The notes beneath the pieces were generated by a model that searched no databases, was not told the DNA's origin, and saw nothing but the letters and a program-made list of their open reading frames with translations. A stretch of DNA of 64,000 nucleotides. Origin: Streptomyces xanthii. Its GTDB lineage: Bacteria > Actinomycetota > Actinomycetes > Streptomycetales > Streptomycetaceae. The position numbers and the translations under genes were made by a program. Below, in pieces: positions 1 through 64,000 of this stretch; within the stretch, counting starts at the first letter, position 1, and each line of letters begins with the position of its first letter. The stretch lies in NCBI RefSeq assembly GCF_014621695.1, contig NZ_CP061281.1:3968001-4032000 (forward strand). The letters run 5' to 3'.

Positions 1-347
1 AGCTCGTCGCGGCTGGTGCCGAGGGTCTCGGCGGCGCTGTAGAGGTACAGGCCGTGGCCCGCCTCGTCCTGGACCTTGGCCATGAGGATGGCCTTGCGGC
101 GCAGGGAGGGGGCGCGGGTGATCCAGTTCGCCTCCGGCTGCATGCCGATGATCTCGGAGTGCGCGTGCTGGGCGATCTGGCGCACCAGCGTCGCGCGGTA
201 GGCGTCGGGCATCCAGTCGCGGGGCTCGATGCGCTCGTCGGCCGCCACCGCCGCGTCGAAGACGGCCTGGAAGCCGGCCTCGCCGAGGTCGGCGGCCTGG
301 TCCGGCCGCGTCCCGGCTGCCTGATGTTGCGGGGCTGCTGTCGCCAT
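1..347 (-). CDS. paaA: PaaA, phenylacetyl-CoA epoxidase subunit A (N-terminal part, cut by window edge)
   Basis: The first 115 residues are visible; the gene continues beyond base 1. The family is the di-iron catalytic subunit of the cytosolic PaaABCDE multicomponent oxygenase, which epoxidises the ring of phenylacetyl-CoA, the first ring-attack step of the aerobic hybrid phenylacetate pathway. The readable text has PaaA hallmarks: [30 protein letters not shown] (metal-site region), and [20 protein letters not shown] with a Glu/His pair typical of the ferritin-like di-iron fold. The ATG at 347 is preceded on the minus strand by GAGGGG with about 8 nt spacing. A putative PaaR operator lies 56-69 nt upstream (403-416). 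paaBCDE would be expected downstream, outside the window. Identity is secure; operon content is inferred. Confidence 0.93.
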
Positions 348-402
348 TCCCGATCCCCTCGACCTTGGGTCCCGACGGGGCCGGGGGCTCCGTCAGCTCC
401 CG

Positions 403-416
403 ACCGATCGTTCGGT
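403..416. promoter_or_regulatory. Putative PaaR operator upstream of paaA
   Basis: On the minus strand the site reads ACCGAACGATCGGT, an imperfect palindrome. It is identical to the site at 5414-5427 and differs at one base from 8279-8292. The identity with the 5414 copy extends to a 20-bp block. Actinobacterial PaaR (TetR family) operators are known to be ACCG...CGGT-type dyads. The paaR gene lies in this window. Binding is inferred. Confidence 0.7.
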
Positions 417-474
417 TCGTCGAGTTCAATGGTGGGACCCGGCGCCGTAGGGTGTCAACCCTGAACAGCCCGCC

Positions 475-517
475 TGTGGACAAGTCCGGTCTGCACCGTC
501 CCTTCACCTGTGGAAAA
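475..517. promoter_or_regulatory. Two CTGTGGA-type motifs (DnaA-box-like) between paaA and the DUF5819 gene
   Basis: TGTGGACAA at 475-483 is the reverse complement of TTGTCCACA, the preferred Streptomyces DnaA box. TGTGGAAAA at 509-517 is a near match in the same orientation. The same motif, preceded by CT, recurs in the other two promoter regions that hold a PaaR-like palindrome (5452-5460 and 8223-8244). It may be a DnaA box, or a site for a regulator shared by these promoters. Confidence 0.35.
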
Positions 518-631
518 CCGCGGTCGACTGTGTTTGGCGCTCGCTCCCCAGTACGGTTCCGATGCGCCGCGGGGACACGGCGGGCCGGGGGAACGGCCAG
601 GGGAACAGGGAATCGGGATCGGGGAGCACCG

Positions 632-1396
632 ATGGACACGGAAGCAACGGCGGCGGACGAGGGCGTCCGGCCCGATCCGGAGCCTGAGCCGCGGCCGAAC
701 CCGCCCGGCCGTGCCGGCATCGCGGGCCTCGCCCCCGGCTACCAGCTGACGGCCGCGCTGGCCCTGGCGGCGATCGCGCTCGTCACCGGCCTGCACGTCC
801 TCATGGTGTTCCTGCACGTCGCGCCGTCGAACACGCTGAGCAAGCAGTACGGCCGCGACGTCGACGACTGGGTCTATCCCGAGTTCGAGCAGAACTGGAA
901 GCTGTTCGCCCCGAACCCGCTCCAGCAGAACGTCGCGGTGCAGGCCCGCGGCGAGGTGCGCACCCGCGACGGGGACACGCGGCAGACCCGCTGGTACGAC
1001 CTGTCCGCCGCGGACGGCGCCGCCATCGACGGCAACCTGCTGCCCAGCCACACCCAGCAGAACGAACTGCGCCGCGCCTGGGACGTCTACGGGTCGACGC
1101 ACGACGCGCAGAACCGTCCCACCGGACTGCGCGGCACCCTGTCCGAGCGCTATCTGCGCCGCATCCTCGTGCTGCGCCTGGACCGGCTCGGCGTGACGGA
1201 GAAGGGCGAGACCCTCGAACGCGTCCAGGTGCGTTCGCGGTCCGTCACCATCGAGCCGCCGAAGTGGAGCACTGAGAAGGTGAACCGGAAGCCGTTCTAC
1301 CGAGAGATCCCCTGGTGGTCGGTGACCGCGTACGACGCTCCGCTCGACACCGGCGCCCGGGTGCGCGTGCAGGGACCGGCCGGTGAGGCCCGATGA
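632..1396 (+). CDS. DUF5819 family membrane-anchored protein
   Basis: 254 residues of unknown function. Visible: an acidic, Pro-rich N-terminus (about 1-40), one membrane helix at about 45-67 (LTAALALAAIALVTGLHVLM), then an extracytoplasmic-type domain with the signature EFEQNWKLFAPNPLQQN and a Trp-rich C-terminal part (KPFYREIPWWSVTAYD). This resembles DUF5819 proteins of actinomycetes. The ATG at 632 was chosen because it follows GGGGAGC and begins the conserved text; the upstream in-frame extension back to 365 runs through the promoter region. The stop overlaps the start of the next gene by 4 nt (ATGA), so the two are almost certainly co-translated. Inference: an accessory subunit or substrate-presenting partner of the HTTM protein. 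Confidence 0.8.
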   Translation: MDTEATAADEGVRPDPEPEPRPNPPGRAGIAGLAPGYQLTAALALAAIALVTGLHVLMVFLHVAPSNTLSKQYGRDVDDWVYPEFEQNWKLFAPNPLQQNVAVQARGEVRTRDGDTRQTRWYDLSAADGAAIDGNLLPSHTQQNELRRAWDVYGSTHDAQNRPTGLRGTLSERYLRRILVLRLDRLGVTEKGETLERVQVRSRSVTIEPPKWSTEKVNRKPFYREIPWWSVTAYDAPLDTGARVRVQGPAGEAR

Positions 1397-2619
1397 CCCG
1401 CCTCGCCCGCTTCGGCGCACAGCTCTACGCCGCCCTCCAGAAGATCACCGCGTCCCCGCTCGCCCCGTACCAGAGCGCCGTGATCCGGATCGGGTTCGCC
1501 TCGACCTGGCTGCTGTTCCTGCTGCGCGAGTACCCGCACCGGCGGGAGCTCTACGGTCCCGACGGGCCGTGGAGCTGGGACCTGGCGCAGCAGCTCATCA
1601 GCGAGAACCACGCGTTCAGCGTGCTGATGTGGTCCGACGGGCGCGCCTGGTTCGAGCTCGTCTACGCGGCGGCCGTCCTGGCCTCGCTCCTGCTGGCCCT
1701 CGGCTGGCGCACCCGCACCATGTCGGTCCTGTTCATGATCGGCGTGCTCTCGCTGCAGAACCGCAGCGTCTTCGTGGGCGACGGCGGGGACAACGTCATC
1801 CACCTCATGTCGATCTACCTCGTCCTCACGCGCTGCGGCCAGGTGTGGTCGCTGGACGCGCGGCGGGCGGCACGCGCGCGGAGCGGCCTGCCCCGGCCGG
1901 ACCGCGCCGGGCCCGTCCTGTGGTGGGTGGCCGGCCTGGCGCTCGCGGCGATCACGTTCACCGGGGACGTCCGCACCGGCTGGCTGCTCGTCTTCTGGTC
2001 GCTGTGGGCCGTCCACGGCGTGTGGTGGTTCCTGAACCTGCGCGCCCCGGACGGCGACCCGCGCCTGCTGTGCGACGTCGTCGCCAACCTGGCGCACAAC
2101 GCCGCCCTGCTGGTGATCATGATCGAGGCGTGCCTGATCTACGCCACCGCGGGCTGGTACAAGATCCAGGGCAGCCGCTGGCAGGACGGCAGCGCCGTCT
2201 ACTACCCGCTGCACCTGGACTACTTCTCACCCTGGCCCGCCCTGGGCGACCTGCTGACCTCGTACGGCCCGATGGTGCTGCTCGTGACGTACGGGACGGT
2301 CGCCGTGCAGGTCGCCTTCCCGTTCACCGTGTTCAACCGGCGGGTCAAGAACGTCCTGCTCGTGCTCATGATCACCGAGCACCTGGCGATCGCCGTCGTG
2401 CTCGGGCTGCCGTTCTTCTCGCTCGCGATGATCGCCGCCGACGCGGTCTTCCTGCCGACACCCTTCCTGAAGTGGCTGGGCGGGCGGGTGGCACGCGCGC
2501 GTGAGCGCGTTTTCCCCGGCACGCGCGCGGAGGGCGGGCCCGAGGTGCCCGGGCCGCGTCCGGCGGACGGGGGGCAGGGGGCCGCGGACGTGTCCGGGGT
2601 GCCGGTCACCCGCACGTAG
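1393..2619 (+). CDS. HTTM domain integral membrane protein (vitamin K-dependent gamma-carboxylase-like)
   Basis: 408 residues, multi-spanning. The N-terminal text RIGFASTWLLFLLREYPHRR and the later GWYKIQGSRWQDGSAVYYPL match the HTTM family, which includes bacterial relatives of vertebrate gamma-glutamyl carboxylase. Hydrophobic helices occur at roughly residues 20-40, 85-110, 175-215, 230-260, 300-330 and 335-360. The C-terminus is a short charged tail. Bacterial HTTM proteins have mostly uncharacterised reactions, so I do not assign a substrate. It is translationally coupled (ATGA) to the DUF5819 gene upstream, an arrangement that suggests a two-component membrane complex. Confidence 0.8.
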   Translation: MTRLARFGAQLYAALQKITASPLAPYQSAVIRIGFASTWLLFLLREYPHRRELYGPDGPWSWDLAQQLISENHAFSVLMWSDGRAWFELVYAAAVLASLLLALGWRTRTMSVLFMIGVLSLQNRSVFVGDGGDNVIHLMSIYLVLTRCGQVWSLDARRAARARSGLPRPDRAGPVLWWVAGLALAAITFTGDVRTGWLLVFWSLWAVHGVWWFLNLRAPDGDPRLLCDVVANLAHNAALLVIMIEACLIYATAGWYKIQGSRWQDGSAVYYPLHLDYFSPWPALGDLLTSYGPMVLLVTYGTVAVQVAFPFTVFNRRVKNVLLVLMITEHLAIAVVLGLPFFSLAMIAADAVFLPTPFLKWLGGRVARARERVFPGTRAEGGPEVPGPRPADGGQGAADVSGVPVTRT

Positions 2620-2629
2620 GCTTCCCGGC

Positions 2630-3445
2630 ATGAGCGGGGCGAACGGGACACAGGCGGCGCGGGGCGCACACGGCGGGCGGGAACAGGACGCGGTGCGGGT
2701 CTGGCGGCAGCACGCCCAGGAGGCCGTGCTGCTGGACGGCTTCCACGCCCTCAAGCACGCGCTGCGCTTCGGCGCGGACGTGCCCGTGGCGCTCGCCGTC
2801 GACCGGGCCGCCGCGCTCGCCCTCGCCGCCGATCTCGCCCCCGACGTCGCCCCCGGACTGGCCGCGCGTCTGGTCGAGGTGCCGGACGACGTGCTGCGCG
2901 CGCTCGTGCCGCGGCTGCACCCCACCGGGGTCGCCGCGCTCGCGGGCCGCCCCGCGGTGGCGGAGCGGCTCGGCGCCCTGCACCGCACGGACCGTACGAC
3001 CCCGGTCGTCGTCCTCGACCAGCCGCGCAACCTCGGCAACGCGGGCGCCGTCATCCGGCTCGCCGCCGGCTACGGGGCCGCGGGAGTCGTCACGACGGGC
3101 AGCCTCGACCCCTGGCACCCCACGGTCGTGCGGGGCGGGGCCGGGCTGCACTTCGCGACCGCCGTGGCGCGCCTGGACGTCGGAGAGCTGCCCGCGGGGC
3201 CGCTGTACGCGCTCGACCCCGAGGGCGCCGACATCCGCGGCCTGGAGCTGCCCGACGACGCGCTGCTCGCCTTCGGCTCGGAGCGCAGCGGCCTGACGCC
3301 CGAACTGCGCGAGCGCGCCGACCACCTCGTCTCCCTGCCGATGCGGCCCCAGGTCTCCAGCTACAACCTGGCGACCAGCGTCGGCATGACCCTCTTCCAC
3401 TGGAGCACGCACAGCCCGCACGCGCCCCGGGCGGACCGGGGCTAG
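2630..3445 (+). CDS. TrmH/SpoU family RNA 2'-O-methyltransferase
   Basis: 271 residues. The C-terminal half is a SPOUT (knotted) SAM-dependent methyltransferase: motif 1 QPRNLGNAGAVIRLA (about 131-145, with the conserved Asn and Arg), motif 2 LAFGSERSGL (about 213-222) and motif 3 LPMRPQVSSYNLATSVGM (about 236-253). The N-terminal 120 residues look like a SpoU substrate-binding domain. Such enzymes methylate the 2'-OH of tRNA or rRNA nucleotides in the cytoplasm; the target cannot be told from sequence. The ATG at 2630 begins 10 nt after the HTTM stop. The terminal TAG (3443-3445) lies inside the CTAG flank of the MITE-like element, so the last residues may have been set by that insertion. 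Confidence 0.85.
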   Translation: MSGANGTQAARGAHGGREQDAVRVWRQHAQEAVLLDGFHALKHALRFGADVPVALAVDRAAALALAADLAPDVAPGLAARLVEVPDDVLRALVPRLHPTGVAALAGRPAVAERLGALHRTDRTTPVVVLDQPRNLGNAGAVIRLAAGYGAAGVVTTGSLDPWHPTVVRGGAGLHFATAVARLDVGELPAGPLYALDPEGADIRGLELPDDALLAFGSERSGLTPELRERADHLVSLPMRPQVSSYNLATSVGMTLFHWSTHSPHAPRADRG

Positions 3446-3622
3446 GTCCTGTCTGGAGTTCCCCGTCTGCGCCCCGACGCCCGGCACGCACCCTCGCCGC
3501 ACGGTGTCCCAGGACAGGTGGCTCCGCCACATGTCCTGGGACGCCGCACACCGAGGGCACGCACCGACCGCCGCTGCGCCCGCGCTCCGCGCGGACGACG
3601 GGGAACTCCAGACAGGACCTAG
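3442..3622. mobile_element. MITE-like palindromic element with CTAG flanks
   Basis: A perfect 22-bp terminal inverted repeat, starting GGTCCTGTCTGGAGTTCCCC, occurs at 3446-3467 and, inverted, at 3597-3618. Direct CTAG copies (3442-3445 and 3619-3622) flank it like a target-site duplication. The 173-bp interior is non-coding and holds a strong hairpin (3506-3522 pairing with 3526-3542, one mismatch) plus weaker symmetry. The TAG stops of both converging genes lie in the CTAG flanks. CTAG duplications fit IS5-type transposases; the parent element is not in the window. It may also act as a bidirectional terminator. Confidence 0.75.
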
Positions 3623-5334
3623 GAGGCGACGGCCTCCCGGCGGACCTCCACCACGCGGAAGCGGTTCGACACGAAGGCGCCGTCGCACAGGGCCGCGTTC
3701 GCCGCCGGGTTGCCGCCCGAGCCGTGGAAGTCGGAGAACGCCGCCGTCTGGTTCACGTACACCCCGCCCGTCAGGTTGAGCGAGAGCTGGGCGCACTCCT
3801 CCAGGCAGACCTCCTCGACGGCGCCGGCCACCTCCTCGGAGGTCGTGTACGCGCCGACGGTCATCGCGCCCTGGTCGCGGACCGTGCGCCGCAGCAGGTC
3901 GAGGGCGTCGGCCGTGGAGTCGACGGCCACCGCGAAGGAGACCGGGCCGAAGCACTCGCTCATGTAGGCCGCCTCGGTGTCGGCGGTCTCCCAGAACTTG
4001 CGCGCGCCGTCGAGCTTCACCATCGCGGGCGTGCGCACCACGGCGTCCGGGAAGTCCGGGTTGGCGACCTCGCGGGAGGGCAGCGCCACCTCGCCCAGGG
4101 AGGCGGCCGCGTCCAGGCGGGCCTTCACGTCCGGGTTGACCAGGGCGCCCAGCAGCGCGTTCGCCCGCGCGTCGTCTCCGAGGAGGCCGCCGACCGAGCG
4201 CGCGAGGTCGGCCACGACCTCGTCGTACGTCTTCGGGCCCTCGTCGGTGGAGATGCCCTCACGGGGGATCAGCAGGTTCTGCGGGGTGGTGCACATCTGG
4301 CCGCTGTACAGGGAGAGCGAGAACGCGAGGTTCGACAGCATGCCCTTGTAGGAGTCGGTCGAGTCGATGACGACCGTGTTGACCCCCGCCTTCTCCGTGT
4401 AGACCTGCGCCTGGCGGGCGTGGGTCTCCAGCCAGTCGCCGAACTCGGTGGAGCCCGTGTAGTCGATGATCTTGATCTCGGGGCGGACGGCGAGCGTCTT
4501 GGCGATGCCCTCGCCGGGGCGCTCGGCGGCCAGCGCCACCAGGTTCGGGTCGAAGCCGGCCTCGGCGAGGACGTCCCGCGCGACCTGGACGGTCAGCGCG
4601 AGCGGCAGCACCGCGCGCGGGTGCGGCTTGACCAGGACCGCGTTCCCCGTCGCCAGGGAGGCGAACAGGCCCGGGTAGCCGTTCCACGTCGGGAACGTGT
4701 TGCACCCGATCATCAGCGCGATGCCGCGGCCGACCGGGGTGAACGACTTGGTGAGCAGCAGCGGGTCGCGCTTGCCCTGCGGCTTGGACCACTCCGCCGC
4801 GTCCGGCGTGCGGACCTGCTCCGCGTACGCGTAGGCCACCGCCTCCAGGCCGCGGTCCTGCGCGTGCGGGCCGCCCGCCTGGAACGCCATCATGAAGGCC
4901 TGGCCGCTGGTGTGCATGACCGCGTGCCCGAACTCCATGGTGCGGGCGCTGATCCGGGCCAGGATCTCCAGACAGACCGCCGCGCGCAGCTCCGCGCCCG
5001 CCTCGCGCCAGGCCCGCAGACCCGCGCGCATGGCGGGCAGCAGCACGTCGATGTCCGCGTGCGGGTACGTGACGCCCAGCTCTACGCCGTACGGGGAGAC
5101 CTCCCCGCCCACGAAGTCGTCCGTGCCGGGCTGGCCCAGGTCGAGGCGGGTGCCGAGCAGGGCGTCGAAGGCGGCCTTGCCCTCGGCCATGCTCAGGCTC
5201 CCGTTCTCCCCGTACGCCTTCGGGTGCTCCGGGTGCGGGGACCAGTACGCGCGCGTGCTGATGGCTTCCAGCGTCCGGTCGAGCGTCGGCCGGTGCTCGG
5301 CGATCAGGTCGTGCGCGGTGCGTTCGGCGGCCAT
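3619..5334 (-). CDS. paaN: PaaN, phenylacetate-pathway ring-opening aldehyde dehydrogenase
   Basis: 571 residues of the PaaN subfamily, an aldehyde dehydrogenase without the MaoC hydratase domain of enterobacterial PaaZ. The family acts on the ring-cleaved oxepin-CoA aldehyde intermediate of phenylacetate degradation. Visible: cofactor region GCNTFPTWNGYPGLFASLAT, the NADP-fold text DYTGSTEFGDWLE, catalytic Cys348 in SLYSGQMCTTPQN, and the C-terminal GSGGNPAANAALCDGAF. The ATG at 5334 follows GGAGGAG with about 8 nt spacing; the longer open frame upstream crosses the promoter. It is divergent from paaH, with a PaaR-like palindrome 80 nt upstream. The TAG stop comes from the adjacent MITE-like element. 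A separate enoyl-CoA hydratase domain would have to be supplied by another gene. Confidence 0.9.
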   Translation of the reverse strand: MAAERTAHDLIAEHRPTLDRTLEAISTRAYWSPHPEHPKAYGENGSLSMAEGKAAFDALLGTRLDLGQPGTDDFVGGEVSPYGVELGVTYPHADIDVLLPAMRAGLRAWREAGAELRAAVCLEILARISARTMEFGHAVMHTSGQAFMMAFQAGGPHAQDRGLEAVAYAYAEQVRTPDAAEWSKPQGKRDPLLLTKSFTPVGRGIALMIGCNTFPTWNGYPGLFASLATGNAVLVKPHPRAVLPLALTVQVARDVLAEAGFDPNLVALAAERPGEGIAKTLAVRPEIKIIDYTGSTEFGDWLETHARQAQVYTEKAGVNTVVIDSTDSYKGMLSNLAFSLSLYSGQMCTTPQNLLIPREGISTDEGPKTYDEVVADLARSVGGLLGDDARANALLGALVNPDVKARLDAAASLGEVALPSREVANPDFPDAVVRTPAMVKLDGARKFWETADTEAAYMSECFGPVSFAVAVDSTADALDLLRRTVRDQGAMTVGAYTTSEEVAGAVEEVCLEECAQLSLNLTGGVYVNQTAAFSDFHGSGGNPAANAALCDGAFVSNRFRVVEVRREAVAS

Positions 5335-5413
5335 GGGGGACCAACTCCTCCTCGGCGGCGGCTCCTCGTCGAGCCGGCGAGCTGGGCAGGGACGGGCAGA
5401 CAGAGTTAGAGTA

Positions 5414-5427
5414 ACCGAACGATCGGT
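5414..5427. promoter_or_regulatory. Putative PaaR operator between paaN and paaH-paaR
   Basis: ACCGAACGATCGGT, identical to the site before paaA. It sits in the 198-bp divergent promoter region, so one site could control paaN and the paaH-paaR operon, giving autoregulation. A CTGTGGACGA motif lies next to it at 5451-5460. Confidence 0.72.
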
Positions 5428-5532
5428 CGGGACAAGGGGGTGCGGCGAACCTGTGGACGACAGCCCTTCGCCGGCCGGGCCTGACGGCCCCCGGGGCCCA
5501 CGCGCTCGGCTGCATGCGGAAGGATCGCGCGC

Positions 5533-7041
5533 ATGACAGCACATGACCGCCCCGTCGGCGTGGTGGGCACCGGCACGATGGGCCAGGGAATCGCCCAGGT
5601 CGCCCTGGTCGCCGGGCACCCCGTCCGGCTGTACGACGCCGTGCCCGGCCGCGCGCGCACGGCCGCCGAGTCGATCGCCGCACGGCTCGACCGGCTCGTG
5701 GACAAGGGCCGCATGAGCGGCGAGGAGCGCACCGCCGCCGTCGCCCGCCTCACGCCCGCGCAGTCGCTCGACGCGTTCGCGGACACGGCCCTCGTGGTCG
5801 AGGCCGTCCTGGAGGAACTGGACGTCAAGCAGCGGCTGTTCCGCGAGCTCGAGGACGTCGTCGACGACGACTGTCTGCTCGCCACGAACACCTCGTCCCT
5901 GTCCGTCACCGCGATCGCCGGTGCCCTGCGCCTGCCCGGCCGCTTCGTAGGACTGCACTTCTTCAACCCGGCGCCGCTCATGCCGCTCGTCGAGGTCGTC
6001 TCCGGCGCCGCCACCGACGTCACCGCCGCCACGCGCGCGTACGAGACCGCCCGCGCCTGGGGGAAGACCCCGGTGGCCTGCGCCGACACCCCGGGCTTCC
6101 TGGTCAACCGGATCGCGCGGCCCTTCTACGCCGAGGCCTTCGCGGTGCACGAGGAGCAGGGCGCCGACCCCGCCACCATCGACGCCGTGCTGCGCGAGAG
6201 CGGCGGCTTCCGGATGGGCGCCTTCGAGCTGACCGACCTCATCGGCCAGGACGTCAACGAGGCCGTGACCCGCTCCGTGTGGGAGGGCTTCTACCAGGAC
6301 GTGAAGTTCCGGCCCGCCCTGTCCCAGCGCCGCCTCGTGGAGGCCGGCCGGCTCGGCCGCAAGACCGGCCAGGGCTGGTACGCGTACGGGGAGGGCGAGG
6401 AGCGTCCCGAGCCGCACACGGCGGCGCCCGCCGAGCCCCCCGCGCGCGTGAGCGTCGAGGGCGACCTGGACTCGGCCGCCGAGCTGATCCCGATGATGCG
6501 CGAGGCGGGCATCGAGGTCGTGCAGGAGGACGAGGACAAGGGCACCCGCATCGTGCTGCCCAGCGGCGGCCAGCTGGTGCAGGCCGACGGCCAGACCTCC
6601 GTCGAGTTCCGCGACGTCGTCTACTTCGACCTCGCCCTGGACTACCGCTCGGCGACCCGGATCGCGCTCGCCGCCTGCAAGGACGGCAACCCGCGCACCC
6701 TGGACGAGGCGGTCGGCCTCTTCCAGGCGCTCGGCAAGCAGGTCAGCGTCATCGGCGACGTGCCGGGCATGATCGTGGCCCGCACCGTGGCCCGGATCAT
6801 CGACCTCGCGCACGACGCGGTCGCGCGCGGCGTGGCCACCGAGGAGGACGTCGACACCGCGATGCGGCTCGGCGTCAACTACCCGCTGGGGCCCGTCGAA
6901 TGGAGCCGCCGGCTCGGCCGAGGCTGGGCCTGCGGAGTGCTGGAGGAGCTGCACGAGCGCGACCCCTCGGGCCGCTACGCCCCCTCCCTCGCGCTCTTCC
7001 GGCACTCGTACAACCCGAAGAAGTGGGAGGGCTCCGCATGA
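5533..7041 (+). CDS. paaH: PaaH, 3-hydroxyacyl-CoA (3-hydroxyadipyl-CoA) dehydrogenase
   Basis: 502 residues. The N-terminal NAD-binding Rossmann domain carries GTGTMGQG (12-19); later LATNTSSLSVTAIA and FVGLHFFNPAPLMPLVEVV are diagnostic of the 3HCDH family. Two C-terminal 3HCDH domains follow (about 190-285 and 405-495), the second with NYPLGPVEWSRRLG. The length and double C-terminal domain match PaaH, which oxidises 3-hydroxyadipyl-CoA to 3-oxoadipyl-CoA with NAD+. The ATG at 5533 has a GGAAGGA site upstream. Its stop overlaps the paaR start (ATGA), so the regulator is co-translated with the enzyme. Specific substrate is inferred from the paa context. Confidence 0.9.
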   Translation: MTAHDRPVGVVGTGTMGQGIAQVALVAGHPVRLYDAVPGRARTAAESIAARLDRLVDKGRMSGEERTAAVARLTPAQSLDAFADTALVVEAVLEELDVKQRLFRELEDVVDDDCLLATNTSSLSVTAIAGALRLPGRFVGLHFFNPAPLMPLVEVVSGAATDVTAATRAYETARAWGKTPVACADTPGFLVNRIARPFYAEAFAVHEEQGADPATIDAVLRESGGFRMGAFELTDLIGQDVNEAVTRSVWEGFYQDVKFRPALSQRRLVEAGRLGRKTGQGWYAYGEGEERPEPHTAAPAEPPARVSVEGDLDSAAELIPMMREAGIEVVQEDEDKGTRIVLPSGGQLVQADGQTSVEFRDVVYFDLALDYRSATRIALAACKDGNPRTLDEAVGLFQALGKQVSVIGDVPGMIVARTVARIIDLAHDAVARGVATEEDVDTAMRLGVNYPLGPVEWSRRLGRGWACGVLEELHERDPSGRYAPSLALFRHSYNPKKWEGSA

Positions 7042-7649
7042 CCACGCCGCGACGTGCTCCGGGCCCGCGCCGCGACACGTACACCCCCGAGACGCTGCTG
7101 ACGGTCGCCGTGGCGGTCTTCAACGAGCGCGGCTACGACGGCACTTCGATGGAGCACCTCTCCAAGGCCGCGGGCATCTCCAAGTCGTCGATCTACCACC
7201 ACGTGTCGGGCAAGGAGGAGTTGCTGCGCCGCGCGGTCAGCCGCGCGCTCGACGGGCTCTTCGGGATCCTCGACGAGGAACCCGCGCGCGTGGGACGCGC
7301 GGTGGAGCGACTGGAGCACGTCACGCGCCGCATGGTCGAGGTCCTGACCGGCGAACTTCCCTATGTGACGCTCCTGTTGCGCGTGCGCGGGAACACGGAC
7401 ACGGAGCGGTGGGCCATGGCGCGCCGCCGCGAGTTCGACCACCAGGTCGCCGCGCTGCTCAAGGCGGCCGCGGCCGACGGGGACGTGCGGGACGACATAG
7501 AAGTGCGGCTCGCGACCCGCCTCCTGTTCGGAATGATCAACTCCATCGTGGAGTGGTACCGGCCCGACGGCGGCGGCCAGCTCCGCCCCCAGGAAGTCGC
7601 CGACGCGGTCGTGGAGCTGGTCTTCCAGGGCATGCGCAAGCCCGCCTGA
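7038..7649 (+). CDS. paaR: PaaR, TetR-family repressor of the phenylacetate genes
   Basis: 203 residues. The N-terminal TetR helix-turn-helix reads FNERGYDGTSMEHLSKAAGI with recognition helix SKSSIYHHVSGKEELLRRAV (about 30-70); the rest is an all-helical ligand-binding domain. TetR-type PaaR proteins of actinobacteria and Thermus are known to be released from DNA by phenylacetyl-CoA. Its position, overlapping the paaH stop by 4 nt, and the identical palindromes at 403, 5414 and (one change) 8279 make it the obvious reader of those sites. Phenylacetyl-CoA as ligand is by homology only. Confidence 0.85.
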   Translation: MTTPRRAPGPRRDTYTPETLLTVAVAVFNERGYDGTSMEHLSKAAGISKSSIYHHVSGKEELLRRAVSRALDGLFGILDEEPARVGRAVERLEHVTRRMVEVLTGELPYVTLLLRVRGNTDTERWAMARRREFDHQVAALLKAAAADGDVRDDIEVRLATRLLFGMINSIVEWYRPDGGGQLRPQEVADAVVELVFQGMRKPA

Positions 7650-7650
7650 G

Positions 7651-7672
7651 CGCCCCTCGGGGCCCTGGGGCG
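7651..7672. terminator. Short hairpin between convergent paaR and bkdR
   Basis: CGCCCC (7651-7656) pairs with GGGGCG (7667-7672) across 10 nt, in the 27-bp gap between two convergent stop codons. There is no U-tract. A weak bidirectional terminator is likely but not certain. Confidence 0.4.
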
Positions 7673-7676
7673 GGCC

Positions 7677-8177
7677 TCAGGCGTCCGGCCCCAGGTCCTC
7701 CTCCTCGAAGACCAGCAGCGTGCGGCTGCTGAGCACCTCGGGGATCGCCTGCAGCTTGGTGAGGACCAGCTCGCGCAGCGCGCGGTTGTCCTGCGTGTGC
7801 ACCAGGATCAGCACGTCGAAGTCACCGCTGACCAGCGCGATGTGCGAGGCCTCGGGCAGCTGGCGCAGCTGGTCGCGCACCGTGCGCCAGGAGTTCTGGA
7901 CGATCTTCAGGGTGATGTACGCGGAGGCGCCCTGCCCGGCCCGTTCGTGGTTGACGCGGGCGCCGAACCCGCGGATCACGCCGTCGTCGATGAGCCGGTT
8001 GATGCGCGCGTAGGCGTTGGCCCGCGACACATGGACGCGCTCGGCGACGGACCGTATCGACGCGCGGCCGTCCTTCTGGAGCATCTGGAGGATGTCGCGG
8101 TCGATGGGATCGAGCGGGCGGGCCACGGGCTCCGGCGGCGGCCCCCCGGAGCCGTCGGCCATTTGTTCAGATGCCAT
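7677..8177 (-). CDS. bkdR: BkdR-type Lrp/AsnC family regulator of the bkd genes
   Basis: 166 residues. N-terminal HTH: LDPIDRDILQMLQKDGRASI then VHVSRANAYARINRLIDDGV (about residues 20-75). The C-terminal RAM-type alpha/beta domain contains HIALVSGDFDVLILVH, the ligand/oligomerisation fold of Lrp proteins. In S. coelicolor an Lrp-like gene, bkdR, beside the branched-chain oxoacid dehydrogenase genes is known to regulate them and to affect development. The divergent position before the first E1-alpha gene matches that. The start at 8177 is preferred because GGGAGG lies about 9 nt upstream; an in-frame ATG at 8198 has no such site. A 34-bp inverted repeat (8217-8250) in the divergent gap is a candidate binding site. 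Confidence 0.85.
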   Translation of the reverse strand: MASEQMADGSGGPPPEPVARPLDPIDRDILQMLQKDGRASIRSVAERVHVSRANAYARINRLIDDGVIRGFGARVNHERAGQGASAYITLKIVQNSWRTVRDQLRQLPEASHIALVSGDFDVLILVHTQDNRALRELVLTKLQAIPEVLSSRTLLVFEEEDLGPDA

Positions 8178-8216
8178 GTGCCCGCGCCTCCCTACCATGG
8201 ACGTACTGCATTCATC

Positions 8217-8250
8217 TCAGGCTGTGGAGAACCGTTTGTCCACAGCCTGA
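8217..8250. promoter_or_regulatory. Perfect 12-bp inverted repeat in the bkdR/bkdA gap
   Basis: TCAGGCTGTGGA (8217-8228) and its exact complement TCCACAGCCTGA (8239-8250) flank a 10-nt spacer. The dyad lies between the divergent bkdR and E1-alpha genes. It could be the BkdR (Lrp) operator. Its arms also hold two opposed DnaA-box-like nonamers (TGTGGAGAA and TTGTCCACA). It shares the CTGTGGA core with the other PaaR-box promoters. Confidence 0.5.
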
Positions 8251-8278
8251 AGGTGCCTGTAGCCAAAATGTGCCGACG

Positions 8279-8292
8279 ACCGAACAATCGGT
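8279..8292. promoter_or_regulatory. Putative PaaR operator before the first bkd operon
   Basis: ACCGAACAATCGGT differs at one base from the two copies near paaA and paaN/paaH and keeps the ACCGA...TCGGT dyad. It sits 60 nt upstream of the E1-alpha start, a typical repressor position. This is the main evidence that the first 2-oxoacid dehydrogenase operon belongs to the phenylacetate regulon. Confidence 0.62.
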
Positions 8293-8351
8293 AGGTGAGG
8301 CGCATCACACCTGACGCGCCGCCGAAGCCGCTCCCACGAGGAGGTGCCGTC

Positions 8352-9503
8352 ATGACGGTCATGGAGCAGCGGAGCACCCGCCGCACAGGCAGGACCGCCC
8401 CGCCGCCCGCCTGGCAGCCCCGCACGGACCCCGCGCCGCTGCTGCCCGACGCGGAGCCGTACCGCGTCCTGGGCACCGACGCCGCCGCGAAGGCGGACCC
8501 CGAGCTGCTGCGCCGGCTGTACGCCGAGGTGGTCCGCGGCCGGAGGTACAACGCGCAGGCGACCGCCCTGACCAAGCAGGGCCGCCTCGCGGTCTACCCC
8601 TCGACCACCGGCCAGGAGGCCGCCGAGGTCGCCGCCGCCCTCGCCCTGGAGGAGCGCGACTGGCTCTTCCCGAGCTACCGCGACACCCTCGCCGCCGTCG
8701 CCCGCGGCCTCGACCCCGTCCAGGCCCTCACCCTGCTGCGCGGCGACTGGCACACCGGCTACGACCCGCACGAGCACCGCGTCGCGCCGCTGTCCACGCC
8801 GCTCGCCACCCAGCTGCCGCACGCCGTCGGCCTCGCCCACGCCGCCCGCCTCAAGGGCGACGACGTCGTGGCGCTCGCCATGGTCGGCGACGGCGGCACC
8901 AGCGAGGGCGACTTCCACGAGGCGCTCAACTTCGCGGCCGTCTGGCAGGCCCCGGTGGTCTTCCTGGTGCAGAACAACGGCTACGCGATCTCCGTGCCGC
9001 TCGCCAAGCAGACCGCTGCGCCGTCCCTGGCCCACAAGGCCGTCGGGTACGGGATGCCGGGCCGGCTGGTCGACGGCAACGACGCGGTGGCCATGCACGA
9101 GGTGCTCACCGAAGCCGTCACCCACGCGCGCGAGGGCGGTGGTCCGACCCTGATCGAGGCCGTCACCTACCGCATGGACGCGCACACGAACGCCGACGAC
9201 GCGACCCGCTACCGCACCGACGACGAGGTCGAGGCGTGGCGCGACCACGACCCGGTCCTCCTCCTGGAGCGCGTCCTGACCGAGCGCGGTCTCATCGACG
9301 AGGCCGGGATGCAGGCCGTGCGCGACGACGCCGAGACGATGGCCGCCGCGCTGCGCGAGCGCATGAACGCGGACCCGGTGCTCGACCCCATGGACCTGTT
9401 CACCCACGTCTACGCCGAGCAGACCTCCCAACTGCGCGAGCAGGCCGAGCAGTTGCGCGCCGAGCTCGAAGCCGAGGCCGAGGCGTCCGAGGGAGGCCGC
9501 TGA
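8352..9503 (+). CDS. bkdA: 2-oxoacid (branched-chain/arylpyruvate) dehydrogenase E1 alpha subunit, copy 1
   Basis: 383 residues. This is the thiamine diphosphate-binding alpha chain of a cytosolic heterotetrameric E1 that decarboxylates 2-oxoacids and passes the acyl group to E2 lipoate. The TPP motif GDGGTSEGDFHEAL (about 178-191) ends in FLVQNN about 28 residues later; YPSTTGQEAAEV and ALEERDWLFPSYRDTL are E1-alpha signatures. The C-terminal 25 residues are Glu/Gln-rich and probably coiled. The ATG at 8352 has GAGGAGG about 6 nt upstream. Its TGA shares one base with the next ATG. Classical assignment is branched-chain oxoacids (Val/Leu/Ile catabolism and fatty-acid primers); the PaaR box and paa neighbours suggest phenylpyruvate as an alternative. 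Confidence 0.88.
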   Translation: MTVMEQRSTRRTGRTAPPPAWQPRTDPAPLLPDAEPYRVLGTDAAAKADPELLRRLYAEVVRGRRYNAQATALTKQGRLAVYPSTTGQEAAEVAAALALEERDWLFPSYRDTLAAVARGLDPVQALTLLRGDWHTGYDPHEHRVAPLSTPLATQLPHAVGLAHAARLKGDDVVALAMVGDGGTSEGDFHEALNFAAVWQAPVVFLVQNNGYAISVPLAKQTAAPSLAHKAVGYGMPGRLVDGNDAVAMHEVLTEAVTHAREGGGPTLIEAVTYRMDAHTNADDATRYRTDDEVEAWRDHDPVLLLERVLTERGLIDEAGMQAVRDDAETMAAALRERMNADPVLDPMDLFTHVYAEQTSQLREQAEQLRAELEAEAEASEGGR

Positions 9504-10525
9504 TGGCGACCGTCGCCCCCGAGCAGGCCGCGAAGCCCGCCACCAAGCCGGCCACCATGGCCCAGGCCCTCGGCCGCGCCCTGCGCGACGCGATGGCCGA
9601 GGACCCGTCCGTGCACGTCCTCGGTGAGGACGTGGGCACCCTGGGCGGCGTCTTCCGCATCACCGACGGACTCGCCAAGGAGTTCGGCGACGACCGCTGC
9701 ACCGACACCCCGCTCGCCGAGGCCGGCATCCTCGGCGCGGCCGTCGGCATGGCGATGTACGGTCTGCGGCCCGTCGTCGAGATGCAGTTCGACGCGTTCG
9801 GCTACCCGGCCTTCGAGCAGCTCGTCTCCCATGTCGCCAAGATGCGCAACCGCACGCGCGGGACGATGCCGCTGCCGATCACGATCCGCATCCCCTACGG
9901 CGGCGGCATCGGCGGCGTCGAGCACCACAGCGACTCCTCCGAGGCGTACTACATGGCGACGCCGGGCCTGACGGTCGTCACGCCCGCCACCGTCGCCGAC
10001 GCGTACGGGCTGCTGCGGCAGTCGATCGCCTCCGACGACCCGGTGGTCTTCCTCGAACCGAAGCGCCTGTACTGGTCCAAGGACACCTGGAACCCGGAGT
10101 CCCCCGCGACCGTTGAACCCATCGGCACGGCAGTGGTCCGCCGCCCCGGGACCAGCGCCACGCTCATCACGTACGGGCCGTCCCTGACGGTCTGTCTGGA
10201 GGCGGCCGAGGCCGCCCGCGCCGAGGGCTGGGACCTCGAAGTGGTCGACCTGCGCTCCCTGGTGCCGTTCGACGACGCGACGGTCGCCGCGTCCGTGCGC
10301 CGCACCGGGCGCGCGGTCGTCGTCCACGAGTCCCACGGCTTCGGCGGACCCGGCGGCGAGATCGCCGCGCGGATCACCGAGCGCTGCTTCCACCACCTGG
10401 AGGCGCCGGTGCTCCGGGTGGCCGGGCTCGACATCCCGTATCCGCCGCCGATGCTGGAGCGGCACCATCTGCCCGGCGTGGACCGGGTGCTGGACGCCGT
10501 CGCACGTCTCCAGTGGGATCAGTGA
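9503..10525 (+). CDS. bkdB: 2-oxoacid dehydrogenase E1 beta subunit, copy 1
   Basis: 340 residues. The E1-beta partner completes the TPP site and the subunit interface. Conserved text: MAEDPSVHVLGEDVGTLGGV, FRITDGLAKEFGDDRCTDTP, PLAEAGILGAAVGMAMYGLR and PYGGGIGGVEHHSDSSEAYY. The C-terminal transketolase-type domain has VVVHESHGFGGPGGEIAARI. A 20-residue Ala/Lys/Pro N-terminal tail precedes the domain and is absent from the second copy. Translation is coupled to E1-alpha by a TGATG junction. Confidence 0.88.
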   Translation: MATVAPEQAAKPATKPATMAQALGRALRDAMAEDPSVHVLGEDVGTLGGVFRITDGLAKEFGDDRCTDTPLAEAGILGAAVGMAMYGLRPVVEMQFDAFGYPAFEQLVSHVAKMRNRTRGTMPLPITIRIPYGGGIGGVEHHSDSSEAYYMATPGLTVVTPATVADAYGLLRQSIASDDPVVFLEPKRLYWSKDTWNPESPATVEPIGTAVVRRPGTSATLITYGPSLTVCLEAAEAARAEGWDLEVVDLRSLVPFDDATVAASVRRTGRAVVVHESHGFGGPGGEIAARITERCFHHLEAPVLRVAGLDIPYPPPMLERHHLPGVDRVLDAVARLQWDQ

Positions 10526-10538
10526 GGGGATCGGTCTG

Positions 10539-11918
10539 ATGGCGCAGGTGCTGGAGTTCAAGCTGCCCGACCTCGGCGAGGGGCTCACCGAGGCGGAGAT
10601 CGTGCGCTGGCTGGTGCAGGTCGGCGACGTCGTCGCCGTCGACCAGCCGGTCGTCGAGGTCGAGACGGCCAAGGCGCTCGTCGACGTGCCGTGCCCCTAC
10701 GGGGGTGTGGTCACCGCCCGCTTCGGCGACGAGGGGAGCGAGCTGCCCGTGGGGGCGCCGCTGCTGACGGTCGCCGTCGGCGCGGACGCGAGCACGGTCG
10801 TGGAGGCGCCGGGCGCCGCCCCGGCCGAGTCCGAGGGCTCGGGCAACGTGCTGGTGGGGTACGGCACGACCGCCGCGCCCGCCCGGCGCCGACGGGTGCG
10901 GCCGAACGCGCCGAGCGCGCAGTCCGCGCCGGCCGCGCCGCCCGCTCCCGCCCCGGCGGCCCCGGTCCCGGCTCCGGTGCCCGTGGCTCCGGCGGCTCCG
11001 GCGCCCGTGAAGCCGGTGCACGCGTCCGGGCCCGTCCCGGTCATCTCGCCGCTCGTGCGCAAGCTCGCCCGCGATCACGGGCTCGACCTGCGGGAGCTGA
11101 CGGGTTCCGGCCCCGAGGGGCTGATCATGCGGGCCGATGTGGAGCGCGCGGTGGCGGGTGCCGCCGCACCCGCCCCGGCGGCACCTGTGGCCCCGGCGCC
11201 CGAGGGCCAGGCGCTCAAGGGTCACCGCACTCCTCTGCGCGGGGTCCGCGGCGCCGTCGCCGACAAGCTCTCCCGCAGCCGGCGCGAGATCCCCGACGCG
11301 ACCTGCTGGGTGGACGCCGACGCGACGGAGCTGATGCGCGCCCGCGCGGCCATGAACGGGGCGACCGGACCCTCCGCGGGCCCGAAGATCTCCGTCCTGG
11401 CGCTGCTCGCCCGCGTCTGCACGGCGGCCCTGGCCCGCTACCCGGAGCTGAACGCGACGGTGGACACGGAGCGGCGCGAGATCGTCCGGTTCGACGAGGT
11501 GCACCTCGGGTTCGCCGCGCAGACCGAGCGCGGGCTCGTCGTCCCCGTCGTCCGGGACGCGCACGCGCGCGACGCCGAGTCGCTGAGCGCCGAGTTCGCG
11601 CGGCTCACGGACGCGGCGCGGACCGGCTCGCTGACGCCCGCGCAGCTGACCGGCGGCACGTTCACGCTCAACAACTACGGGGTGTTCGGGGTCGACGGCT
11701 CGACGCCGATCATCAACCACCCCGAGGCGGCCATGCTCGGCGTGGGCCGGATCGTGCCGAAGCCGTGGGTGCACGACGGGGAGCTGGCGGTCCGTCAGGT
11801 CGTCCAGCTGTCGCTCACCTTCGACCACCGGGTCTGCGACGGCGGCACGGCGGGCGGCTTCCTGCGCTACGTCGCGGACTGCGTGGAACAGCCGGCGGTG
11901 CTGCTGCGCACCCTGTGA
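10539..11918 (+). CDS. bkdC: 2-oxoacid dehydrogenase E2 (dihydrolipoyl acyltransferase), copy 1
   Basis: 459 residues. Domains in order: lipoyl domain (1-80) with lipoylated Lys45 in VEVETAKALVDVP; a long Ala/Pro linker (about 90-165); a peripheral subunit-binding domain (about 168-205, ISPLVRKLARDHGLDLREL); a second Ala/Pro linker; and the CoA-dependent acyltransferase domain (about 225-459) with His430 and Asp434 in TFDHRVCDGG. It is 13 nt downstream of E1-beta. No E3 (dihydrolipoyl dehydrogenase) gene is present, so E3 must be shared from elsewhere. A strong hairpin after the stop ends the operon. Confidence 0.88.
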   Translation: MAQVLEFKLPDLGEGLTEAEIVRWLVQVGDVVAVDQPVVEVETAKALVDVPCPYGGVVTARFGDEGSELPVGAPLLTVAVGADASTVVEAPGAAPAESEGSGNVLVGYGTTAAPARRRRVRPNAPSAQSAPAAPPAPAPAAPVPAPVPVAPAAPAPVKPVHASGPVPVISPLVRKLARDHGLDLRELTGSGPEGLIMRADVERAVAGAAAPAPAAPVAPAPEGQALKGHRTPLRGVRGAVADKLSRSRREIPDATCWVDADATELMRARAAMNGATGPSAGPKISVLALLARVCTAALARYPELNATVDTERREIVRFDEVHLGFAAQTERGLVVPVVRDAHARDAESLSAEFARLTDAARTGSLTPAQLTGGTFTLNNYGVFGVDGSTPIINHPEAAMLGVGRIVPKPWVHDGELAVRQVVQLSLTFDHRVCDGGTAGGFLRYVADCVEQPAVLLRTL

Positions 11919-11926
11919 CCCGGGCG

Positions 11927-11959
11927 CCGGGGGTGCGGTGAACGGCGGCGCACCCCCGG
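11927..11959 (+). terminator. Hairpin terminator after the first bkd operon
   Basis: CCGGGGGTGCG (11927-11937) pairs perfectly with CGCACCCCCGG (11949-11959) around an 11-nt loop, 9 nt after the E2 stop. There is no U-run, as is usual for Streptomyces terminators. Confidence 0.65.
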
Positions 11960-12010
11960 GACCCCGTACGCGAGGGTGGCAATGATCCTTCGTGCGCTCA
12001 TACTCGGGGG

Positions 12011-13498
12011 ATGAACGAGAACGCCGTCCGCGGCCCCGCACCCGCGTACGACGCCGTCGTCCTCGCCGGGGGCGCCGCGCGGCGGCTCGGCGGGGCCGAC
12101 AAGCCCGGGGTCCGGGTCGGCGGCCGCGCCCTGCTCGACCGGGTGCTCACCGCCTGCGCCGGGGCCCGCGACACCGTCGTCGTCGCCGCGCCCCGCGCCA
12201 CGGCGCGGCCCGTCACCTGGGCCCGCGAGGACCCGCCGGGCGGGGGCCCGCTCGCCGCGCTGGACGCGGGAGTCCGGGCCCTGCCGCCGCGAGGCCACGG
12301 GGCGGCGGAGACCGTGGTCGTGCTCTCCGCCGACCTGCCGTTCCTGACCCCCCGCACGGTCCGGCTCCTGCTCGACACGCTGCACGCGGGGCCGGCCGAG
12401 GGCGCGGGAGCCGTCCGTGCCGGGGCCACAGAGGACGCCGAAGCCGTTCACGCCGGGTCCGCCGAGGACGGCCACGCCCGATCCGCCGCAGACGCCGAAG
12501 CCGTTCACGCCGAGGACGCCCATGCTGGGTCCGCCAGGGCCGTCCACGCCGGGTCGGCCGAGGGCGCTGAAGCTACCCCCGCCGAAGCCACCCACGCCGG
12601 GGGTGCCGCAGCCGTCCATGCCGGGCCCGCCGAGGACGCCCACGCCGGGTCCGCCGGCGCCTTCCACGCTGGGCCCGCCGAGGGCGCTGAAGCCACCCCC
12701 GTCGAGGACGCCCACCCTGAGGTCGCCAGGGCTGCCGATGCCCGCTCCGTCGAGTACGCCGAAGCCGCCCGCGCCCGGTCCGCCGAGTACGCCGGAGCCA
12801 CCCCCTCCGAAACCACCCACGCCGGGGGCGCCGCAGCCGTCCATGCCGGGCCCGCCAAGGACGCCCCCGCCGAGGGCGCCGGGACTGCCGATGCCCGCTC
12901 CGTCGAGGACGCCGAAGCCACCCCCGCCCCGCCCGCCAAGGGCGCCGAAGCCGTTCTTCTCACTGACCGCGACGGACGCGACCAGCCCCTCGTCGCCGCC
13001 TATCGCCGCGCCGCGCTCGACCGTGCGCTTCGCGCCCTCGCCGCCGAGCACGGTGCGCTCGAAGGGCTGCCGCTGCGCCTCCTCACGCGCGCACTGCGCA
13101 TCGCCCGGGTCGCCGACCCGGAGGACCCCGTCGCGTCGTTCGACTGCGACACCTGGGACGACATCGCCGAAGCCCGGACACGGATCAGGGAGCATGGACG
13201 CGTGCTTGAAGAATGGATCTCCGCAGCCAAGGACGAACTGGGCCTCGACCTGGACGTCGACACCGGCGCACTGCTCGACCTCGCCCGCGACGCCGCGCAC
13301 GGGGTCGCCCGCCCCGCCGCGCCCCTGACGACGTTCCTCGTCGGATACGCGGCCGCGCAGGCCGGTGGCGGCCGCGAGGCGGTCGCCGCCGCCACCGCGA
13401 AGGCCGTCGCGCTCGCCGAACGCTGGGCGCGGGAGGCCGAGTCCGCCGCGGCCCCGGACGACTCGGCGGCGGGCGACTCGGCGCCGGGCGCGGAATGA
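12011..13498 (+). CDS. MobA-like molybdenum cofactor nucleotidyltransferase with large Ala-rich insertion and C-terminal DUF6457
   Basis: 495 residues. MobA transfers GMP or CMP to molybdopterin. The N-terminal half has the nucleotide loop VVLAGGAARRLGGADKPGV (about 15-33), the acceptor region PPGGGPLAALDAGV and the metal-site text VVVLSADLPFLTP. The fold resumes at LLTDRDGRDQPLVAAYRRAA (about 315-334), but between them sits about 190 residues of Ala/Glu/His repeats (125-313), where ordinary homologues have a short loop. The C-terminal domain EEWISAAKDELGLDL onward is DUF6457, often attached to actinobacterial MobA. It overlaps moeA by 4 nt (ATGA), supporting a cofactor role. Whether the insertion is tolerated or disrupts the enzyme is unknown. 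Confidence 0.82.
   Translation: MNENAVRGPAPAYDAVVLAGGAARRLGGADKPGVRVGGRALLDRVLTACAGARDTVVVAAPRATARPVTWAREDPPGGGPLAALDAGVRALPPRGHGAAETVVVLSADLPFLTPRTVRLLLDTLHAGPAEGAGAVRAGATEDAEAVHAGSAEDGHARSAADAEAVHAEDAHAGSARAVHAGSAEGAEATPAEATHAGGAAAVHAGPAEDAHAGSAGAFHAGPAEGAEATPVEDAHPEVARAADARSVEYAEAARARSAEYAGATPSETTHAGGAAAVHAGPAKDAPAEGAGTADARSVEDAEATPAPPAKGAEAVLLTDRDGRDQPLVAAYRRAALDRALRALAAEHGALEGLPLRLLTRALRIARVADPEDPVASFDCDTWDDIAEARTRIREHGRVLEEWISAAKDELGLDLDVDTGALLDLARDAAHGVARPAAPLTTFLVGYAAAQAGGGREAVAAATAKAVALAERWAREAESAAAPDDSAAGDSAPGAE
12383..12949 (+). repeat. Degenerate tandem repeat region inside the MobA gene
   Basis: About 570 bp of imperfect repeats built on units translating to variants of VHAGPAEDAHAGSA and EGAEATP. 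Longer blocks recur, for example THAGGAAAVHAGPA appears twice (near 12592 and 12826), as does ADARSVE (near 12738 and 12892). The antisense reading is collagen-like Gly-rich, an artefact of the composition. The pattern looks like expansion by unequal exchange or slippage. Confidence 0.8.
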
Positions 13499-15144
13499 CC
13501 GCCCCGGACGGCCGTTCGGTGTCGCAGGCCGACCCGATCGACGGCGACGTCGACGAGGCGCTGGCCCTGGCCAACGCGCACAGCGCCCCGCGCGGGCAGG
13601 GGGTCCCCGGTGCGCCGCGCGCAGCCGCGCCCGGCCCCGCCGACGCAGGCCGGGACGCACCTCGCGCACCCCGCGATCCCAGCCCCGGCACCGAGGCGCC
13701 CGCCACCGGCCAGGACGCCCCGCGCGAGACCGCCCGCGACCGTCACCACGCCACCCCCTGGCCGGCCGCCCGCCGCATCGCCGCCCAGGCGGGCCGGCAG
13801 GCCGCCGCGCACCGGGCCCGTACGACCGAGCCGCCCGTCGACCCGGTCACCGGCGCGCAGACCGACCCGGCGACGGGGCTGTCCCTCGACCCCGTGGCCG
13901 ACGCCTCGACCGCCCCCCGAGCGGAGCGCTTCCCGCGCGGCGCGGCCCGTGTCCCCCTGGAGGCGGCCCTCGGACTCGTCCTGGCGGCGCCGCTGACCGC
14001 CCTCACCGATCTCCCGTCCTTCGACACGTCCGCGATGGACGGCTGGGTCGTGGCGGGCCCCGGCCCCTGGGCCGTACGCGACGAGGGCATCCTCGCCGGG
14101 CACGAGCCGCCCGCGCCGCTGTCCGACGGGGAGGCCGCGGCCATCGCGACCGGCGCCCGCATCCCGCCCGAGACGACGGCGGTCATCCGCAGCGAGCACG
14201 GGCGGCTCGACGACAAGCGGAACCTGCACCCGCTGCGCGAGGTCGCGCACGGGCAGGACATCCGGCCGCGCGCCCAGGAGTGCCGCAGCGGCGAACTGCT
14301 GCTGCCCGCAGGCTCCGTGGTCACCCCCGCGGTCCTCGGCCTGGCGGCCGCCGCGGGCTACGACGACCTGCTCGTCGTGCCCCGGGCCCGGGTCGAAGTC
14401 CTCGTCCTGGGGGACGAGTTGCTCACCTCGGGCCGCCCCCGCGACGGCCTCATCCGCGACGCGCTCGGCCCGATGCTGCCGCACTGGCTGCGCGCGCTCG
14501 GCGTCGAGGTGATCGCCGTGCGCCGGCTCGGCGACGACGCCGGGGCCGTCCTCAAGGCCGTCCGCGACTCCACCGCCGACCTCGTCGTGACCACCGGAGG
14601 CACCGCGTCCGGCCCCGTCGACCACGTCCACCCCACGCTCCGCGCCCTGGGCGCCGAACTGCTCGTGGACGGCGTCAAGGTCCGCCCCGGCCACCCGATG
14701 CTGCTGGCCCGGCTCGCCGAGGGCCGGCACCTCGTCGGACTGCCCGGCAACCCGCTCGCCGCCGTGTCCGGCCTGCTCACCCTCGCCGAACCGCTGCTGA
14801 GCGAGCTGTCCGGCCGGGCGGCGCCCGAGTCCTCGTACGGGCGTGAGGCCCGGGAGCCGGACACCGCGCCGCTGCACGCGGCGGTCCAGGGGCACCCGCA
14901 CGACACCCGGCTGGTGCCCGTCGTGCTGCGCCAGGACCGCGACAGCGGGCACGACTGGGCGGTTCCGCTGCACTACAACGGCCCGGCCATGCTGCGCGGC
15001 ATCGCCGCCGCAGACGCCCTCGCGGTGATCCCGCCCGGCGGAGCCCAGGGGGCCCAGGAGGTAGGGATCCTCGATCTGCCATGGTCGTGGAGCACAGGGA
15101 ACCCCGGGACCGATCTCCCGGGAAACGAAGGGTGTTTCACGTGA
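13495..15144 (+). CDS. moeA: MoeA, molybdopterin molybdotransferase
   Basis: 549 residues, about 140 longer than typical MoeA because of a low-complexity N-terminal extension (about 1-150, Ala/Pro/Arg-rich). The enzyme inserts molybdate into adenylylated molybdopterin. Motifs: FDTSAMDGW (about 175-183), the MoCF-binding fold with TTGGTASGPVDHV (about 365-377), VRPGHPML and GLPGNPLAAVSG (about 416-427). It begins at the ATGA overlap with the mobA-like gene; the earlier in-frame opening at 13213 overlaps that gene and is rejected. Its TGA stop (15142-15144) lies inside a parS palindrome and overlaps the GTG start of the channel gene. Confidence 0.88.
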   Translation: MTAPDGRSVSQADPIDGDVDEALALANAHSAPRGQGVPGAPRAAAPGPADAGRDAPRAPRDPSPGTEAPATGQDAPRETARDRHHATPWPAARRIAAQAGRQAAAHRARTTEPPVDPVTGAQTDPATGLSLDPVADASTAPRAERFPRGAARVPLEAALGLVLAAPLTALTDLPSFDTSAMDGWVVAGPGPWAVRDEGILAGHEPPAPLSDGEAAAIATGARIPPETTAVIRSEHGRLDDKRNLHPLREVAHGQDIRPRAQECRSGELLLPAGSVVTPAVLGLAAAAGYDDLLVVPRARVEVLVLGDELLTSGRPRDGLIRDALGPMLPHWLRALGVEVIAVRRLGDDAGAVLKAVRDSTADLVVTTGGTASGPVDHVHPTLRALGAELLVDGVKVRPGHPMLLARLAEGRHLVGLPGNPLAAVSGLLTLAEPLLSELSGRAAPESSYGREAREPDTAPLHAAVQGHPHDTRLVPVVLRQDRDSGHDWAVPLHYNGPAMLRGIAAADALAVIPPGGAQGAQEVGILDLPWSWSTGNPGTDLPGNEGCFT

Positions 15145-15147
15145 AAC
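15134..15147. other. parS chromosome-partition site
   Basis: GTTTCACGTGAAAC is a perfect 14-bp palindrome identical to the Streptomyces parS consensus bound by ParB. It spans the moeA stop and the GTG start of the channel gene. Streptomyces carries about twenty such sites clustered around oriC; a second copy is at 50085-50098. Confidence 0.93.
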
Positions 15148-16238
15148 TGGCCGGCCATGACGCCATCGCGCGTCAGGCGGACGAGAAGACGACCACCTAC
15201 CGGGTGAAGCTGCCGCGCCGCGTCGTCGTGCCACCGCTGAAGCAGGTGGCCCGACGGCTGGCGATGGCCCTCGGTGTGCTCGTCCTCACGGGGTTCCTCG
15301 TCTGGATCGACCGGGCCGGGTACAACGACAGTTCGGACCGCACGGTCGATCTGCTCGACTCCTTCTACTACGCGACCGTCACGCTCTCCACCACGGGATA
15401 CGGCGACATCACGCCGGTCAGTGACAGCGCCCGCCTCACCAACATCCTCGTCATCACACCCCTGCGCGTGCTGTTCCTGATCATCCTGGTCGGCACCACG
15501 CTGGAGGTCCTCACCGAACGGACCCGGGAGGAATGGCGCCTGAACCGCTGGAGGTCCAACTTGCGTGACCACACTGTCGTCATCGGCTTCGGCACGAAGG
15601 GCCGCAGCGCGGTGGAGACCGTCTGCGCGACCGGGCTCAAGCCCGAGCAGGTCGTCGTGGTCGACCCCAGCAGCAAGGTCATCGACGCGGCCAACGCGCT
15701 GGGCTACGCCGGGGTCATGGGCGACGCGACCCGCAGCGACGTCCTGGTCCGCGCCGAGGTGCAGCGCGCCCGGAAGATCATCATCGCCACGCAGCGCGAC
15801 GACACGGCGGTCCTGGTGACGCTCACGGCGCGGCAGCTGAACCGCGGGGCGAAGATCGTCGCCGCGGTCCGCGAGGAGGAGAACGCGCCGCTGCTGCGCC
15901 AGTCCGGCGCGGACGCGGTCATCACCAGCGCCAGCGCGGCGGGCCGGCTGCTCGGCCTGTCGGTCCTCAGCCCCAACGCGGGCATGGTCATGGAGGACCT
16001 CATCCAGCAGGGCAGCGGCCTCGACCTGATCGAACGGCCGGTGATAAAGGCCGAGGTGGGCCTGGAGCCGAAGCAGGTCGACGACCTCGTCGTCAGCGTC
16101 GTGCGCGGCCACCGGCTGCTCGGCTACGACGACAAGGCCATCGGCACCCTGCAGTTGACGGACCGTCTGATCACCATCGTGCGGGCCACCCCGACCACCC
16201 ACGTGGCACCGGACACCAAGCCGCTGCCCCAGGACTGA
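15141..16238 (+). CDS. Two-TM potassium channel with TrkA-N (RCK) regulatory domain
   Basis: 365 residues. Two membrane helices (about 40-57 and 98-118) flank a pore loop with selectivity filter TLSTTGYGDITP (about 81-92), so this is a KcsA/MthK-type K+ channel of the plasma membrane. The cytoplasmic part has a TrkA-N Rossmann fold, HTVVIGFGTKGRSAVETV (about 141-158), and a TrkA-C-like end, suggesting gating by nucleotide or ion binding. I start at GTG 15141, which gives a 4-nt GTGA overlap with moeA and has GAAGGG upstream; an ATG at 15081 in the same frame lies 60 nt inside moeA. The start codon falls within the parS site. Confidence 0.85.
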   Translation: MKLAGHDAIARQADEKTTTYRVKLPRRVVVPPLKQVARRLAMALGVLVLTGFLVWIDRAGYNDSSDRTVDLLDSFYYATVTLSTTGYGDITPVSDSARLTNILVITPLRVLFLIILVGTTLEVLTERTREEWRLNRWRSNLRDHTVVIGFGTKGRSAVETVCATGLKPEQVVVVDPSSKVIDAANALGYAGVMGDATRSDVLVRAEVQRARKIIIATQRDDTAVLVTLTARQLNRGAKIVAAVREEENAPLLRQSGADAVITSASAAGRLLGLSVLSPNAGMVMEDLIQQGSGLDLIERPVIKAEVGLEPKQVDDLVVSVVRGHRLLGYDDKAIGTLQLTDRLITIVRATPTTHVAPDTKPLPQD

Positions 16239-16289
16239 CCCGGGCGTGACGCGGGGCCGCGCCGGGCCCACGGGAGTAGCCTCGCGGCC

Positions 16290-17270
16290 ATGTATGCGAT
16301 CACGATCCCGGAACCCGGCGGACCCGAGGCGCTTCTCTGGGCGGAGGTCCCCGACCCCGTGCCCGGCGAGGGCGAGGTCCTCGTCGAGGTGGTCTCCAGC
16401 GCCGTCAACCGCGCCGATCTGCTCCAGCGCCAGGGCTTCTACAACCCGCCGGCCGGCTCCTCCCCGTACCCCGGTCTGGAGTGCGCGGGCCGGATCGCCG
16501 CGCTCGGGCCGGGCGTGGGCGGCTGGTCCGTCGGCGACGAGGTGTGCGCGCTGCTCGTCGGCGGCGGCTACGCGGAGAAGGTCGTCGTCCCGGCCGGCCA
16601 GCTGCTGCCCGTGCCGCGGGGCGTCGACCTCGTGACGGCGGCGGCGCTGCCCGAGGTGACCTGCACCGTCTGGTCCAACGTGTTCATGGTCGCGAACCTG
16701 CGCCCCGGCGAGCTCTTCCTCGTGCATGGCGGCTCCAGCGGCATCGGCACGATGGCGATCCAGCTCGCGAAGGCGGTCGGCGCCAAGGTCGCGGTCACCG
16801 CGGGCACCAAGGAGAAGCTGGACTTCTGCGCCGAGCTGGGCGCCGACATCCTGATCAACTACCGCGAGCAGGACTTCGTCGAGGAGATCCGCGAGAACAC
16901 CGCGGGCGGCGGCGCCGACGTCGTCCTCGACAACATGGGCGCCAAGTACCTGGGCCGCAACGTGGACGTCCTCGCCACCAACGGCCGGCTCGCGATCATC
17001 GGAATGCAGGGCGGCGTCAAGGGCGAACTGAACATCGCCACGCTGCTCGGCAAGCGCGGCGCGATCACCGCGACCACGCTGCGGGCCCGGCCGCTCGCCG
17101 AGAAGGCGGCCATCGTCGCGGCGGTCCGTGAACACGTCTGGCCGCTGATCGAGGGCGGCCATGTGCGGCCGGTCGTGGACCGGACGCTGCCGATGGCCGA
17201 CGCGGCGCAGGCCCACCGGGTCCTGGAGGAGTCCGGGCACATCGGCAAGGTGCTGCTCACGCTGCCGTAG
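16290..17270 (+). CDS. NAD(P)H-quinone oxidoreductase, zinc-independent MDR (PIG3-like)
   Basis: 326 residues. The N-terminal GroES-like domain (1-120) begins MYAITIPEPGGPEALLW and contains AVNRADLLQRQGFY and PGLECAGRIAALG. The Rossmann domain carries LVHGGSSGIGTMAIQLAK (about 143-160) and GADILINYREQDF. No zinc-binding Cys/His set is present, consistent with the quinone oxidoreductase branch, which reduces quinones or enones with NADPH in the cytosol. It follows the channel gene by 51 bp on the same strand. The physiological substrate is unknown. Confidence 0.86.
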   Translation: MYAITIPEPGGPEALLWAEVPDPVPGEGEVLVEVVSSAVNRADLLQRQGFYNPPAGSSPYPGLECAGRIAALGPGVGGWSVGDEVCALLVGGGYAEKVVVPAGQLLPVPRGVDLVTAAALPEVTCTVWSNVFMVANLRPGELFLVHGGSSGIGTMAIQLAKAVGAKVAVTAGTKEKLDFCAELGADILINYREQDFVEEIRENTAGGGADVVLDNMGAKYLGRNVDVLATNGRLAIIGMQGGVKGELNIATLLGKRGAITATTLRARPLAEKAAIVAAVREHVWPLIEGGHVRPVVDRTLPMADAAQAHRVLEESGHIGKVLLTLP

Positions 17271-17282
17271 CCGCCGCGGCGG

Positions 17283-17717
17283 TCAGCGGCGCAGCCGCAG
17301 GGCCAGGAAGCCGAGGCCGAGCCCGGTGAGGAGCAGGCCGAAGCCCAGCGGCAGCACGTTCACCAGCGGGCTCGTCCCGTCGTCCGGCACCACGGTCTGC
17401 TGCCGGGCGGCGGCCGGGGGCCGCGGGCGGTGCGTCGGGGTCGCGGAGGGCTCCTCGACGGGCGGCGCGGGCGGCCGCAGGGCCGCGGGGCCGGTCGGAT
17501 GGGGGCGGGGCCGCCCCGGCGGGGTGCGGCCCTCGCCCGCCTGGGTGCCCGCGAGAGAGGCTCCGGGCGAGGGTTCGGCGGCGTACGCCGGGGACGCCTG
17601 CGCGACGGCGGAGACGAGCGCACAGGCCGCCGCGGCCGGCAGGGACGCCGTGAGCACGAGAAGGGTCGCCGCGAGAGCTCCCGTCACCCGTCCGGCCACC
17701 CGCCGAAGCCACGCCAT
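17283..17717 (-). CDS. Pro-rich cell-surface protein with signal peptide and C-terminal membrane anchor
   Basis: 144 residues of unknown function. An N-terminal signal peptide (RRVAGRVTGALAATLLVLTA, probable cleavage near ASPAYAA at about residue 45) is followed by a Pro/Ala/Thr-rich, probably disordered, wall-spanning stretch (about 48-115). The C-terminal helix LPLGFGLLLTGLGLGFLALR ends in LRR. This is the layout of a membrane-tethered wall protein, but there is no LPxTG motif for sortase. Convergent with the quinone oxidoreductase, 12 bp between stops. Confidence 0.72.
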   Translation of the reverse strand: MAWLRRVAGRVTGALAATLLVLTASLPAAAACALVSAVAQASPAYAAEPSPGASLAGTQAGEGRTPPGRPRPHPTGPAALRPPAPPVEEPSATPTHRPRPPAAARQQTVVPDDGTSPLVNVLPLGFGLLLTGLGLGFLALRLRR

Positions 17718-17888
17718 GCACTGCCCCCTTCTGCCCGTGCCGCTGCCGCGCTGCTGCCGTGCTTGCGATAAGCCTCACATAGGCCAATAAAACGGGCACG
17801 CCGGATTTCGGGGCACCCGGGTGCGGTGGATCACTGTCCGACGGGGGCACCACCCAAGGGTGAGAGCACGGTGCGAGAGAATGGCGGC

Positions 17889-18431
17889 ATGGAGATGCCG
17901 AGGAACGAACGGTCGCCGGAGAACCCGCAGATCCTGGTCGTGGGCCAGGACGGAATGGCTCTGGGCGGCGGCGGAGCCGACGAAGCCCGCGAGGTCCCGG
18001 TGACGGAGATGGTCGAGCAGCCCGCCAAGGTGATGCGCATCGGCAGCATGATCAAGCAGCTGCTGGAGGAAGTGCGCGCGGCTCCCCTGGACGAGGCGAG
18101 CCGGCAGCGGCTCAAGGAGATCCACCACAGCTCCGTCAAGGAGCTCGAGGACGGCCTCGCGCCGGAGCTCGTCGAGGAACTGGAGCGGCTCTCCCTGCCG
18201 TTCACCGACGAGGCCACCCCGAGCGACGCCGAACTGCGCATCGCGCAGGCCCAGTTGGTGGGCTGGCTCGAGGGTCTCTTCCACGGGATCCAGACGACGC
18301 TCTTCGCCCAGCAGATGGCCGCCCGCGCCCAGTTGGAGCAGATGCGCCGCGCTCTTCCGCCGGGCGCCGGCGGCGAGGACGGCGACGAGGACCCCCGCAC
18401 GATCGGCCGCTCGGGCGGGCCGTACCTGTAG
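17889..18431 (+). CDS. bpa: Bpa, ATP-independent bacterial proteasome activator
   Basis: 180 residues. Matches the actinobacterial proteasome activator family (DUF2587). The helical core PAKVMRIGSMIKQLLEEVRA to GLFHGIQTTLFAQQMAARAQ (about 40-155) forms the dodecameric ring of known Bpa. The C-terminus ends GGPYL; the family docks into 20S proteasome alpha-subunit pockets through a C-terminal GQYL-like motif with a penultimate Tyr, retained here. It opens the proteasome gate without ATP for unfolded substrates. The ATG at 17889 starts the conserved text; an ATG at 17826 would add 21 non-conserved residues. A strong terminator follows directly. Confidence 0.86.
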   Translation: MEMPRNERSPENPQILVVGQDGMALGGGGADEAREVPVTEMVEQPAKVMRIGSMIKQLLEEVRAAPLDEASRQRLKEIHHSSVKELEDGLAPELVEELERLSLPFTDEATPSDAELRIAQAQLVGWLEGLFHGIQTTLFAQQMAARAQLEQMRRALPPGAGGEDGDEDPRTIGRSGGPYL

Positions 18432-18449
18432 GCGACGGACACCGAAAGC

Positions 18450-18490
18450 AAAGGGCCCGGCCCGCGCTCCACGCGCGGACCGGGCCCTTT
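18450..18490 (+). terminator. Strong hairpin terminator after bpa
   Basis: AAAGGGCCCGG at 18450-18460 pairs with CCGGGCCCTTT at 18480-18490. An inner CCGCG/CGCGG pairing (18462-18466 with 18473-18477) extends the stem. The gene on the other side (stop at 18511) converges, so it probably serves both strands. Confidence 0.85.
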
Positions 18491-18510
18491 CCGGTCGGAC
18501 CGAAGTGGGG

Positions 18511-18942
18511 TCAGTACCTCGGGTTGACCTTGCCACCGGAGTAGCAGTTGACGACGATGCCGGGCTTGTTCACCTTGGTGCGGCCGTTGTAGAGCTGCAC
18601 CTCGACGCCCGCGTGCTTGATGCCGCGGGTGTCGTGCGCGGAGGTGTTCCAGGTCTCCGCGGAGCCGCTGACGTGGTGCCAGGGCCAGTGCTTGAGCTTG
18701 CTGCCGGTGTAGGTGACCAGGCGGATCGCCGGGTGGAAACCGTCGGCCTTGGTGTCCTTGCCCTTGAGCTTGAGCGGGTCGAGCTTGGTCCTGCCGGCCC
18801 AGGTCCAGCTCGCCGAGCCGCTCGCGCCCGTGACCGAGCAGGACTTGCTTGCTCCGGCCGCGGCGGCCGGGCTCGCCGCGAGTGGAATCAGTACCGCTGC
18901 CAGCGCCCCAGCGACGAAGGCCCCCGTTTTACGCGTGTGCAC
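18511..18942 (-). CDS. Small secreted protein of unknown function
   Basis: 143 residues from a GTG start preceded by GAGGGAG. Sec-type signal peptide (RKTGAFVAGALAAVLIPLAA, cleavage near SPAAAAG about residue 29). The mature part is about 115 residues with two Cys (near 35 and 132) that could form one disulfide, and is rich in Lys, Gly, Trp and Thr (ASWTWAGRTKLDPLKLKGKD, HWPWHHVSGSAETW). No catalytic motif seen. Likely an exported beta-rich protein; I do not recognise the family. Confidence 0.75.
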   Translation of the reverse strand: MHTRKTGAFVAGALAAVLIPLAASPAAAAGASKSCSVTGASGSASWTWAGRTKLDPLKLKGKDTKADGFHPAIRLVTYTGSKLKHWPWHHVSGSAETWNTSAHDTRGIKHAGVEVQLYNGRTKVNKPGIVVNCYSGGKVNPRY

Positions 18943-19055
18943 AACGCTCCCTCAGATCGTCCGAGTTGACGTGTACACACTATTCGCAGAGGCAATCGGT
19001 ACCTAGGCGATCGGGTGCGTGTCGCGCGGACGATCCGGAGGGCGGCGGCGCGGGA

Positions 19056-20708
19056 TCAGCCGCCCGAAGGGTTGCCGGTGGAGACCTGGAGCTGGATCTT
19101 CACGCCGGTCGGGTCGATCTCCGTGTTGGCCGCCGGGCTCTGGTTCATGACCGTGCCCTCGCCGTACGTGTTCTCGTCGATGTGCACGACCTCGGGCTGC
19201 CAGCCGGCCGCCCGGAAGCACGCCTTCACCGAGTCGATGTTCTTCAGGTAGAAGTCCGGGACCTTGATCTTGTTCTCGTCGTTGAACCCGGTCTCGGGCT
19301 CGGTGCACTTGTCCGTCTCGATGGTCTTCGTCTTGTCGGGGCCCTTGTGACCGGCCACCTCGGACGTGCCGCCGCTCGGCTTGCCGTTGCCCTCGGGGTC
19401 GGGGTCGTCGCCCTGGTTCGTCAGGACCGCGATCAGGCCGCCGATGGCGACCAGCGCGACGACGATCGAGGCGATGATCACCATCATGTTCTTGTTCCGG
19501 CCGCCGGAACCGCCGGAGCCGCCGCTCTGCGGGCTCGCCGTCGTCACCGGCTGCGCCGAGTACGGGGCCGGCGTCTGCGGCGCGTAGGACATCGACGGGG
19601 GCGGCGTCTGGTACCCGCCCTGCTGCGGATACCCGTACGCGGGCTGCGGCGCCGGGGTCGGCGTGCCGTAAGGGTTCTGCGTCTGCGGCTGGTACGGCGT
19701 CTGGACCGGGCCCGGGGTCGGCATCCCGTTCTGGTCGACGGGCGGGAAGACCGTCGCGCCGACGCCCGCGCCGCTCGACGTCTGCGCGCCCGGCACGATG
19801 CTCGGCGCCGCGTGCGTCAGCGACTGGGCGACCCGCAGGCACTCGTCCCGCATCGCCTCGGCGCTCGGGAAGCGCTCGTTCGGGTTCTTCTTCAGGGCAC
19901 GGGCGACCAGCGCGTCGATCGCCGGCGGCAGCGAGCGGTTGATCGAGGACGGAGCCACCGGCTCCTCCTGGACGTGCGCATACGCTATGGCCAGCGGCGA
20001 GTCCGCCTCGAAGGGCAGCCGGCCGGTGGTCAGCTGGAAGAGCATGATGCCGACCGAGTACAGGTCGGAGCGGGCGTCGACACCGCGGCCGAGAGCCTGC
20101 TCCGGCGACAGGTACTGGGGCGTGCCGACGACCATGCCGGTCTGCGTCATCGAGGTCACACCGGACTGCATGGCGCGCGCGATGCCGAAGTCCATGACCT
20201 TGACGACGTTCCGCTTCGTCATCATCACGTTGCCCGGCTTGATGTCGCGGTGGACCAGGCCCATCTCGTGGCTGATCTCGAGCGCGGCGAGCACGTCGGC
20301 GGTGATCTTGAGCGCCTTGTCGGCGGGCATCGCGCCGTACTGGCGGACGTCCTCGTCGAGCACCGAACCGAGCGGCCGGCCCTCGACGTACTCCATGACG
20401 ATGTACGGAGTGATCGTGCCGTTCAGCTCGTCCTCGCCCGAGTCGAAGACCGAGACGATGTTCGTGTGCGTGAGCTTGGCCACCGACTGGGCCTCGCGCT
20501 GGAAGCGCTGACGGAAGGCGTCCTCGCGGCCGAGTTCCGTGTGCAAAGTCTTGATGGCGACCGCGCGGTCGAGCCGCGTGTCGTGCGCGAGATGCACGGA
20601 GGCCATGCCGCCCTCACCGAGCAGGTCGCGCAGCTGGTACCGCCCACCGGCCACGGAACTGCCCGCGTACCGCCCGCCCTGCCCGCCGCCGGCGCTGCCC
20701 TCGGTCAT
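19056..20708 (-). CDS. PASTA-domain transmembrane Ser/Thr protein kinase (PknB-like)
   Basis: 550 residues. N-terminal Hanks-type kinase (about 22-290): Gly loop LGEGGMASVHLA, catalytic Lys in AVAIKTLH, loop LVHRDIKPGNVMM (about 149-161), DFG in VMDFGIARA, and GTPQYLSPEQ. Then a Pro/Gln/Tyr-rich linker (about 310-400), one membrane helix (MMVIIASIVVALVAIGGLIA, about 408-428) and a single extracellular PASTA repeat (KVPDFYLKNIDSVKACF to about 545). PASTA domains sense muropeptides or lipid II, so it probably signals cell-wall status. Divergent from a second kinase across a 401-bp gap. Confidence 0.9.
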   Translation of the reverse strand: MTEGSAGGGQGGRYAGSSVAGGRYQLRDLLGEGGMASVHLAHDTRLDRAVAIKTLHTELGREDAFRQRFQREAQSVAKLTHTNIVSVFDSGEDELNGTITPYIVMEYVEGRPLGSVLDEDVRQYGAMPADKALKITADVLAALEISHEMGLVHRDIKPGNVMMTKRNVVKVMDFGIARAMQSGVTSMTQTGMVVGTPQYLSPEQALGRGVDARSDLYSVGIMLFQLTTGRLPFEADSPLAIAYAHVQEEPVAPSSINRSLPPAIDALVARALKKNPNERFPSAEAMRDECLRVAQSLTHAAPSIVPGAQTSSGAGVGATVFPPVDQNGMPTPGPVQTPYQPQTQNPYGTPTPAPQPAYGYPQQGGYQTPPPSMSYAPQTPAPYSAQPVTTASPQSGGSGGSGGRNKNMMVIIASIVVALVAIGGLIAVLTNQGDDPDPEGNGKPSGGTSEVAGHKGPDKTKTIETDKCTEPETGFNDENKIKVPDFYLKNIDSVKACFRAAGWQPEVVHIDENTYGEGTVMNQSPAANTEIDPTGVKIQLQVSTGNPSGG

Positions 20709-21109
20709 GTCTCCACGTCCCCCATAGGCGCCCCGCTGACGGCGGCGGCCCGGTGATCGAATCAGCTATTCCCGGCCAAGTCTGCCCCAGGGCACCGACA
20801 CGTCAAGCTCGATGCCCGTTCCGTGACCGTACGGGCAAGAAGCGTCGCGGAAGCGTTACAGGCGATCGCCGGAGAAAGGGGCAGGGAGCGCGCATACGAA
20901 CGACATGGGTCCGGCACAGAAATTGCGCGCACGATTTGCACGACGTACACGGCAACGGGTTTGATACCGGATCCATCTCGGGACGGGACCGGCGCCCAAG
21001 CCTGTAGCGTGGCCCGACGGAGCTCGTGTTCACAACCGCGCGTACTCCGAATGCGCGGATCCGGCAGCACACACAGCAACAGCACGGACAGAAACGACGG
21101 CGAGGACTG
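20709..21109. other. 401-bp divergent promoter region between two Ser/Thr kinase genes
   Basis: No gene recognised; short open frames here are compositionally unlike neighbouring genes. The stretch at about 20895-20975 is less GC-rich than its surroundings and is the likeliest place for the divergent promoters, but I cannot assign -35/-10 elements firmly. No strong inverted repeat found by eye. Confidence 0.5.
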
Positions 21110-22693
21110 ATGGCACAGCAGCAGCGCGCTCAGGGCCCGTCCGACCCCGAGGCGACTGGCGGCGGTATGTCAGACGCGCCGGAGGCGTGGGGCAACGGCG
21201 GGCTGGTCGGAGACGGCCGGTACCGGCTCACCCACCGCCTCGGCCGGGGCGGCATGGCCGAGGTCTTCGCGGCCGAGGACGTGCGCCTCGGGCGCACCGT
21301 CGCCGTCAAGCTGCTGCGGGCCGACCTCGCGGAGGACCCGGTCTCCAAGGCCCGCTTCACGCGCGAGGCCCAGTCGGTCGCCGGCCTGAACCACCACGCG
21401 GTCGTCGCGGTCTACGACTCCGGCGAGGACTTCGTGAACGGCACGGCGGTGCCGTACATCGTCATGGAGCTCGTCGAGGGCCGCACCATCCGCGACCTGC
21501 TCATCAACGCGGAGGCGCCGGGCCCCGAGCAGGCCCTCATCATCGTCTCCGGGGTGCTCGAGGCGCTCGCGTACTCGCACCAGCACGGCATCGTGCACCG
21601 TGACATCAAGCCCGCCAACGTGATCATCACGGACACCGGCGCGGTCAAGGTCATGGACTTCGGCATCGCCCGCGCCCTGCACGGCGCGCAGTCGACCATG
21701 ACGCAGACCGGCATGGTCATGGGCACGCCCCAGTACCTCTCCCCGGAGCAGGCCCTCGGCAAGGCCGTCGACCACCGCTCCGACCTGTACGCGACCGGCT
21801 GCCTCCTCTACGAGCTGCTCGCGCTGCGGCCCCCCTTCACCGGTGAGACGCCGCTCTCCGTCGTCTACCAGCACGTCCAGGACATGCCGGTGCCGCCGTC
21901 CGAGGTCTCGGACGCGACGCCGCCGGAGCTGGACGGCCTCGTCATGCGCTCCCTCGCCAAGGACCCGGACGACCGGTTCCAGACGGCCGAGGAGATGCGC
22001 GGGCTCGTCCAGTACGGCCTGCAGATGCTGTACGAGCAGGGCGGCCACACCGGCACCTGGAACACGGGCCCGGTCGACATGCACGAGGGCGGCAACACCC
22101 CGGCGATGGGCATGGGCATGGCCGGCACCACCGCGCTGCCGCACCCCGGCGACACCGGCACGGCCGCGCAGCCGATGCTGCGCCCGCCGGGCCGTGACGA
22201 CGGCGGCTTCGACGGCCACGGGAACGGGGGCGGTGGCGGCCGCGGCAAGATGTGGATCGTCGCCGTGCTGGCCGTGATCGCCGTCGCGGTGGGTGTCGCC
22301 TTCGCGCTCAACGCGGGCGACGACGGGACCAAGAAGCAGAACGACAAGCAGTCGCCGTCGGTCTCGCAGTCCGAGGAGTCGCAGGAGCCGAGCGACGACG
22401 CCACCGACGAGACGGACACCGGTGGTCAGACGGAGGAGCCGGGCGGCGACACGGGCGGCCAGCCCGACTACACGCCGAGCCAGCAGCCGTCGCAGCAGCC
22501 GACGACCCCGTCCACGCAGCCGACGGAGCCGACGGGCGAGCCGACCGGCGAGCCGACGGACCAGCCGACGGAGCCCACGGACGAGCCGACCGAGCCCACG
22601 GAGGGGCCGACGGACCCGACGACCGATCCGACGGGTGACACGGCCGGCACCGACACGGGTGGCGTCGACGGAGGCGTCGACAGCGACGTCTGA
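21110..22693 (+). CDS. Transmembrane Ser/Thr protein kinase with Thr/Pro/Glu-rich extracellular tail
   Basis: 527 residues. Kinase domain about 38-300: LGRGGMAEVFAAED, TVAVKLLRAD, IVHRDIKPANVIITD (about 161-175), VMDFGIARAL, GTPQYLSPEQALG. A Gly/Met linker leads to one membrane helix (IVAVLAVIAVAVGVAFAL, about 382-400). Outside is an unstructured acidic tail with repeated TEPT/GEPT/DEPT units (about 450-515), not PASTA. Paralogous to the divergent kinase (shared EAQSVA, VYDSGED, MTQTGMV). The ATG at 21110 is the first one directly before the conserved N-terminus. The tail may be glycosylated or act as a wall spacer; this is inference. Confidence 0.87.
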   Translation: MAQQQRAQGPSDPEATGGGMSDAPEAWGNGGLVGDGRYRLTHRLGRGGMAEVFAAEDVRLGRTVAVKLLRADLAEDPVSKARFTREAQSVAGLNHHAVVAVYDSGEDFVNGTAVPYIVMELVEGRTIRDLLINAEAPGPEQALIIVSGVLEALAYSHQHGIVHRDIKPANVIITDTGAVKVMDFGIARALHGAQSTMTQTGMVMGTPQYLSPEQALGKAVDHRSDLYATGCLLYELLALRPPFTGETPLSVVYQHVQDMPVPPSEVSDATPPELDGLVMRSLAKDPDDRFQTAEEMRGLVQYGLQMLYEQGGHTGTWNTGPVDMHEGGNTPAMGMGMAGTTALPHPGDTGTAAQPMLRPPGRDDGGFDGHGNGGGGGRGKMWIVAVLAVIAVAVGVAFALNAGDDGTKKQNDKQSPSVSQSEESQEPSDDATDETDTGGQTEEPGGDTGGQPDYTPSQQPSQQPTTPSTQPTEPTGEPTGEPTDQPTEPTDEPTEPTEGPTDPTTDPTGDTAGTDTGGVDGGVDSDV

Positions 22694-22705
22694 TCCGCGC
22701 CGGGC

Positions 22706-23134
22706 TCAGGTCCGGCGCCGCGCGGATCCGCCCCGCAGTTCGTGCACGGTGACGAACTGCGGGGCGACGCGCAGGTACACCGCGTCGTAGGGGTCGCCGT
22801 CCGCGGAGTGCGGGGCGGCCCCGAAGCGTTCCAGCTCGGCCGGGGTCGGCTCGGCCCGCGCGCAGGTGCCGACGCACTGCACGGACCACTGCCCCTCGTC
22901 CTCCGGGCGCTCGGCGCCCAGGTTGTCCGCCCCGTAGGCGACGACGCTACCGACACAGGCCAGGTGGTAGCCGTAGCCCCGGTGCATGCGCAGCAGCAGC
23001 CCGCCGTCGGAGACGACGTGCCGGGCGGCCGCCAGGAAGGGCAGCGCGCGCATGCTGGTGGCGACTCGGCCGTAGTCCACGCGGGCGAGCAGCTCGAAGC
23101 CGCGATCGTGCTCGGGCTGGGGATCGGAGGGCAT
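22706..23134 (-). CDS. Pyridoxamine 5'-phosphate oxidase-like (split-barrel) protein
   Basis: 142 residues. The text FLAAARHVVSDGGLLLRMHR, CVGSVVAYGADNLG and WSVQCVGTCARAEP resembles the FMN/F420-binding split beta-barrel family (PNPOx-like), where the last segment corresponds to the barrel strand after the flavin site. No substrate can be assigned. It converges on the second kinase with 12 bp between stops. Confidence 0.65.
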   Translation of the reverse strand: MPSDPQPEHDRGFELLARVDYGRVATSMRALPFLAAARHVVSDGGLLLRMHRGYGYHLACVGSVVAYGADNLGAERPEDEGQWSVQCVGTCARAEPTPAELERFGAAPHSADGDPYDAVYLRVAPQFVTVHELRGGSARRRT

Positions 23135-23265
23135 GTCCCCACTGTGCGCCGCCGCGCGGGTACGGAAGAAGAGGACGTTGCCCCGTGGACCACGGGACCA
23201 AAGTCCCGGTTTCTCCCGCTATGAGGAAGGGGAAGGGTGAGCCCAGCCTCATCCGGACGGGGGTC

Positions 23266-23925
23266 TCAGTGCTTCTCCGCCTGCATCCGGGCGACGAACG
23301 CGGCCGCCTGCGAGCGGCGCTCCATCCCCAGCTTCGACAGCAGGCTCGACACATAGTTCTTGATCGTCTTCTCGGCGAGGTGCAGCTGCTCGCCGATCGC
23401 CCGGTTCGTCATGCCCTCACCGATCAGGTCGAGGATCCGGCGCTCCTGGTCGGTCAGGCCCGCCAGCCGGTCGTCGGCCTTGGCGCGGCCGCCGTCCCGC
23501 AGCCGCTCCAGCACCCGCGCGGTGGCCACGGGGTCGAGCAGGGACTTGCCGGCGGCGACGTCGCGCACGGCCGACAGCAGCTCGTTGCCCCTGATCGCCT
23601 TCAGGACGTAGCCGGAGGCGCCCGCCATGATCGCGTCGAAGAGGGCCTCGTCGTCCGCGTACGAGGTCAGCATGAGGCACTTGATGGAGTCGTCCCGGGA
23701 GCGGAGCTCGCGGCACACCTCGACGCCGCTGCCGTCCGGCAGGCGCACGTCCAGGACCGCGACGTCGGGCCGCGTGGCCGGGATCCGCACCAGCGCGTCG
23801 GCGGCCGTACCGGCCTCTCCGACGACCTCGATGTCGTCCTCCACCGACAGCATCTCGTGGACCCCGCGCCGGACCACTTCATGGTCGTCGAGGAGAAATA
23901 CGCGAATTTTTCCGTCTTCGTGCAC
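23266..23925 (-). CDS. NarL/FixJ-type response regulator (apparently orphan)
   Basis: 219 residues. Receiver domain (1-120): acidic pocket in [14 protein letters not shown], phospho-acceptor Asp in [17 protein letters not shown], Thr/Ser switch in [16 protein letters not shown] and Lys in GYVLKAIRG. The C-terminal LuxR-type HTH (about 150-215) reads [20 protein letters not shown] then [20 protein letters not shown]. No histidine kinase gene is adjacent. I recall that the homologue at this locus in S. coelicolor is studied as an orphan regulator that cross-talks with a distant kinase. The start is GTG 23925 (VHEDGKIRV), because homologues begin at this segment; an ATG at 24105 would run through the upstream dyads. 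Confidence 0.85.
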
Positions 23926-24313
23926 GACGTCAGTCTTACACGCAAGCCCTTCCCGCGCCCCAGGTGACCGGGATAACGTGCCGGTGTTCCGGCCCCCTGC
24001 CAGGCTGTGACCAGTGACCGGCCGCACGGCTGTGACCTGCGACGCTTCGTCTCCGGCGCGATTACTAGGATTTCCGAGCATCGAATTACTTGGAAATCCA
24101 AGCAAAAACGCAGGTCAGATGGGGTTTCGCAGATGTGCGGCGCACTGGGTAACGTGCTGGGTGAAGGGTCTGCCGGGACGCAGGATCTGTTTCGTTCTTT
24201 CTAGTCACGCCTGAACCCGGCGCAGCGCACCCACCCCGTGCGTGGACGGATCAGGCGAGCCGAGCCGACTGGCCATCCGGCAATCCCGGGGCCGGACCGA
24301 CGGAGGAGCACAC
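23926..24313. promoter_or_regulatory. 388-bp divergent region with AT-rich tandem dyads at 24066-24101
   Basis: The region separates the response regulator from the second bkd operon. Its centre, 24061-24105, is conspicuously AT-rich for this genome. It contains TAGGATTTCCGA (24066-24077) and TTGGAAATCCAA (24090-24101), two related near-palindromes spaced 24 bp apart. Each is preceded by ATTACT. GGATTTCC and GGAAATCC also pair as a perfect 8-bp inverted repeat. Tandem dyads like this suit an Lrp-type (BkdR) or LuxR-type regulator. No gene seen. Confidence 0.5.
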
Positions 24314-25507
24314 GTGACCGTAGACAGTGCTGACAGCACTGCCGCTGCGCAAGAGGCACAGCCGCCGCGCAAGCGGGCCGCTGCGAAGAAGTCCGCGAAG
24401 AAGTCCACCGGCACGACCGCGGCGAAGGGCCGTCCCGAGCTGGTCCAGCTCATGACGCCCGAGGGCAAGCGGGTCAAGAACGCGGCGTACGACAAGTACG
24501 TCACCGACATCACCGACGACGCCCTGCGCGACCTGTACCGCGACATGGTGATGGCCCGCCGCTTCGACGCGGAGGCCGTCACGCTGCAGCGCCAGGGCGA
24601 GCTGGGCCTGTGGCCCTCGCTCCTCGGGCAGGAGGCCGCCCAGGTGGGGTCCGGGCGCGCCACCCGCGAGGACGACTACGTCTTCCCGACCTACCGCGAG
24701 CACGGCGTCGCCTGGTGCCGCGGGGTCGACCCGACCAAGCTGCTCGGCATGTTCCGCGGGGTGAACAACGGCGGCTGGGACCCGAACAGCAACAACTTCC
24801 AGCTCTACACGATCGTCATCGGCTCGCAGGCCCTGCACGCCACCGGTTACGCGATGGGCGTGGCCAAGGACGGCGCCGACTCGGCGGTCGTCGCCTACTT
24901 CGGCGACGGCGCCTCCAGCCAGGGCGACGTGGCGGAGGCCTTCACGTTCTCGGCGGTCTACAACGCGCCGGTCGTGTTCTTCTGCCAGAACAACCAGTGG
25001 GCCATCTCCGAGCCCACCGAGAAGCAGACCCGCGTGCCGCTCTACCAGCGCGCGCAGGGCTACGGCTTCCCCGGCGTCCGCGTCGACGGCAACGACGTCC
25101 TCGCGGTGCTCGCCGTGACCCGCTGGGCCCTGGAGCGGGCGCGCAACGGCGAGGGCCCGACCCTCGTCGAGGCCTTCACCTACCGCATGGGCGCCCACAC
25201 CACCTCCGACGACCCGACCAAGTACCGGGCCGACGAGGAGCGCGCCTCGTGGGAGGCGAAGGACCCGATCCTGCGCCTGCGCACGTACCTCGAAGCGCAG
25301 ACCGACACGGACGAGGGCTTCTTCGCGGAACTCGACGCCGAGGCCGAGGCGTTGGGCAAGCGAGTGCGCGATGCGGTGCGGGCCATGCCGGACCCGGACC
25401 ACATGGCGATCTTCGAGAACGTGTACGCGGACGGGCACGCGCTCGTCGACGAGGAGCGCGCGCAGTTCGCCGCCTACCAGGCGTCGTTCGCGGAGGAAGG
25501 TGCCTGA
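24314..25507 (+). CDS. bkdA2: 2-oxoacid dehydrogenase E1 alpha subunit, copy 2
   Basis: 397 residues from GTG 24314, with GGAGGAG 5-6 nt upstream. The first 40 residues are Ala/Lys-rich (PPRKRAAAKKSAKKS), resembling a histone-like basic tail, which the first copy lacks. Then canonical E1-alpha: LWPSLLGQEAAQVGSG, the TPP motif YFGDGASSQGDVAEAF (about 195-210) closing in VFFCQNN, and EAFTYRMGAHTTSDDPTKYR with the conserved phosphorylation-loop-like His. The residues shaping the substrate pocket differ from copy 1 (NNGGWDPNSNN versus DWHTGYDPHEH), hinting at different oxoacid preference. Confidence 0.88.
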   Translation: MTVDSADSTAAAQEAQPPRKRAAAKKSAKKSTGTTAAKGRPELVQLMTPEGKRVKNAAYDKYVTDITDDALRDLYRDMVMARRFDAEAVTLQRQGELGLWPSLLGQEAAQVGSGRATREDDYVFPTYREHGVAWCRGVDPTKLLGMFRGVNNGGWDPNSNNFQLYTIVIGSQALHATGYAMGVAKDGADSAVVAYFGDGASSQGDVAEAFTFSAVYNAPVVFFCQNNQWAISEPTEKQTRVPLYQRAQGYGFPGVRVDGNDVLAVLAVTRWALERARNGEGPTLVEAFTYRMGAHTTSDDPTKYRADEERASWEAKDPILRLRTYLEAQTDTDEGFFAELDAEAEALGKRVRDAVRAMPDPDHMAIFENVYADGHALVDEERAQFAAYQASFAEEGA

Positions 25508-25509
25508 TC

Positions 25510-26490
25510 ATGGCGGTACAGAAGCTTCCGATCGCCAAGGCGATCAACGAGTCGCTGCGCACGGCGCTGGAGAGCGACCCCAAGGTCCTCGTCATGGGCG
25601 AGGACGTCGGCAAGCTCGGCGGTGTCTTCCGGGTCACCGACGGGCTGCAGAAGGACTTCGGTGAGGACCGGGTCATCGACACCCCGCTCGCGGAGTCCGG
25701 CATCGTCGGCACCGCGATCGGTCTCGCGCTGCGCGGCTACCGGCCCGTGGTGGAGATCCAGTTCGACGGCTTCGTCTTCCCCGCGTACGACCAGATCGTC
25801 ACGCAGCTCGCCAAGATGCACGCCCGCGCGCTCGGCAAGGTCAAGGTGCCGGTCGTCGTGCGCATCCCGTACGGCGGCGGCATCGGCGCGGTCGAGCACC
25901 ACAGCGAGTCGCCCGAGGCGCTGTTCGCGCACGTGGCCGGCCTGAAGGTCGTCACGCCGTCGAACTCGTCGGACGCGTACTGGATGCTCCAGCAGGCCAT
26001 CCAGAGCGACGACCCGGTGATCTTCTTCGAGCCCAAGCGCCGCTACTGGGACAAGGGCGAGGTCGACACCGAGGCCGTCCCCGGCGACCTGCACAAGGCC
26101 GTCGTCGCGCGCGAGGGCACGGACGTGACGCTGGTCGCGTACGGGCCGATGGTGAAGGTCTGCCTGGAGGCCGCCGCGGCCGCCCAGGAGGAGGGCAAGT
26201 CGATCGAGGTCCTCGACCTGCGCTCGATCTCGCCGGTCGACTTCGACGCCGTGCAGCGGTCGGCGGAGAAGACGCGGCGGGTCGTCGTCGTGCACGAGGC
26301 CCCCGTCTTCCTCGGCTCCGGCGCGGAGATCGCCGCCCGGATCACCGAGCGCTGCTTCTACCACCTGGAGGCGCCCGTGCTGCGGGTCGGCGGGTACCAC
26401 GCGCCGTATCCGCCGGCGCGCCTGGAGGAGGAGTACCTGCCGGGCCTGGACCGGGTGCTCGACGCCGTCGACCGCTCGCTTGCGTACTGA
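25510..26490 (+). CDS. bkdB2: 2-oxoacid dehydrogenase E1 beta subunit, copy 2
   Basis: 326 residues; start ATG 25510, 2 nt after the E1-alpha stop. Conserved E1-beta text: KVLVMGEDVGKLGGVFRVTD, DTPLAESGIVGTAIGLALRG, RIPYGGGIGAVEHHSESPEA and VVVHEAPVFLGSGAEIAARI. It ends at YLPGLDRVLDAVDRSLAY. Lacks the N-terminal Ala/Lys extension of copy 1. Forms the heterotetrameric E1 with the preceding gene. Confidence 0.88.
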   Translation: MAVQKLPIAKAINESLRTALESDPKVLVMGEDVGKLGGVFRVTDGLQKDFGEDRVIDTPLAESGIVGTAIGLALRGYRPVVEIQFDGFVFPAYDQIVTQLAKMHARALGKVKVPVVVRIPYGGGIGAVEHHSESPEALFAHVAGLKVVTPSNSSDAYWMLQQAIQSDDPVIFFEPKRRYWDKGEVDTEAVPGDLHKAVVAREGTDVTLVAYGPMVKVCLEAAAAAQEEGKSIEVLDLRSISPVDFDAVQRSAEKTRRVVVVHEAPVFLGSGAEIAARITERCFYHLEAPVLRVGGYHAPYPPARLEEEYLPGLDRVLDAVDRSLAY

Positions 26491-26504
26491 GGAGGGCTGA
26501 AGAC

Positions 26505-27860
26505 ATGGCACGTGAGTTCAAGATGCCCGACGTGGGCGAGGGCCTGACCGAGGCCGAGATCCTCAAGTGGTACGTCCAGCCCGGTGACACGGTCACCGAC
26601 GGGCAGGTCGTGTGCGAGGTCGAGACGGCCAAGGCCGCCGTCGAGCTGCCGATCCCCTACGACGGGGTCGTGCGCGAGCTGATCTTCCCCGAGGGCACCA
26701 CGGTCGACGTCGGCCAGGCGATCATCTCCGTGGACGTCGCGGGCGAGGAGCCCGCCGCCCCCGCGCCGGCCGCCGCCGAGCCGGTGGCCGCGGAGGAGCC
26801 CGAGGAGGCCCCGACCGGGCGCCAGCCCGTGCTCGTCGGCTACGGCGTCGCCGAGTCCTCGACCAAGCGCCGCGCCCGCAAGGGCGACACGGCCGCCCCG
26901 GCGGCCAACGGGACGGCGGCGCAGGTCGTCGTCGAGCAGCGTCCGCTGGCCAAGCCGCCGGTGCGCAAGCTCGCCAAGGACCTGGGCGTCGACCTGGCCA
27001 CGGTGATCCCGTCGAACCCGGACGGGATCATCACCCGCGAGGACGTGCACGCCGCGGTCGAGCTGGCCGCACCCGCTGCCGCGCCCGAGGTCCCGGCCCA
27101 GGCGCCCGCGCCGGTCCCGGCCGCCCCGGCCTCGGCGGCGCCGGTCTCGTACGACACGGTCCGCGAGACCCGGATCCCCGTGAAGGGCGTCCGCAAGGCG
27201 ACCGCCGCGGCGATGGTCGGTTCCGCGTTCACCGCGCCGCACGTCACGGAGTTCGTGACGGTCGACGTGACCCGCACGATGAAGCTCGTCGAGGAGCTCA
27301 AGGGCGACAAGGACATGCAGGGGCTGCGGGTCAACCCGCTGCTGCTCATCGCCAAGGCCCTGCTCGTCGCGATCAAGCGGAACCCCGCGGTCAACGCGTC
27401 GTGGGACGAGGCCGCCCAGGAGATCGTCCAGAAGCACTACGTGAACCTGGGCATCGCCGCGGCCACACCGCGCGGTCTGATCGTGCCGAACATCAAGGAC
27501 GCGCACGCGATGGCCCTGCCGGAGCTGGCGGCGTCCCTCGGTGAGCTGGTGGCGACGGCCCGGGACGGCAAGACGTCCCCGGCGGCCATGCAGGGCGGCA
27601 CGGTGACGATCACCAACGTGGGCGTGTTCGGCGTCGACACCGGTACGCCGATCCTGAACCCGGGCGAGTCGGCGATCCTCGCCGTCGGGGCGATCAAGCT
27701 CCAGCCCTGGGTCCACAAGGGCAAGGTGAAGCCGCGTCAGGTGACGACCCTGGCCCTCTCCTTCGACCACCGGCTGGTGGACGGGGAGCTGGGGTCCAAG
27801 GTGCTGGCGGACGTGGCGGCGATTCTGGAGCAGCCGAAGCGCCTCATCACCTGGGGTTAG
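26505..27860 (+). CDS. bkdC2: 2-oxoacid dehydrogenase E2 (dihydrolipoyl acyltransferase), copy 2
   Basis: 451 residues. Lipoyl domain 1-80 with Lys43 in VETAKAAVELP; Ala/Pro/Glu linker; subunit-binding domain about 148-185 (PPVRKLAKDLGVDLATVIPS); second linker; catalytic domain from about 220 with IPVKGVRKATAAAMVGSAFT and His422/Asp426 in SFDHRLVDGE. GAGGAGGGC precedes the ATG. The operon ends at a strong hairpin just after the stop. E3 is not encoded here either. Confidence 0.88.
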   Translation: MAREFKMPDVGEGLTEAEILKWYVQPGDTVTDGQVVCEVETAKAAVELPIPYDGVVRELIFPEGTTVDVGQAIISVDVAGEEPAAPAPAAAEPVAAEEPEEAPTGRQPVLVGYGVAESSTKRRARKGDTAAPAANGTAAQVVVEQRPLAKPPVRKLAKDLGVDLATVIPSNPDGIITREDVHAAVELAAPAAAPEVPAQAPAPVPAAPASAAPVSYDTVRETRIPVKGVRKATAAAMVGSAFTAPHVTEFVTVDVTRTMKLVEELKGDKDMQGLRVNPLLLIAKALLVAIKRNPAVNASWDEAAQEIVQKHYVNLGIAAATPRGLIVPNIKDAHAMALPELAASLGELVATARDGKTSPAAMQGGTVTITNVGVFGVDTGTPILNPGESAILAVGAIKLQPWVHKGKVKPRQVTTLALSFDHRLVDGELGSKVLADVAAILEQPKRLITWG

Positions 27861-27867
27861 TCCCTAG

Positions 27868-27905
27868 CGGCGAGGCCCCGCACCACAGGGTGCGGGGCCT
27901 CGCCG
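27868..27905. terminator. Strong hairpin terminator after the second bkd operon
   Basis: A 17-bp perfect stem (27868-27884 with 27889-27905; arm begins CGGCGAGGCCCCGCACC) around a 4-nt loop. The carboxypeptidase gene converges on it, so it can stop transcription from both sides. Confidence 0.88.
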
Positions 27906-27921
27906 TGTGCGGGACCAGGGC

Positions 27922-28800
27922 CTAGCGCTTGAAGCCGTAGTCCATGAGCTTCTTCGCGTCGGACGTGCGGGCAGTGACCGACGTCGACTTCAGGACCGTG
28001 CCGATGACCGTCTTGCCGTTGCGGGTCGCGGCGAAGACCAGGCAGTAGCCGGCCTCCGGGCCCGAGCCCGTCTTGACGCCGATGGTGCCGGTGTACGAGC
28101 CGAGCAGGTTGTTCGTGTTCGTCCACGACATGTAGCGGTAGCCGCCGGACTTCGTCGTGACCTTCTGCTTCGTCGACTTGGTCTTCACGACGGAGCGGAA
28201 CGTGGAGCTCTTCATCGCCGAGGAGGCGATCTTCGTCAGGTCGCGCGGCGTCGAGTAGTTCGAGCCCTGGCCGATCCCGTCGAACGAGTCGAAGTGCGTG
28301 TTCCTCAGGCCGAGGCTCGTCGCGGTCTTGTTCATCTTGCCGATGAAGGACTTCACGCGGGCCGCGCGCGTGGTGCCCGAGCCGAACTTGTCCGCGAGCG
28401 CGTAGGCGGCGTCGCAGCCCGAAGGCAGCATCAGCCCGTACAGGAGCTGGCGGACGGTCACCTTGTCGCCGACGATCAGGCGGGCGGACGAGGCGTTGTT
28501 CCTGACGATGTAGTCGCTGTACGCCTTCTGGATCGTGACCTTGGCGTCCAGGTTCAGGTTCGGCTGGGACAGCACCACCTTCGCGGTCATGATCTTGGTG
28601 GTCGAGCCGGTGGACCGGCGGGTGTCCGCGGCCTTGGTGAACAGGCTCGCGCCCGTCCCGTTGTTCATCACATAGCCGCCGGCCGCGGCGATGGTCGGTT
28701 TGGCCGGTGCGGTGGCGGCCTGTGCGGAGGTGGTCAGCGCTCCGCTCGTGAGCACGGTTCCGGCGACGAGAACAGCGATGCCCGAAGTGCGAATTTTCAA
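27922..28800 (-). CDS. D-alanyl-D-alanine carboxypeptidase, peptidase family S11
   Basis: 292 residues, exported. The signal peptide reads IRTSGIAVLVAGTVLTSGAL, with cleavage near TTSAQAA. Family S11 penicillin-binding proteins remove the terminal D-Ala of peptidoglycan stem peptides outside the membrane. Motifs: SxxK as STTK (about 64-67, in RRSTGSTTKIMTAK), second motif SGC (about 127, in MLPSGCDAAYALAD) instead of the usual SGN, and KTG (about 243, in IGVKTGSGPEAGYC). No C-terminal anchor, so it may be released or wall-associated. I prefer TTG 28800, which has GGAG 8 nt upstream; ATG 28836 lacks an evident ribosome site. Confidence 0.85.
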   Translation of the reverse strand: MKIRTSGIAVLVAGTVLTSGALTTSAQAATAPAKPTIAAAGGYVMNNGTGASLFTKAADTRRSTGSTTKIMTAKVVLSQPNLNLDAKVTIQKAYSDYIVRNNASSARLIVGDKVTVRQLLYGLMLPSGCDAAYALADKFGSGTTRAARVKSFIGKMNKTATSLGLRNTHFDSFDGIGQGSNYSTPRDLTKIASSAMKSSTFRSVVKTKSTKQKVTTKSGGYRYMSWTNTNNLLGSYTGTIGVKTGSGPEAGYCLVFAATRNGKTVIGTVLKSTSVTARTSDAKKLMDYGFKR

Positions 28801-28971
28801 GATGGACGCTCCAAATGCCCCTAAAGCGCGGCCCATTGGGTGGATCGCGCACGTAAGAGACTTCTGGGACGCGTCCAGGGTTGTACGGCCCGGTACACGA
28901 GATCGGGTGATCCCCGTTCCGCATGGTGGACGTCCCCTGTGTTGCGTACGTGTTGTATCTATGATGTGCGC

Positions 28972-29664
28972 ATGCCCGCGACCTCGACCCCTGCCCCGGC
29001 CTCGCCCCCGACCCCGACCGTCACCGAGAAGCGGCCCCCCGCCGCGGAGCGCGTGTACGACCACGTGAAGCGCGGCGTGCTCGAACGCCGCTACGAAGGC
29101 GGCACCCTGCTCACCGAGGGCGAACTCGCCGAGGCCGTCGGCGTCTCCCGCACGCCCGTGCGCGAGGCGCTGCTCAAGCTGGAGGTCGAGGGGCTGCTCA
29201 AGCTGTACCCGAAGAAGGGCGCGCTGGTCCTGCCGGTGTCCGCGCAGGAGATCGCGGACGTCGTCGAGACCCGGCTGCTCGTCGAGGAGCACGCGGTGCG
29301 CAAGGCCGTGCCCGCCCCGCCCCGGCTCCTCGAACGGCTCGCCGAGCTGCTGGAGAAGCAGCAGGCGCAGGCCGCCGCCGGACAGTTCGTGGACGCCGCC
29401 ACCACCGACCGCTGCTTCCACGCCGAGATCGTGCGCAGCGCGGGCAACGAGATCCTGTCCCGCCTCTACGACCAGCTGCGCGACCGGCAGCTGCGGATGG
29501 GCGTCGCCGTCATGCACTCCCACCCCGACCGGATCGCCAAGACGCTGGCCGAGCACGGCGAGATCCTCGACGCGCTGCGCGCCGGGGACGAGGAGGCGGC
29601 CGTCGCCGTCGTCCGCCGGCACGTGGGCTGGTTCCAGAACCTGGCGCGGGGTGACGTGCGATGA
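28972..29664 (+). CDS. GntR-family (FadR/FCD subgroup) transcriptional regulator
   Basis: 230 residues. After a Thr/Pro-rich tail, the winged HTH reads AERVYDHVKRGVLERRYEGG then ELAEAVGVSRTPVREALLKL (about 25-90). The C-terminal helical FCD ligand domain has VETRLLVEEHAVRKAV and FHAEIVRSAGNEIL, with His residues that usually bind a metal and an organic acid. The ATG at 28972 lies immediately downstream of an AT-rich stretch (TTGTATCTATGATG, 28953-28966), which may be its promoter or operator. Its stop overlaps the MFS start (ATGA), so it very likely controls that transporter. Confidence 0.85.
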   Translation: MPATSTPAPASPPTPTVTEKRPPAAERVYDHVKRGVLERRYEGGTLLTEGELAEAVGVSRTPVREALLKLEVEGLLKLYPKKGALVLPVSAQEIADVVETRLLVEEHAVRKAVPAPPRLLERLAELLEKQQAQAAAGQFVDAATTDRCFHAEIVRSAGNEILSRLYDQLRDRQLRMGVAVMHSHPDRIAKTLAEHGEILDALRAGDEEAAVAVVRRHVGWFQNLARGDVR

Positions 29665-30983
29665 GCTCCGCCTCCTCCCCGTCCGACTCCGCGCTGCGGC
29701 TGCCCGGCGATCCGCCCGGCGGCCGGCGCGCGGTCGCCGTGTGGTGCATCGGCGTCTCCGTCTACTTCGTCGCCGTCATCTTCCGCACCTCGCTGGGCGT
29801 CGCCGGACTCGACGCCGTCGAGCGCTTCGACATCAACGCCTCGGCGCTGTCCACGTTCTCGATCCTCCAGCTGCTCGTGTACGCGGGCATGCAGATACCC
29901 GTCGGCCTGATGGTCGACCGGCTCGGCACCAAGAAGGTGCTGACCATCGGCGTCGTCCTGTTCACCCTCGGCCAGCTCGGCTTCGCGTTCTCCTCCTCGT
30001 ACGGGACGGCGCTCGTGTCGCGGGCGCTGCTCGGGTGCGGGGACGCCATGACGTTCATCAGCGTGCTGCGGCTCGGCACACGGTGGTTCCCGGCGCGGCG
30101 GGGGCCGCTCGTCGCGCAGCTCGCGGGCCTCGTCGGCATGGCCGGCAACCTCGTCTCCACGCTCGTCATCGCGCGACTGCTGCACGGCATCGGCTGGGAG
30201 GCCGCGTTCGCCGGATCCGCCGTCGCGGGCGTCGTCGTCCTCGTGCTGATGCTGCTCTTCCTCAAGGACCACCCCGAGGGATACGCGGCCCCGCCGCTGC
30301 CCGCCTCGCACAAGGGGGCCGCCTACGTGCGGGCGCAGATCTCGGCGGCCTGGCGCGAGCCCGGGACCCGGCTCGGACTCTGGGTCCACTTCACGACGCA
30401 GTTCCCGGCGATGGTGTTCCTGCTGCTGTGGGGGCTGCCGTTCCTCGTCGAGGCGCAGGGGCTCTCGCGCGGCACGGCGGGGGAGCTGCTGACCCTCGTG
30501 GTCCTCTCCAACATGACCGTCGGACTCGTCTACGGGCAGGTCGTCGCCCGCCACCACTCGGCGCGGCTGCCGCTGGCGCTCGGGACGGTCGCCGCGACGG
30601 CCGTGCTGTGGGCCCTGCCCGTCGTGTGGCCCGGGCAGGCGCCGATGTGGCTGCTCGTCGTGATGTGCGTGGTGCTCGGGGCCTGTGGACCCGCGTCGAT
30701 GATCGGGTTCGACTTCGCGCGGCCGGCGAACCCGCCGGAGCGGCAGGGGACCGCGTCCGGGATCGTGAACATGGGGGGCTTCGTCGCCTCCATGACCACG
30801 CTGCTGGCGGTCGGCGTGCTGCTCGACGCGACCGGGGACGACTACCGGATCGCCTTCTCGGCGGTGTTCGTGCTCCAGGCGTTCGGGGTGGGGCAGATCC
30901 TGCGCCTGCGCAAGCGGGCCGCCCGCGCGGAGCGGGAACGGGTCGTCGCGTCCCGGGTGACCTCGGTGCACGTGCCTGCGTGA
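29661..30983 (+). CDS. MFS transporter, co-translated with GntR regulator
   Basis: 440 residues, about 12 membrane helices. MFS signatures: RTSLGVAGLDAVERFDINAS and the loop 2-3 motif GLMVDRLGTKKVL. The central loop carries KDHPEGYAAPPLPASH. The end is a basic cytoplasmic tail. The overall type resembles anion/organic-acid MFS permeases, but substrate cannot be read from sequence; the FCD-type regulator upstream suggests a carboxylate. Starts in a 4-nt overlap with the regulator. Confidence 0.83.
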   Translation: MSSASSPSDSALRLPGDPPGGRRAVAVWCIGVSVYFVAVIFRTSLGVAGLDAVERFDINASALSTFSILQLLVYAGMQIPVGLMVDRLGTKKVLTIGVVLFTLGQLGFAFSSSYGTALVSRALLGCGDAMTFISVLRLGTRWFPARRGPLVAQLAGLVGMAGNLVSTLVIARLLHGIGWEAAFAGSAVAGVVVLVLMLLFLKDHPEGYAAPPLPASHKGAAYVRAQISAAWREPGTRLGLWVHFTTQFPAMVFLLLWGLPFLVEAQGLSRGTAGELLTLVVLSNMTVGLVYGQVVARHHSARLPLALGTVAATAVLWALPVVWPGQAPMWLLVVMCVVLGACGPASMIGFDFARPANPPERQGTASGIVNMGGFVASMTTLLAVGVLLDATGDDYRIAFSAVFVLQAFGVGQILRLRKRAARAERERVVASRVTSVHVPA

Positions 30984-31063
30984 CCTTCGCGGGACCGGGG
31001 GCGGATCCGATCCCGCCGCAATCCTGTTGACCGTCCCCGGCCCCGGGTGCTGGAGTGCCGCGC

Positions 31064-31816
31064 GTGGAAAGCATCCCCGCCAACCGGCGGCTCTGGAACC
31101 AGATCAGCGGCGACTATCAGGACAGGCACGACGCGCGGATCGGCGCCGCGCCCCGGCTGTGGGGCATGTACTCCGTCCCCGACGCGCACCTGAACGCCCT
31201 GGGTGACGTCACCGGCAAGCGGGTCCTCGAACTCGGCTGCGGCGCCGGGCAGTGGTCGAGGGCGCTCGCCGCCGAGGGCGCCCAGGTCGTCGGGATCGAC
31301 CTTTCCGAGGCCCAACTCGACGCGGCCGCCTCGGCGATGGGCGCGGACCGCTATCCCCTGGTGCAGGGCGCCGCCGAACAGCTCCCCTTCGCAGACGACA
31401 GCTTCGACCTCGTGTTCTGCGACTTCGGCGGGCTGAGCTGGGCGCCCCCGCACCTGGCCGTCCCGCAGGCCGCACGCGTGCTGCGCCGGGGCGGACGCCT
31501 GGTGTTCAACGTGGCCAGCCCCTGGTTCGAGGCCTGTTACGACGAGGCCGCGAGCCGCGTCACCACGACGCTGCAGAAGGACTACTTCGGGCTGAGCGGC
31601 ATCGCGGAAGGCGACGGCGCGACCAGCTATCAGCTCACCTACGGCGACTGGGTCAGGGTGCTGCGCGGCGCGGGTCTCGTCATAGACGACCTCATCGAGC
31701 CCCGGCCCGACCGCGGGACGACCAACGGCTACAACGAGACCGACCCGCCCGACTGGGCCCACCGCTGGCCGGCGGAGCTCCTCTGGGTGACGCGTAGACC
31801 GAGCACTACGGAGTGA
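31064..31816 (+). CDS. Class I SAM-dependent methyltransferase
   Basis: 250 residues. Motif I VLELGCGAGQWSRALAAEG (about 51-69), motif II VVGIDLSEAQLDAA, motif III PFADDSFDLVFCDFGGLSWA and post-motif ARVLRRGGRLVFNVASPWFE define a Methyltransf_11/25 fold. The substrate is unknown; the C-terminal text TNGYNETDPPDWAHRWPAEL is conserved-looking and probably shapes the acceptor site. I start at GTG 31064, with GGAG 8 nt upstream; GTG 31055 would add three residues. The 3' end overlaps the convergent neighbour by 11 bp. Confidence 0.82.
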   Translation: MESIPANRRLWNQISGDYQDRHDARIGAAPRLWGMYSVPDAHLNALGDVTGKRVLELGCGAGQWSRALAAEGAQVVGIDLSEAQLDAAASAMGADRYPLVQGAAEQLPFADDSFDLVFCDFGGLSWAPPHLAVPQAARVLRRGGRLVFNVASPWFEACYDEAASRVTTTLQKDYFGLSGIAEGDGATSYQLTYGDWVRVLRGAGLVIDDLIEPRPDRGTTNGYNETDPPDWAHRWPAELLWVTRRPSTTE

Positions 31817-32630
31817 CGGCGAACGACGCCAGGATCGCCTCGACCAAGGACGCGTCGCCCTCCGTCTTGAGGGCGTCGCGGGCCGCCTCCGGGGTCGTGC
31901 GGCCGCAGGCGAGGCGGACGTAGGTCTCCCAGTCCAGGGCGATCGTCGCGGCGGGGCCGAGCGAGGGGGCGCCGTCGATCGTGCCCTTGCCCTCCGCGTC
32001 CACCCGCACCGTGCGCAGGAACTCGACGGGCCCGTGCACGTCGAAGACCACCGCCGAGTTCGCCGGCGCGCCCGCGTCCTTGGCGACGACCTTCGGCAGG
32101 ATCGCGAGCAGCATGTCCCGGGTGACGTGCGCCCCGGGCGAGTCGAGATTGCCGGGCGTGCCCAGGGCGCGGCGCAGGTCCTGCTCGTGGACCCAGATGT
32201 CGAACGCCCGCCGCCGCATCGCGTACTCGAGCGTCTCCTCGACCCCGCGCGGCCCGCGCACGATCGTGCCGGGCTCCCGCGACTCGTTCCGCAGCTGCCG
32301 CGAGCGGCGGATGATCGTGTACTCCAGCTCCGAGACCATCTCCGGCGCCGTGTGGTGCCGGCGGACGTCGACCTGGATCTCCTGGTACCGCTGGCCCTCC
32401 GTCTGCACGTGGTAGAGGTCGCGGGGCAGCGTGTGGATCGGTCGCGGGTCGCCGAGCATCTCGCAGTCCACGCCGATGACGTGCGACACGATGTCCCGTA
32501 CCGACCAGCCGGGGCAGGGCGTCGCCCGGTTCCACTCACCCTCCGCGAGCGGCGTGACCAACTCGGATATCGCTTCCACGGAGTGGGTCCAGGCATCGGC
32601 GTAGGACTGAAGGCTGGGGTGGAGACTCAC
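31806..32630 (-). CDS. Maleylpyruvate isomerase-family, mycothiol-dependent enzyme
   Basis: 274 residues. The N-terminal DinB-like four-helix domain (MDMPI_N) has LAEGEWNRATPCPGWSVRDI followed by VSHVIGVDCEMLGD and later RRRAFDIWVHEQDLRRAL, the His residues of the metal site seen in mycothiol-dependent enzymes. The C-terminal part (about 180-274) is SCP2-like with ALDWETYVRLACGRTTPE. Such proteins isomerise maleylpyruvate or detoxify electrophiles using mycothiol; the substrate here is unknown. GTG 32630 begins the conserved text (VSLHPSLQSYADAW). Divergent from the nitrilase-family gene across 193 bp. Confidence 0.8.
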   Translation of the reverse strand: MSLHPSLQSYADAWTHSVEAISELVTPLAEGEWNRATPCPGWSVRDIVSHVIGVDCEMLGDPRPIHTLPRDLYHVQTEGQRYQEIQVDVRRHHTAPEMVSELEYTIIRRSRQLRNESREPGTIVRGPRGVEETLEYAMRRRAFDIWVHEQDLRRALGTPGNLDSPGAHVTRDMLLAILPKVVAKDAGAPANSAVVFDVHGPVEFLRTVRVDAEGKGTIDGAPSLGPAATIALDWETYVRLACGRTTPEAARDALKTEGDASLVEAILASFAVTP

Positions 32631-32823
32631 GGAAGGGGACCCCTCGAGCGGTTGGTACGCGGGCGTATGGCTAGGCGGCGGCGGACGCTGTCGGTGCGGG
32701 TTCTGGGGGTCCGGGGGAATCCCCCGGACTGGCACAGTACGCTGCCCGAAGGCACCCCGGCAGCGCTTTCGTACGACGATCGTAGGCCGGTGTTGACGGC
32801 TCGAATGCCAGGACGGTGGTAGT

Positions 32824-33624
32824 GTGCGCGCCTCCCTCATCCAGATCGCGGTAAACGAGGACGAATCGGTCAACTCGCGGCGGGAGCGAGTGAGTTCCCT
32901 GGTCCGCGACCAGGCAGGTTCGGCCGATCTCGTCGTCCTTCCCGAGCTGTGGACGACCGGAGCCTTCGCCTACGAGCTGTTCGCCGCCGAGGCCGAACCC
33001 CTGGAGGGCCCCACCTTCGACGCCATGTCGAAGGCAGCCGCGGACGCGGGCGTCTGGCTGCACGCCGGCTCGATCCCCGAGCGCGACCCGGACGGTCCGC
33101 TCTACAACACCGCGCTCGTCTTCGCCCCCGACGGCACCCTCGCCGCCGCCTACCGCAAGATCCACCGCTTCGGCTTCGACAAGGGCGAGGCCGTCCTCAT
33201 GAGCCCGGGCGACGAGCTGGTCACCGTACGGCTCCCGGAGACCGTGCTCGGCGTGACCACCTGCTACGACCTGCGCTTCCCCGAGCTGTACCGGGGCCTC
33301 GTCGACCGCGGCGCCGAGACCCTCCTCGTCTCCGCCGGCTGGCCCGAGCGGCGCCGCGCCCACTGGACCCTCCTCGCGCGGGCCCGCGCCGTCGAGAACC
33401 AGGCGTACGTCCTGGCCTGCGGCAGCGCCGGCACCCACGCGGGCGTCGAACAGGCGGGCCACAGCATCGTCGTCGACCCCTGGGGCGAGATCCTCGCCGA
33501 GGCGGGCGCCGGCGAGGAGGTGCTGCGCGTGGAGCTCGACCCCGCGAAGGTCGGCGCCACCCGCGAGCAGTTCCCGGCCCTCAAGGACCGCCTCCTCGGC
33601 CTGGACACCCCGCGCCGCCCCTGA
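32824..33624 (+). CDS. Carbon-nitrogen hydrolase (nitrilase superfamily, omega-amidase-like)
   Basis: 266 residues. The catalytic triad is visible: Glu41 in VVLPELWTTG, Lys112 in AYRKIHRFGF and Cys147 in GVTTCYDLRFPELYRG. The text GHSIVVDPWGEILAEAGAGE is the usual C-terminal strand. The closest recognisable class is the Nit/omega-amidase-type cytosolic amidases that hydrolyse 2-oxoamides or deaminated glutathione-like metabolites. GTG 32824 starts the protein; there is little leader after the divergent promoter region. Ends 15 bp from the convergent next gene. Confidence 0.86.
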   Translation: MRASLIQIAVNEDESVNSRRERVSSLVRDQAGSADLVVLPELWTTGAFAYELFAAEAEPLEGPTFDAMSKAAADAGVWLHAGSIPERDPDGPLYNTALVFAPDGTLAAAYRKIHRFGFDKGEAVLMSPGDELVTVRLPETVLGVTTCYDLRFPELYRGLVDRGAETLLVSAGWPERRRAHWTLLARARAVENQAYVLACGSAGTHAGVEQAGHSIVVDPWGEILAEAGAGEEVLRVELDPAKVGATREQFPALKDRLLGLDTPRRP

Positions 33625-33639
33625 CCCCCGGGAGCACGC

Positions 33640-34137
33640 TCAGTCGAGGTCGCCGCGTTCCTTCTCCGCGAGATGGATCACGCACACGGCGACCGCGACG
33701 AGCAGCGCCGGATCGGCGTCCTCCCGCACCACGTTCACCCCGTACGTGTCCCGCACGCGCAGCCAGCGCCGCGAGATGTCCGCGAGCAGTTCGCCGTCGT
33801 ACTCCACGGCGAACTCGCGGTCCAGGATCTTGCCGCTGACGTCGAGCTCGGTGCCGTCGACCAGCTCGACCCGGTAGTGGTTGCGCAGCAGCGACAGGCG
33901 TTTGCGGCGGATCTTCGCGAGCGGTTCGCCGTCGCGCTCGATCACCATCGTGTCCCGCAGCGCGAGCATCTTCTGGCGGATGTCGATCAGGACGCGTCCG
34001 TCGGGCCCCTTGAGCTCGAACGTGTCGCGCAGCCGCATCGCCTTTCCGTCGACGAGGAAGGCCTTGCGGCCCTGCTCGTCCTCGATCCAGTAGTCCTCGC
34101 CGACGGCGAAGAGCCGTTCCCGAACTTCGTAGCGCAT
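33640..34137 (-). CDS. LURP-one-related (Tubby-like fold) family protein
   Basis: 165 residues. The repeated pattern RERLFAVGEDYWIEDEQGRK, AMRLRDTFELKGPDG and IDIRQKMLALRDTMVIERDG is characteristic of the LURP-one/DUF567 family, a beta-barrel around a central helix related to Tubby and scramblases. The C-terminal helix LLVAVAVCVIHLAE is hydrophobic, as in the family's buried helix. Bacterial function is unknown, possibly membrane-lipid association. ATG 34137 is the natural start. Confidence 0.83.
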   Translation of the reverse strand: MRYEVRERLFAVGEDYWIEDEQGRKAFLVDGKAMRLRDTFELKGPDGRVLIDIRQKMLALRDTMVIERDGEPLAKIRRKRLSLLRNHYRVELVDGTELDVSGKILDREFAVEYDGELLADISRRWLRVRDTYGVNVVREDADPALLVAVAVCVIHLAEKERGDLD

Positions 34138-34239
34138 ACGCCCCAGCCTGCCCGCGCGCGGGCGGCCCGACCCCCGGGAGTGACCCGAACGGCCCAGCCC
34201 CGCGCGCGCCGCCCCCGCCCCCGCCGGTCTCCTTGACCC

Positions 34240-35544
34240 ATGACCAGGGACGACGAACTCTCCGCGCTGCGCGCTCGGGTCGCCGAGCTGGAGGCGGCCG
34301 CCGGACGGCCCGCACGGCGGCGGGCGGGGCGGACGAAATCCACGTTCGCCGTCGTCCTGATCGTGCTCGCCGCCCTGCTCACCCCGCTCGGCGCCGTCGC
34401 CGTCTGGTCCGACGCGCTGATCGGTGACACCGACCGGTACGTCGACACGATGGCGCCGCTCGCCGAGGACCCCGACGTGCAGAACGCCGTCGCGGACCGG
34501 GTCACCACCGCCGTCATGAGCCGCATCGAGATCGCCGACCTGCTGGAGAACGTCGCCCCCGACGACCGGCCCGCGCTGGAGAAGGCGCTCGGCGCCGCGA
34601 GCGGGCCGATCACCGACGGGCTCACCTCGTTCGTGCACACGGTCGCCGACCGGTTCGTCACCAGCCCCGCCTTCGCCACCGTGTGGAAACAGCTCAACCG
34701 CACCGCCCACACCGCCGTCGACAAGGCGCTCACCGGCAGCGGCGGCGACGCCGTCAAGGTCGAGAACGGCATGGTCACCCTCGACCTCGCCCCCGTCGTC
34801 GAACAGGTCAAGAACGGCCTCGTCGACCGCGGGCTCGACGTCGCCGGGAAGATCCCCGAGATCCACACCGAGATCACCGTCATGGAGTCCACCGGCGGCC
34901 TCGCCAAGGCCCGCAAGGGCTTCCGGCTCCTCCAGCTCCTCTCCTGGGTGCTCCCGCTGCTCGTCCTCCTCCTGGCCGCCGCCGGTGTCCTGCTCGCCCG
35001 GCGCCGCCGCCGGGCCCTCGTCACCGCCGCCCTCGGCATCGCGGCCGGCGCGCTGGTGCTCGGGCTCGCCCTGTGGCTCGGCCGCGCCTACTACCTCGAC
35101 GCCCTGCCCTCCAGCGTCTCCCGCCCCGCGGCGGAGTCCGTCTTCGACACCCTCGTCCGCTTCCTGCGCAGCGGCGTCCGCATGATCGCCGCCCTCGGCA
35201 TCGTCATCGCCCTGGCCGCCTGGCTCAGCGGCCCCGGGCGCTGGGCGCGGGCCACCCGCGACGCCTGGTGCGGCGCGATCGGCTCGGTCCGCCGGTCCGT
35301 CACGGCCGGCACCTTCGGCCCGGTCGGGCCCTGGGTGCACCGCATGCGGACCTGGCTGAACTGGACCGTGGCGGCCGTCGCCGCCGCCGTCCTCATCGCC
35401 TGGAACTACCCGACCGGCGCGGTCGTCGCCTGGATCGCGTTCGTCGCCCTGTGCGCCCTCGCGATCATCGAGTTCCTCGACGTCCCGGAATTCCAGGACG
35501 CGGCCTCGCCCGCGTCCCTCCCGCCCGAGGGCCTCGCGCCGTAG
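34240..35544 (+). CDS. Multi-spanning membrane protein of unknown function
   Basis: 434 residues. A short coiled N-terminus (DDELSALRARVAELEAAAG) precedes helix 1 (STFAVVLIVLAALLTPLGAV, about 34-55). A large extracytoplasmic helical domain (about 60-215) follows, with DRYVDTMAPLAEDPDVQNAV and TDGLTSFVHTVADRFVTSPA. Then four or five helices lie at about 232-250, 262-285, 315-330, 375-390 and 398-415. It resembles large actinobacterial integral membrane proteins without assigned function. The divergent gene (LURP-one) is 102 bp away. Confidence 0.75.
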   Translation: MTRDDELSALRARVAELEAAAGRPARRRAGRTKSTFAVVLIVLAALLTPLGAVAVWSDALIGDTDRYVDTMAPLAEDPDVQNAVADRVTTAVMSRIEIADLLENVAPDDRPALEKALGAASGPITDGLTSFVHTVADRFVTSPAFATVWKQLNRTAHTAVDKALTGSGGDAVKVENGMVTLDLAPVVEQVKNGLVDRGLDVAGKIPEIHTEITVMESTGGLAKARKGFRLLQLLSWVLPLLVLLLAAAGVLLARRRRRALVTAALGIAAGALVLGLALWLGRAYYLDALPSSVSRPAAESVFDTLVRFLRSGVRMIAALGIVIALAAWLSGPGRWARATRDAWCGAIGSVRRSVTAGTFGPVGPWVHRMRTWLNWTVAAVAAAVLIAWNYPTGAVVAWIAFVALCALAIIEFLDVPEFQDAASPASLPPEGLAP

Positions 35545-35577
35545 ACGCCATGGCCCGTCACGCCTCCCCGAGGGCCT

Positions 35578-36594
35578 TTACGCCGTAATCGCGGCAGACG
35601 CCTCCACAGGCGCCGCCCCGAACCGTCTCCGGTACGCCGAAGGGCTCAGCCCCGTCGCCCGCTTCAGGTGCGCCCGCAGGTTCGCCGCGCTCCCCAGACC
35701 GCTGTCCCGCGCCACCACGTCGAGCCGCAGCTCGCCCCGCTCGATCAGCCGGCAGGCCAGCGCGATCCGCTCCCCGAGCAGCCAGGCCAGCGGCGTCGTG
35801 CCCAGCTCCGCCCGGAAGCGGCGGTGCAGCGTCGCCGGACTCACCCCGGCGCGGGCCGCGAGCCCGGCCACGGTCAGCGGCTCGCCGAGCCGCTCCTGCG
35901 CCCAGACCAGCAGCGGCGCGAGCGAGGCGTCCGGCACCTGCGGCACCGGGCGCTCCACGAACTGGCGCTGCCCGCCGTCCCGGTGCGCGGCGAACACGAG
36001 CCGCCGCGACACCGCGTTCGCGATCTCCGCACCGTGGTCGCGGCGCACCAGGTGCAGCCCGAGATCGAGCGCGGAGGCGCTGCCGGACGAGGTCAGGATG
36101 TCCCCGTCGTCGACGAACAGCACGTCGGGTTCGAGCCGCACCCCGGGGAAGCGGCGGCGGAACGCGTCCGCCCACATCCAGTGACAGGCCGCCCGCCGCC
36201 CGTCCAGGAGCCCCGCCTCCGCGAGCGTGAACGCCCCGCTGCAGAACCCGACGAGCCGGGCCCCGCGCGCGTGCGCGGCCCGCAGCGCGTCCAGCACCTC
36301 GGCCCGCCGGGGCACCTCGGTGTCCGGCCGGTTCGGCACGATCACCGTGTCGGCGCTCTCCGTGGCCGACAGGTCGGCGACCCCGCTCAGCGTGAAGAAC
36401 CCGTCCCGCATCACCGTGTCCGGCTGCGCCGCGCACAGCGCGAACGAGTAGAGGGCGCGCCCCAGTTCGGGCCGGCGCAGCCCGAACACCTCGATCGCGC
36501 ACGCCAGCTCGAAGGGGTTGGAGCCCTCGTCGACGAGCGCGACCACCCGGTGCACACGGTCCGATTCAGAGTCCTGCGAGGATCCTTGCGGCAT
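35578..36594 (-). CDS. GlxA-type transcriptional regulator (DJ-1/PfpI + AraC HTH)
   Basis: 338 residues. The N-terminal class I glutamine amidotransferase-like (DJ-1/PfpI) domain (about 15-195) has VVALVDEGSNPFELACAIEV and LVGFCSGAFTLAEAGLLDGR, with a Cys at the nucleophile-elbow position. The C-terminal AraC domain (about 235-330) has two HTHs: EPLTVAGLAARAGVSPATLH and LDVVARDSGLGSAANLRAHL. Such proteins sense small molecules and activate nearby operons. It diverges from the cupin gene with only 53 bp between starts, making the cupin a likely target. Confidence 0.85.
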   Translation of the reverse strand: MPQGSSQDSESDRVHRVVALVDEGSNPFELACAIEVFGLRRPELGRALYSFALCAAQPDTVMRDGFFTLSGVADLSATESADTVIVPNRPDTEVPRRAEVLDALRAAHARGARLVGFCSGAFTLAEAGLLDGRRAACHWMWADAFRRRFPGVRLEPDVLFVDDGDILTSSGSASALDLGLHLVRRDHGAEIANAVSRRLVFAAHRDGGQRQFVERPVPQVPDASLAPLLVWAQERLGEPLTVAGLAARAGVSPATLHRRFRAELGTTPLAWLLGERIALACRLIERGELRLDVVARDSGLGSAANLRAHLKRATGLSPSAYRRRFGAAPVEASAAITA

Positions 36595-36647
36595 ACGAGA
36601 TTTCTAGCACTCACACCCGGTCCCGCGCCGCCCGCACGCTGGACACC

Positions 36648-37064
36648 ATGAACCCCGTCACGCATCCCGCACTCCCGGAACCCGTCTCGCTCCCGCAGGC
36701 CCTGACCACCTTCGACGCCCTGTGGAGCCCGCGCATCGTCACGCAGGTCAACGACTACGACGTCCGGCTCGCCAAGGCGGAGGGCGAGCACGTGTGGCAC
36801 GTCCACGAGCACACCGACGAGTTCTTCCTCGTCGTCGAGGGCGAACTGACCATCGCCCTGCGCGAGGACACCGGCGAACGCGCCGTCGTCCTGCCCCGCG
36901 GCTCCGTCTTCACCGTCCCCCGCGGCACCTGGCACAAGCCCCACGCCGCCCCCGGCACCGCGCTCCTCGTCCTGGAACCCACCGGAACCTCCTCGACGGG
37001 CGACGCCCACGACCCCGTACCGGCCCACGTGGACTCGACGACGGGGCACCCTGTCCAGGTGTGA
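36648..37064 (+). CDS. Small cupin-domain protein
   Basis: 138 residues. Cupin motif 1 HVWHVHEHTDEFFLVVEGEL (about 48-67; His, His, Glu metal ligands) and motif 2 VLPRGSVFTVPRGTWHKP (about 81-98; His ligand) are both intact, so a metal site is likely. It may be a dioxygenase/isomerase or a sensing cupin. Divergent from the GlxA-type regulator and 31 bp upstream of the thioredoxin-NHL gene on the same strand. Confidence 0.83.
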   Translation: MNPVTHPALPEPVSLPQALTTFDALWSPRIVTQVNDYDVRLAKAEGEHVWHVHEHTDEFFLVVEGELTIALREDTGERAVVLPRGSVFTVPRGTWHKPHAAPGTALLVLEPTGTSSTGDAHDPVPAHVDSTTGHPVQV

Positions 37065-37095
37065 CCGTCTTCCGCGCAGGTGGCAAGCTTGAAGC

Positions 37096-38934
37096 ATGAA
37101 CGATGCCGCCCCGGTGCCCAGCCCCGCCCCCGCCCGCCGTGCCCGAGTCCGCGCTCCCGAACTGGTCGGCAAGGGCGGATGGATCAACACGGGCGGGAAG
37201 GAACTGACGCTCGCCGACTTCCGAGGGCGCACGTTGGTCCTCGATTTTTGGACCTTCTGCTGCGTGAACTGCCTGCACGTGCTCGATGAGCTGCGGGAGC
37301 TGGAGGAGAAGCACCGGGACACGCTCGTGATCGTCGGTGTGCACTCGCCGAAGTTCGTGCACGAGGCCGAGCACGCGGCGGTCGTCGACGCGGTCGAGCG
37401 GTACGGCGTGGAGCACCCGGTGCTCGACGACCCGGAGCTCGTGACCTGGAAGCAGTACGCGGTGCGGGCCTGGCCGACGCTCGTGGTGATCGACCCCGAG
37501 GGGTACGTCGTCGCGCAGCACGCCGGTGAGGGGCACGCGCACGCGATCGAGAAGCTGGTCGAGGAGCTGGAGGCCGAGCACGAGGTGAAGGGCACGCTGC
37601 GGCGCGGCGACGGGCCGTACGTGCCGCCGGAGCCGGTCGCCGGCGACCTGCGCTTCCCGGGCAAGGCGCTCGTGCTGCCGTCGGGGAACTTCCTGGTGTC
37701 GGACACGACCCGGCACCAGCTGGTCGAGCTGGCGGCGGACGGCGAGACCGTCGTGCGGCGGATCGGGGACGGGGAGCGCGGCTTCGGGCCCGAGTCGTTC
37801 AACGAGCCGCAGGGGCTGGCGCTGCTCGACGAGCGGACCGTGGTCGTCGCCGACACCGTGAACCACGCGCTGCGCGCCGTCGACCTCGACAGCGGGGCCG
37901 TGACGACCCTCGCGGGCACCGGGAAGCAGTGGTGGCAGGGCTCGCCCACCAGCGGGCCCGCGCTGGAAGTGGACCTGTCCTCGCCGTGGGACGTCGCCGT
38001 GTTCGGCGGGCGGGTGTGGATGGCCATGGCGGGCGTGCACCAGCTGTGGACGTACGACCCCGTGGCGCGCGTCGTCGCGGTCGCGGCCGGGACGACGAAC
38101 GAGGGGCTCGTCGACGGCCCCGGCGACGAGGCCTGGTTCGCGCAGCCCTCGGGGCTCGCCGCGACCGAGGACCGGCTGTGGGTGGCCGACTCCGAGACGA
38201 GCGCGCTGCGCTGGGTGGACCCGGAGGGACATGTGCACACCGCGGTCGGCACCGGCCTGTTCGACTTTGGGCACCGGGACGGGGACGCGGGGCAGGCGCT
38301 GCTCCAGCACCCGCTGGGTGTCACCGTGCTGCCCGACGGCTCGGTGGCGGTGGCGGACACGTACAACCACGCGCTGCGCCGCTACGACCCGGCGACCCGC
38401 CAGGTCAGCACGCTGGCGACGGATCTGCGGGAGCCGAGCGACGCGGTCCTCGTCGGGGACGACATCGTGGTCGTGGAGTCGGCGCGGCACCGGCTGACCC
38501 GGCTCCGGCTGCCCGAGGAGGCGGTGAGGGTGGACGCGATCGCGCACCACACGCAGCGCGCCGCGACCGAGATCGCGGGCGGAAAGCTGCGGCTCGACGT
38601 CATCTTCCAGGCGCCGGCCGGGCAGAAGCTCGACACCCGGTACGGGCCCTCGACCCGGCTGCTCGTCTCCTCGACGCCGCCGGAGCTGCTCGTCGCGGGC
38701 GACGGAGCGGGCACCGAGCTGGGCCGTGAGCTGGTCCTGAACCCGGAGATCGAGGAGGGCGTGCTGCACGTGTCGGCGATGGCCGCGTCCTGCGACGACG
38801 ACCCGGCCAACGAGTACCCGGCCTGTCACGTCCACCAGCAGGACTGGGGTGTGCCGGTCCGCGTGGCCGAGGGCGGGGCGGACCGGCTGCCGCTGGTGCT
38901 CGCGGGGCTGGACGAGCAGACCGCGCGGGGCTGA
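37096..38934 (+). CDS. Thioredoxin-like plus NHL-repeat protein (NHLRC2-like)
   Basis: 612 residues. N-terminal thioredoxin/TlpA-like fold (about 20-165) with the redox pair in FWTFCCVNCLHVLDELRELE (Cys56-x-x-Cys59) and cis-Pro region AWPTLVVIDPEG. The remainder is a beta-propeller of NHL repeats, for example GERGFGPESFNEPQGLALLD, VVADTVNHALRAVDLDSG and VAVADTYNHALRRYDPATR, then a C-terminal beta domain. The layout matches the conserved NHLRC2 family, whose biochemical role is unclear. No signal peptide, so it is probably cytoplasmic. Confidence 0.87.
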   Translation: MNDAAPVPSPAPARRARVRAPELVGKGGWINTGGKELTLADFRGRTLVLDFWTFCCVNCLHVLDELRELEEKHRDTLVIVGVHSPKFVHEAEHAAVVDAVERYGVEHPVLDDPELVTWKQYAVRAWPTLVVIDPEGYVVAQHAGEGHAHAIEKLVEELEAEHEVKGTLRRGDGPYVPPEPVAGDLRFPGKALVLPSGNFLVSDTTRHQLVELAADGETVVRRIGDGERGFGPESFNEPQGLALLDERTVVVADTVNHALRAVDLDSGAVTTLAGTGKQWWQGSPTSGPALEVDLSSPWDVAVFGGRVWMAMAGVHQLWTYDPVARVVAVAAGTTNEGLVDGPGDEAWFAQPSGLAATEDRLWVADSETSALRWVDPEGHVHTAVGTGLFDFGHRDGDAGQALLQHPLGVTVLPDGSVAVADTYNHALRRYDPATRQVSTLATDLREPSDAVLVGDDIVVVESARHRLTRLRLPEEAVRVDAIAHHTQRAATEIAGGKLRLDVIFQAPAGQKLDTRYGPSTRLLVSSTPPELLVAGDGAGTELGRELVLNPEIEEGVLHVSAMAASCDDDPANEYPACHVHQQDWGVPVRVAEGGADRLPLVLAGLDEQTARG

Positions 38935-38974
38935 CGGGGGTCCGGCCCCGCGCGGCGTCGGTGGTCCTGCGCGG

Positions 38975-39685
38975 TCAGTTGCCGAACGGCTTGACCGTGT
39001 TCCAGGAGTAGACCTCGATGCCGTCGTCCATCTTGCCCGCGTACTCGACCTCGCCGGGCGTCTGGATCGTCTCGGTCTCGGCCTCGTCGGGGTTGTTCAT
39101 CTGCAGGGACAGGCGGATCGACGTGAAGTAGTCGTCCTCGGCCTTGACGTCCTGGGTGACGGCGATCGCCGAGTAGATCCGGCCGCCGGGCTGGACGACC
39201 AGCGGCTGCGCGGGCTGCTCGTCGTCCTTGGCCTGCGGGACGTCGCCGTTGGCCTTGCCCGGGGTGACGACCGGGAACTTCTGCACGGTGCAGGCGCTCG
39301 CGGAGCGGTTCTCGGCGGTGATCAGCAGGTGGTCGCCCTGCTGCTCGGGGTTGCGGCGCTCCAGCTTGTAGGTGAGGAAGCCGACCTTGCACTCGGGCGT
39401 CTTCTTCGCGGCCGTGCCCGAGCCCCCCGTGCTCGAGCCGGTCTTCGAGGAGCCGGCCTGCGCGGCGTCGCCGCCCGAGGCCTGCGCCGCGTCGCCGCCG
39501 GTGCCCGAACCCGCGTCCGCGCCCTGGTCCTTCGAGGCGTCCGAGCCGGCCGAGGAGCTCGACGCGGTGTTCTGCGCGGCGCCCTCGTCCTTGGTGCCGG
39601 TGTCGCCGTTGCAGGCGGTCAGCGAGAGGCTCAGGGCGGCGGCCGCGGCGGCGAGGACGACGTTGCGGGCGATGGTGCGGGTCAT
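38975..39685 (-). CDS. DUF4232-type lipoprotein
   Basis: 236 residues. Lipoprotein signal with lipobox LSLTAC (Cys25), so it is anchored on the outer face of the membrane. A Ser/Gly/Ala-rich flexible stretch (about 30-95) follows. The globular part from about 98 (KVGFLTYKLERRNPEQQGDH, then ITAENRSASACTVQKFPVV) matches DUF4232, an immunoglobulin-like domain common in actinobacterial lipoproteins. Function unknown; possibly cell-envelope binding. Confidence 0.82.
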   Translation of the reverse strand: MTRTIARNVVLAAAAAALSLSLTACNGDTGTKDEGAAQNTASSSSAGSDASKDQGADAGSGTGGDAAQASGGDAAQAGSSKTGSSTGGSGTAAKKTPECKVGFLTYKLERRNPEQQGDHLLITAENRSASACTVQKFPVVTPGKANGDVPQAKDDEQPAQPLVVQPGGRIYSAIAVTQDVKAEDDYFTSIRLSLQMNNPDEAETETIQTPGEVEYAGKMDDGIEVYSWNTVKPFGN

Positions 39686-39782
39686 GGTGGGACTCCCCCG
39701 TGTGCGGTGGGGCCGCCTGGTCCGGTCGGCCCCTTGTGACCACCACTCTGCCGGGGGCCGTCGCCGTCCGGTCGTTCCTCCG

Positions 39783-42521
39783 CTATCGCCCCGTCGCTGT
39801 TTCGCTTCCGATCCGTTCGAGCTGCGCCTTCGCCTTCCGGATACCGTCCTCGAAGCCCCGCTTCACCGCTTCGTCATGGGCTTCACGGAGGCAGTCGAGA
39901 GCTTCCGCTTCGCGGCCCAGGGCGTGCAGTGCGGCGCCGCGCGCGATCCGCAGCAGGATCTGGCGCAGCGGGGCGAGACCCTCGGCGGAGGCGCCCGGCA
40001 GGGTCAGCCCGCGCTCGGTGCAGTCGAGCACCGCGGCGTGGTCGCCGGTGGCCAGGAGCTGGCGGGAGCGGTGTTCCAGGGCGAGCAGTTCGGTGAGGAT
40101 GTCGTCGGTGGCGCGGGCCAGCTCGGCGGCCCGTACGACGTGGGCGAGGGACGCGGTGCTCGGCCCGCCGTCCCGGTCGAGGGCGACGGCCAGGTTGACC
40201 AGCGCGGTGGCCTCGCTGGAGGTGTCGCCGGCGCGGGCCGCGAGCTCCGGGGCGCGCTCCAGCTGCTCGATCGCCTGCGTGAGCCGGCCCTCCTCGGTGA
40301 GCACCCAGCCGTACAGGGCGCGGACCCGGGACTCGGCGTCCGGGTCGTCGAGCCGCTGCGCGGCGGCGAGCCCTTGCTCCATGAGCGGCAGCCAGTCGTC
40401 GCGGACGTAGCCGACGACGTACGGCCACTGCAGGACGGCGAGCCGCCAGGCGCGGTCGTCGTGGCCCGCGGCGTGCGCGGCGACGGCGGCGGCGACGAGG
40501 TTCTCGCGCTCCACGGCGTACCAGGCCAGGCCGGCGGCCCGGTCGGTGAGGGCCGGGTGGCCGAGGTCGGGCCGGATGTCGGCGGGCAGGACGCAGCAGG
40601 GCCGGTCGTCGGGCTCGGTGACGGACGCGGCGAGGAGCGCGGTGCGGACGTAGTGGTCGAGGAGCCGGACCAGGGCCTCGTCGGTGGCCTCGGTGTCGTC
40701 GGCGCGGGCCAGGCCGCGCGCGTAGAGGCGGACGAGGTCGTGCATCAGGTACCGGCCGGGCGTCGGCTCGGTGATCAGGTGGGCGCCGGCGAGGCGGTCC
40801 AGGGCGGCGGCGGCCTCCTGGGGGGAGCGGCCGGTGAGGGCGGCGGCCGCGTACCGGTCGAGGTCGGGTCCGGGCAGCACGCCGAGCCGGTGGAACAGCA
40901 GCCGGGCGTCCTCGGGCAGGGTGCGCAGGGTGAGCCGGAGCGCGGCGGCGACGCCGGTGTCGTCGACGTCGAGGAGGGCCAGGCGGCGCTGCTCGTCGGC
41001 GAGTTCGTCGGCGAGGCCGGACAGCGGCCACTCGGGGCGGGCGTTGACGCGGGCGGCGACGACGCGCAGGGCGAGCGGCAGGCCGGCGCAGAGTTCGGTG
41101 AGGCGGGCGGCGGCCTCCGGTTCGGCGGCGAGCCGGCCGGCGGCGCCGGTCGCGGCGGCGAGCAGCGCGGCGGACCCGGCGGGGTCGAGGACGCCGAGGG
41201 CGACGGTGCGGGCCAGCTCGCTGACGGCGAGCCCGTCCAGGCGCAGCCGCGAGGTGACCACGGCGGCGCTGCCGGGACCGGCCGGGAGCAGCGGGCGGAC
41301 CTGGGCCGCGGTGCGCGCGTTGTCGAGGACGACGAGGTGCCGGTGGCGCTCGGTACGGGTGCGGTACGCGGCGGCGAGCGCGCCCGGTGTCTCGGGCAGG
41401 TCCCGGGCGGGCACGCCGAGGGCGATGAGGAACTCGCGGAGCACGTCGGCGGTCTCGGGGGCGCTGTCGCCGCTGCCGTCGTCGTCGCTGAAGCCGCGCA
41501 GGTCGGCGAAGAGGACGCCGTCGTAGCGGTCGCGGACGGTGTGCGCCCAGTGCAGCGCGGCGGCGGTCTTGCCGACGCCGGCGGGTCCGGTGAGCACGGT
41601 GACGGCGTGCTCGGGTCCGGACGCGGCGTCGAGCGCGGCGAGTTCGCGGTCGCGGCCGACGAAGCCGCGGGGCGGCCGGGGCAGCAGGTCGGGGCCGTCC
41701 GGGGCGGTGGCGCGGACCGGTTGGGGGGCCGGGACCTCGGGCGCTGTCTGCGGTCCGGGCTTGGCGGGCGGGGCGCCGGGGCCGTCGCCGGCGAGGATCT
41801 CCGCGTAGGCCTCGCGCAGTGCGGGGCCCGGGTCGACGCCTAGCTCGTCGGCGAGCAGGGTGCGGGTGCGGTGGTACTGGTCGATGGCGTCGGACTGCCG
41901 GCCCGCCCGGTACAGGGACCGCATCAGCGCGGCGGCGAGCGACTCCCGCATGGGGTGCGCGACGGCCTCGGCGTGCAGCAGGGCGGCGGCCCGCGCGTGG
42001 TCGCCGAACTCGCCGTAGGTGCGGGCCAGTTGCTCGACCGCCGAGATCCGGGCCTGCTCAAGCCCGTCGGCGGCCACGCGCAGCGGGCCGCCGGTCGCGA
42101 CGCCGACCAGCGCGGGCCCGCGCCACAGCGAGAGCGCCTCGCGCAGCAGGGCGGCCGCGTCGTCGGGGGAGCGCTGCTCGTGCGCGAGCCGGACCAGCTC
42201 GTCGAAGCGGTGCGCGTCGAGCAGCGACTCGGGCATCTCCAGGACGTACGCGTCGCCGCGCGTGACGAGCCGCACGCCCCACTCGTCGGCGCCGCCCTGC
42301 GCGAGCAGCGCCCGCAGCCGGGACACATGGCCCTGGGTGACCGTGCGGGCCCGCGCGGGCGGGCCCTCGGGCCACAGCGCGTCGATCAGCTGGTCGAGCG
42401 GGACCGCCGTGTTGGGGCGGAGCAGGAGCGCGGCGAGGAGGCTGCGCCGCTTGGCCGGTCCGAGGGGGAGTTCACCGGTCTCGGTGGCTACGCCGACGGT
42501 GCCGAGCAGCCGGAACTCCAC
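39783..42521 (-). CDS. AfsR/SARP-family regulator with BTAD, NB-ARC and TPR domains
   Basis: 912 residues. Domains: OmpR-like SARP DNA-binding domain (about 1-95, EFRLLGTVGVATETGELPLG to VSRLRALLAQGG), BTAD (about 100-245, YRAGRQSDAIDQYHRTRTLL ending DELGVDPGPALREAYAEIL), NB-ARC ATPase (about 280-560) with P-loop LTGPAGVGKTAAALHWAHTV and Walker B HLVVLDNART, then TPR-like helices (700-900). This is the AfsR layout used for pleiotropic antibiotic and morphology regulators. GTG 42521 has AGGGGAGC 7 nt upstream; the track-like extension to 42674 is non-conserved. No biosynthetic cluster is nearby, so targets lie elsewhere. Confidence 0.87.
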   Translation of the reverse strand: MEFRLLGTVGVATETGELPLGPAKRRSLLAALLLRPNTAVPLDQLIDALWPEGPPARARTVTQGHVSRLRALLAQGGADEWGVRLVTRGDAYVLEMPESLLDAHRFDELVRLAHEQRSPDDAAALLREALSLWRGPALVGVATGGPLRVAADGLEQARISAVEQLARTYGEFGDHARAAALLHAEAVAHPMRESLAAALMRSLYRAGRQSDAIDQYHRTRTLLADELGVDPGPALREAYAEILAGDGPGAPPAKPGPQTAPEVPAPQPVRATAPDGPDLLPRPPRGFVGRDRELAALDAASGPEHAVTVLTGPAGVGKTAAALHWAHTVRDRYDGVLFADLRGFSDDDGSGDSAPETADVLREFLIALGVPARDLPETPGALAAAYRTRTERHRHLVVLDNARTAAQVRPLLPAGPGSAAVVTSRLRLDGLAVSELARTVALGVLDPAGSAALLAAATGAAGRLAAEPEAAARLTELCAGLPLALRVVAARVNARPEWPLSGLADELADEQRRLALLDVDDTGVAAALRLTLRTLPEDARLLFHRLGVLPGPDLDRYAAAALTGRSPQEAAAALDRLAGAHLITEPTPGRYLMHDLVRLYARGLARADDTEATDEALVRLLDHYVRTALLAASVTEPDDRPCCVLPADIRPDLGHPALTDRAAGLAWYAVERENLVAAAVAAHAAGHDDRAWRLAVLQWPYVVGYVRDDWLPLMEQGLAAAQRLDDPDAESRVRALYGWVLTEEGRLTQAIEQLERAPELAARAGDTSSEATALVNLAVALDRDGGPSTASLAHVVRAAELARATDDILTELLALEHRSRQLLATGDHAAVLDCTERGLTLPGASAEGLAPLRQILLRIARGAALHALGREAEALDCLREAHDEAVKRGFEDGIRKAKAQLERIGSETATGR

Positions 42522-42631
42522 GTATGCGCTCCCCTTGGGACGGGCCTTGGTGCGGCCCCGATGTTGTCGTACTCCAGAGTACGGGGCGGGGTGGCGCCGT
42601 TGACTTCCTGGTCCGTTGCCGCGTTCCGGCC

Positions 42632-42669
42632 GGTGGGGGTTGCTCGCGCAGTTCCCCGCGCCCCTGAGA
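42632..42669 (+). repeat. Dispersed intergenic GC repeat, copy A
   Basis: Contains CGCGCAGTTCCCCGCGCCCC (42645-42664), shared exactly with copy B near 44403 and nearly with copy D near 50190. The GGGG...CCCC arms can fold into a hairpin. It lies in the non-coding gap between the SARP gene and the DUF6458 gene. This is a repeat type common between Streptomyces genes. Confidence 0.6.
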
Positions 42670-42711
42670 CGCACACCCTTCGGGTGGCATCTCCCGGATC
42701 CGCGGGACCGG

Positions 42712-42930
42712 TCAGAGCCGGCGGTCGCGGTCGTCTTCTACGACGGTGGTCTGGGTGGGGGTCAGGCCCCTGCGGCGGCCGATGCTGCGGAACACGAAGA
42801 CGCCGATCAGCCCGACGATCATGAGGATCCAGCCGACCAGGTGGAGGTCGACGCCCTTCATGTGCCAGTCGGTCGCGAACGCGAGGATCGCCCCGAGGGC
42901 CACGAGGATGATGCAACCGCCCAAGCTCAT
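42712..42930 (-). CDS. DUF6458 family small membrane protein
   Basis: 72 residues. Two membrane helices (LGGCIILVALGAILAFATDW and HLVGWILMIVGLIGVFVFRS) joined by the short conserved loop HMKGVDL, then a basic Arg tail. This matches the actinobacterial DUF6458 family. ATG 42930 follows AGGAAGGCGG; the longer opening to 43002 is not conserved. Function unknown. Confidence 0.8.
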   Translation of the reverse strand: MSLGGCIILVALGAILAFATDWHMKGVDLHLVGWILMIVGLIGVFVFRSIGRRRGLTPTQTTVVEDDRDRRL

Positions 42931-43014
42931 GAGAACCGCCTTCCTGAGAGGTGCGCGGACATGCGTGAGGGGCCCGGGTACCCCGGACCCCTCCGTTCTC
43001 ACACTCCGCGGGAC

Positions 43015-44313
43015 TCAGCCCTCCAGGAACGCCACCAGAGCGTTCGCGAGGAGGAACGGGTCGTCGGCGCCGCACAGTTCGCGCACGCTGTGCATCGACA
43101 GGATCGCCGCGCCGATGTCGACGGTCTTGATGCCGTGCCGGGCCGCGGTGATCGGGCCGATCGTGGTGCCGCACGGCATCGCGTTGTTGGACACGAACGA
43201 CTGGAACGGCACGCCGGCCTTCTCGCAGGCCGCCGCGAACACGGCGCGGCCGCTGCCGTCGGTGGCGTAGCGGTTGTTGACGTTCACCTTGAGGATCGGG
43301 CCGCCGTTGGCGCGCGGGTGGTGCGTCGGGTCGTGCCGCTCGGCGTAGTTGGGGTGCACGGCGTGACCGGTGTCCGAGGACAGGCAGATCGTGCCGGCGA
43401 AGGCCCGCGCCTTGTCCTCGTACGAGCCGCCGCGGGCGAAGACCGAACGCTCCAGGACGCCGCCGAGCAGCGGGCCGTCGGCGCCGGTGTCGGACTGCGA
43501 GCCGTTCTCCTCGTGGTCGAACGCGGCGAGCACCGGGATGTACGGCAGGTTGTCCTGCTTGCTGACCTCGGTGAGCGCGGCCGTGCAGGCGTGCACGGAC
43601 AGCAGGTTGTCCATGCGCGGGCCGGCGAGCAGCTCGCGGTCGCGGCCCAGGTAGGCGGGGGCCTCGACGGCGTACGTCATGAGGTCCCAGCCGGTGATGG
43701 AGCCGCGCTCCAGGCCGTTCTCCTCCTCCAGGAAGGCGAGCAGGTCGCCCTCGTGGACGTCGTCGCCCAGGCCCCAGATGGGCTGCATGTGGCGCTGCTT
43801 GTCGAGCTTGAGGCCCTCGGGGGTGACCGAGCGGTCGAGGTGGACGGCCAGCTGCGGGACGCGCAGCAGGGGGCGGTCCACGTTGACGAGGCGCTCGGTG
43901 CCGTCGCGCAGGGAGATCCGGCCGGCCAGGCCCAGGTCGCGGTCGAGCCAGGAGTTGAGCAGGGGGCCGCCGTAGATCTCGACGGCGACCTGGCGCCAGC
44001 CCTGAGTGCCCATGTCCGGCTGGGGCTTGACCCGCAGGTTCGGGGAGTCGGTGTGCGCGCCGACGATCCGGAACGGGGTGTGGGGGGCGGCGCCCTCCGG
44101 GACGTACCAGGCGATGATCGCGCCGCCGCGGACGACGAACCGGCCGCCCGTCGTGCCGTCCCAGGCGTCGGTCTCGGCGACCTGCTGGAACCCGGCCTTC
44201 TCCAGCCGTGCCGCGGCGTTCGCCACCGCGTGGTACGGGGTGGGGCTCGCGGCGAGGTAGGTCATCAGGTCGTCGGTGTGCCCACGATCGAAGGGGCCGG
44301 AGGGTGTGCGCAT
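43015..44313 (-). CDS. M18 family aspartyl aminopeptidase
   Basis: 432 residues. M18 metallopeptidases are large cytosolic dodecamers that remove N-terminal acidic residues. Zinc-ligand motifs are in order: IVGAHTDSPNLRVKPQ (His), AGPRMDNLLSVHACTAAL (Asp), AAFDHEENGSQSDTGADGP (Glu-Glu), SSDTGHAVHPNYAERHDP (Asp/His) and GAAILSMHSVRELCG (terminal His). The length is normal. ATG 44313 begins the conserved text. A family of interspersed repeats lies just upstream. Confidence 0.9.
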   Translation of the reverse strand: MRTPSGPFDRGHTDDLMTYLAASPTPYHAVANAAARLEKAGFQQVAETDAWDGTTGGRFVVRGGAIIAWYVPEGAAPHTPFRIVGAHTDSPNLRVKPQPDMGTQGWRQVAVEIYGGPLLNSWLDRDLGLAGRISLRDGTERLVNVDRPLLRVPQLAVHLDRSVTPEGLKLDKQRHMQPIWGLGDDVHEGDLLAFLEEENGLERGSITGWDLMTYAVEAPAYLGRDRELLAGPRMDNLLSVHACTAALTEVSKQDNLPYIPVLAAFDHEENGSQSDTGADGPLLGGVLERSVFARGGSYEDKARAFAGTICLSSDTGHAVHPNYAERHDPTHHPRANGGPILKVNVNNRYATDGSGRAVFAAACEKAGVPFQSFVSNNAMPCGTTIGPITAARHGIKTVDIGAAILSMHSVRELCGADDPFLLANALVAFLEG

Positions 44314-44619
44314 GCCGTCAGGGTAGGCCCTGGCCCACCCATGCCGCCCACTCGTCTGCCGGGCGCCCTTGTCCTGCGGGTGCGGGCCCGGTGGGGGCTG
44401 GTCGCGCAGTTCCCCGCGCCCCTGAGATGCGCACTTCGTGCGCGATCTCATCGGGCGCTTGCGCCTCGGGGAAATGCGACCCGAAGGGTCTGCATTCCAG
44501 GGGCGCGGGGCTGTATCGATCAGCGGCTCCGCCGCGGGGCGCGACCAGCCACGAACCACCGGTACCCGCCTGCCGGGGGCCACCTGGCAGACGGGTACGC
44601 GGATCCAGCCCGGCGGAGC
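44314..44619. repeat. 306-bp intergenic region with opposed repeat copies B and C
   Basis: No gene. Copy B at about 44390-44430 carries the CGCGCAGTTCCCCGCGCCCC block. Copy C at about 44498-44560 reads the opposite way (GGGGCGCGGGGCTG, then GGGCGCGACCAGCC) and has its middle replaced. The pair forms a large imperfect inverted repeat. The promoter of the aminopeptidase must overlap the end near 44320. Confidence 0.6.
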
Positions 44620-46458
44620 CTAGAAGGCGGCCTCGTCCAGGTCCATCACGTCCAGGCCCGACTCGCTCGTGCCCTGGGCGAGCTTGCGCGCACCCGTGAC
44701 ACCCGGCAGGACGTTCGCGGCGAAGAACTTGGCCGCGGCGACCTTGCCCTGGTAGAAGGGCACGTCCTTGGCGGACGCACCGCCCGCGAGGGCCTCCGCC
44801 GCGACGGCCGCACCCTTGAGCAGCAGGTAGCCGACGACCACGTCACCGGAGGCCATGAGCAGCCGGGTCGTGTTGAGGCCGACCTTGTAGATGTTCTTCG
44901 GGTCCTGCTCCGTGGCCGCGAGGTCCGTGAGCATGACGCCGACGATGGCCTCGAGCTCGACGGCCGCCTTGGCCAGCGACTCGCGCGCCCCGGCGAGCTC
45001 CTCGCCGCCCGTCTCGACCGCGAGGAACTTCTTGATCTCCTCGGCGAGGCCGTTCAGCGCGGCGCCCTGGTTGCGGACGATCTTCCGGAAGAAGAAGTCC
45101 TGGCCCTGGATCGCGGTCGTGCCCTCGTACAGGGTGTCGATCTTCGAGTCACGGATGTACTGCTCGATCGGGTACTCCTGCAGGAAGCCGGAGCCGCCGA
45201 AGGTCTGGAGCGACTGGGCGAGCTGCTCGTAGCCCTTCTCGGAGCCGTAGCCCTTGACGATCGGCAGGAGCAGGTCGTTGAGGGCGTGCTCGGCGGAGGC
45301 GTCCTCGCCGGCGGCCTCCTTGACCTGGATCGCGTCCTGCACGGAGGCCGTGTAGAGCACCAGCGACCGCATGCCCTCGGCGTACGCCTTCTGCGTGAGC
45401 AGCGAGCGGCGCACGTCGGGGTGGTGCGTGATGGTGACCTTGGGCGCGGCCTTGTCCATGAACTGGGCGAGGTCGGGGCCCTGGACGCGCTCCTTGGCGT
45501 ACTCCAGCGCATTCAGGTAACCGGTCGACAGGGTCGAGATCGCCTTCGTGCCGACCATCATGCGAGCGAACTCGATGATGCGGAACATCTGGCGGATGCC
45601 CTCGTGCTTGTCGCCGATCAGCCAGCCCTTGGCGGGGTGCTGGTCGCCGAAGGTCATCTCGCACGTGTTGGAGGCCTTGAGGCCCATCTTGTGCTCGACG
45701 TTGGTCGCGTACACGCCGTTGCGCTCGCCCAGCTCGCCGGTCTCCCAGTCGAACTCGAACTTCGGGACGAGGAAGAGGGACAGGCCCTTGGTGCCGGGGC
45801 CGTGGCCCTCGGGGCGGGCGAGGACGTAGTGGAGGATGTTCTCCGACATGTCGTGCTCACCGGACGTGATGAAGCGCTTCACGCCCTCGATGTGCCAGGA
45901 GCCGTCCTCCTGCTGCACGGCCTTGGTGCGGCCGGCGCCCACGTCCGAGCCGGCGTCCGGCTCGGTCAGGACCATCGTCGAGCCCCACTGCTTCTCGACG
46001 GCGATCTCGGCGATCTTCTTCTGCGCCTCGTTGCCCTCCTCGAAGAGGATGCCGGCGAACGCGGGGCCGGAGGAGTACATCCAGATCGCCGGGTTGGCGC
46101 CCAGGATCAGCTCGGCGTGGGCCCAGATGAGGGAGCGCGGCGCGGTGGTGCCGCCGATCTCCTCGGGCAGGCCGAGGCGCCAGTACTCGGAGTCCATGAA
46201 GGCCTTGTAGGACTTCTTGAAGCTGGCCGGGACCGGCGCGGTGTTCGTCTCGGGGTCGAAGACCGGAGGGTTGCGGTCCGCGTCGGTGAAGGACTCGGCC
46301 AGGTCGTTCTCGGAGAGGCGGGCCACCTCGTCGAGGATGCTCTTGGCGGTGTCGACGTCCATCTCACCGAACGGGCCGGTGCCGTACAGCTTGTCGCGGC
46401 CGAGCACCTCGAAGAGGTTGAACTCGATGTCGCGGAGATTCGACTTGTAGTGCCCCAT
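44620..46458 (-). CDS. Long-chain acyl-CoA dehydrogenase family protein (FadE5-like, about 600 aa)
   Basis: 612 residues, the long form of acyl-CoA dehydrogenase. Order: N-terminal extension [20 protein letters not shown]; flavin/substrate strand [40 protein letters not shown]; the second FAD region and catalytic Glu in [20 protein letters not shown] (about 441-460); and a C-terminal helical extra domain. The homologue FadE5 in mycobacteria has broad chain-length range and starts beta-oxidation. ATG 46458 has GGAG 8 nt upstream. The leader has a hairpin and an operator-like dyad. Confidence 0.88.
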
Positions 46459-46492
46459 GGCGACGGCTCCGTAAAGGCTTGGGAGGTGGATC

Positions 46493-46512
46493 GTCCGGGG
46501 GTGTCCCCGGAC
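46493..46512 (-). promoter_or_regulatory. Leader hairpin of the acyl-CoA dehydrogenase mRNA
   Basis: GTCCGGGG (46493-46500) pairs perfectly with CCCCGGAC (46505-46512) around a 4-nt loop, about 35 nt before the start codon. It could stabilise the leader or terminate divergent read-through. Confidence 0.4.
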
Positions 46513-46551
46513 CTTCCTCGTACGCGTACCAACTAGTAACCACCACAATGC

Positions 46552-46563
46552 TACCCGCCGGTA
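46552..46563. promoter_or_regulatory. Operator-like dyad TACC-N4-GGTA upstream of the acyl-CoA dehydrogenase gene
   Basis: TACCCGCCGGTA lies between a possible -35 (TTGATT, near 46575 on the minus strand) and a possible -10 (TAGCAT, about 46548-46553). A repressor bound here would block the polymerase. The surrounding 46525-46575 is AT-rich for this genome. A fatty-acid-responsive TetR/GntR factor is a reasonable guess. Confidence 0.4.
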
Positions 46564-46656
46564 ATAAGAATCAACCCCCAGCGGGCCAACTGTGACGAAC
46601 TCGGCCCTCGGGCGAACCCCGCCTCGCCCTTGCGGGGGCTCGGTAGTCTTGCGCCC

Positions 46657-47115
46657 ATGTACGGCTATGACCAGACCCCGGGTGCCGGGCAGCAGTACGC
46701 GCCGCCGCAGCAGGGCGGTTACGGGCAGCAGGCCCCGCCGCTGTACCCGGAGCCGTCGCCGCCGTCGCTCGCCGACGCGGTCCGCGCGTTCACGACCGGA
46801 TCGATGTCCGCGGAGGACTTCCAGCAGATCTTCGCCTCGTCGAAGGTCTACTGCCCGCGCGGCGACAACCCCGGCTTCCTCGCGCTGCACAACACCCAGC
46901 AGCCCGTGATCCCGATGTTCACCTCGCTCAAGGAGCTGCGGACGTACGCGGGCAAGGAGTCCAAGTACTTCGTGATCACCGGCGCCGAGGTCATCGACCT
47001 GCTGCCGACCGGCTACGGCTTCGTCCTCGACATGGAGGGCGAGCACCGCATGGTCTTCGACGCGAAGGCCGTCGAACAGATGGTCGATTTCGCGATGCGC
47101 CGCATGTACGGGTAG
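46657..47115 (+). CDS. SseB-family protein
   Basis: 152 residues. A disordered Gln/Pro/Gly/Tyr-rich head ([20 protein letters not shown]) leads into an SseB-like domain: [20 protein letters not shown], then [20 protein letters not shown] and [20 protein letters not shown]. Such proteins are widespread in actinobacteria without a defined reaction. Start ATG 46657 is the first codon of the conserved head. Confidence 0.8.
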
Positions 47116-47242
47116 GTGCCGTCGGTCGTGGCACCCGTGTGTCACGGCCGTCCGGTCGACGTGCGAGTCGGCAATCCGGGGCATTCATGAATAGCCGATC
47201 GGATGACATGCCCGCCCCGGTGCCGGCCATAGCGTCGAGGAC

Positions 47243-47854
47243 ATGAACATCGCTCGCATCTCCCGCCGCTCCGCTCTCACCGCATCCGCGATCGCGATCG
47301 CCGTGTCCGCCCTGGTGCCGGTCTCGGCCATGGCGGCCGACGCGTCCGCCGCACCGGCCCCCGCTTCCGCTTCCGCGTCCGCGAAGCTGAAGGACGCGAC
47401 TCCGTCCGACGTGCTCGCCTCGACCCCGTGGAAGACCACCGGCGCCGTCGACCAGGACGGCAACCGTGTCGCCCTCGACGACCCGGCCGTGTCGAACTTC
47501 GTGGGCTGGGCCTACTTCGACGCCGACGGCACGTACACCATGTACAACCTCGACGACAGCCCCAAGCTGCACGGTGACTGGACCGTCACCCCCGACGGCT
47601 CCGAGCGCTGGATCAACGCGAAGGACGCGAACGGCAAGGTGCTCTTCGAGCGCACCGTCCCGATCACCCAGCTCGACAAGAACGTGTTCACCTACCGCGT
47701 CTTCCCGAACGCCGGCGACACCAGCGTGTACTACGACATCGTCCACACCAAGACCAACCACGTCGAGCCCGGCACCGACGGCCGCGGCCCCGGCGCGAAC
47801 GGCAACCAGGGCGGCAACGGCGAGTACCACTTCAACAACGGCAACGCCCGCTGA
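47243..47854 (+). CDS. Secreted DUF4822 domain protein
   Basis: 203 residues. Signal peptide RRSALTASAIAIAVSALVPV with cleavage near SAMAADA (about residue 32). After an Ala/Ser linker comes the domain SDVLASTPWKTTGAVDQDGN, DADGTYTMYNLDDSPKLHGD and RTVPITQLDKNVFTYRVFPN, which matches DUF4822, a lipocalin-like secreted fold. The C-terminus is Gly/Asn-rich. Followed at once by a strong terminator. Function unknown. Confidence 0.82.
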   Translation: MNIARISRRSALTASAIAIAVSALVPVSAMAADASAAPAPASASASAKLKDATPSDVLASTPWKTTGAVDQDGNRVALDDPAVSNFVGWAYFDADGTYTMYNLDDSPKLHGDWTVTPDGSERWINAKDANGKVLFERTVPITQLDKNVFTYRVFPNAGDTSVYYDIVHTKTNHVEPGTDGRGPGANGNQGGNGEYHFNNGNAR

Positions 47855-47872
47855 TCGCGATCCGCCGCATCG

Positions 47873-47904
47873 AAGGCCCGGAGGGAATGTCCTCCGGGCC
47901 TTTT
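47873..47904 (+). terminator. Classic hairpin terminator with T-run
   Basis: AAGGCCCGGAGG (47873-47884) pairs perfectly with CCTCCGGGCCTT (47891-47902), followed by further T residues. One of the few intrinsic terminators here with a U-tract. Confidence 0.88.
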
Positions 47905-47933
47905 CGTGTTCCAGGTGGCAGAAAGTTCTACGT

Positions 47934-47947
47934 TCAACTAAAGTTGA
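47934..47947. promoter_or_regulatory. MarR-type operator-like palindrome before the pirin gene
   Basis: TCAACTAAAGTTGA is a perfect inverted repeat (6-bp arms, AA centre), 30 bp before the pirin ATG and near a plausible promoter. It resembles the short TTCAA...TTGAA dyads bound by MarR-family redox repressors. No MarR gene is in the window. Confidence 0.5.
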
Positions 47948-47976
47948 GGCACGAGGACGCCAAGGAGGTCCCCAAA

Positions 47977-48942
47977 ATGCCCGCTGTGACCGTCGAGAAC
48001 CCGCTGACCCTGCCCCGAGTGGAAGCTCCGGCGGATGCCGCGGCGCGCCCCGTGCTCGCCGTGACGACCGCGCCGGGCGGCTTCGAAGGGGAGGGATTCC
48101 CGGTGCGCCGCGCGTTCGCCGGAATCAACTACAAGTACCTCGACCCGTTCATCATGATGGACCAGATGGGCGAGGTGGAGTACGCACCCGGAGAGCCGAA
48201 GGGCACCCCGTGGCACCCGCACCGCGGCTTCGAGACCGTGACGTACCTGATCGACGGAACGTTCGTCCACCAGGACTCGCACGGCGGCGGCGGCACCATC
48301 ACCGACGGCGACACCCAGTGGATGACGGCGGGCTCCGGCCTGCTGCACATCGAGGCGCCGCCGGAGTCCCTCGTCATGTCCGGCGGCCTCTTCCACGGCC
48401 TCCAGCTGTGGGTGAACCTGCCCGCCAAGGACAAGATGAAGGACCCGCGCTACCAGGACATCCGCGGCGGCCAGGTCAAGCTCCTCACCACCGCCGACGG
48501 CGGCGCGCTGCTCCGCGTCATCGCCGGTGAGCTCGACGGCCACGAGGGTCCGGGCATCACGCACACGCCGATCACGATGGTGCACGCCACCGTCCGCCCC
48601 GGCGCCGAGGCCACCCTGCCGTGGCGCGAGGACTACAACGGCCTCGTCTACGTGCTCGCCGGCCGCGGCACCGTCGGCGCCGACCGGCGACCGGTCCACA
48701 TGGGCCAGACCGCCGTCTTCGGCGCGGGCGGCTCGCTGACCGTGCGGGCCGACGAGTCCCAGGACTCGAACACCCCGGACCTCGAGGTGGTCATCCTCGG
48801 CGGACAGCCGATCCGTGAGCCCATGGCCCACTACGGCCCCTTCGTGATGAACACCAAGGCCGAACTCCAGCAGGCCTTCGACGACTTCCAGGCCGGCCGC
48901 CTGGGCGTCATCCCCACCGCCGAGCGTCTGCCCCACACCTGA
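47977..48942 (+). CDS. Pirin family protein
   Basis: 321 residues. Pirin bicupin: the iron site in the N-terminal cupin reads WHPHRGFETVTYLIDGTFVH (His, His) with QWMTAGSGLLHIEAPPE supplying His and Glu; FAGINYKYLDPFIMMDQMGE is also typical. The C-terminal cupin carries DYNGLVYVLAGRGTVG. Pirins are iron-dependent redox or quercetinase-like proteins; a Streptomyces pirin has been reported to modulate beta-oxidation through an acyl-CoA dehydrogenase. ATG 47977 has AAGGAGG 8 nt upstream; the longer opening to 47887 crosses the terminator. Confidence 0.88.
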   Translation: MPAVTVENPLTLPRVEAPADAAARPVLAVTTAPGGFEGEGFPVRRAFAGINYKYLDPFIMMDQMGEVEYAPGEPKGTPWHPHRGFETVTYLIDGTFVHQDSHGGGGTITDGDTQWMTAGSGLLHIEAPPESLVMSGGLFHGLQLWVNLPAKDKMKDPRYQDIRGGQVKLLTTADGGALLRVIAGELDGHEGPGITHTPITMVHATVRPGAEATLPWREDYNGLVYVLAGRGTVGADRRPVHMGQTAVFGAGGSLTVRADESQDSNTPDLEVVILGGQPIREPMAHYGPFVMNTKAELQQAFDDFQAGRLGVIPTAERLPHT

Positions 48943-49034
48943 CCGGGCCCCGGGGCCGCGTGAAGTGACGGATCGTCACTCGCGCGGCCCCGCCCGGCGC
49001 GTGGCCCGGCACCCGGCCGTGTTCAACTGGTCGG

Positions 49035-50108
49035 GTGAAGCCGGACACCGAACTACTGCCCCGTTCCGCCCGCCGCGTCGCCGCCTGGTGCGCGGTGGCG
49101 CTGCTCGTCACCGGGGTCGCCTGGGTCGGGATCTGGCTCTGCGTCGAACTGCGCACCGCCGTCGTGCCCGTGCTGCTCGCCCTGCTCGGCACCGCCCTGC
49201 TGCGGCCCGTCTACCTCGCCCTGCGCAAGGCCAAGGTGCAGCAGTCGCTCGCGGCGGGGCTCACCTGCGCGCTGATCCTCGTCGTGGTCGGCGGCGCCGG
49301 ATACATCGTCGTCGCCGCGCTCATCGACACCGGCGACCAGATCATCGCCTCCGTGAAACAGGCCGCCCGCGACCTCTCCGACAAGTTCGGCACCGGCGTG
49401 CTCGACCTCGATCATCTCGCCGACAACGCGCAGGACCTCATCAAGAAGTACGGGGGTTCCGCCGCGTCCGGAGTGATCAGCGGGCTCAGCGTGGCCGGGG
49501 AGATCGCCGCCATGGCCGTGCTCGCCCTGCTGCTCTGCTTCTTCTTCCTGCGCGACGCCGGGCGCTTCCGCGTCGCCCTGCGCCAGGCCGCGCCCGGCTC
49601 CGCCGGCGAGACCCTGGAGGCCATCGCGCGGCGCGCCTTCGCCGCGGTCTCCGGCTTCATGCGCGGGACGACCCTCATCGCGCTCATCGACGCGTTCTGC
49701 ATCGGCATCGGGCTGCTGATCCTTCAGGTGCCCGGTGCGGTCGGCCTCGCGGCGCTCGTCTTCGTCGGGGCCTACATCCCCTATCTCGGCGCGTTCATCT
49801 CCGGCGCCGTCGCCATTCTCGTCGCCCTCGCCGACCGTGGATTCGTCATCGCGCTCTGGGCCCTCGGCGTCGTCCTCGCCGTGCAGGTCCTGGAGGGGCA
49901 TGTCCTCCAGCCGATGATCCAGTCCCGCACGGTGCAGATGCATCCTGCGGTCGTTCTGCTCGCCATCACCTCGGGTGCCTCGGTCGCCGGCATCCTCGGC
50001 ATGCTCCTGGCGGTGCCCCTCACCGCGGCGGCGTTCGGCATTCTGAGCGAGTTGCGGGGGCGGTACGGGTCGGGTGGCGTGACCGTTTCACGTGAAACAG
50101 GGGTCTGA
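49035..50108 (+). CDS. AI-2E family transporter (permease)
   Basis: 357 residues, about 8 membrane helices. After two N-terminal helix pairs, a soluble amphipathic segment (about 95-150, VKQAARDLSDKFGTGVLDLD) precedes the C-terminal bundle, with VGAYIPYLGAFISGAVAILV and LEGHVLQPMIQSRTVQMHPA, the family signature. Members export diverse small molecules or ions, not only autoinducer-2. The start is GTG 49035. A parS site lies inside the last codons (GVTVSRETGV), so codon choice there is constrained. Confidence 0.86.
   Translation: MKPDTELLPRSARRVAAWCAVALLVTGVAWVGIWLCVELRTAVVPVLLALLGTALLRPVYLALRKAKVQQSLAAGLTCALILVVVGGAGYIVVAALIDTGDQIIASVKQAARDLSDKFGTGVLDLDHLADNAQDLIKKYGGSAASGVISGLSVAGEIAAMAVLALLLCFFFLRDAGRFRVALRQAAPGSAGETLEAIARRAFAAVSGFMRGTTLIALIDAFCIGIGLLILQVPGAVGLAALVFVGAYIPYLGAFISGAVAILVALADRGFVIALWALGVVLAVQVLEGHVLQPMIQSRTVQMHPAVVLLAITSGASVAGILGMLLAVPLTAAAFGILSELRGRYGSGGVTVSRETGV
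50085..50098. other. parS chromosome-partition site, second copy
   Basis: GTTTCACGTGAAAC, identical to 15134-15147, located within the 3' end of the AI-2E permease gene. The two sites are about 35 kb apart, a normal spacing for the oriC-proximal ParB-loading region. Confidence 0.93.
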
Positions 50109-50179
50109 TCGCGGCCTGGGGGCCGGCTGATCCGGCGCGTCGCCGTAGGGCTTCAGCGTCATCGCCGGCTGCGGCGCCG

Positions 50180-50212
50180 TCGTGGCTGGTCGCGCAGTTC
50201 CCGGCCCCCGGC
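50180..50212 (+). repeat. Dispersed intergenic GC repeat, copy D (diverged)
   Basis: GGCTGGTCGCGCAGTTCCC matches copy B; the right arm has decayed to GGCCCCCGGC. Located in the 124-bp gap between two convergent genes. Confidence 0.5.
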
Positions 50213-50232
50213 AGAGGCCTTGGTGTTGAGGG

Positions 50233-52356
50233 TCAAGGCGCGGTCGGGTCTGGTTCGTAGAGTTCGAACCAGATGCATTTGCCTTCGCCTCGGGGGTCGA
50301 CGCCCCAGCGGGAGGCGAGGAGTTCCATCAGGACGAGGCCGCGGCCGGAGGAGGCCAGTTCGCCGGGGCGGCGCTTGTGGGGGAGGTCGTCGGAGCTGTC
50401 GGCGACCTCGACGCGCAGGCGGCGCGGGCCGCCCGCGGTGCCGCCGCTGACGGCGGCGACCAGCAGGGCGTCGCCGTCGGTGTGGACCAGGACGTTCGTG
50501 ACCATCTCGGAGACCATCAGGACCGCCGAGTCGACCTGGTCCTCGTCGGCCCAGTCGTGCAGCAGCTCGCGCAGCTGCTGGCGGGCGGCGGAGATCCGCT
50601 CCGGCTCGGCCTGGGCGATGGTCATGGCGGTGCGCCGGACCGGTACCGGCAGGGTCACCGCGGCGGTGCGGCGCAGCAGGAGGAGCGCGATGTCGTCCTC
50701 GCGGCGGTCGGCGAGGGGGCCCGTCGTGTAGTGCGAGGCGGGGCCGAGCACGGCCTGGACGAGGGTGTCGGCCAGCTCCTCGAGGTGTTCGGCGGGGCCC
50801 GACTCCAGTGCCTCGCGGACCCGGGACCAGCCGGTGTCCAGGTCGTGGCCGCCGGTTTCTATCAGCCCGTCGGTGCAGATCAGCAGCGTCTCGCCGGGTT
50901 CCAGGACGAGCCGGGAGGTGGGGTAGTCGGCGTCCGGGTCGATGCCGAGGGGCAGGCCGCCCGCGGTGGGCCGGATCAGGACCGTGCCGTCGGCGGTGCG
51001 GACCGCCGGTTCGGGGTGGCCCGCGCGGGCGATCTCGAGGACGCCGGTCGCGGGGTCGGCCTCGATGTAGAGGCAGGTGGCGAAGCGCGGGTCCTCGTTT
51101 GCCGAGCGGGCCGCGTCCCCGACCCCGGACAGGAAGCGGGAGGCGCGGGAGAGGACGGCGTCGGCGTGGTGCCCCTCGGCGGCGTAGGCCCGCAGGGCGA
51201 CGCGGAGCTGGCCCATCAGGCCGGCCGCGCGCACGTCGTGGCCCTGCACGTCGCCGATGACGAGGGCGATGCGGTCGCCGGGCAGCGGGATCATGTCGTA
51301 CCAGTCGCCGCCGACCTGGAGGCCGCCGCCGGTGGGGACGTAGCGGGCGGTGATGCTCATGCCGGGGATCTCGGGGCCGAGCGTCGGCAGCATCGACTTC
51401 TGCAGGCCGTCGGTGAGCTCCCGCTCGGACTCGGCGACCCCGGCCCGGGACAGGGCCTGCGCCAGCATCCGGGCGACGGTGGTGAGGACGGAACGCTCGT
51501 CCGGGGTGAAGGACACCGGGTAGGCGAAGCCGGCCATCCACGCGCCGATCGTGCGGCCCGCCACGACCAGCGGCAGGAACGCCCAGGACTGCCGCTGGAA
51601 CGGTGCGGCGAGCGGCCAGGCCGCCGGGTAGCGGTCCCGGTACTCCTCGGGCGAGGACAGGTACACGGCGCGGCCGGAGCGCACGACCTCGGCGGCCGGG
51701 TAGTCCGTCGCCAGGTCCATGTCCGTGAAGGGGCCCTCGTCGCCGGCCTGCTGCCCGTGGTGGCCGATGACGGTGAGCCGCTCGCCCGCGACGCCGAAGA
51801 CGGCCAGGCCGCTGGGCGAGAACCCGGGCATCGACAGTCCGGCGGCGACCCGCAGCACCTCCGCCGTGGAACCGGCCTCCGCGAGGGCGCGGCCCGCGTC
51901 GAGGAGGAACGCCTCGCGGGAGCGGCGCCAGTCGCCGGTGACGGGCGTGCGGGAGGCCGCGCCGGGGCTCTGGTCGGAGACCTCCTGGAGGGTGCCGATC
52001 AGCTCGTAGGAGCCGGAGTCGTCGCCGTGGACGACGGGGCGGGAGCGGCTGCGCACCGTACGGATGACGTGGCCATGCTCGTCCATGATCCGCAGCCGGG
52101 CCTCGGCGAGCGTGCCCTCGGCGACGGCGAGGCGGACGACGCCGTCGATCTCGTTCCAGTCCACCGGGTGGAAACAGGCGCGCGCACCGGCCTCCGTGAG
52201 GGTGACGGGCTTGCCGTCGGGCGAGGGCACTCCGATGAGCCGGGCGGCCTCCGCGTCGAACGTGACGAGGCCGGCCCGGTTGTCCCACCGCCACAGGCCG
52301 GTCGCGAGAGCGGCGAGGACGTCCTCCACCGGCGGGAGGGGCTCACCAGTGCTCAT
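50233..52356 (-). CDS. PAS-GAF-SpoIIE phosphatase with C-terminal anti-sigma-type HATPase
   Basis: 707 residues. PAS-like sensor (about 10-115, WDNRAGLVTFDAEAARLIGV), GAF domain (about 150-300, LLDAGRALAEAGSTAEVLRV), SpoIIE-type PP2C phosphatase (about 335-550, VGGDWYDMIPLPGDRIALVI with metal Asp residues, LLICTDGLIET, REDDIALLLLRR) and HATPase_c of the RsbW type (about 575-705, MVSEMVTNVLVHTDGDALLV and SSGRGLVLMELLAS). It could both phosphorylate and dephosphorylate anti-anti-sigma factors. This sensor layout is greatly expanded in Streptomyces. Partner unknown; divergent from aspS. Confidence 0.88.
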   Translation of the reverse strand: MSTGEPLPPVEDVLAALATGLWRWDNRAGLVTFDAEAARLIGVPSPDGKPVTLTEAGARACFHPVDWNEIDGVVRLAVAEGTLAEARLRIMDEHGHVIRTVRSRSRPVVHGDDSGSYELIGTLQEVSDQSPGAASRTPVTGDWRRSREAFLLDAGRALAEAGSTAEVLRVAAGLSMPGFSPSGLAVFGVAGERLTVIGHHGQQAGDEGPFTDMDLATDYPAAEVVRSGRAVYLSSPEEYRDRYPAAWPLAAPFQRQSWAFLPLVVAGRTIGAWMAGFAYPVSFTPDERSVLTTVARMLAQALSRAGVAESERELTDGLQKSMLPTLGPEIPGMSITARYVPTGGGLQVGGDWYDMIPLPGDRIALVIGDVQGHDVRAAGLMGQLRVALRAYAAEGHHADAVLSRASRFLSGVGDAARSANEDPRFATCLYIEADPATGVLEIARAGHPEPAVRTADGTVLIRPTAGGLPLGIDPDADYPTSRLVLEPGETLLICTDGLIETGGHDLDTGWSRVREALESGPAEHLEELADTLVQAVLGPASHYTTGPLADRREDDIALLLLRRTAAVTLPVPVRRTAMTIAQAEPERISAARQQLRELLHDWADEDQVDSAVLMVSEMVTNVLVHTDGDALLVAAVSGGTAGGPRRLRVEVADSSDDLPHKRRPGELASSGRGLVLMELLASRWGVDPRGEGKCIWFELYEPDPTAP

Positions 52357-52529
52357 GGCCCCACTGTAAGAAGAGGAGATCGCACACTGCCACCGAGAGT
52401 GGCCCCGCGGACGGGCGCCACGGGCACGGCGGGAGTATTCGGAAAGCGATCATGACGCGGCCGGTACCCTTGGGAGATCCGGGTCGTGACCCCGGGAGAT
52501 CCCGAATCGCAAAGGCTGGATGAACGACG

Positions 52530-54296
52530 ATGCATCGGTACAGGTCCCACACCTGCGGCGAGCTCCGCGCCTCTGACGTCGGCAGCGACGTCCGGCTGAG
52601 CGGCTGGCTGCACAATCGCCGAGACCTGGGCGGCATCCTCTTCATCGATCTGCGCGACCACTACGGCATCACGCAGCTCGTCGCCCGTCCGGGCACGAAG
52701 GCCGCCGAGGTCCTCGACAAGCTCACCAAGGAGACGGTCGTCCGCGTCGACGGCAAGGTCGTCTCCCGCGGCGCCGACAACGTGAACGCGGAGCTGTCGA
52801 CGGGCGAGATCGAGATCGAGGCCACCGAGGTCGAGGTGCTCGGCGCGGCCCAGCAGATCCCGTTCACGATCAACGCGGACGACGGCGTGAACGAGGAGCG
52901 GCGCCTGGAGTACCGCTTCCTCGACCTGCGCCGCGAGCGCATGCACAAGAACATCATGCTGCGCTCGGCCGTGATCGCCTCGATCCGCTCGAAGATGGTC
53001 GCCCTCGGCTTCAACGAGATGGCGACGCCGATCCTCGCCGCGACCTCCCCCGAGGGCGCCCGCGACTTCGTCGTCCCCTCCCGTCTGAACCCGGGCAAGT
53101 TCTACGCGCTGCCGCAGGCCCCGCAGCAGTTCAAGCAGCTGCTGATGATCTCGGGCTTCGACCGCTACTTCCAGATCGCGCCCTGCTTCCGCGACGAGGA
53201 CGCGCGCGCGGACCGTTCGCCGGGCGAGTTCTACCAGCTCGACGTCGAGATGAGCTTCGTGGAGCAGGAAGACGTCTTCCAGCCCATCGAGAAGCTCATG
53301 ACGGAGCTGTTCACCGAGTTCGGCGGCGGCCGTGAGGTCACCTCGCCGTTCCCGCGCATCCCGTTCCGCGAGTCGATGCTGAAGTACGGCAACGACAAGC
53401 CGGACCTGCGCGCCAAGCTCGAGCTGGTCGACATCTCCGACGTGTTCGAGGGCTCGGAGTTCAAGGCGTTCGCCGGCAAGCACGTGCGCGCGCTGCCGGT
53501 GCCGGACACCGCCTCGCAGTCCCGCAAGTTCTTCGACGGCCTGGGTGACTACGCGGTCGAGCACGGTGCGAAGGGCCTCGCCTGGATCCGCGTCGGCGAG
53601 GACGGCTCCTTCCAGGGCCCGATCGCGAAGTTCCTCACGGAGGAGAACGCGAAGGTCCTCACCGAGCGCCTCGGCCTGGTCCACGGTCACGCCGTGTTCT
53701 TCGGCGCGGGCGAGTTCGACGAGGTCTCCAAGATCATGGGCGCGGTCCGCGTCGAGGCCGCCAAGCGCGCCGGCCACTTCGAGGAGGGCGTCTTCCGCTT
53801 CGCGTGGATCGTCGACTTCCCGATGTACGAGAAGGACGAGGAGACCGGGAAGATCGACTTCTCGCACAACCCGTTCTCCATGCCGCAGGGCGGCCTCGAG
53901 GCCCTGGAGACCCAGGACCCGCTGGACATCCTCGGCTGGCAGTACGACATCGTGTGCAACGGCATCGAGCTGTCCTCCGGCGCGATCCGTAACCACGAGC
54001 CCGAGATCATGTTCAAGGCGTTCGAGATCGCCGGATACTCCAAGGAGACCGTGCAGAGCGAGTTCGCCGGCATGCTCCGCGCGTTCGAGTACGGCGCCCC
54101 GCCGCACGGCGGCATCGCCCCGGGCGTCGACCGCATCGTGATGCTCCTCGCCGACGAGCCGAACATCCGCGAGACGATCGCCTTCCCGCTCAACGGCAAC
54201 GCCCAGGACCTCCTCATGGGCGCCCCGACCGAGCTGGACGAGGCCCGCCTGCGCGAGCTGAACATCCAGCTCCGCAAGCCGGTCGAGAAGAAGTAA
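52530..54296 (+). CDS. aspS: Aspartate-tRNA ligase
   Basis: 588 residues, the bacterial form with a GAD insertion domain. N-terminal OB-fold anticodon-binding domain (1-110, [20 protein letters not shown]); class II catalytic core with motif 2 [20 protein letters not shown] (about 219-238) and motif 3 [19 protein letters not shown] (about 525-543); the GAD domain is at about 300-410. It charges tRNA-Asp with aspartate in the cytosol. Whether it also mischarges tRNA-Asn depends on the presence of GatCAB, not visible here. Ends at a perfect palindromic terminator shared with metG. Confidence 0.96.
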
Positions 54297-54314
54297 CGCA
54301 CCGCGCGGACACAC

Positions 54315-54366
54315 CGCACGCACGAAGGGCCCGGAACCAGCTGGTTCCGGGCCCTTCGTGCGTGCG
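54315..54366. terminator. 52-bp perfect palindrome between convergent aspS and metG
   Basis: Every base from 54315 pairs with its mirror to 54366 (26-bp arms, no loop; arm begins CGCACGCACGAAGGGCCCGG). It sits 18 bp after aspS and ends 6 bp before the metG stop. It is an efficient bidirectional terminator by design. Confidence 0.92.
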
Positions 54367-54372
54367 GGGGTG

Positions 54373-56100
54373 TTACGCGGCCGGCTCGCCGCCGAAGCGC
54401 TCCTTGTAGGACTCCAGGTCCTCGTCGGTGATCTTGGCGAAGAGGACCGGCGGGACGGTGAAGGGGGTGCCGGCGGGGACCGTCGTCAGCGCCGTCGCCT
54501 CCTCGGCGGAGATCCACGTACGGGCCTCGTCGCCGGGGAGGGCGAACGCGGCGCGCATCGCGGCGGCGGAGGACGGGATGAACGGCTCGGAGACCACCGA
54601 GTACAGGTGGATGAGGTTCATCGCCGTGCGGAGGGTGAGGGCCGCGCCGTCCTTGTCGGTCTTGATCTCCAGCCAGGGGGCCTTCTCCTCCAGGTAGGAG
54701 TTGCCCGCCGACCACAGGGCGCGCAGCGCCGCCGCGGCCTTGCGGAACTGGAGAGCCTCCATCTGCTCCTCGTACTCGGCGAGCAGCCGGGAGATCTCCG
54801 CGCCCAGGTTCGCCTCGGCCTCGCCGGGCGCGCCGCCCGCCGGGACCTCCTCGCCGAAGCGCTTCTTGGAGAACGACAGGACGCGGTTGACGAAGTTGCC
54901 GAGAGTGTCGGCCAGGTCCTTGTTGACCGTGGCCGTGAAGTGCTCCCAGGTGAAGGAGGAGTCGTCCGACTCGGGCGCGTTCGCGATGAGGAAGTAGCGC
55001 CAGTAGTCGGCCGGGAGGATGTCGAGCGCCTGGTCGGTGAAGACGCCACGCTTCTGCGACGTGGAGAACTTGCCGCCGTAGTACGTCAGCCAGTTGAAGG
55101 ACTTCAGGTAGTCGACCTTCTTCCACGGCTCACGGACACCCATCTCGGTGGCCGGGAACATGACGCTGTGGAAGGGCACGTTGTCCTTCGCCATGAACTC
55201 CGTGTACCGGACGTCGGCGGCGCCCTCCGGCTCGTACCACCAGGACTTCCAGTTCCGGTTCTCCGGGTCCTGGTCGGCCCACTCCTTCGTCGAGCCGATG
55301 TACTCGATCGGGGCGTCGAACCAGACGTAGAAGACCTTGCCCTCGGCGGCCAGCTCCGGCCAGGTGTCGGCCGGGACGGGGACGCCCCAGTCCAGGTCAC
55401 GGGTGATCGCGCGGTCGTTGAGGCCCTCGGTCAGCCACTTGCGGGCGATGGAGGAGGCCAGGTGCGGCCACTCGCCGGCGACCTCGTCGATCCACGCCTC
55501 GACCTCGTGCTGCAGCTTCGACTGGAGCAGGAAGAGGTGCTTCGTCTCGCGGATCTCCAGGTCGGTGGAGCCGGAGATCGCCGAGCGCGGGTTGATCAGG
55601 TCCGTCGGGTCCAGGACGCGCGTGCAGTTCTCGCACTGGTCGCCGCGGGCCTTGTCGTAGCCGCAGTGGGGGCAGGTGCCCTCGACGTAGCGGTCCGGGA
55701 GGAAGCGGCCGTCGGCGGGCGAGTACACCTGCCGGATCGCGCGCTCCTCGATGAACCCGTTCTCGTTCAGCTTCCGGGCGAAGTGCTGGGTGATCTCCGC
55801 GTTCTGCGGCGAGGACGACCGGCCGAAGTGGTCGAAGGCGAGCGCGAAGCCGTCGTAGACCGCCTTCTGCGCGTCGTGCGCCTGCGCGCAGAAGTCCGCG
55901 ACCGGGATGCCCCGCTCCTTCGCGGCCAGCTCGGCCGGGGTGCCGTGCTCGTCCGTCGCGCAGATGTACAGGACCTCGTGACCGCGCTGGCGCAGGTAAC
56001 GGGAGTACACGTCGGCCGGGAGCATGGACCCCACCATGTTGCCCAGGTGCTTGATCCCGTTGATGTACGGAAGGGCGCTGGTGATGAGGTGTCGAGCCAT
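54373..56100 (-). CDS. metG: Methionine-tRNA ligase
   Basis: 575 residues. Class I synthetase: HIGH-type signature [20 protein letters not shown] (about 8-27), four-Cys zinc knuckle CPHCG...CENC (about 142-160) and the KMSKS loop as [11 protein letters not shown] (about 340). The C-terminal helical anticodon domain has [20 protein letters not shown], including the Trp that reads CAU. No C-terminal EMAP tail, so it is the short form. ATG 56100 follows GGAGGCTGC; longer upstream opening is not conserved. Confidence 0.95.
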
Positions 56101-56216
56101 CGGAGGCTGCTCCCAAGTCGTGACGATCTGAATCCAGAAATCGTATCCGACATGGGGCGGCCGCCCGCGCGGTGTTTTACAGCGCGGACGGCCGGGGCGG
56201 TGGGCGGGCTCCGGGG

Positions 56217-57617
56217 CTACGGGCGCCAGGTCGCCAGGAGGCCCTGGTAGAGCTCGGCGTCGGTCAGCTCGCGGGGGGCGGCGCCCGCCAGGAAGTGGCC
56301 GGCGTTGTCCGCCTTCAGCTTGCGGAGGTAGTCGAAGGCCTTGGCCTCCGGGTCGCCGAACGCGACGAACTGGAAGTGGATCGGGCGGCTCGCCGCCTTG
56401 GCCAGGGCCTCGTTCGCCGGGCGCTGCACGTCCGGGGGGCCGTCCGTCTGGAACACGACCAGCGCGGGGAGCGTCGGGTCGTCCGACTTCTCGTGGTGGG
56501 CGACGACCTCTTCGATCGCGCGGTGGTAGCTGGTGCGGCCCATGCGGCCCGCCGCCGCGTGCCACTCGTCGATCTTGCCCTCGTACGAGGCGTCCAGGGT
56601 CAGGTCGCCCGTCGCGTCGATGTCCGTCGAGAAGAAGACGGTGTGGACGGTGGGGGTGTCCCGGGGGTCCAGGTGGGCGGCCAGGGCGAGGGCCTGGTCG
56701 GCGAGGGCGTTCGCGGAGCCGTCCTTGTAGTACGGGCGCATGGAGCCGGAGCGGTCCAGGACGAGGTAGACCGTGGCGCGGGTGCCGGTGAGGTCGTTCT
56801 TCTTCAGCTCGGCGCCGGCGGCCTTGTAGGCCGGGGCCAGGGCGGGGGTGCGGGACTTGACCTTGGCCGGGGTGTGGGCGGGCTTGGCCGGCTTCGCGTC
56901 CGGGGTCTCCGACGCGGGGGCCGGGGCCTCTTTGGCGGGTTCGGACTGCTCGGTCGGCTCTGCCTCGGCGGCGACCGGCTGGGCTTCCTCGGCGGGGGCG
57001 GGGGCAGCCTCGGCGGCGACCGGCTCGGGGGTCTCGGCCTCGGCGGGCTCCGGCTCGGCCGGGGCGGCAGCCGCCTCGGGCTCGTCGGAGGGGGCGTCGG
57101 CCGCGTCGGCCACGGCCGGCTCGGGGGCCTCGGCGGCGGTCTCGCTCGCTTCGGCGGCCGTCGGCTCGGCGTCCTCGGCGGGAGCCACCTTCGCCTCGGC
57201 CGCGACCGGCTCGGCCTCCGCGGGCTCCTCGGCCTCCACGGCTTCCTCGGCGGGAGCGGCGGTCGGCTCGGCGGCGACCGGCTCGGTCTCCTGGGCCGGA
57301 GCGGGGGCTGCCTCGGCGGCAACGGGCTCGGGGGCCTCGGCCGCTACGGGCTCGGCTTCCTCGGCCGGGGCGGGGGCCGGTTCGGCGGTGGCCGGCTCGG
57401 GGGTCTCGGCCGGGGGCTCGCTCGTTTCGGCGGTCGCCGGCCCGGGCTCTTCGGAGGGGGCGGGGATCGTGACGTTGTCGAAGGCCGCGGCCACCAGGTC
57501 GTCCGCCTCGGAGTTCGCCGGGGCGGGGATCTTCGGCTCGGTGGCAGGCTCCGCGGCGGGGTCGTCCTTCTTGCGGTTCCGTCCGAACGCGTTCCGCAGA
57601 CGATCCAGAATGCCCAT
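56217..57617 (-). CDS. VWA-domain (TerF-like) protein with long Ala/Pro/Glu-rich linker
   Basis: 466 residues. A short N-terminal basic helix ([17 protein letters not shown]) is followed by about 230 residues of Ala/Pro/Glu repeats (variants of EAEPVAAEA and APAPAEE), then a von Willebrand A domain (about 270-466). The MIDAS is present: [20 protein letters not shown] (DxSxS), [13 protein letters not shown] and [11 protein letters not shown] (Thr). The closest recognisable group is the TerF/TerY-like VWA of the tellurite-stress (Ter) systems, but no ter genes are adjacent. ATG 57617 has GGAAGG about 9 nt upstream. Confidence 0.8.
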
Positions 57618-57685
57618 GTGCGCAACCTTCCGCATGAGTTGATCCCCAAAAGGCCCGAACCCCTGGCCAGGGCGGACACGTAAGG

Positions 57686-58681
57686 TTAGCCGCCGGTCGG
57701 CGACCGTTCCGCAGCGCGTTCGCCCGCGTCCGGGTGGTCCGGGAATTCCCGCAGGCCGTCGCCCAGTTCACGGGCCCAGATGCCGTCCGGCGAACGGAGC
57801 AGTCGGACGAAGGCGCGTTCCGCGGGGGAGAGCAGACGGTCGCGGCGGCGGACCAGGGAGACGGGGCGCGGGCTCGGTTCCGGTTCGACCGGGAGGATCG
57901 TGAGCGCGCCCGAGCGCTCCACGTCGTCGACCACGGCGTGCTCGGAGATGAGGGCGACGCCGAGCCCCGCGCCGACGCACTGCTTGACCGCCTCGGGCCC
58001 CCACACGTCCGACCTCGGCACCGTCTCCGCCAGGCCCCACGCGTCGAGGACCCGCTCCTGTTCCGTACGGGTGTGGGAGCCGGGTTCGCGCATCAGGAAG
58101 CACTCGCCGGCGAGCAGCGCCGGGTCGAGAGGTCCGAGGCGGTCGGCCAGCGGGTGACCGGTGCGGGCGACGAGGACGAGGCGCTCCTGGAGCACCGGCT
58201 CGACCAGCAGCTGGGCCGTCTCCCCCGGCCCGCCCGCGACGACCGCGATGCCGATGTCCCCGGCGAGCAGCCGCTCGGCGACGGCCCGGTTGTTGCCGAC
58301 GAAGACATCGCACTCGACGCCCGGGTACCGCGCCCGGAAGCGGGCGAGGAGCGTGGGCAGCAGATACGTGCCGACCGTGGTCGAGCCGCCCACGAGCAGC
58401 CGCCCGTGTTCGAGGGACGACACCTGCTGCACCGCCGCCACCGCCTCGTCGGCCAGCAGGAAGACGCGCTTGGCGTACGCGGCGAGCACCTCGCCCTCCG
58501 CCGTGGGCCGGGTCCGCGCCCCCGAGCGGTCCACCAGCGTCACCTTCAGCGACTGTTCGAGCCGCCGTACCTGGTTGGAGACCGAGGGCTGACTCATGTA
58601 CAGCTCGTGCGCCGCGGCGGAGAACCCCTGGTGCTCCACCACTTTCAGGAAGATCCACAGACGGTGCAGGTTGAGCTCCAT
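57686..58681 (-). CDS. LysR-family regulator of the adjacent phosphonate genes
   Basis: 331 residues. N-terminal winged [23 protein letters not shown] then [20 protein letters not shown] (1-65); the C-terminal periplasmic-binding-like effector domain has [20 protein letters not shown]. It is divergent from phosphonoacetate hydrolase across 198 bp, the usual LysR-target arrangement, so it probably senses a phosphonate such as phosphonoacetate or 2-aminoethylphosphonate. Start ATG 58681; a further in-frame ATG at 58702 adds seven residues. Confidence 0.84.
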
Positions 58682-58879
58682 AGTCGCGCGAGCGTAGAGC
58701 ACTACTGACCGGTCGGACAGGGCTCCGGCGCACCTCGTCCGCGGCCCGCGGGGCTATGGCCGTCATAGCGAACTTCGTGGTTCTGCGCCCCGGAACGCCG
58801 GTGGTACCCATGGAATCGAGGGCGCCCCACGGCTCCCGCACCGACGCCCGACACCTACGACCCACAGGGGTGGACGTAC

Positions 58880-60163
58880 ATGAATCCTGTCGCCGGCACG
58901 ACGTGGCAGACCTCCGCCGACGGCGCGCGGCTCACCGTCAACGGGCGCGCGTACCCACGCCCGGGCCGTCCGGTCGTGGTCGTCTGCATCGACGGCAGTG
59001 AGGACGCCTACCACGAGCGCGCGATCGCGGACGGCCTGATGCCGTTCACGGAGGGCATGCTGGCGCGCGGCGGCGATCTGCGCGGCGCGTGCACGATGCC
59101 GTCCTTCACCAACCCCAACAACCTGTCCATCGCGACCGGCGTCCCGCCCGCCGTGCACGGCATCTGCGGCAACTACTTCTACGACACCGAGGCCGGCGAG
59201 GAGGTGATGATGAACGCGCCCGAACTGCTGCGTGCGCCCACCCTGTTCGCCGCGTTCTCGCAGACCGGCGCGCGGGTCGCCGTGATCACCGCCAAGGACA
59301 AGCTGCGCCGGCTGCTCGGCAGCGGCCTCGCCGAGGGCGGCATCTGCTTCTCCGCCGAGAAGGCCGACCAGGTCACCCTCGCGGAGAACGGCATCGAGAA
59401 GGTCCTGGAGTCCACCGGCTTCGAACTGCCCTCCGTGTACAGCGCGGAGCTGAGCGAACTGGTGATGGCCGCCGGGTGCGAGGTCCTCGAACGCGACCGG
59501 CCGGACCTCATGTACCTGTCGCTCACCGACTACATCCAGCACAAGCACGCGCCCGGCTCCCCCGTCGCCAACCGCTTCTACGCGATGCTGGACCGCTGGT
59601 TCGAGCGGATCGACGCGCTCGGCGCGGTCCTCGTCGTCACCGCCGACCACGGGATGAACGCCAAGTCGGACGCGGACGGCGAGGCCCGGGTCGTGTTCCT
59701 GTCCGACTGGTTCGACGCCGAGACCGGGGCGGGCGCGAGCCGCGTCATCCTGCCGATCACCGACCCGTACACCGTGCACCACGGCGCCCTCGGCTCGTAC
59801 GCGACCGTGCACCTGCCGGGCGGCGCGGACCGGGAGGCGCTGCGGGCGAAGCTCGCCGGGGTCGGCGGCGTCGACATCGTCCTCACCCGCGAGGAGGCCT
59901 GCGAGCGCTTCGAGCTGCCCGGCGACCGGATCGGCGACCTCGTCGTCATCGCCGAGCGCAACACCGTGCTCGGCACGACCGCCGCCCGGCACGACATCTC
60001 CGGGTTCGAGGAGCCGCTGCGCTCGCACGGCGGCCTCACCGAACAGCGTGTCCCCGTCCTGGTCAACCGGCCCGTCGAGCTTCCGGCCGGGCACCGGCTG
60101 CGGAACTTCGACGCGTACTGGATCGGCTGCCACGCGGCGGCCGGGGAGCCGCTCCCCGCCTGA
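58880..60163 (+). CDS. phnA: Phosphonoacetate hydrolase
   Basis: 427 residues. Cleaves the C-P bond of phosphonoacetate to acetate and phosphate with two zinc ions (alkaline-phosphatase fold). Matching ligands are visible: Asp38 in VVCIDGSEDAY, nucleophile-type Thr77 in MPSFTNPNNLSIATGV, Asp217/His221 in LTDYIQHKHAPGS, Asp256/His257 in VTADHGMNAK and His383 in RSHGGLTEQRVPVL. All metal ligands expected for the family are present. Cytosolic. It opens an operon with the following transporter and FAD oxidoreductase; a GC hairpin lies after it. Confidence 0.93.
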   Translation: MNPVAGTTWQTSADGARLTVNGRAYPRPGRPVVVVCIDGSEDAYHERAIADGLMPFTEGMLARGGDLRGACTMPSFTNPNNLSIATGVPPAVHGICGNYFYDTEAGEEVMMNAPELLRAPTLFAAFSQTGARVAVITAKDKLRRLLGSGLAEGGICFSAEKADQVTLAENGIEKVLESTGFELPSVYSAELSELVMAAGCEVLERDRPDLMYLSLTDYIQHKHAPGSPVANRFYAMLDRWFERIDALGAVLVVTADHGMNAKSDADGEARVVFLSDWFDAETGAGASRVILPITDPYTVHHGALGSYATVHLPGGADREALRAKLAGVGGVDIVLTREEACERFELPGDRIGDLVVIAERNTVLGTTAARHDISGFEEPLRSHGGLTEQRVPVLVNRPVELPAGHRLRNFDAYWIGCHAAAGEPLPA

Positions 60164-60216
60164 CCCCGCTCCCGCAGTACCCCGACCCCCCACCGCTCAA
60201 GGCCATTCAGCAGTAC

Positions 60217-60251
60217 CGGCCCCGGCGCCGCCGAGGTGTGCGCCGGGGCCG
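60217..60251 (+). terminator. Intercistronic GC hairpin after phnA
   Basis: CGGCCCCGGCG (60217-60227) pairs perfectly with CGCCGGGGCCG (60241-60251). It lies in the 142-bp gap before the MFS gene and could attenuate transcription or protect the phnA message. Confidence 0.5.
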
Positions 60252-60305
60252 TGCCGTACCCGGAACAGTTCAGCCCCTTCCGCTCCGTCGAGGATTGGAC
60301 TCCCC

Positions 60306-61646
60306 ATGGCCGACACCGACCCACCAGCCGTCCCCCGCCCACCCACCGAGGGCGCCGGCCCCGTCACCACCCGCGAGGCCCAGCGCACCGTCCACCCCCA
60401 CCTGGTGAGCCCCCGGCTGCGCTGGCAGATCTTCGCCGTCACCTGGATCGCGTACGCGGGCTTCTACTTCGTGCGGCAGGCGTTCTCCGTCGCGAAGCTC
60501 GGCATCCTGGACGACCCGCTGCTCGCCCACACCCTCTCCGAACGCGTCCTCGGCGTCATCGACGCGATCTACCTCGCGGCGTACGCCGTCGGGCAGTTCG
60601 TGTGGGGCGCCTGGTCCGACCGGTTCGGTCCGCGCCGCGTCGTCATCACCGGCATGATCGGCGCGATCGGCGCCGCGTGTCTGATGGGCGCCTCCAGCGC
60701 GCTGCTCGTGTTCGGCGGCGCCATGGTGATCCAGGGCCTCGCGCAGTCGGCCGGCTGGGCGCCGCTGTGCAAGAACATGGGCGCCTTCTTCCCCGTCGCC
60801 GAGCGCGGCCGGGTGCTGGGCATCTGGTCCACGAACTACGCGTTCGGCGGCCTCGCCGCGCCGCCGTTCCTGGGCTGGCTCGCCTACTCCGTGTTCGACA
60901 GCTGGCAGGCCGCGTTCTTCTGCGGGGCCGCGTCGCTGGCCGTCGTCCTCCTGCTCTTCGTCCTCTTCCAGCGCGACGCGCCCGAACCGGGGAGCCGGGA
61001 GGAGAAGGAGCCCGGCGCCGAGCCGACCCGGCGCGGTGGGCTCGCCCTGTACCGCTCGACGCTGCGCGACCCGATGGTGCTCACGCTCGGCGCCGCGTAC
61101 TTCCTGCTCAAGCCGGCCCGGTACGCGATCCTGCTGTGGGGTCCGGTGCTGGTCAGCGACCGGCTGCCGCACGTCGACAAGGTGGGCGCCACGGTCATCC
61201 CGGTGGCGTTCGGCGCGGCCGGGGTCCTGGCCCCGATCGCCGTGGGCTGGGTGTCGGACCGGCTCTTCCAGTCCCGGCGCGTGCCCGCCGCCGTCCTGTC
61301 GCTCGCCCTGCTGACCGTCGTCCTCGGCCTGTTCATGCCGCTCACCGCGACGGACAGCGTCGGCGTCATGGTCGCGCTGCTCGCGGTGATCGGGCTCGCC
61401 GTGTACGCCGCCGACTCGATGATCTCCTGTGTCGCCGCGGTCGACTTCGGCACCGAGGACGGCGCGGGCACCGCCGCCGGACTGGTCAACGGCTGTGGCT
61501 CGGTCGGGGCGATCCTCGGCGGCCTGCTGCCCGGCTTCCTGTCCGGCTCCTCGCTGTTCCTGCTGTTCTCCGTCGCGGCCCTGCTGGCCGGGCTCGTCAT
61601 GCTCCCGCACTGGAACCGCCGCCCGCGCACCGCGGCCGCCCAGTGA
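60306..61646 (+). CDS. MFS transporter, organophosphate:phosphate antiporter-like (phosphonate uptake candidate)
   Basis: 446 residues with 12 predicted helices. The text IAYAGFYFVRQAFSVAKLGI and YAVGQFVWGAWSDRFGPRRV resembles the GlpT/UhpT/PgtP class, which exchanges organophosphates for phosphate and uses conserved Arg residues to bind the phosphoryl group (Arg in FYFVRQ here). A charged central loop (about 215-240) separates the halves. Between phnA and the FAD enzyme, import of a phosphonate is the natural inference. ATG 60306 chosen; the earlier in-frame opening overlaps phnA. Confidence 0.83.
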   Translation: MADTDPPAVPRPPTEGAGPVTTREAQRTVHPHLVSPRLRWQIFAVTWIAYAGFYFVRQAFSVAKLGILDDPLLAHTLSERVLGVIDAIYLAAYAVGQFVWGAWSDRFGPRRVVITGMIGAIGAACLMGASSALLVFGGAMVIQGLAQSAGWAPLCKNMGAFFPVAERGRVLGIWSTNYAFGGLAAPPFLGWLAYSVFDSWQAAFFCGAASLAVVLLLFVLFQRDAPEPGSREEKEPGAEPTRRGGLALYRSTLRDPMVLTLGAAYFLLKPARYAILLWGPVLVSDRLPHVDKVGATVIPVAFGAAGVLAPIAVGWVSDRLFQSRRVPAAVLSLALLTVVLGLFMPLTATDSVGVMVALLAVIGLAVYAADSMISCVAAVDFGTEDGAGTAAGLVNGCGSVGAILGGLLPGFLSGSSLFLLFSVAALLAGLVMLPHWNRRPRTAAAQ

Positions 61647-61685
61647 ACTCCCCCTTTCCAGCGGCACGTTGAAAGGCAGGCACAC

Positions 61686-62825
61686 ATGAACCGTCAGCAC
61701 GCGGACACGGCCGTCGTCGGCGCCGGCATCGTCGGGCTCGCGCACGCGCTCGCCGCCGCCCGGCTCGGCCGCAAGGTCGTCGTCTTCGAACGGGACGACT
61801 TCGCGGTCGGCGCCTCGATCCGCAACTTCGGGATGATCTGGTCGGTCGGCCAGCAGCGCGGAAAGGTCTACGAGCGGGCGCTGCGCAGCCGCGAGGTGTG
61901 GCTGGAGGTCGCCGCAAAGACCGGTCTGTGGGCGCCCGAGACCGGCTCCCTGCATCTGGCCCACCACGCCGACGAGGTCGCGGTCCTGGAGGAGTTCCTT
62001 CAGCTCAGCGACGCGGCCCGGGAGCGGGGGACACGGATGATCACCGCGGACGAGGCCGTCGGGCGGTCCGGTTTCGCGCGCCGGGACGGGCTGCTCGGCG
62101 CGATGTGGAGTCCGACGGAGGTCAACGTCGACCCGCGCCGGGCGATCCCCGCGGTCGCCGAGCACCTGGCCGCGGAGTACGGCGTCGAGTTCCGCTTCGG
62201 CACCCATGTGCGCGGCATCGCGGCGCCGACGGTCTCCACGACGGCGGGCGACTGGGACTGCGGGCAGGTCTTCGTCTGTTCCGGCAACGACTTCGCCTCC
62301 CTCTATCCGGAGGTCTTCGCCGAGAGCGGCCTGACCCGCTGCAAGCTCCAGATGATGCGCACCGCCCCCCTGGCCGGCGGGCGCGCGCTCGGCCCGATGC
62401 TCTGCGGCGGCCTCACCCTGCTGCACTACGCGGCCTTCGACGGCTGCCCGTCGCAGGCCGCGCTCGCCGAACGGATGGGCGCGGAGCGGGCGTTCCACCG
62501 CGAGCACGGCATCCACGTCCTGGTCTCGCAGACCGCCGACGGCCGTCTCACCCTCGGCGACTCGCACGCGTACGGGCCCACGCTCGGCCCGTTCGCGGAC
62601 GGTGCCGTCGACGACGCGGTCCTGGAGTACCTCGGCACCTTCGCCGGGCTGCCGCCGGAGGCGGAGGTCACCGAGCGCTGGGTCGGCTTCTACCCGTCGC
62701 TGCGGGACGGCCGCACCGAGCTGGTCGTCGACCCCGAGCCCGGGGTGACGGTCGTCAACGGGGTGGGCGGCGCGGGCATGACGCTCTCGTTCGGCCTCGC
62801 CGAGGAGAACCTGGCCTCGCGCTGA
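61686..62825 (+). CDS. FAD-dependent oxidoreductase, phosphonate-associated DAO family (TIGR03364-like)
   Basis: 379 residues. D-amino-acid-oxidase-type fold: dinucleotide-binding DTAVVGAGIVGLAHALAAAR (about 7-26), VVFERDDFAVGASIRNFGMI, and C-terminal FAD contact VVNGVGGAGMTLSFGLAEEN. This subgroup is repeatedly found with phosphonate genes; related enzymes have been described as oxidising 2-aminoethylphosphonate or its N-methyl derivatives to phosphonoacetaldehyde. That would feed the aldehyde dehydrogenase and then phnA. The exact amine is inferred. Starts 40 bp after the transporter; a terminator follows. Confidence 0.82.
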   Translation: MNRQHADTAVVGAGIVGLAHALAAARLGRKVVVFERDDFAVGASIRNFGMIWSVGQQRGKVYERALRSREVWLEVAAKTGLWAPETGSLHLAHHADEVAVLEEFLQLSDAARERGTRMITADEAVGRSGFARRDGLLGAMWSPTEVNVDPRRAIPAVAEHLAAEYGVEFRFGTHVRGIAAPTVSTTAGDWDCGQVFVCSGNDFASLYPEVFAESGLTRCKLQMMRTAPLAGGRALGPMLCGGLTLLHYAAFDGCPSQAALAERMGAERAFHREHGIHVLVSQTADGRLTLGDSHAYGPTLGPFADGAVDDAVLEYLGTFAGLPPEAEVTERWVGFYPSLRDGRTELVVDPEPGVTVVNGVGGAGMTLSFGLAEENLASR

Positions 62826-62847
62826 CCCCCCGCATCCTGTGTGAAGA

Positions 62848-62895
62848 AGGCCGAAGGGCCGGTCCCCCCGAGTGGAGGAACCGGCCCTTCGGCCT
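62848..62895. terminator. Strong hairpin terminator between the phosphonate operon and the convergent aldehyde dehydrogenase
   Basis: AGGCCGAAGGGCCGGT (62848-62863) pairs perfectly with ACCGGCCCTTCGGCCT (62880-62895) around a 16-nt loop. Placed between convergent stops, so bidirectional. Confidence 0.87.
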
Positions 62896-62914
62896 GCGCC
62901 GGCGAAATGCGGGG

Positions 62915-64000
62915 CTAGTAGGAGATGCAGGCCGAGTGCCAGGCCGTGTAGAAGTCGAAGACCTCCGGCGAGCACTCCGGCGGGCCGTACTGGCTGGCCT
63001 TGTCGCCGACGTGCGGCAGGTGCGCGTACGCGCCGACGCCGGGACGGTTGACGTGCAGCATGCCCGCCTCGAAGCGGTCCAGGGCCTCGAAGGCGCGGGT
63101 CTGGGAGGCGGTGAAGACCGTCCCGGACATGCCGTACTTCACCGAGTTCGCGATGCGCAGGGCGTCGTCGAAGTCCTCGGCGTCCACGACCGCGAGCACC
63201 GGCCCGAACACCTCCTCCTGCGCCAGCTCCGCGTCCCACGGCACGTCCCGGATCACGGTCGGCTGGACGTAGCAGCCGTCCGGCAGGCCGGGGCGCTCCT
63301 CGCGGCCGCCGCCGCACACCACCTTGCCGCCGTCGCGCTGCGCGCCCGCGATCGCGGCGAGCGCCGCGTCCCGCCGCGCGGTGTCCACGACCGGGCACAG
63401 TTCGGAGGCCGGGTCGAAGCCGGGCCCGACCCGCAGGCTTGCGACGCGGGCGACGAGCCGTTCCAGGAACTCCTCGCGCACCCGGACGTCGACGACGGCC
63501 CGGCTGGTCGCCGAACAGCGCTGGCCGGCCTGCCCGAACGCCCCGTGCACGACCGCGTCGACGGCCTTGCCGAGGTCGGCGTCGTCGCACACGATCACCG
63601 CGTTCTTGCCGCCGAGTTCGAGCTGGGTGCGCAGCAGCCGGTGGGCGCCGCCGGTGTGGATGGCGGTGCCGATCGGCAGGGAGCCGGTGAAGCTGATGCC
63701 GGCCACGGCCGGGTTGGCGACGAGCGCCTCACCCGCCGCCGCGTCGCCCTGCACCAGGTTCAGCACCCCGTCCGGCAGGCCGGCCCGCTGAAAGACGTCG
63801 ACGAGGAGTGCCGAGGTGAGCGGGGTCAGCGGGGACGGCTTGAGGATCGCGGTGCAGCCGGACAGGAGCGCGGGGGCGACCTTCCACATGGGGATGGCCA
63901 GCGGGAAGTTCCAGGGGGAGATCAGTCCGACCACGCCGATCGGCTTGCGGAAGGTGTAGGCGAAGGTGCGGGCCTCCTCGGCCGGGACGGTGACCCCGCC
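62915..64000 (-). CDS. Aldehyde dehydrogenase, candidate phosphonoacetaldehyde dehydrogenase (5' part beyond window)
   Basis: 361 codons visible; the frame stays open to base 64000, so the N-terminus is outside. Active-site motifs: NAD region GVVGLISPWNFPLAIPMWKV, base Glu in LLRTQLELGGKNAVIV, nucleophile Cys in FGQAGQRCSATSRAVV, and QEEVFGPVLAV. The C-terminus (CSPEVFDFYTAWHSACISY) departs from the usual ALDH end. Facing the phnA operon, the most economical role is oxidation of phosphonoacetaldehyde to phosphonoacetate (PhnY-type), the substrate of PhnA. Family is certain; this substrate is inferred from context. Confidence 0.8.
   Translation of the reverse strand, partial: GGVTVPAEEARTFAYTFRKPIGVVGLISPWNFPLAIPMWKVAPALLSGCTAILKPSPLTPLTSALLVDVFQRAGLPDGVLNLVQGDAAAGEALVANPAVAGISFTGSLPIGTAIHTGGAHRLLRTQLELGGKNAVIVCDDADLGKAVDAVVHGAFGQAGQRCSATSRAVVDVRVREEFLERLVARVASLRVGPGFDPASELCPVVDTARRDAALAAIAGAQRDGGKVVCGGGREERPGLPDGCYVQPTVIRDVPWDAELAQEEVFGPVLAVVDAEDFDDALRIANSVKYGMSGTVFTASQTRAFEALDRFEAGMLHVNRPGVGAYAHLPHVGDKASQYGPPECSPEVFDFYTAWHSACISY

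Follow-up and report, generated by a model that had tools for sequence, protein, structure and literature searches.

A predicted PaaR operator upstream of the bkdR-linked 2-oxoacid dehydrogenase operon of Streptomyces

Results

The bkdR-linked operon for a 2-oxoacid dehydrogenase complex in Streptomyces xanthii is very likely controlled by PaaR, the TetR-type repressor encoded beside it; binding is predicted from a putative operator in the E1 alpha promoter region. The uniqueness of this motif in the genome, its conservation across the genus, its retrieval of paaK, published PaaR operators and a transcriptome table from S. rimosus together point to one PaaR regulon that would include this operon. 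We further propose, on the strength of the enzyme's relatives, that the complex yields phenylacetyl-CoA, the inducer of PaaR, perhaps besides acting on branched-chain acids, and the analysis suggests that the operon helps phenylalanine breakdown. Features of the locus are collected in Table 1, where the window is the whole stretch of 64,000 nucleotides that was analysed.

Table 1. Genes and candidate regulatory sites of the locus, in window coordinates
Feature	Position	Strand	Basis or remark
paaA, 5' part, runs past window edge	1-347	-	G000:C1:3967334-3968347; paaC and paaE models matched adjacent
PaaR-type operator (putative)	403-416	-	ACCGAACGATCGGT, 55 nt upstream of paaA start
paaN	3619-5334	-	TIGR02288, 961 bits (cut-off 579)
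PaaR-type operator (putative)	5414-5427	+	ACCGAACGATCGGT, between divergent paaN and paaH-paaR
paaH, 3-hydroxyacyl-CoA dehydrogenase	5533-7041	+	NF006124, 637 bits (cut-off 508)
paaR, TetR-type repressor	7038-7649	+	TetR_N and TetR_C_24 domains
bkdR, Lrp/AsnC-type regulator	7677-8177	-	domain match
30-bp inverted repeat	8219-8248	none	AGGCTGTGGA-N10-TCCACAGCCT; conserved, separate from PaaR-type site
PaaR-type operator (putative), central CA	8279-8292	+	ACCGAACAATCGGT; ends 59 nt before E1 alpha ATG at 8352
2-oxoacid dehydrogenase E1 alpha	8352-9503	+	E1_dh domain
2-oxoacid dehydrogenase E1 beta	9503-10525	+	profile and domain matches
2-oxoacid dehydrogenase E2	10539-11918	+	lipoyl, E3-binding and acyltransferase domains
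Second bkd operon	24242-27860		

Operator sites in the window and the genome

The core ACCGA-N4-TCGGT is present at all three sites in the window. The paaA and paaN/paaH copies have a central CG and 20 bp in common (AACCGAACGATCGGTCGGGA), and the bkd copy has a central CA. The initial annotation had recorded the three copies with their positions and strands, the 20-bp identity of the first two, the distance of about 60 nt between the third and the E1 alpha gene, and the TetR-type gene; all of these are borne out, the last by its two domains and by the best solved-structure matches of its product (SCO3833 2IAI and 3VPR). The palindrome named there is imperfect (6/7 pairs in each of the paa copies, 5/7 in the bkd copy).

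With at most one mismatch, the window yields these three sites alone, and none of 100 dinucleotide shuffles yields any. At up to three mismatches there are 17 matches in the window against a mean of 9.06, so that information comes from close matches only. Exact copies of ACCGAACRATCGGT are found at three places in the whole 8.35-Mb genome, all at this locus, compared with ~0.05 expected from base composition and zero for the reversed control; the looser pattern ACCGNNCRNNCGGT is frequent (95 forward, 97 reverse). Allowing one mismatch genome-wide adds four further places, one of which, 3.2 Mb from this locus, immediately precedes paaK; 30 of the 30 paaK loci examined have such a site. The other three places were set aside, two being within likely coding frames and one having no evident downstream gene. 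The three promoters of the initial annotation, which had called for a scan of this kind, are thus the only ones with the exact motif, and paaK, outside the window, joins them as a fourth member of the set at one mismatch.

Validated PaaR operators from elsewhere have the same core (PMC9493321), and a putative Streptomyces PaaR site, printed as AACGA-N4-TCGGT in PMC10933834, is one base off from the core seen here. In a published S. rimosus transcriptome (PMC10612213), the operon matching this one, identified there from a locus-tag count and in one heavily mutated strain, moves with paaCDE and paaK, while valine dehydrogenase falls.

Conservation of the sites

Across Streptomyces, the bkd site is exact, always with the central CA, in all 80 loci compared, including the 33 that have no paaA in the DNA examined. 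The count for the paaA site covers 47 loci with visible upstream DNA, and it is exact in every one; the paaN/paaH site is exact in 78/80, the remainder being one variant and one contig end. A PaaR-type repressor gene was found in 389 of 393 genomes of the genus. Of 150 genomes, 146 contain a single copy of the bkd site, and the four exceptions comprise three genomes with no PaaR match and one with an assembly gap at the site. In all 14 genomes with both coordinates listed, no more than 150 nt separate it from E1 alpha. It is present in L099, the locus of S. violaceoruber, which is near to widely used laboratory strains, and in G089 it is intact though 16 kb from paaR. In 41/41 loci outside the main Streptomyces type (L118, L126-L165), the 350 nt preceding E1 alpha lack the motif, and PaaR control is therefore not general for this E1 enzyme family.

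Other DNA upstream of E1 alpha is also strongly conserved. One genome, G388, has a PaaR match and no close E1 alpha. The inverted repeat of Table 1 has its strict core in 60/80 Streptomyces loci, and a search ahead of E1 alpha in the 41 loci outside the main type found no similar repeat; from its position, it may be a BkdR site.

Gene content and relatives of the complex

The paaR ATG overlaps the paaH stop, and the paaH product scores 585 bits against the PaaH equivalog model TIGR02279, under its cut-off of 669. E1 alpha, E1 beta and E2 domains of a branched-chain-type complex are all present downstream of the bkd site, and most related loci have bkdR next to the E1 gene. In S. coelicolor the corresponding names are bkdA2B2C2 (SCO3831-3829), bkdR (SCO3832) and bkdA1B1C1 (PMC12323332). 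Judged by its neighbours, the bkdR-linked operon evidently equals bkdA2B2C2, and on the same grounds the second operon in the window would be bkdA1B1C1.

The nearest functionally described relatives point away from a simple branched-chain assignment. PglB/C form a pyruvate dehydrogenase-like complex that converts phenylpyruvate to phenylacetyl-CoA (as described in PMC7089894). They match this E1 at 57% and 76% and the E1 of the second bkd operon at 47% and 59%, and this E1 matches the second bkd operon at 40% and 58%. In the tree, PglB/C join the clade of this E1 with a support of 0.975. Because the nearest functionally described relative found acts on phenylpyruvate, the enzyme is probably not simply a branched-chain one. 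The proposal that a bkd-type complex is under phenylacetate control is accordingly kept as to predicted regulon membership (uniqueness, conservation, paaK, known operators) and modified as to the nature of the enzyme.

Relatives of the complex are found among paa genes at several loci: they share one operon with paaG-paaA-E in three (L118, L162, L163) and adjoin paa genes in five more (L140, L149, L155, L159, L160); among E1 loci of other genera, only 3/34 are paa-linked. No palindrome common to the promoters within these eight paa-linked loci was found, and with the motif absent ahead of E1 alpha in the 41 loci noted above, no PaaR control is claimed for the enzyme there. Class-wide co-occurrence of the E1 type with paaA (24 of 28 E1-bearing genera, by eye) was dropped as evidence, because the second bkd type (83 of 105 genera, including nearly all paaA genera, by eye) co-occurs with paaA no less strongly.

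Discussion

PaaR might control the operon and the enzyme nevertheless be an ordinary branched-chain 2-oxoacid dehydrogenase, the regulation reflecting cross-talk between acyl-CoA pools with no phenylalanine step. The bkdR-linked operon is treated as a branched-chain complex in the literature (PMC8176718), L-valine induces a "BCDH II" of S. albus that may be this operon (same paper), and 21 f16 genomes retain this E1 type with no paaA match. We nonetheless hold this reading to be unlikely, if still a serious competitor, in view of the E1 being nearer to PglB/C than it is to the second bkd complex, the operons shared with paa genes at three loci, and the S. rimosus response, with the caveats on strain and locus tags given above. 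The balance tips slightly towards phenylpyruvate as a physiological substrate; that the enzyme is aromatic-only is distinctly doubtful.

A different regulator could occupy 8279-8292, either BkdR, whose gene is divergent from the operon, or a TetR protein of the AccR/PccD type, since in Saccharopolyspora the branched-chain complex is reported to be a target of PccD (PMC8176718); the resemblance to the paa operators would then have arisen by convergence. This seems improbable: all three exact sites of the genome fall in this locus, BkdR could use the separate inverted repeat instead, and the AccR (GTTAA-N6-TTAAC) and PccD (TGACGG-type) motifs, as given in PMC10933834, are quite different, neither being found at 8279-8292 in a comparison by eye. 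Very improbable is a pyruvate dehydrogenase-like complex, as might be read from the PDH-type name of NCBIfam TIGR03181 (433 bits for E1 alpha, cut-off 411) and the best solved-structure match of E1, pyruvate dehydrogenase 1W85; the paa linkage of relatives argues against it, and a PDH label does not fix the substrate, since PglB/C, described as PDH-like, acts on phenylpyruvate (PMC7089894). That the bkd copy has no function and owes its likeness to chance or inheritance, given that it lies ~0.6 kb from paaR within generally conserved upstream DNA, is scarcely credible against three exact sites where 0.05 are expected, exact retention in 80/80 loci (33 of them with no paaA in the DNA examined) and the intact, distant site of G089.

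The explanation that we regard, as a whole, as probable runs as follows. PaaR, expressed from paaH-paaR, would bind ACCGA-N4-TCGGT, with small variations, as a TetR-type repressor at four targets: paaABCDE, paaN/paaH-paaR, the distant paaK and the bkdR-linked E1alpha-E1beta-E2 operon. Phenylacetyl-CoA would free the DNA of PaaR; for this organism, both repression of the operon and its release are predictions from sequence. The bkd site, with its fixed CA, would act in the E1 alpha promoter region beside the repeat that may serve BkdR, and we therefore propose that the operon answers both aromatic-CoA and amino-acid signals. The enzyme would probably oxidise phenylpyruvate, derived from phenylalanine, to phenylacetyl-CoA, and maybe branched-chain 2-oxoacids too, its product feeding the paa pathway and inducing the enzyme's own regulon. 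A stronger version can be offered only tentatively, as somewhat short of an even chance: the "branched-chain" complex of most Streptomyces sampled may serve phenylalanine catabolism as an aryl-2-oxoacid (phenylpyruvate) dehydrogenase, PaaR-repressed and self-inducing via phenylacetyl-CoA, with PglB/C a relative recruited for phenylglycine antibiotics.

Should this hold, an operon now assigned to branched-chain breakdown in Streptomyces would have to be counted, in part at least, with phenylalanine/phenylacetate catabolism. This would give a reason for the genus keeping two bkd clusters, and BkdR, which responds to amino acids, would meet PaaR, which responds to aromatic CoA, at one promoter. 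The S. rimosus table and other omics data would have to be read differently, and there would be a means of influencing how much phenylacetyl-CoA is supplied to phenylglycine antibiotics and how much acyl-CoA to polyketides.

Comparison with known systems

The literature searched, RegPrecise and the primary PaaR papers apart, yielded no PaaR link for the bkdR-linked bkd operon. In S. pristinaespiralis and C. glutamicum, PaaR is likewise a TetR repressor of paa genes (Zhao 2015 and Chen 2012, via reviews), and the review passages, as distinct from the original papers, do not name any 2-oxoacid dehydrogenase operon among its targets. PglB/PglC of the phenylglycine pathway, the closest functionally described E1 pair found and a sister clade, sit in an antibiotic cluster, unlike the operon here; the stretch examined around them yielded no E2, whereas this operon has one. 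The bkdA2B2C2 operon of S. coelicolor shares with ours the bkdR neighbour and a TetR gene matching SCO3833. The literature describes it as a BkdR-controlled branched-chain complex, to which the predicted PaaR site described here is an added feature.

Sites in the Window and in the Genome

The initial annotation placed one palindrome at three promoters, those of paaA, paaN/paaH-paaR and the first bkd operon, and a motif scan agrees with it on all three positions. With up to one mismatch allowed, these are the only matches in the window, and 0 of 100 dinucleotide shuffles contain any. The genome-wide scan that it had called for (8.35 Mb, with the window at 3968001–4032000 of contig C1) likewise finds exact ACCGAACRATCGGT at the three window sites only, where ~0.05 matches would be expected from base composition; the reversed control has 0 matches. 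The looser pattern ACCGNNCRNNCGGT is common in the genome and proves nothing by itself. A single-mismatch motif at position 2631731 of contig C1 (L122 3032–3045) falls outside the frames predicted there; a gene for a UvrD-like helicase is close by, and no phenylacetate link is evident. By eye, facing GGTCCTGTCTGGAGTTCCCCGT copies flank another hairpin-like sequence in the intergenic DNA at about 3446–3621 of the window, perhaps as a small repeat of a mobile or terminator-like kind.

Genes and candidate regulatory sites of the locus
Feature	Position	Strand	Basis or remark
paaC and paaE	left of paaA, beyond window edge		
paaA	left edge of window	-	
PaaR-type site ACCGAACGATCGGT at paaA	403–416	-	motif scan
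Three open frames	between paaA and paaN	+	
PaaR-type site ACCGAACGATCGGT at paaN/paaH	5414–5427	+	motif scan
paaN	right of the three plus-strand frames	-	
paaH	next after paaN		wider subfamily model cut-off passed, PaaH equivalog cut-off not reached
paaR	start overlaps paaH stop		
bkdR, Lrp/AsnC type	after paaR	-	
30-bp inverted repeat AGGCTGTGGA-N10-TCCACAGCCT, candidate BkdR site	8219–8248, between bkdR and E1 alpha		conserved in Streptomyces
PaaR-type site ACCGAACAATCGGT at bkd	8279–8292	+	motif scan
E1 alpha, E1 beta, E2 operon of a 2-oxoacid dehydrogenase	after bkdR		
Second bkd operon	about 24242–27860		

The Motif as a PaaR Operator

On sequence evidence, the window motif is the PaaR operator. 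The best solved-structure match of the window's PaaR is SCO3833 (2IAI, E 3e-92), followed by 3VPR, which we take to be Thermus PaaR. The PaaR consensus of C. glutamicum is ACTNACCGNNCGNNCGGTNAGT. A review gives ACCGACCGGTCGGTT and ACCAACCGGTCGGTT as validated operators of B. cenocepacia PaaR, and phenylacetyl-CoA as the ligand that dissociates it (PMC9493321); the window sites, ACCGA-N4-TCGGT, are one base apart from the putative S. pristinaespiralis site as printed, AACGA-N4-TCGGT (PMC10933834). The genome scan with ACCGAACRATCGGT has four extra places at up to one mismatch, and one of these, 3.2 Mb from the window on the same contig (position 7176714), starts 28 nt 5' of a gene that meets the model for PaaK, phenylacetate-CoA ligase (699 bits against a cut-off of 646). 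Recovery of paaK in this way is a blind test of the PaaR-operator reading. Searched for PaaK, 54 of 61 genomes gave a match, and in the best 30 loci examined the motif stands at the gene start in every case (28 ACCGAATGATCGGT and two variants), including one locus from G001, a 79% complete genome without a PaaR match. Of 43 loci in other genera whose upstream DNA is visible, 11 have the strict motif at paaA or paaR, and some of these copies have a CA centre, for example ACCGAACATTCGGT. Seven further Streptomyces loci picked for a paaA more distant in sequence (L211–L217) have it close upstream of paaA in three cases by inspection, one exact.

Conservation of the bkd Site

From 579 E1 alpha relatives we kept the best 80 (79 Streptomyces and one actinobacterium). 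All 80 loci carry ACCGAACAATCGGT, its first base 69–100 nt 5' of the E1 alpha start and its central base always A (80/80). In the same best 80, the central base at the paaN/paaH site is G in 78, the other two being one different sequence and one contig end, and that at the paaA site is G in 47/47, the remaining 33 having no paaA in the stretch examined. Each promoter thus holds its own centre, the fixed centres in Streptomyces being CG at paaA and at paaN/paaH, CA at bkd, and TG at paaK. The bkd 14-mer is not conserved in isolation, since a wide stretch upstream of E1 alpha is also conserved; conservation drops within about 20 nt 3' of the 14-mer, and the strict core of the neighboring inverted repeat is present in 60 of these best 80 loci.

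In a set of 150 genomes of the genus, PaaR is present at E 1e-40 in 147, and the bkd-type site occurs exactly once per whole genome in 146; the control gave one match in total. The site-less genomes G001, G037 and G120 are without a PaaR match and without a close E1 alpha, and site-less G010 has PaaR and a run of N in the bkd promoter. In a larger, overlapping set, PaaR is found at E 1e-60 in 389 of 393 genomes and is missing in G037, G120, G155 and G266, whose best E1 alpha proteins are 41% to 61% identical. G388 is a counter-case: it lacks a close E1 alpha, and its PaaR match is weaker (2e-75). The site lies within 150 nt 5' of E1 alpha in 14/14 genomes for which both coordinates were listed, and in G089 it is intact at an operon that lies 16 kb away from paaR. 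In 41 loci outside the main Streptomyces type (L118, L126–L165), a non-random sample, the motif was found in none of the 350-nt stretches upstream of E1 alpha, so the link between PaaR site and bkd looks like a trait of Streptomyces or of some of its members.

Relatives and Substrate of the Complex

NCBIfam names the window E1 alpha a pyruvate dehydrogenase type. Another contig of the same genome, C2 (L117 85–14208), has an NRPS followed by a DpgC-like dioxygenase (491 bits, under the model cut-off of 530), E1 alpha, E1 beta, thioesterase and aminotransferase, which is the pglABCDE order. We read this gene set as a putative pgl operon, and the stretch including the NRPS is probably a phenylglycine antibiotic cluster. 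PglB/C are described as converting phenylpyruvate to phenylacetyl-CoA (PMC7089894). The two E1 proteins of this contig are 57% and 76% identical to those of the window operon, compared with 47% and 59% for the second bkd operon, and in a 57-taxon tree of both E1 subunits they group with the Streptomyces window-type operon and its relatives in family f16 (support 0.975).

Three genomes without a PaaR match (G037, G155 and G266; L118, L162 and L163) have a window-type E1 alpha-E1 beta-E2 set, after which paaG, paaA, paaBC and paaDE come in the same orientation. The complex also adjoins paa genes in three other families (L140, L149, L155) and in Streptomyces second copies (L159, L160). Within the non-random set of 41, other-genus E1 loci are paa-linked in 3/34 cases; conversely, 45 other-genus paaA loci, the three paa-linked genera left out, have neither E1 type in the stretch examined (0/45). 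In f16, 21 genomes have a window-type E1 without a paaA match, so the complex is able to exist without phenylacetate catabolism; the close E1 relatives L126–L129 of that family have no paaA match in the genome and no PaaR motif upstream. In S. albus, 'BCDH II', which may be the counterpart of the window operon, is reported to be induced by L-valine (PMC8176718). The substrate range of window-type complexes is likely to be mixed. L118 also carries a telomere-protein (Tpg) gene.

Published Expression in S. rimosus

Table 2 of PMC10612213 lists, for S. rimosus HP126 versus its parent, log2 changes of 5.0, 4.6 and 4.7 for E1 alpha, E1 beta and E2 (SRIMR7_19995, 20000, 20005), 4.1, 3.5 and 3.3 for paaE, D and C (SRIMR7_19935, 19940, 19945), and 3.1 for phenylacetate-CoA ligase (SRIMR7_35410). 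For HP126 dv3 versus HP126 the values are -2.9, -2.7 and -2.7, then -1.4, -1.0 and 0, and -1.3. The table also has valine dehydrogenase at -1.7 and branched-chain aminotransferase at +1.0. Its authors read the data as activated branched-chain and phenylacetate breakdown. HP126 bears many mutations and rearrangements, so this co-expression is a correlation. The locus tags listed step by five per gene, which puts E1 alpha 12 genes past paaE, a spacing that fits the present locus provided that paaB and paaD each count as one gene; from it we infer that SRIMR7_19995–20005 would be the same operon.

A Model for PaaR Control, and Known Systems

We infer that PaaR would bind and repress four promoters (paaA, paaN/paaH, paaK and bkd) and be released by phenylacetyl-CoA, which could come from phenylacetate via PaaK or from phenylpyruvate via the window complex. 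The bkd promoter would carry a second element, the inverted repeat, assigned to BkdR from position alone, and its fixed CA centre may give a different PaaR affinity.

A literature search on PaaR, BkdR, SCO locus numbers and paaABCDE, in a scope without the primary PaaR and BkdR papers or RegPrecise, returned no statement of PaaR control of the window operon. RegPrecise is said to contain PaaR regulogs (PMC3840689), and others may possibly have predicted this control earlier. In S. coelicolor, the operon beside bkdR (SCO3832) is named bkdA2B2C2, SCO3831–3829 (PMC12323332), and judged by its neighbours the window operon evidently corresponds to it.
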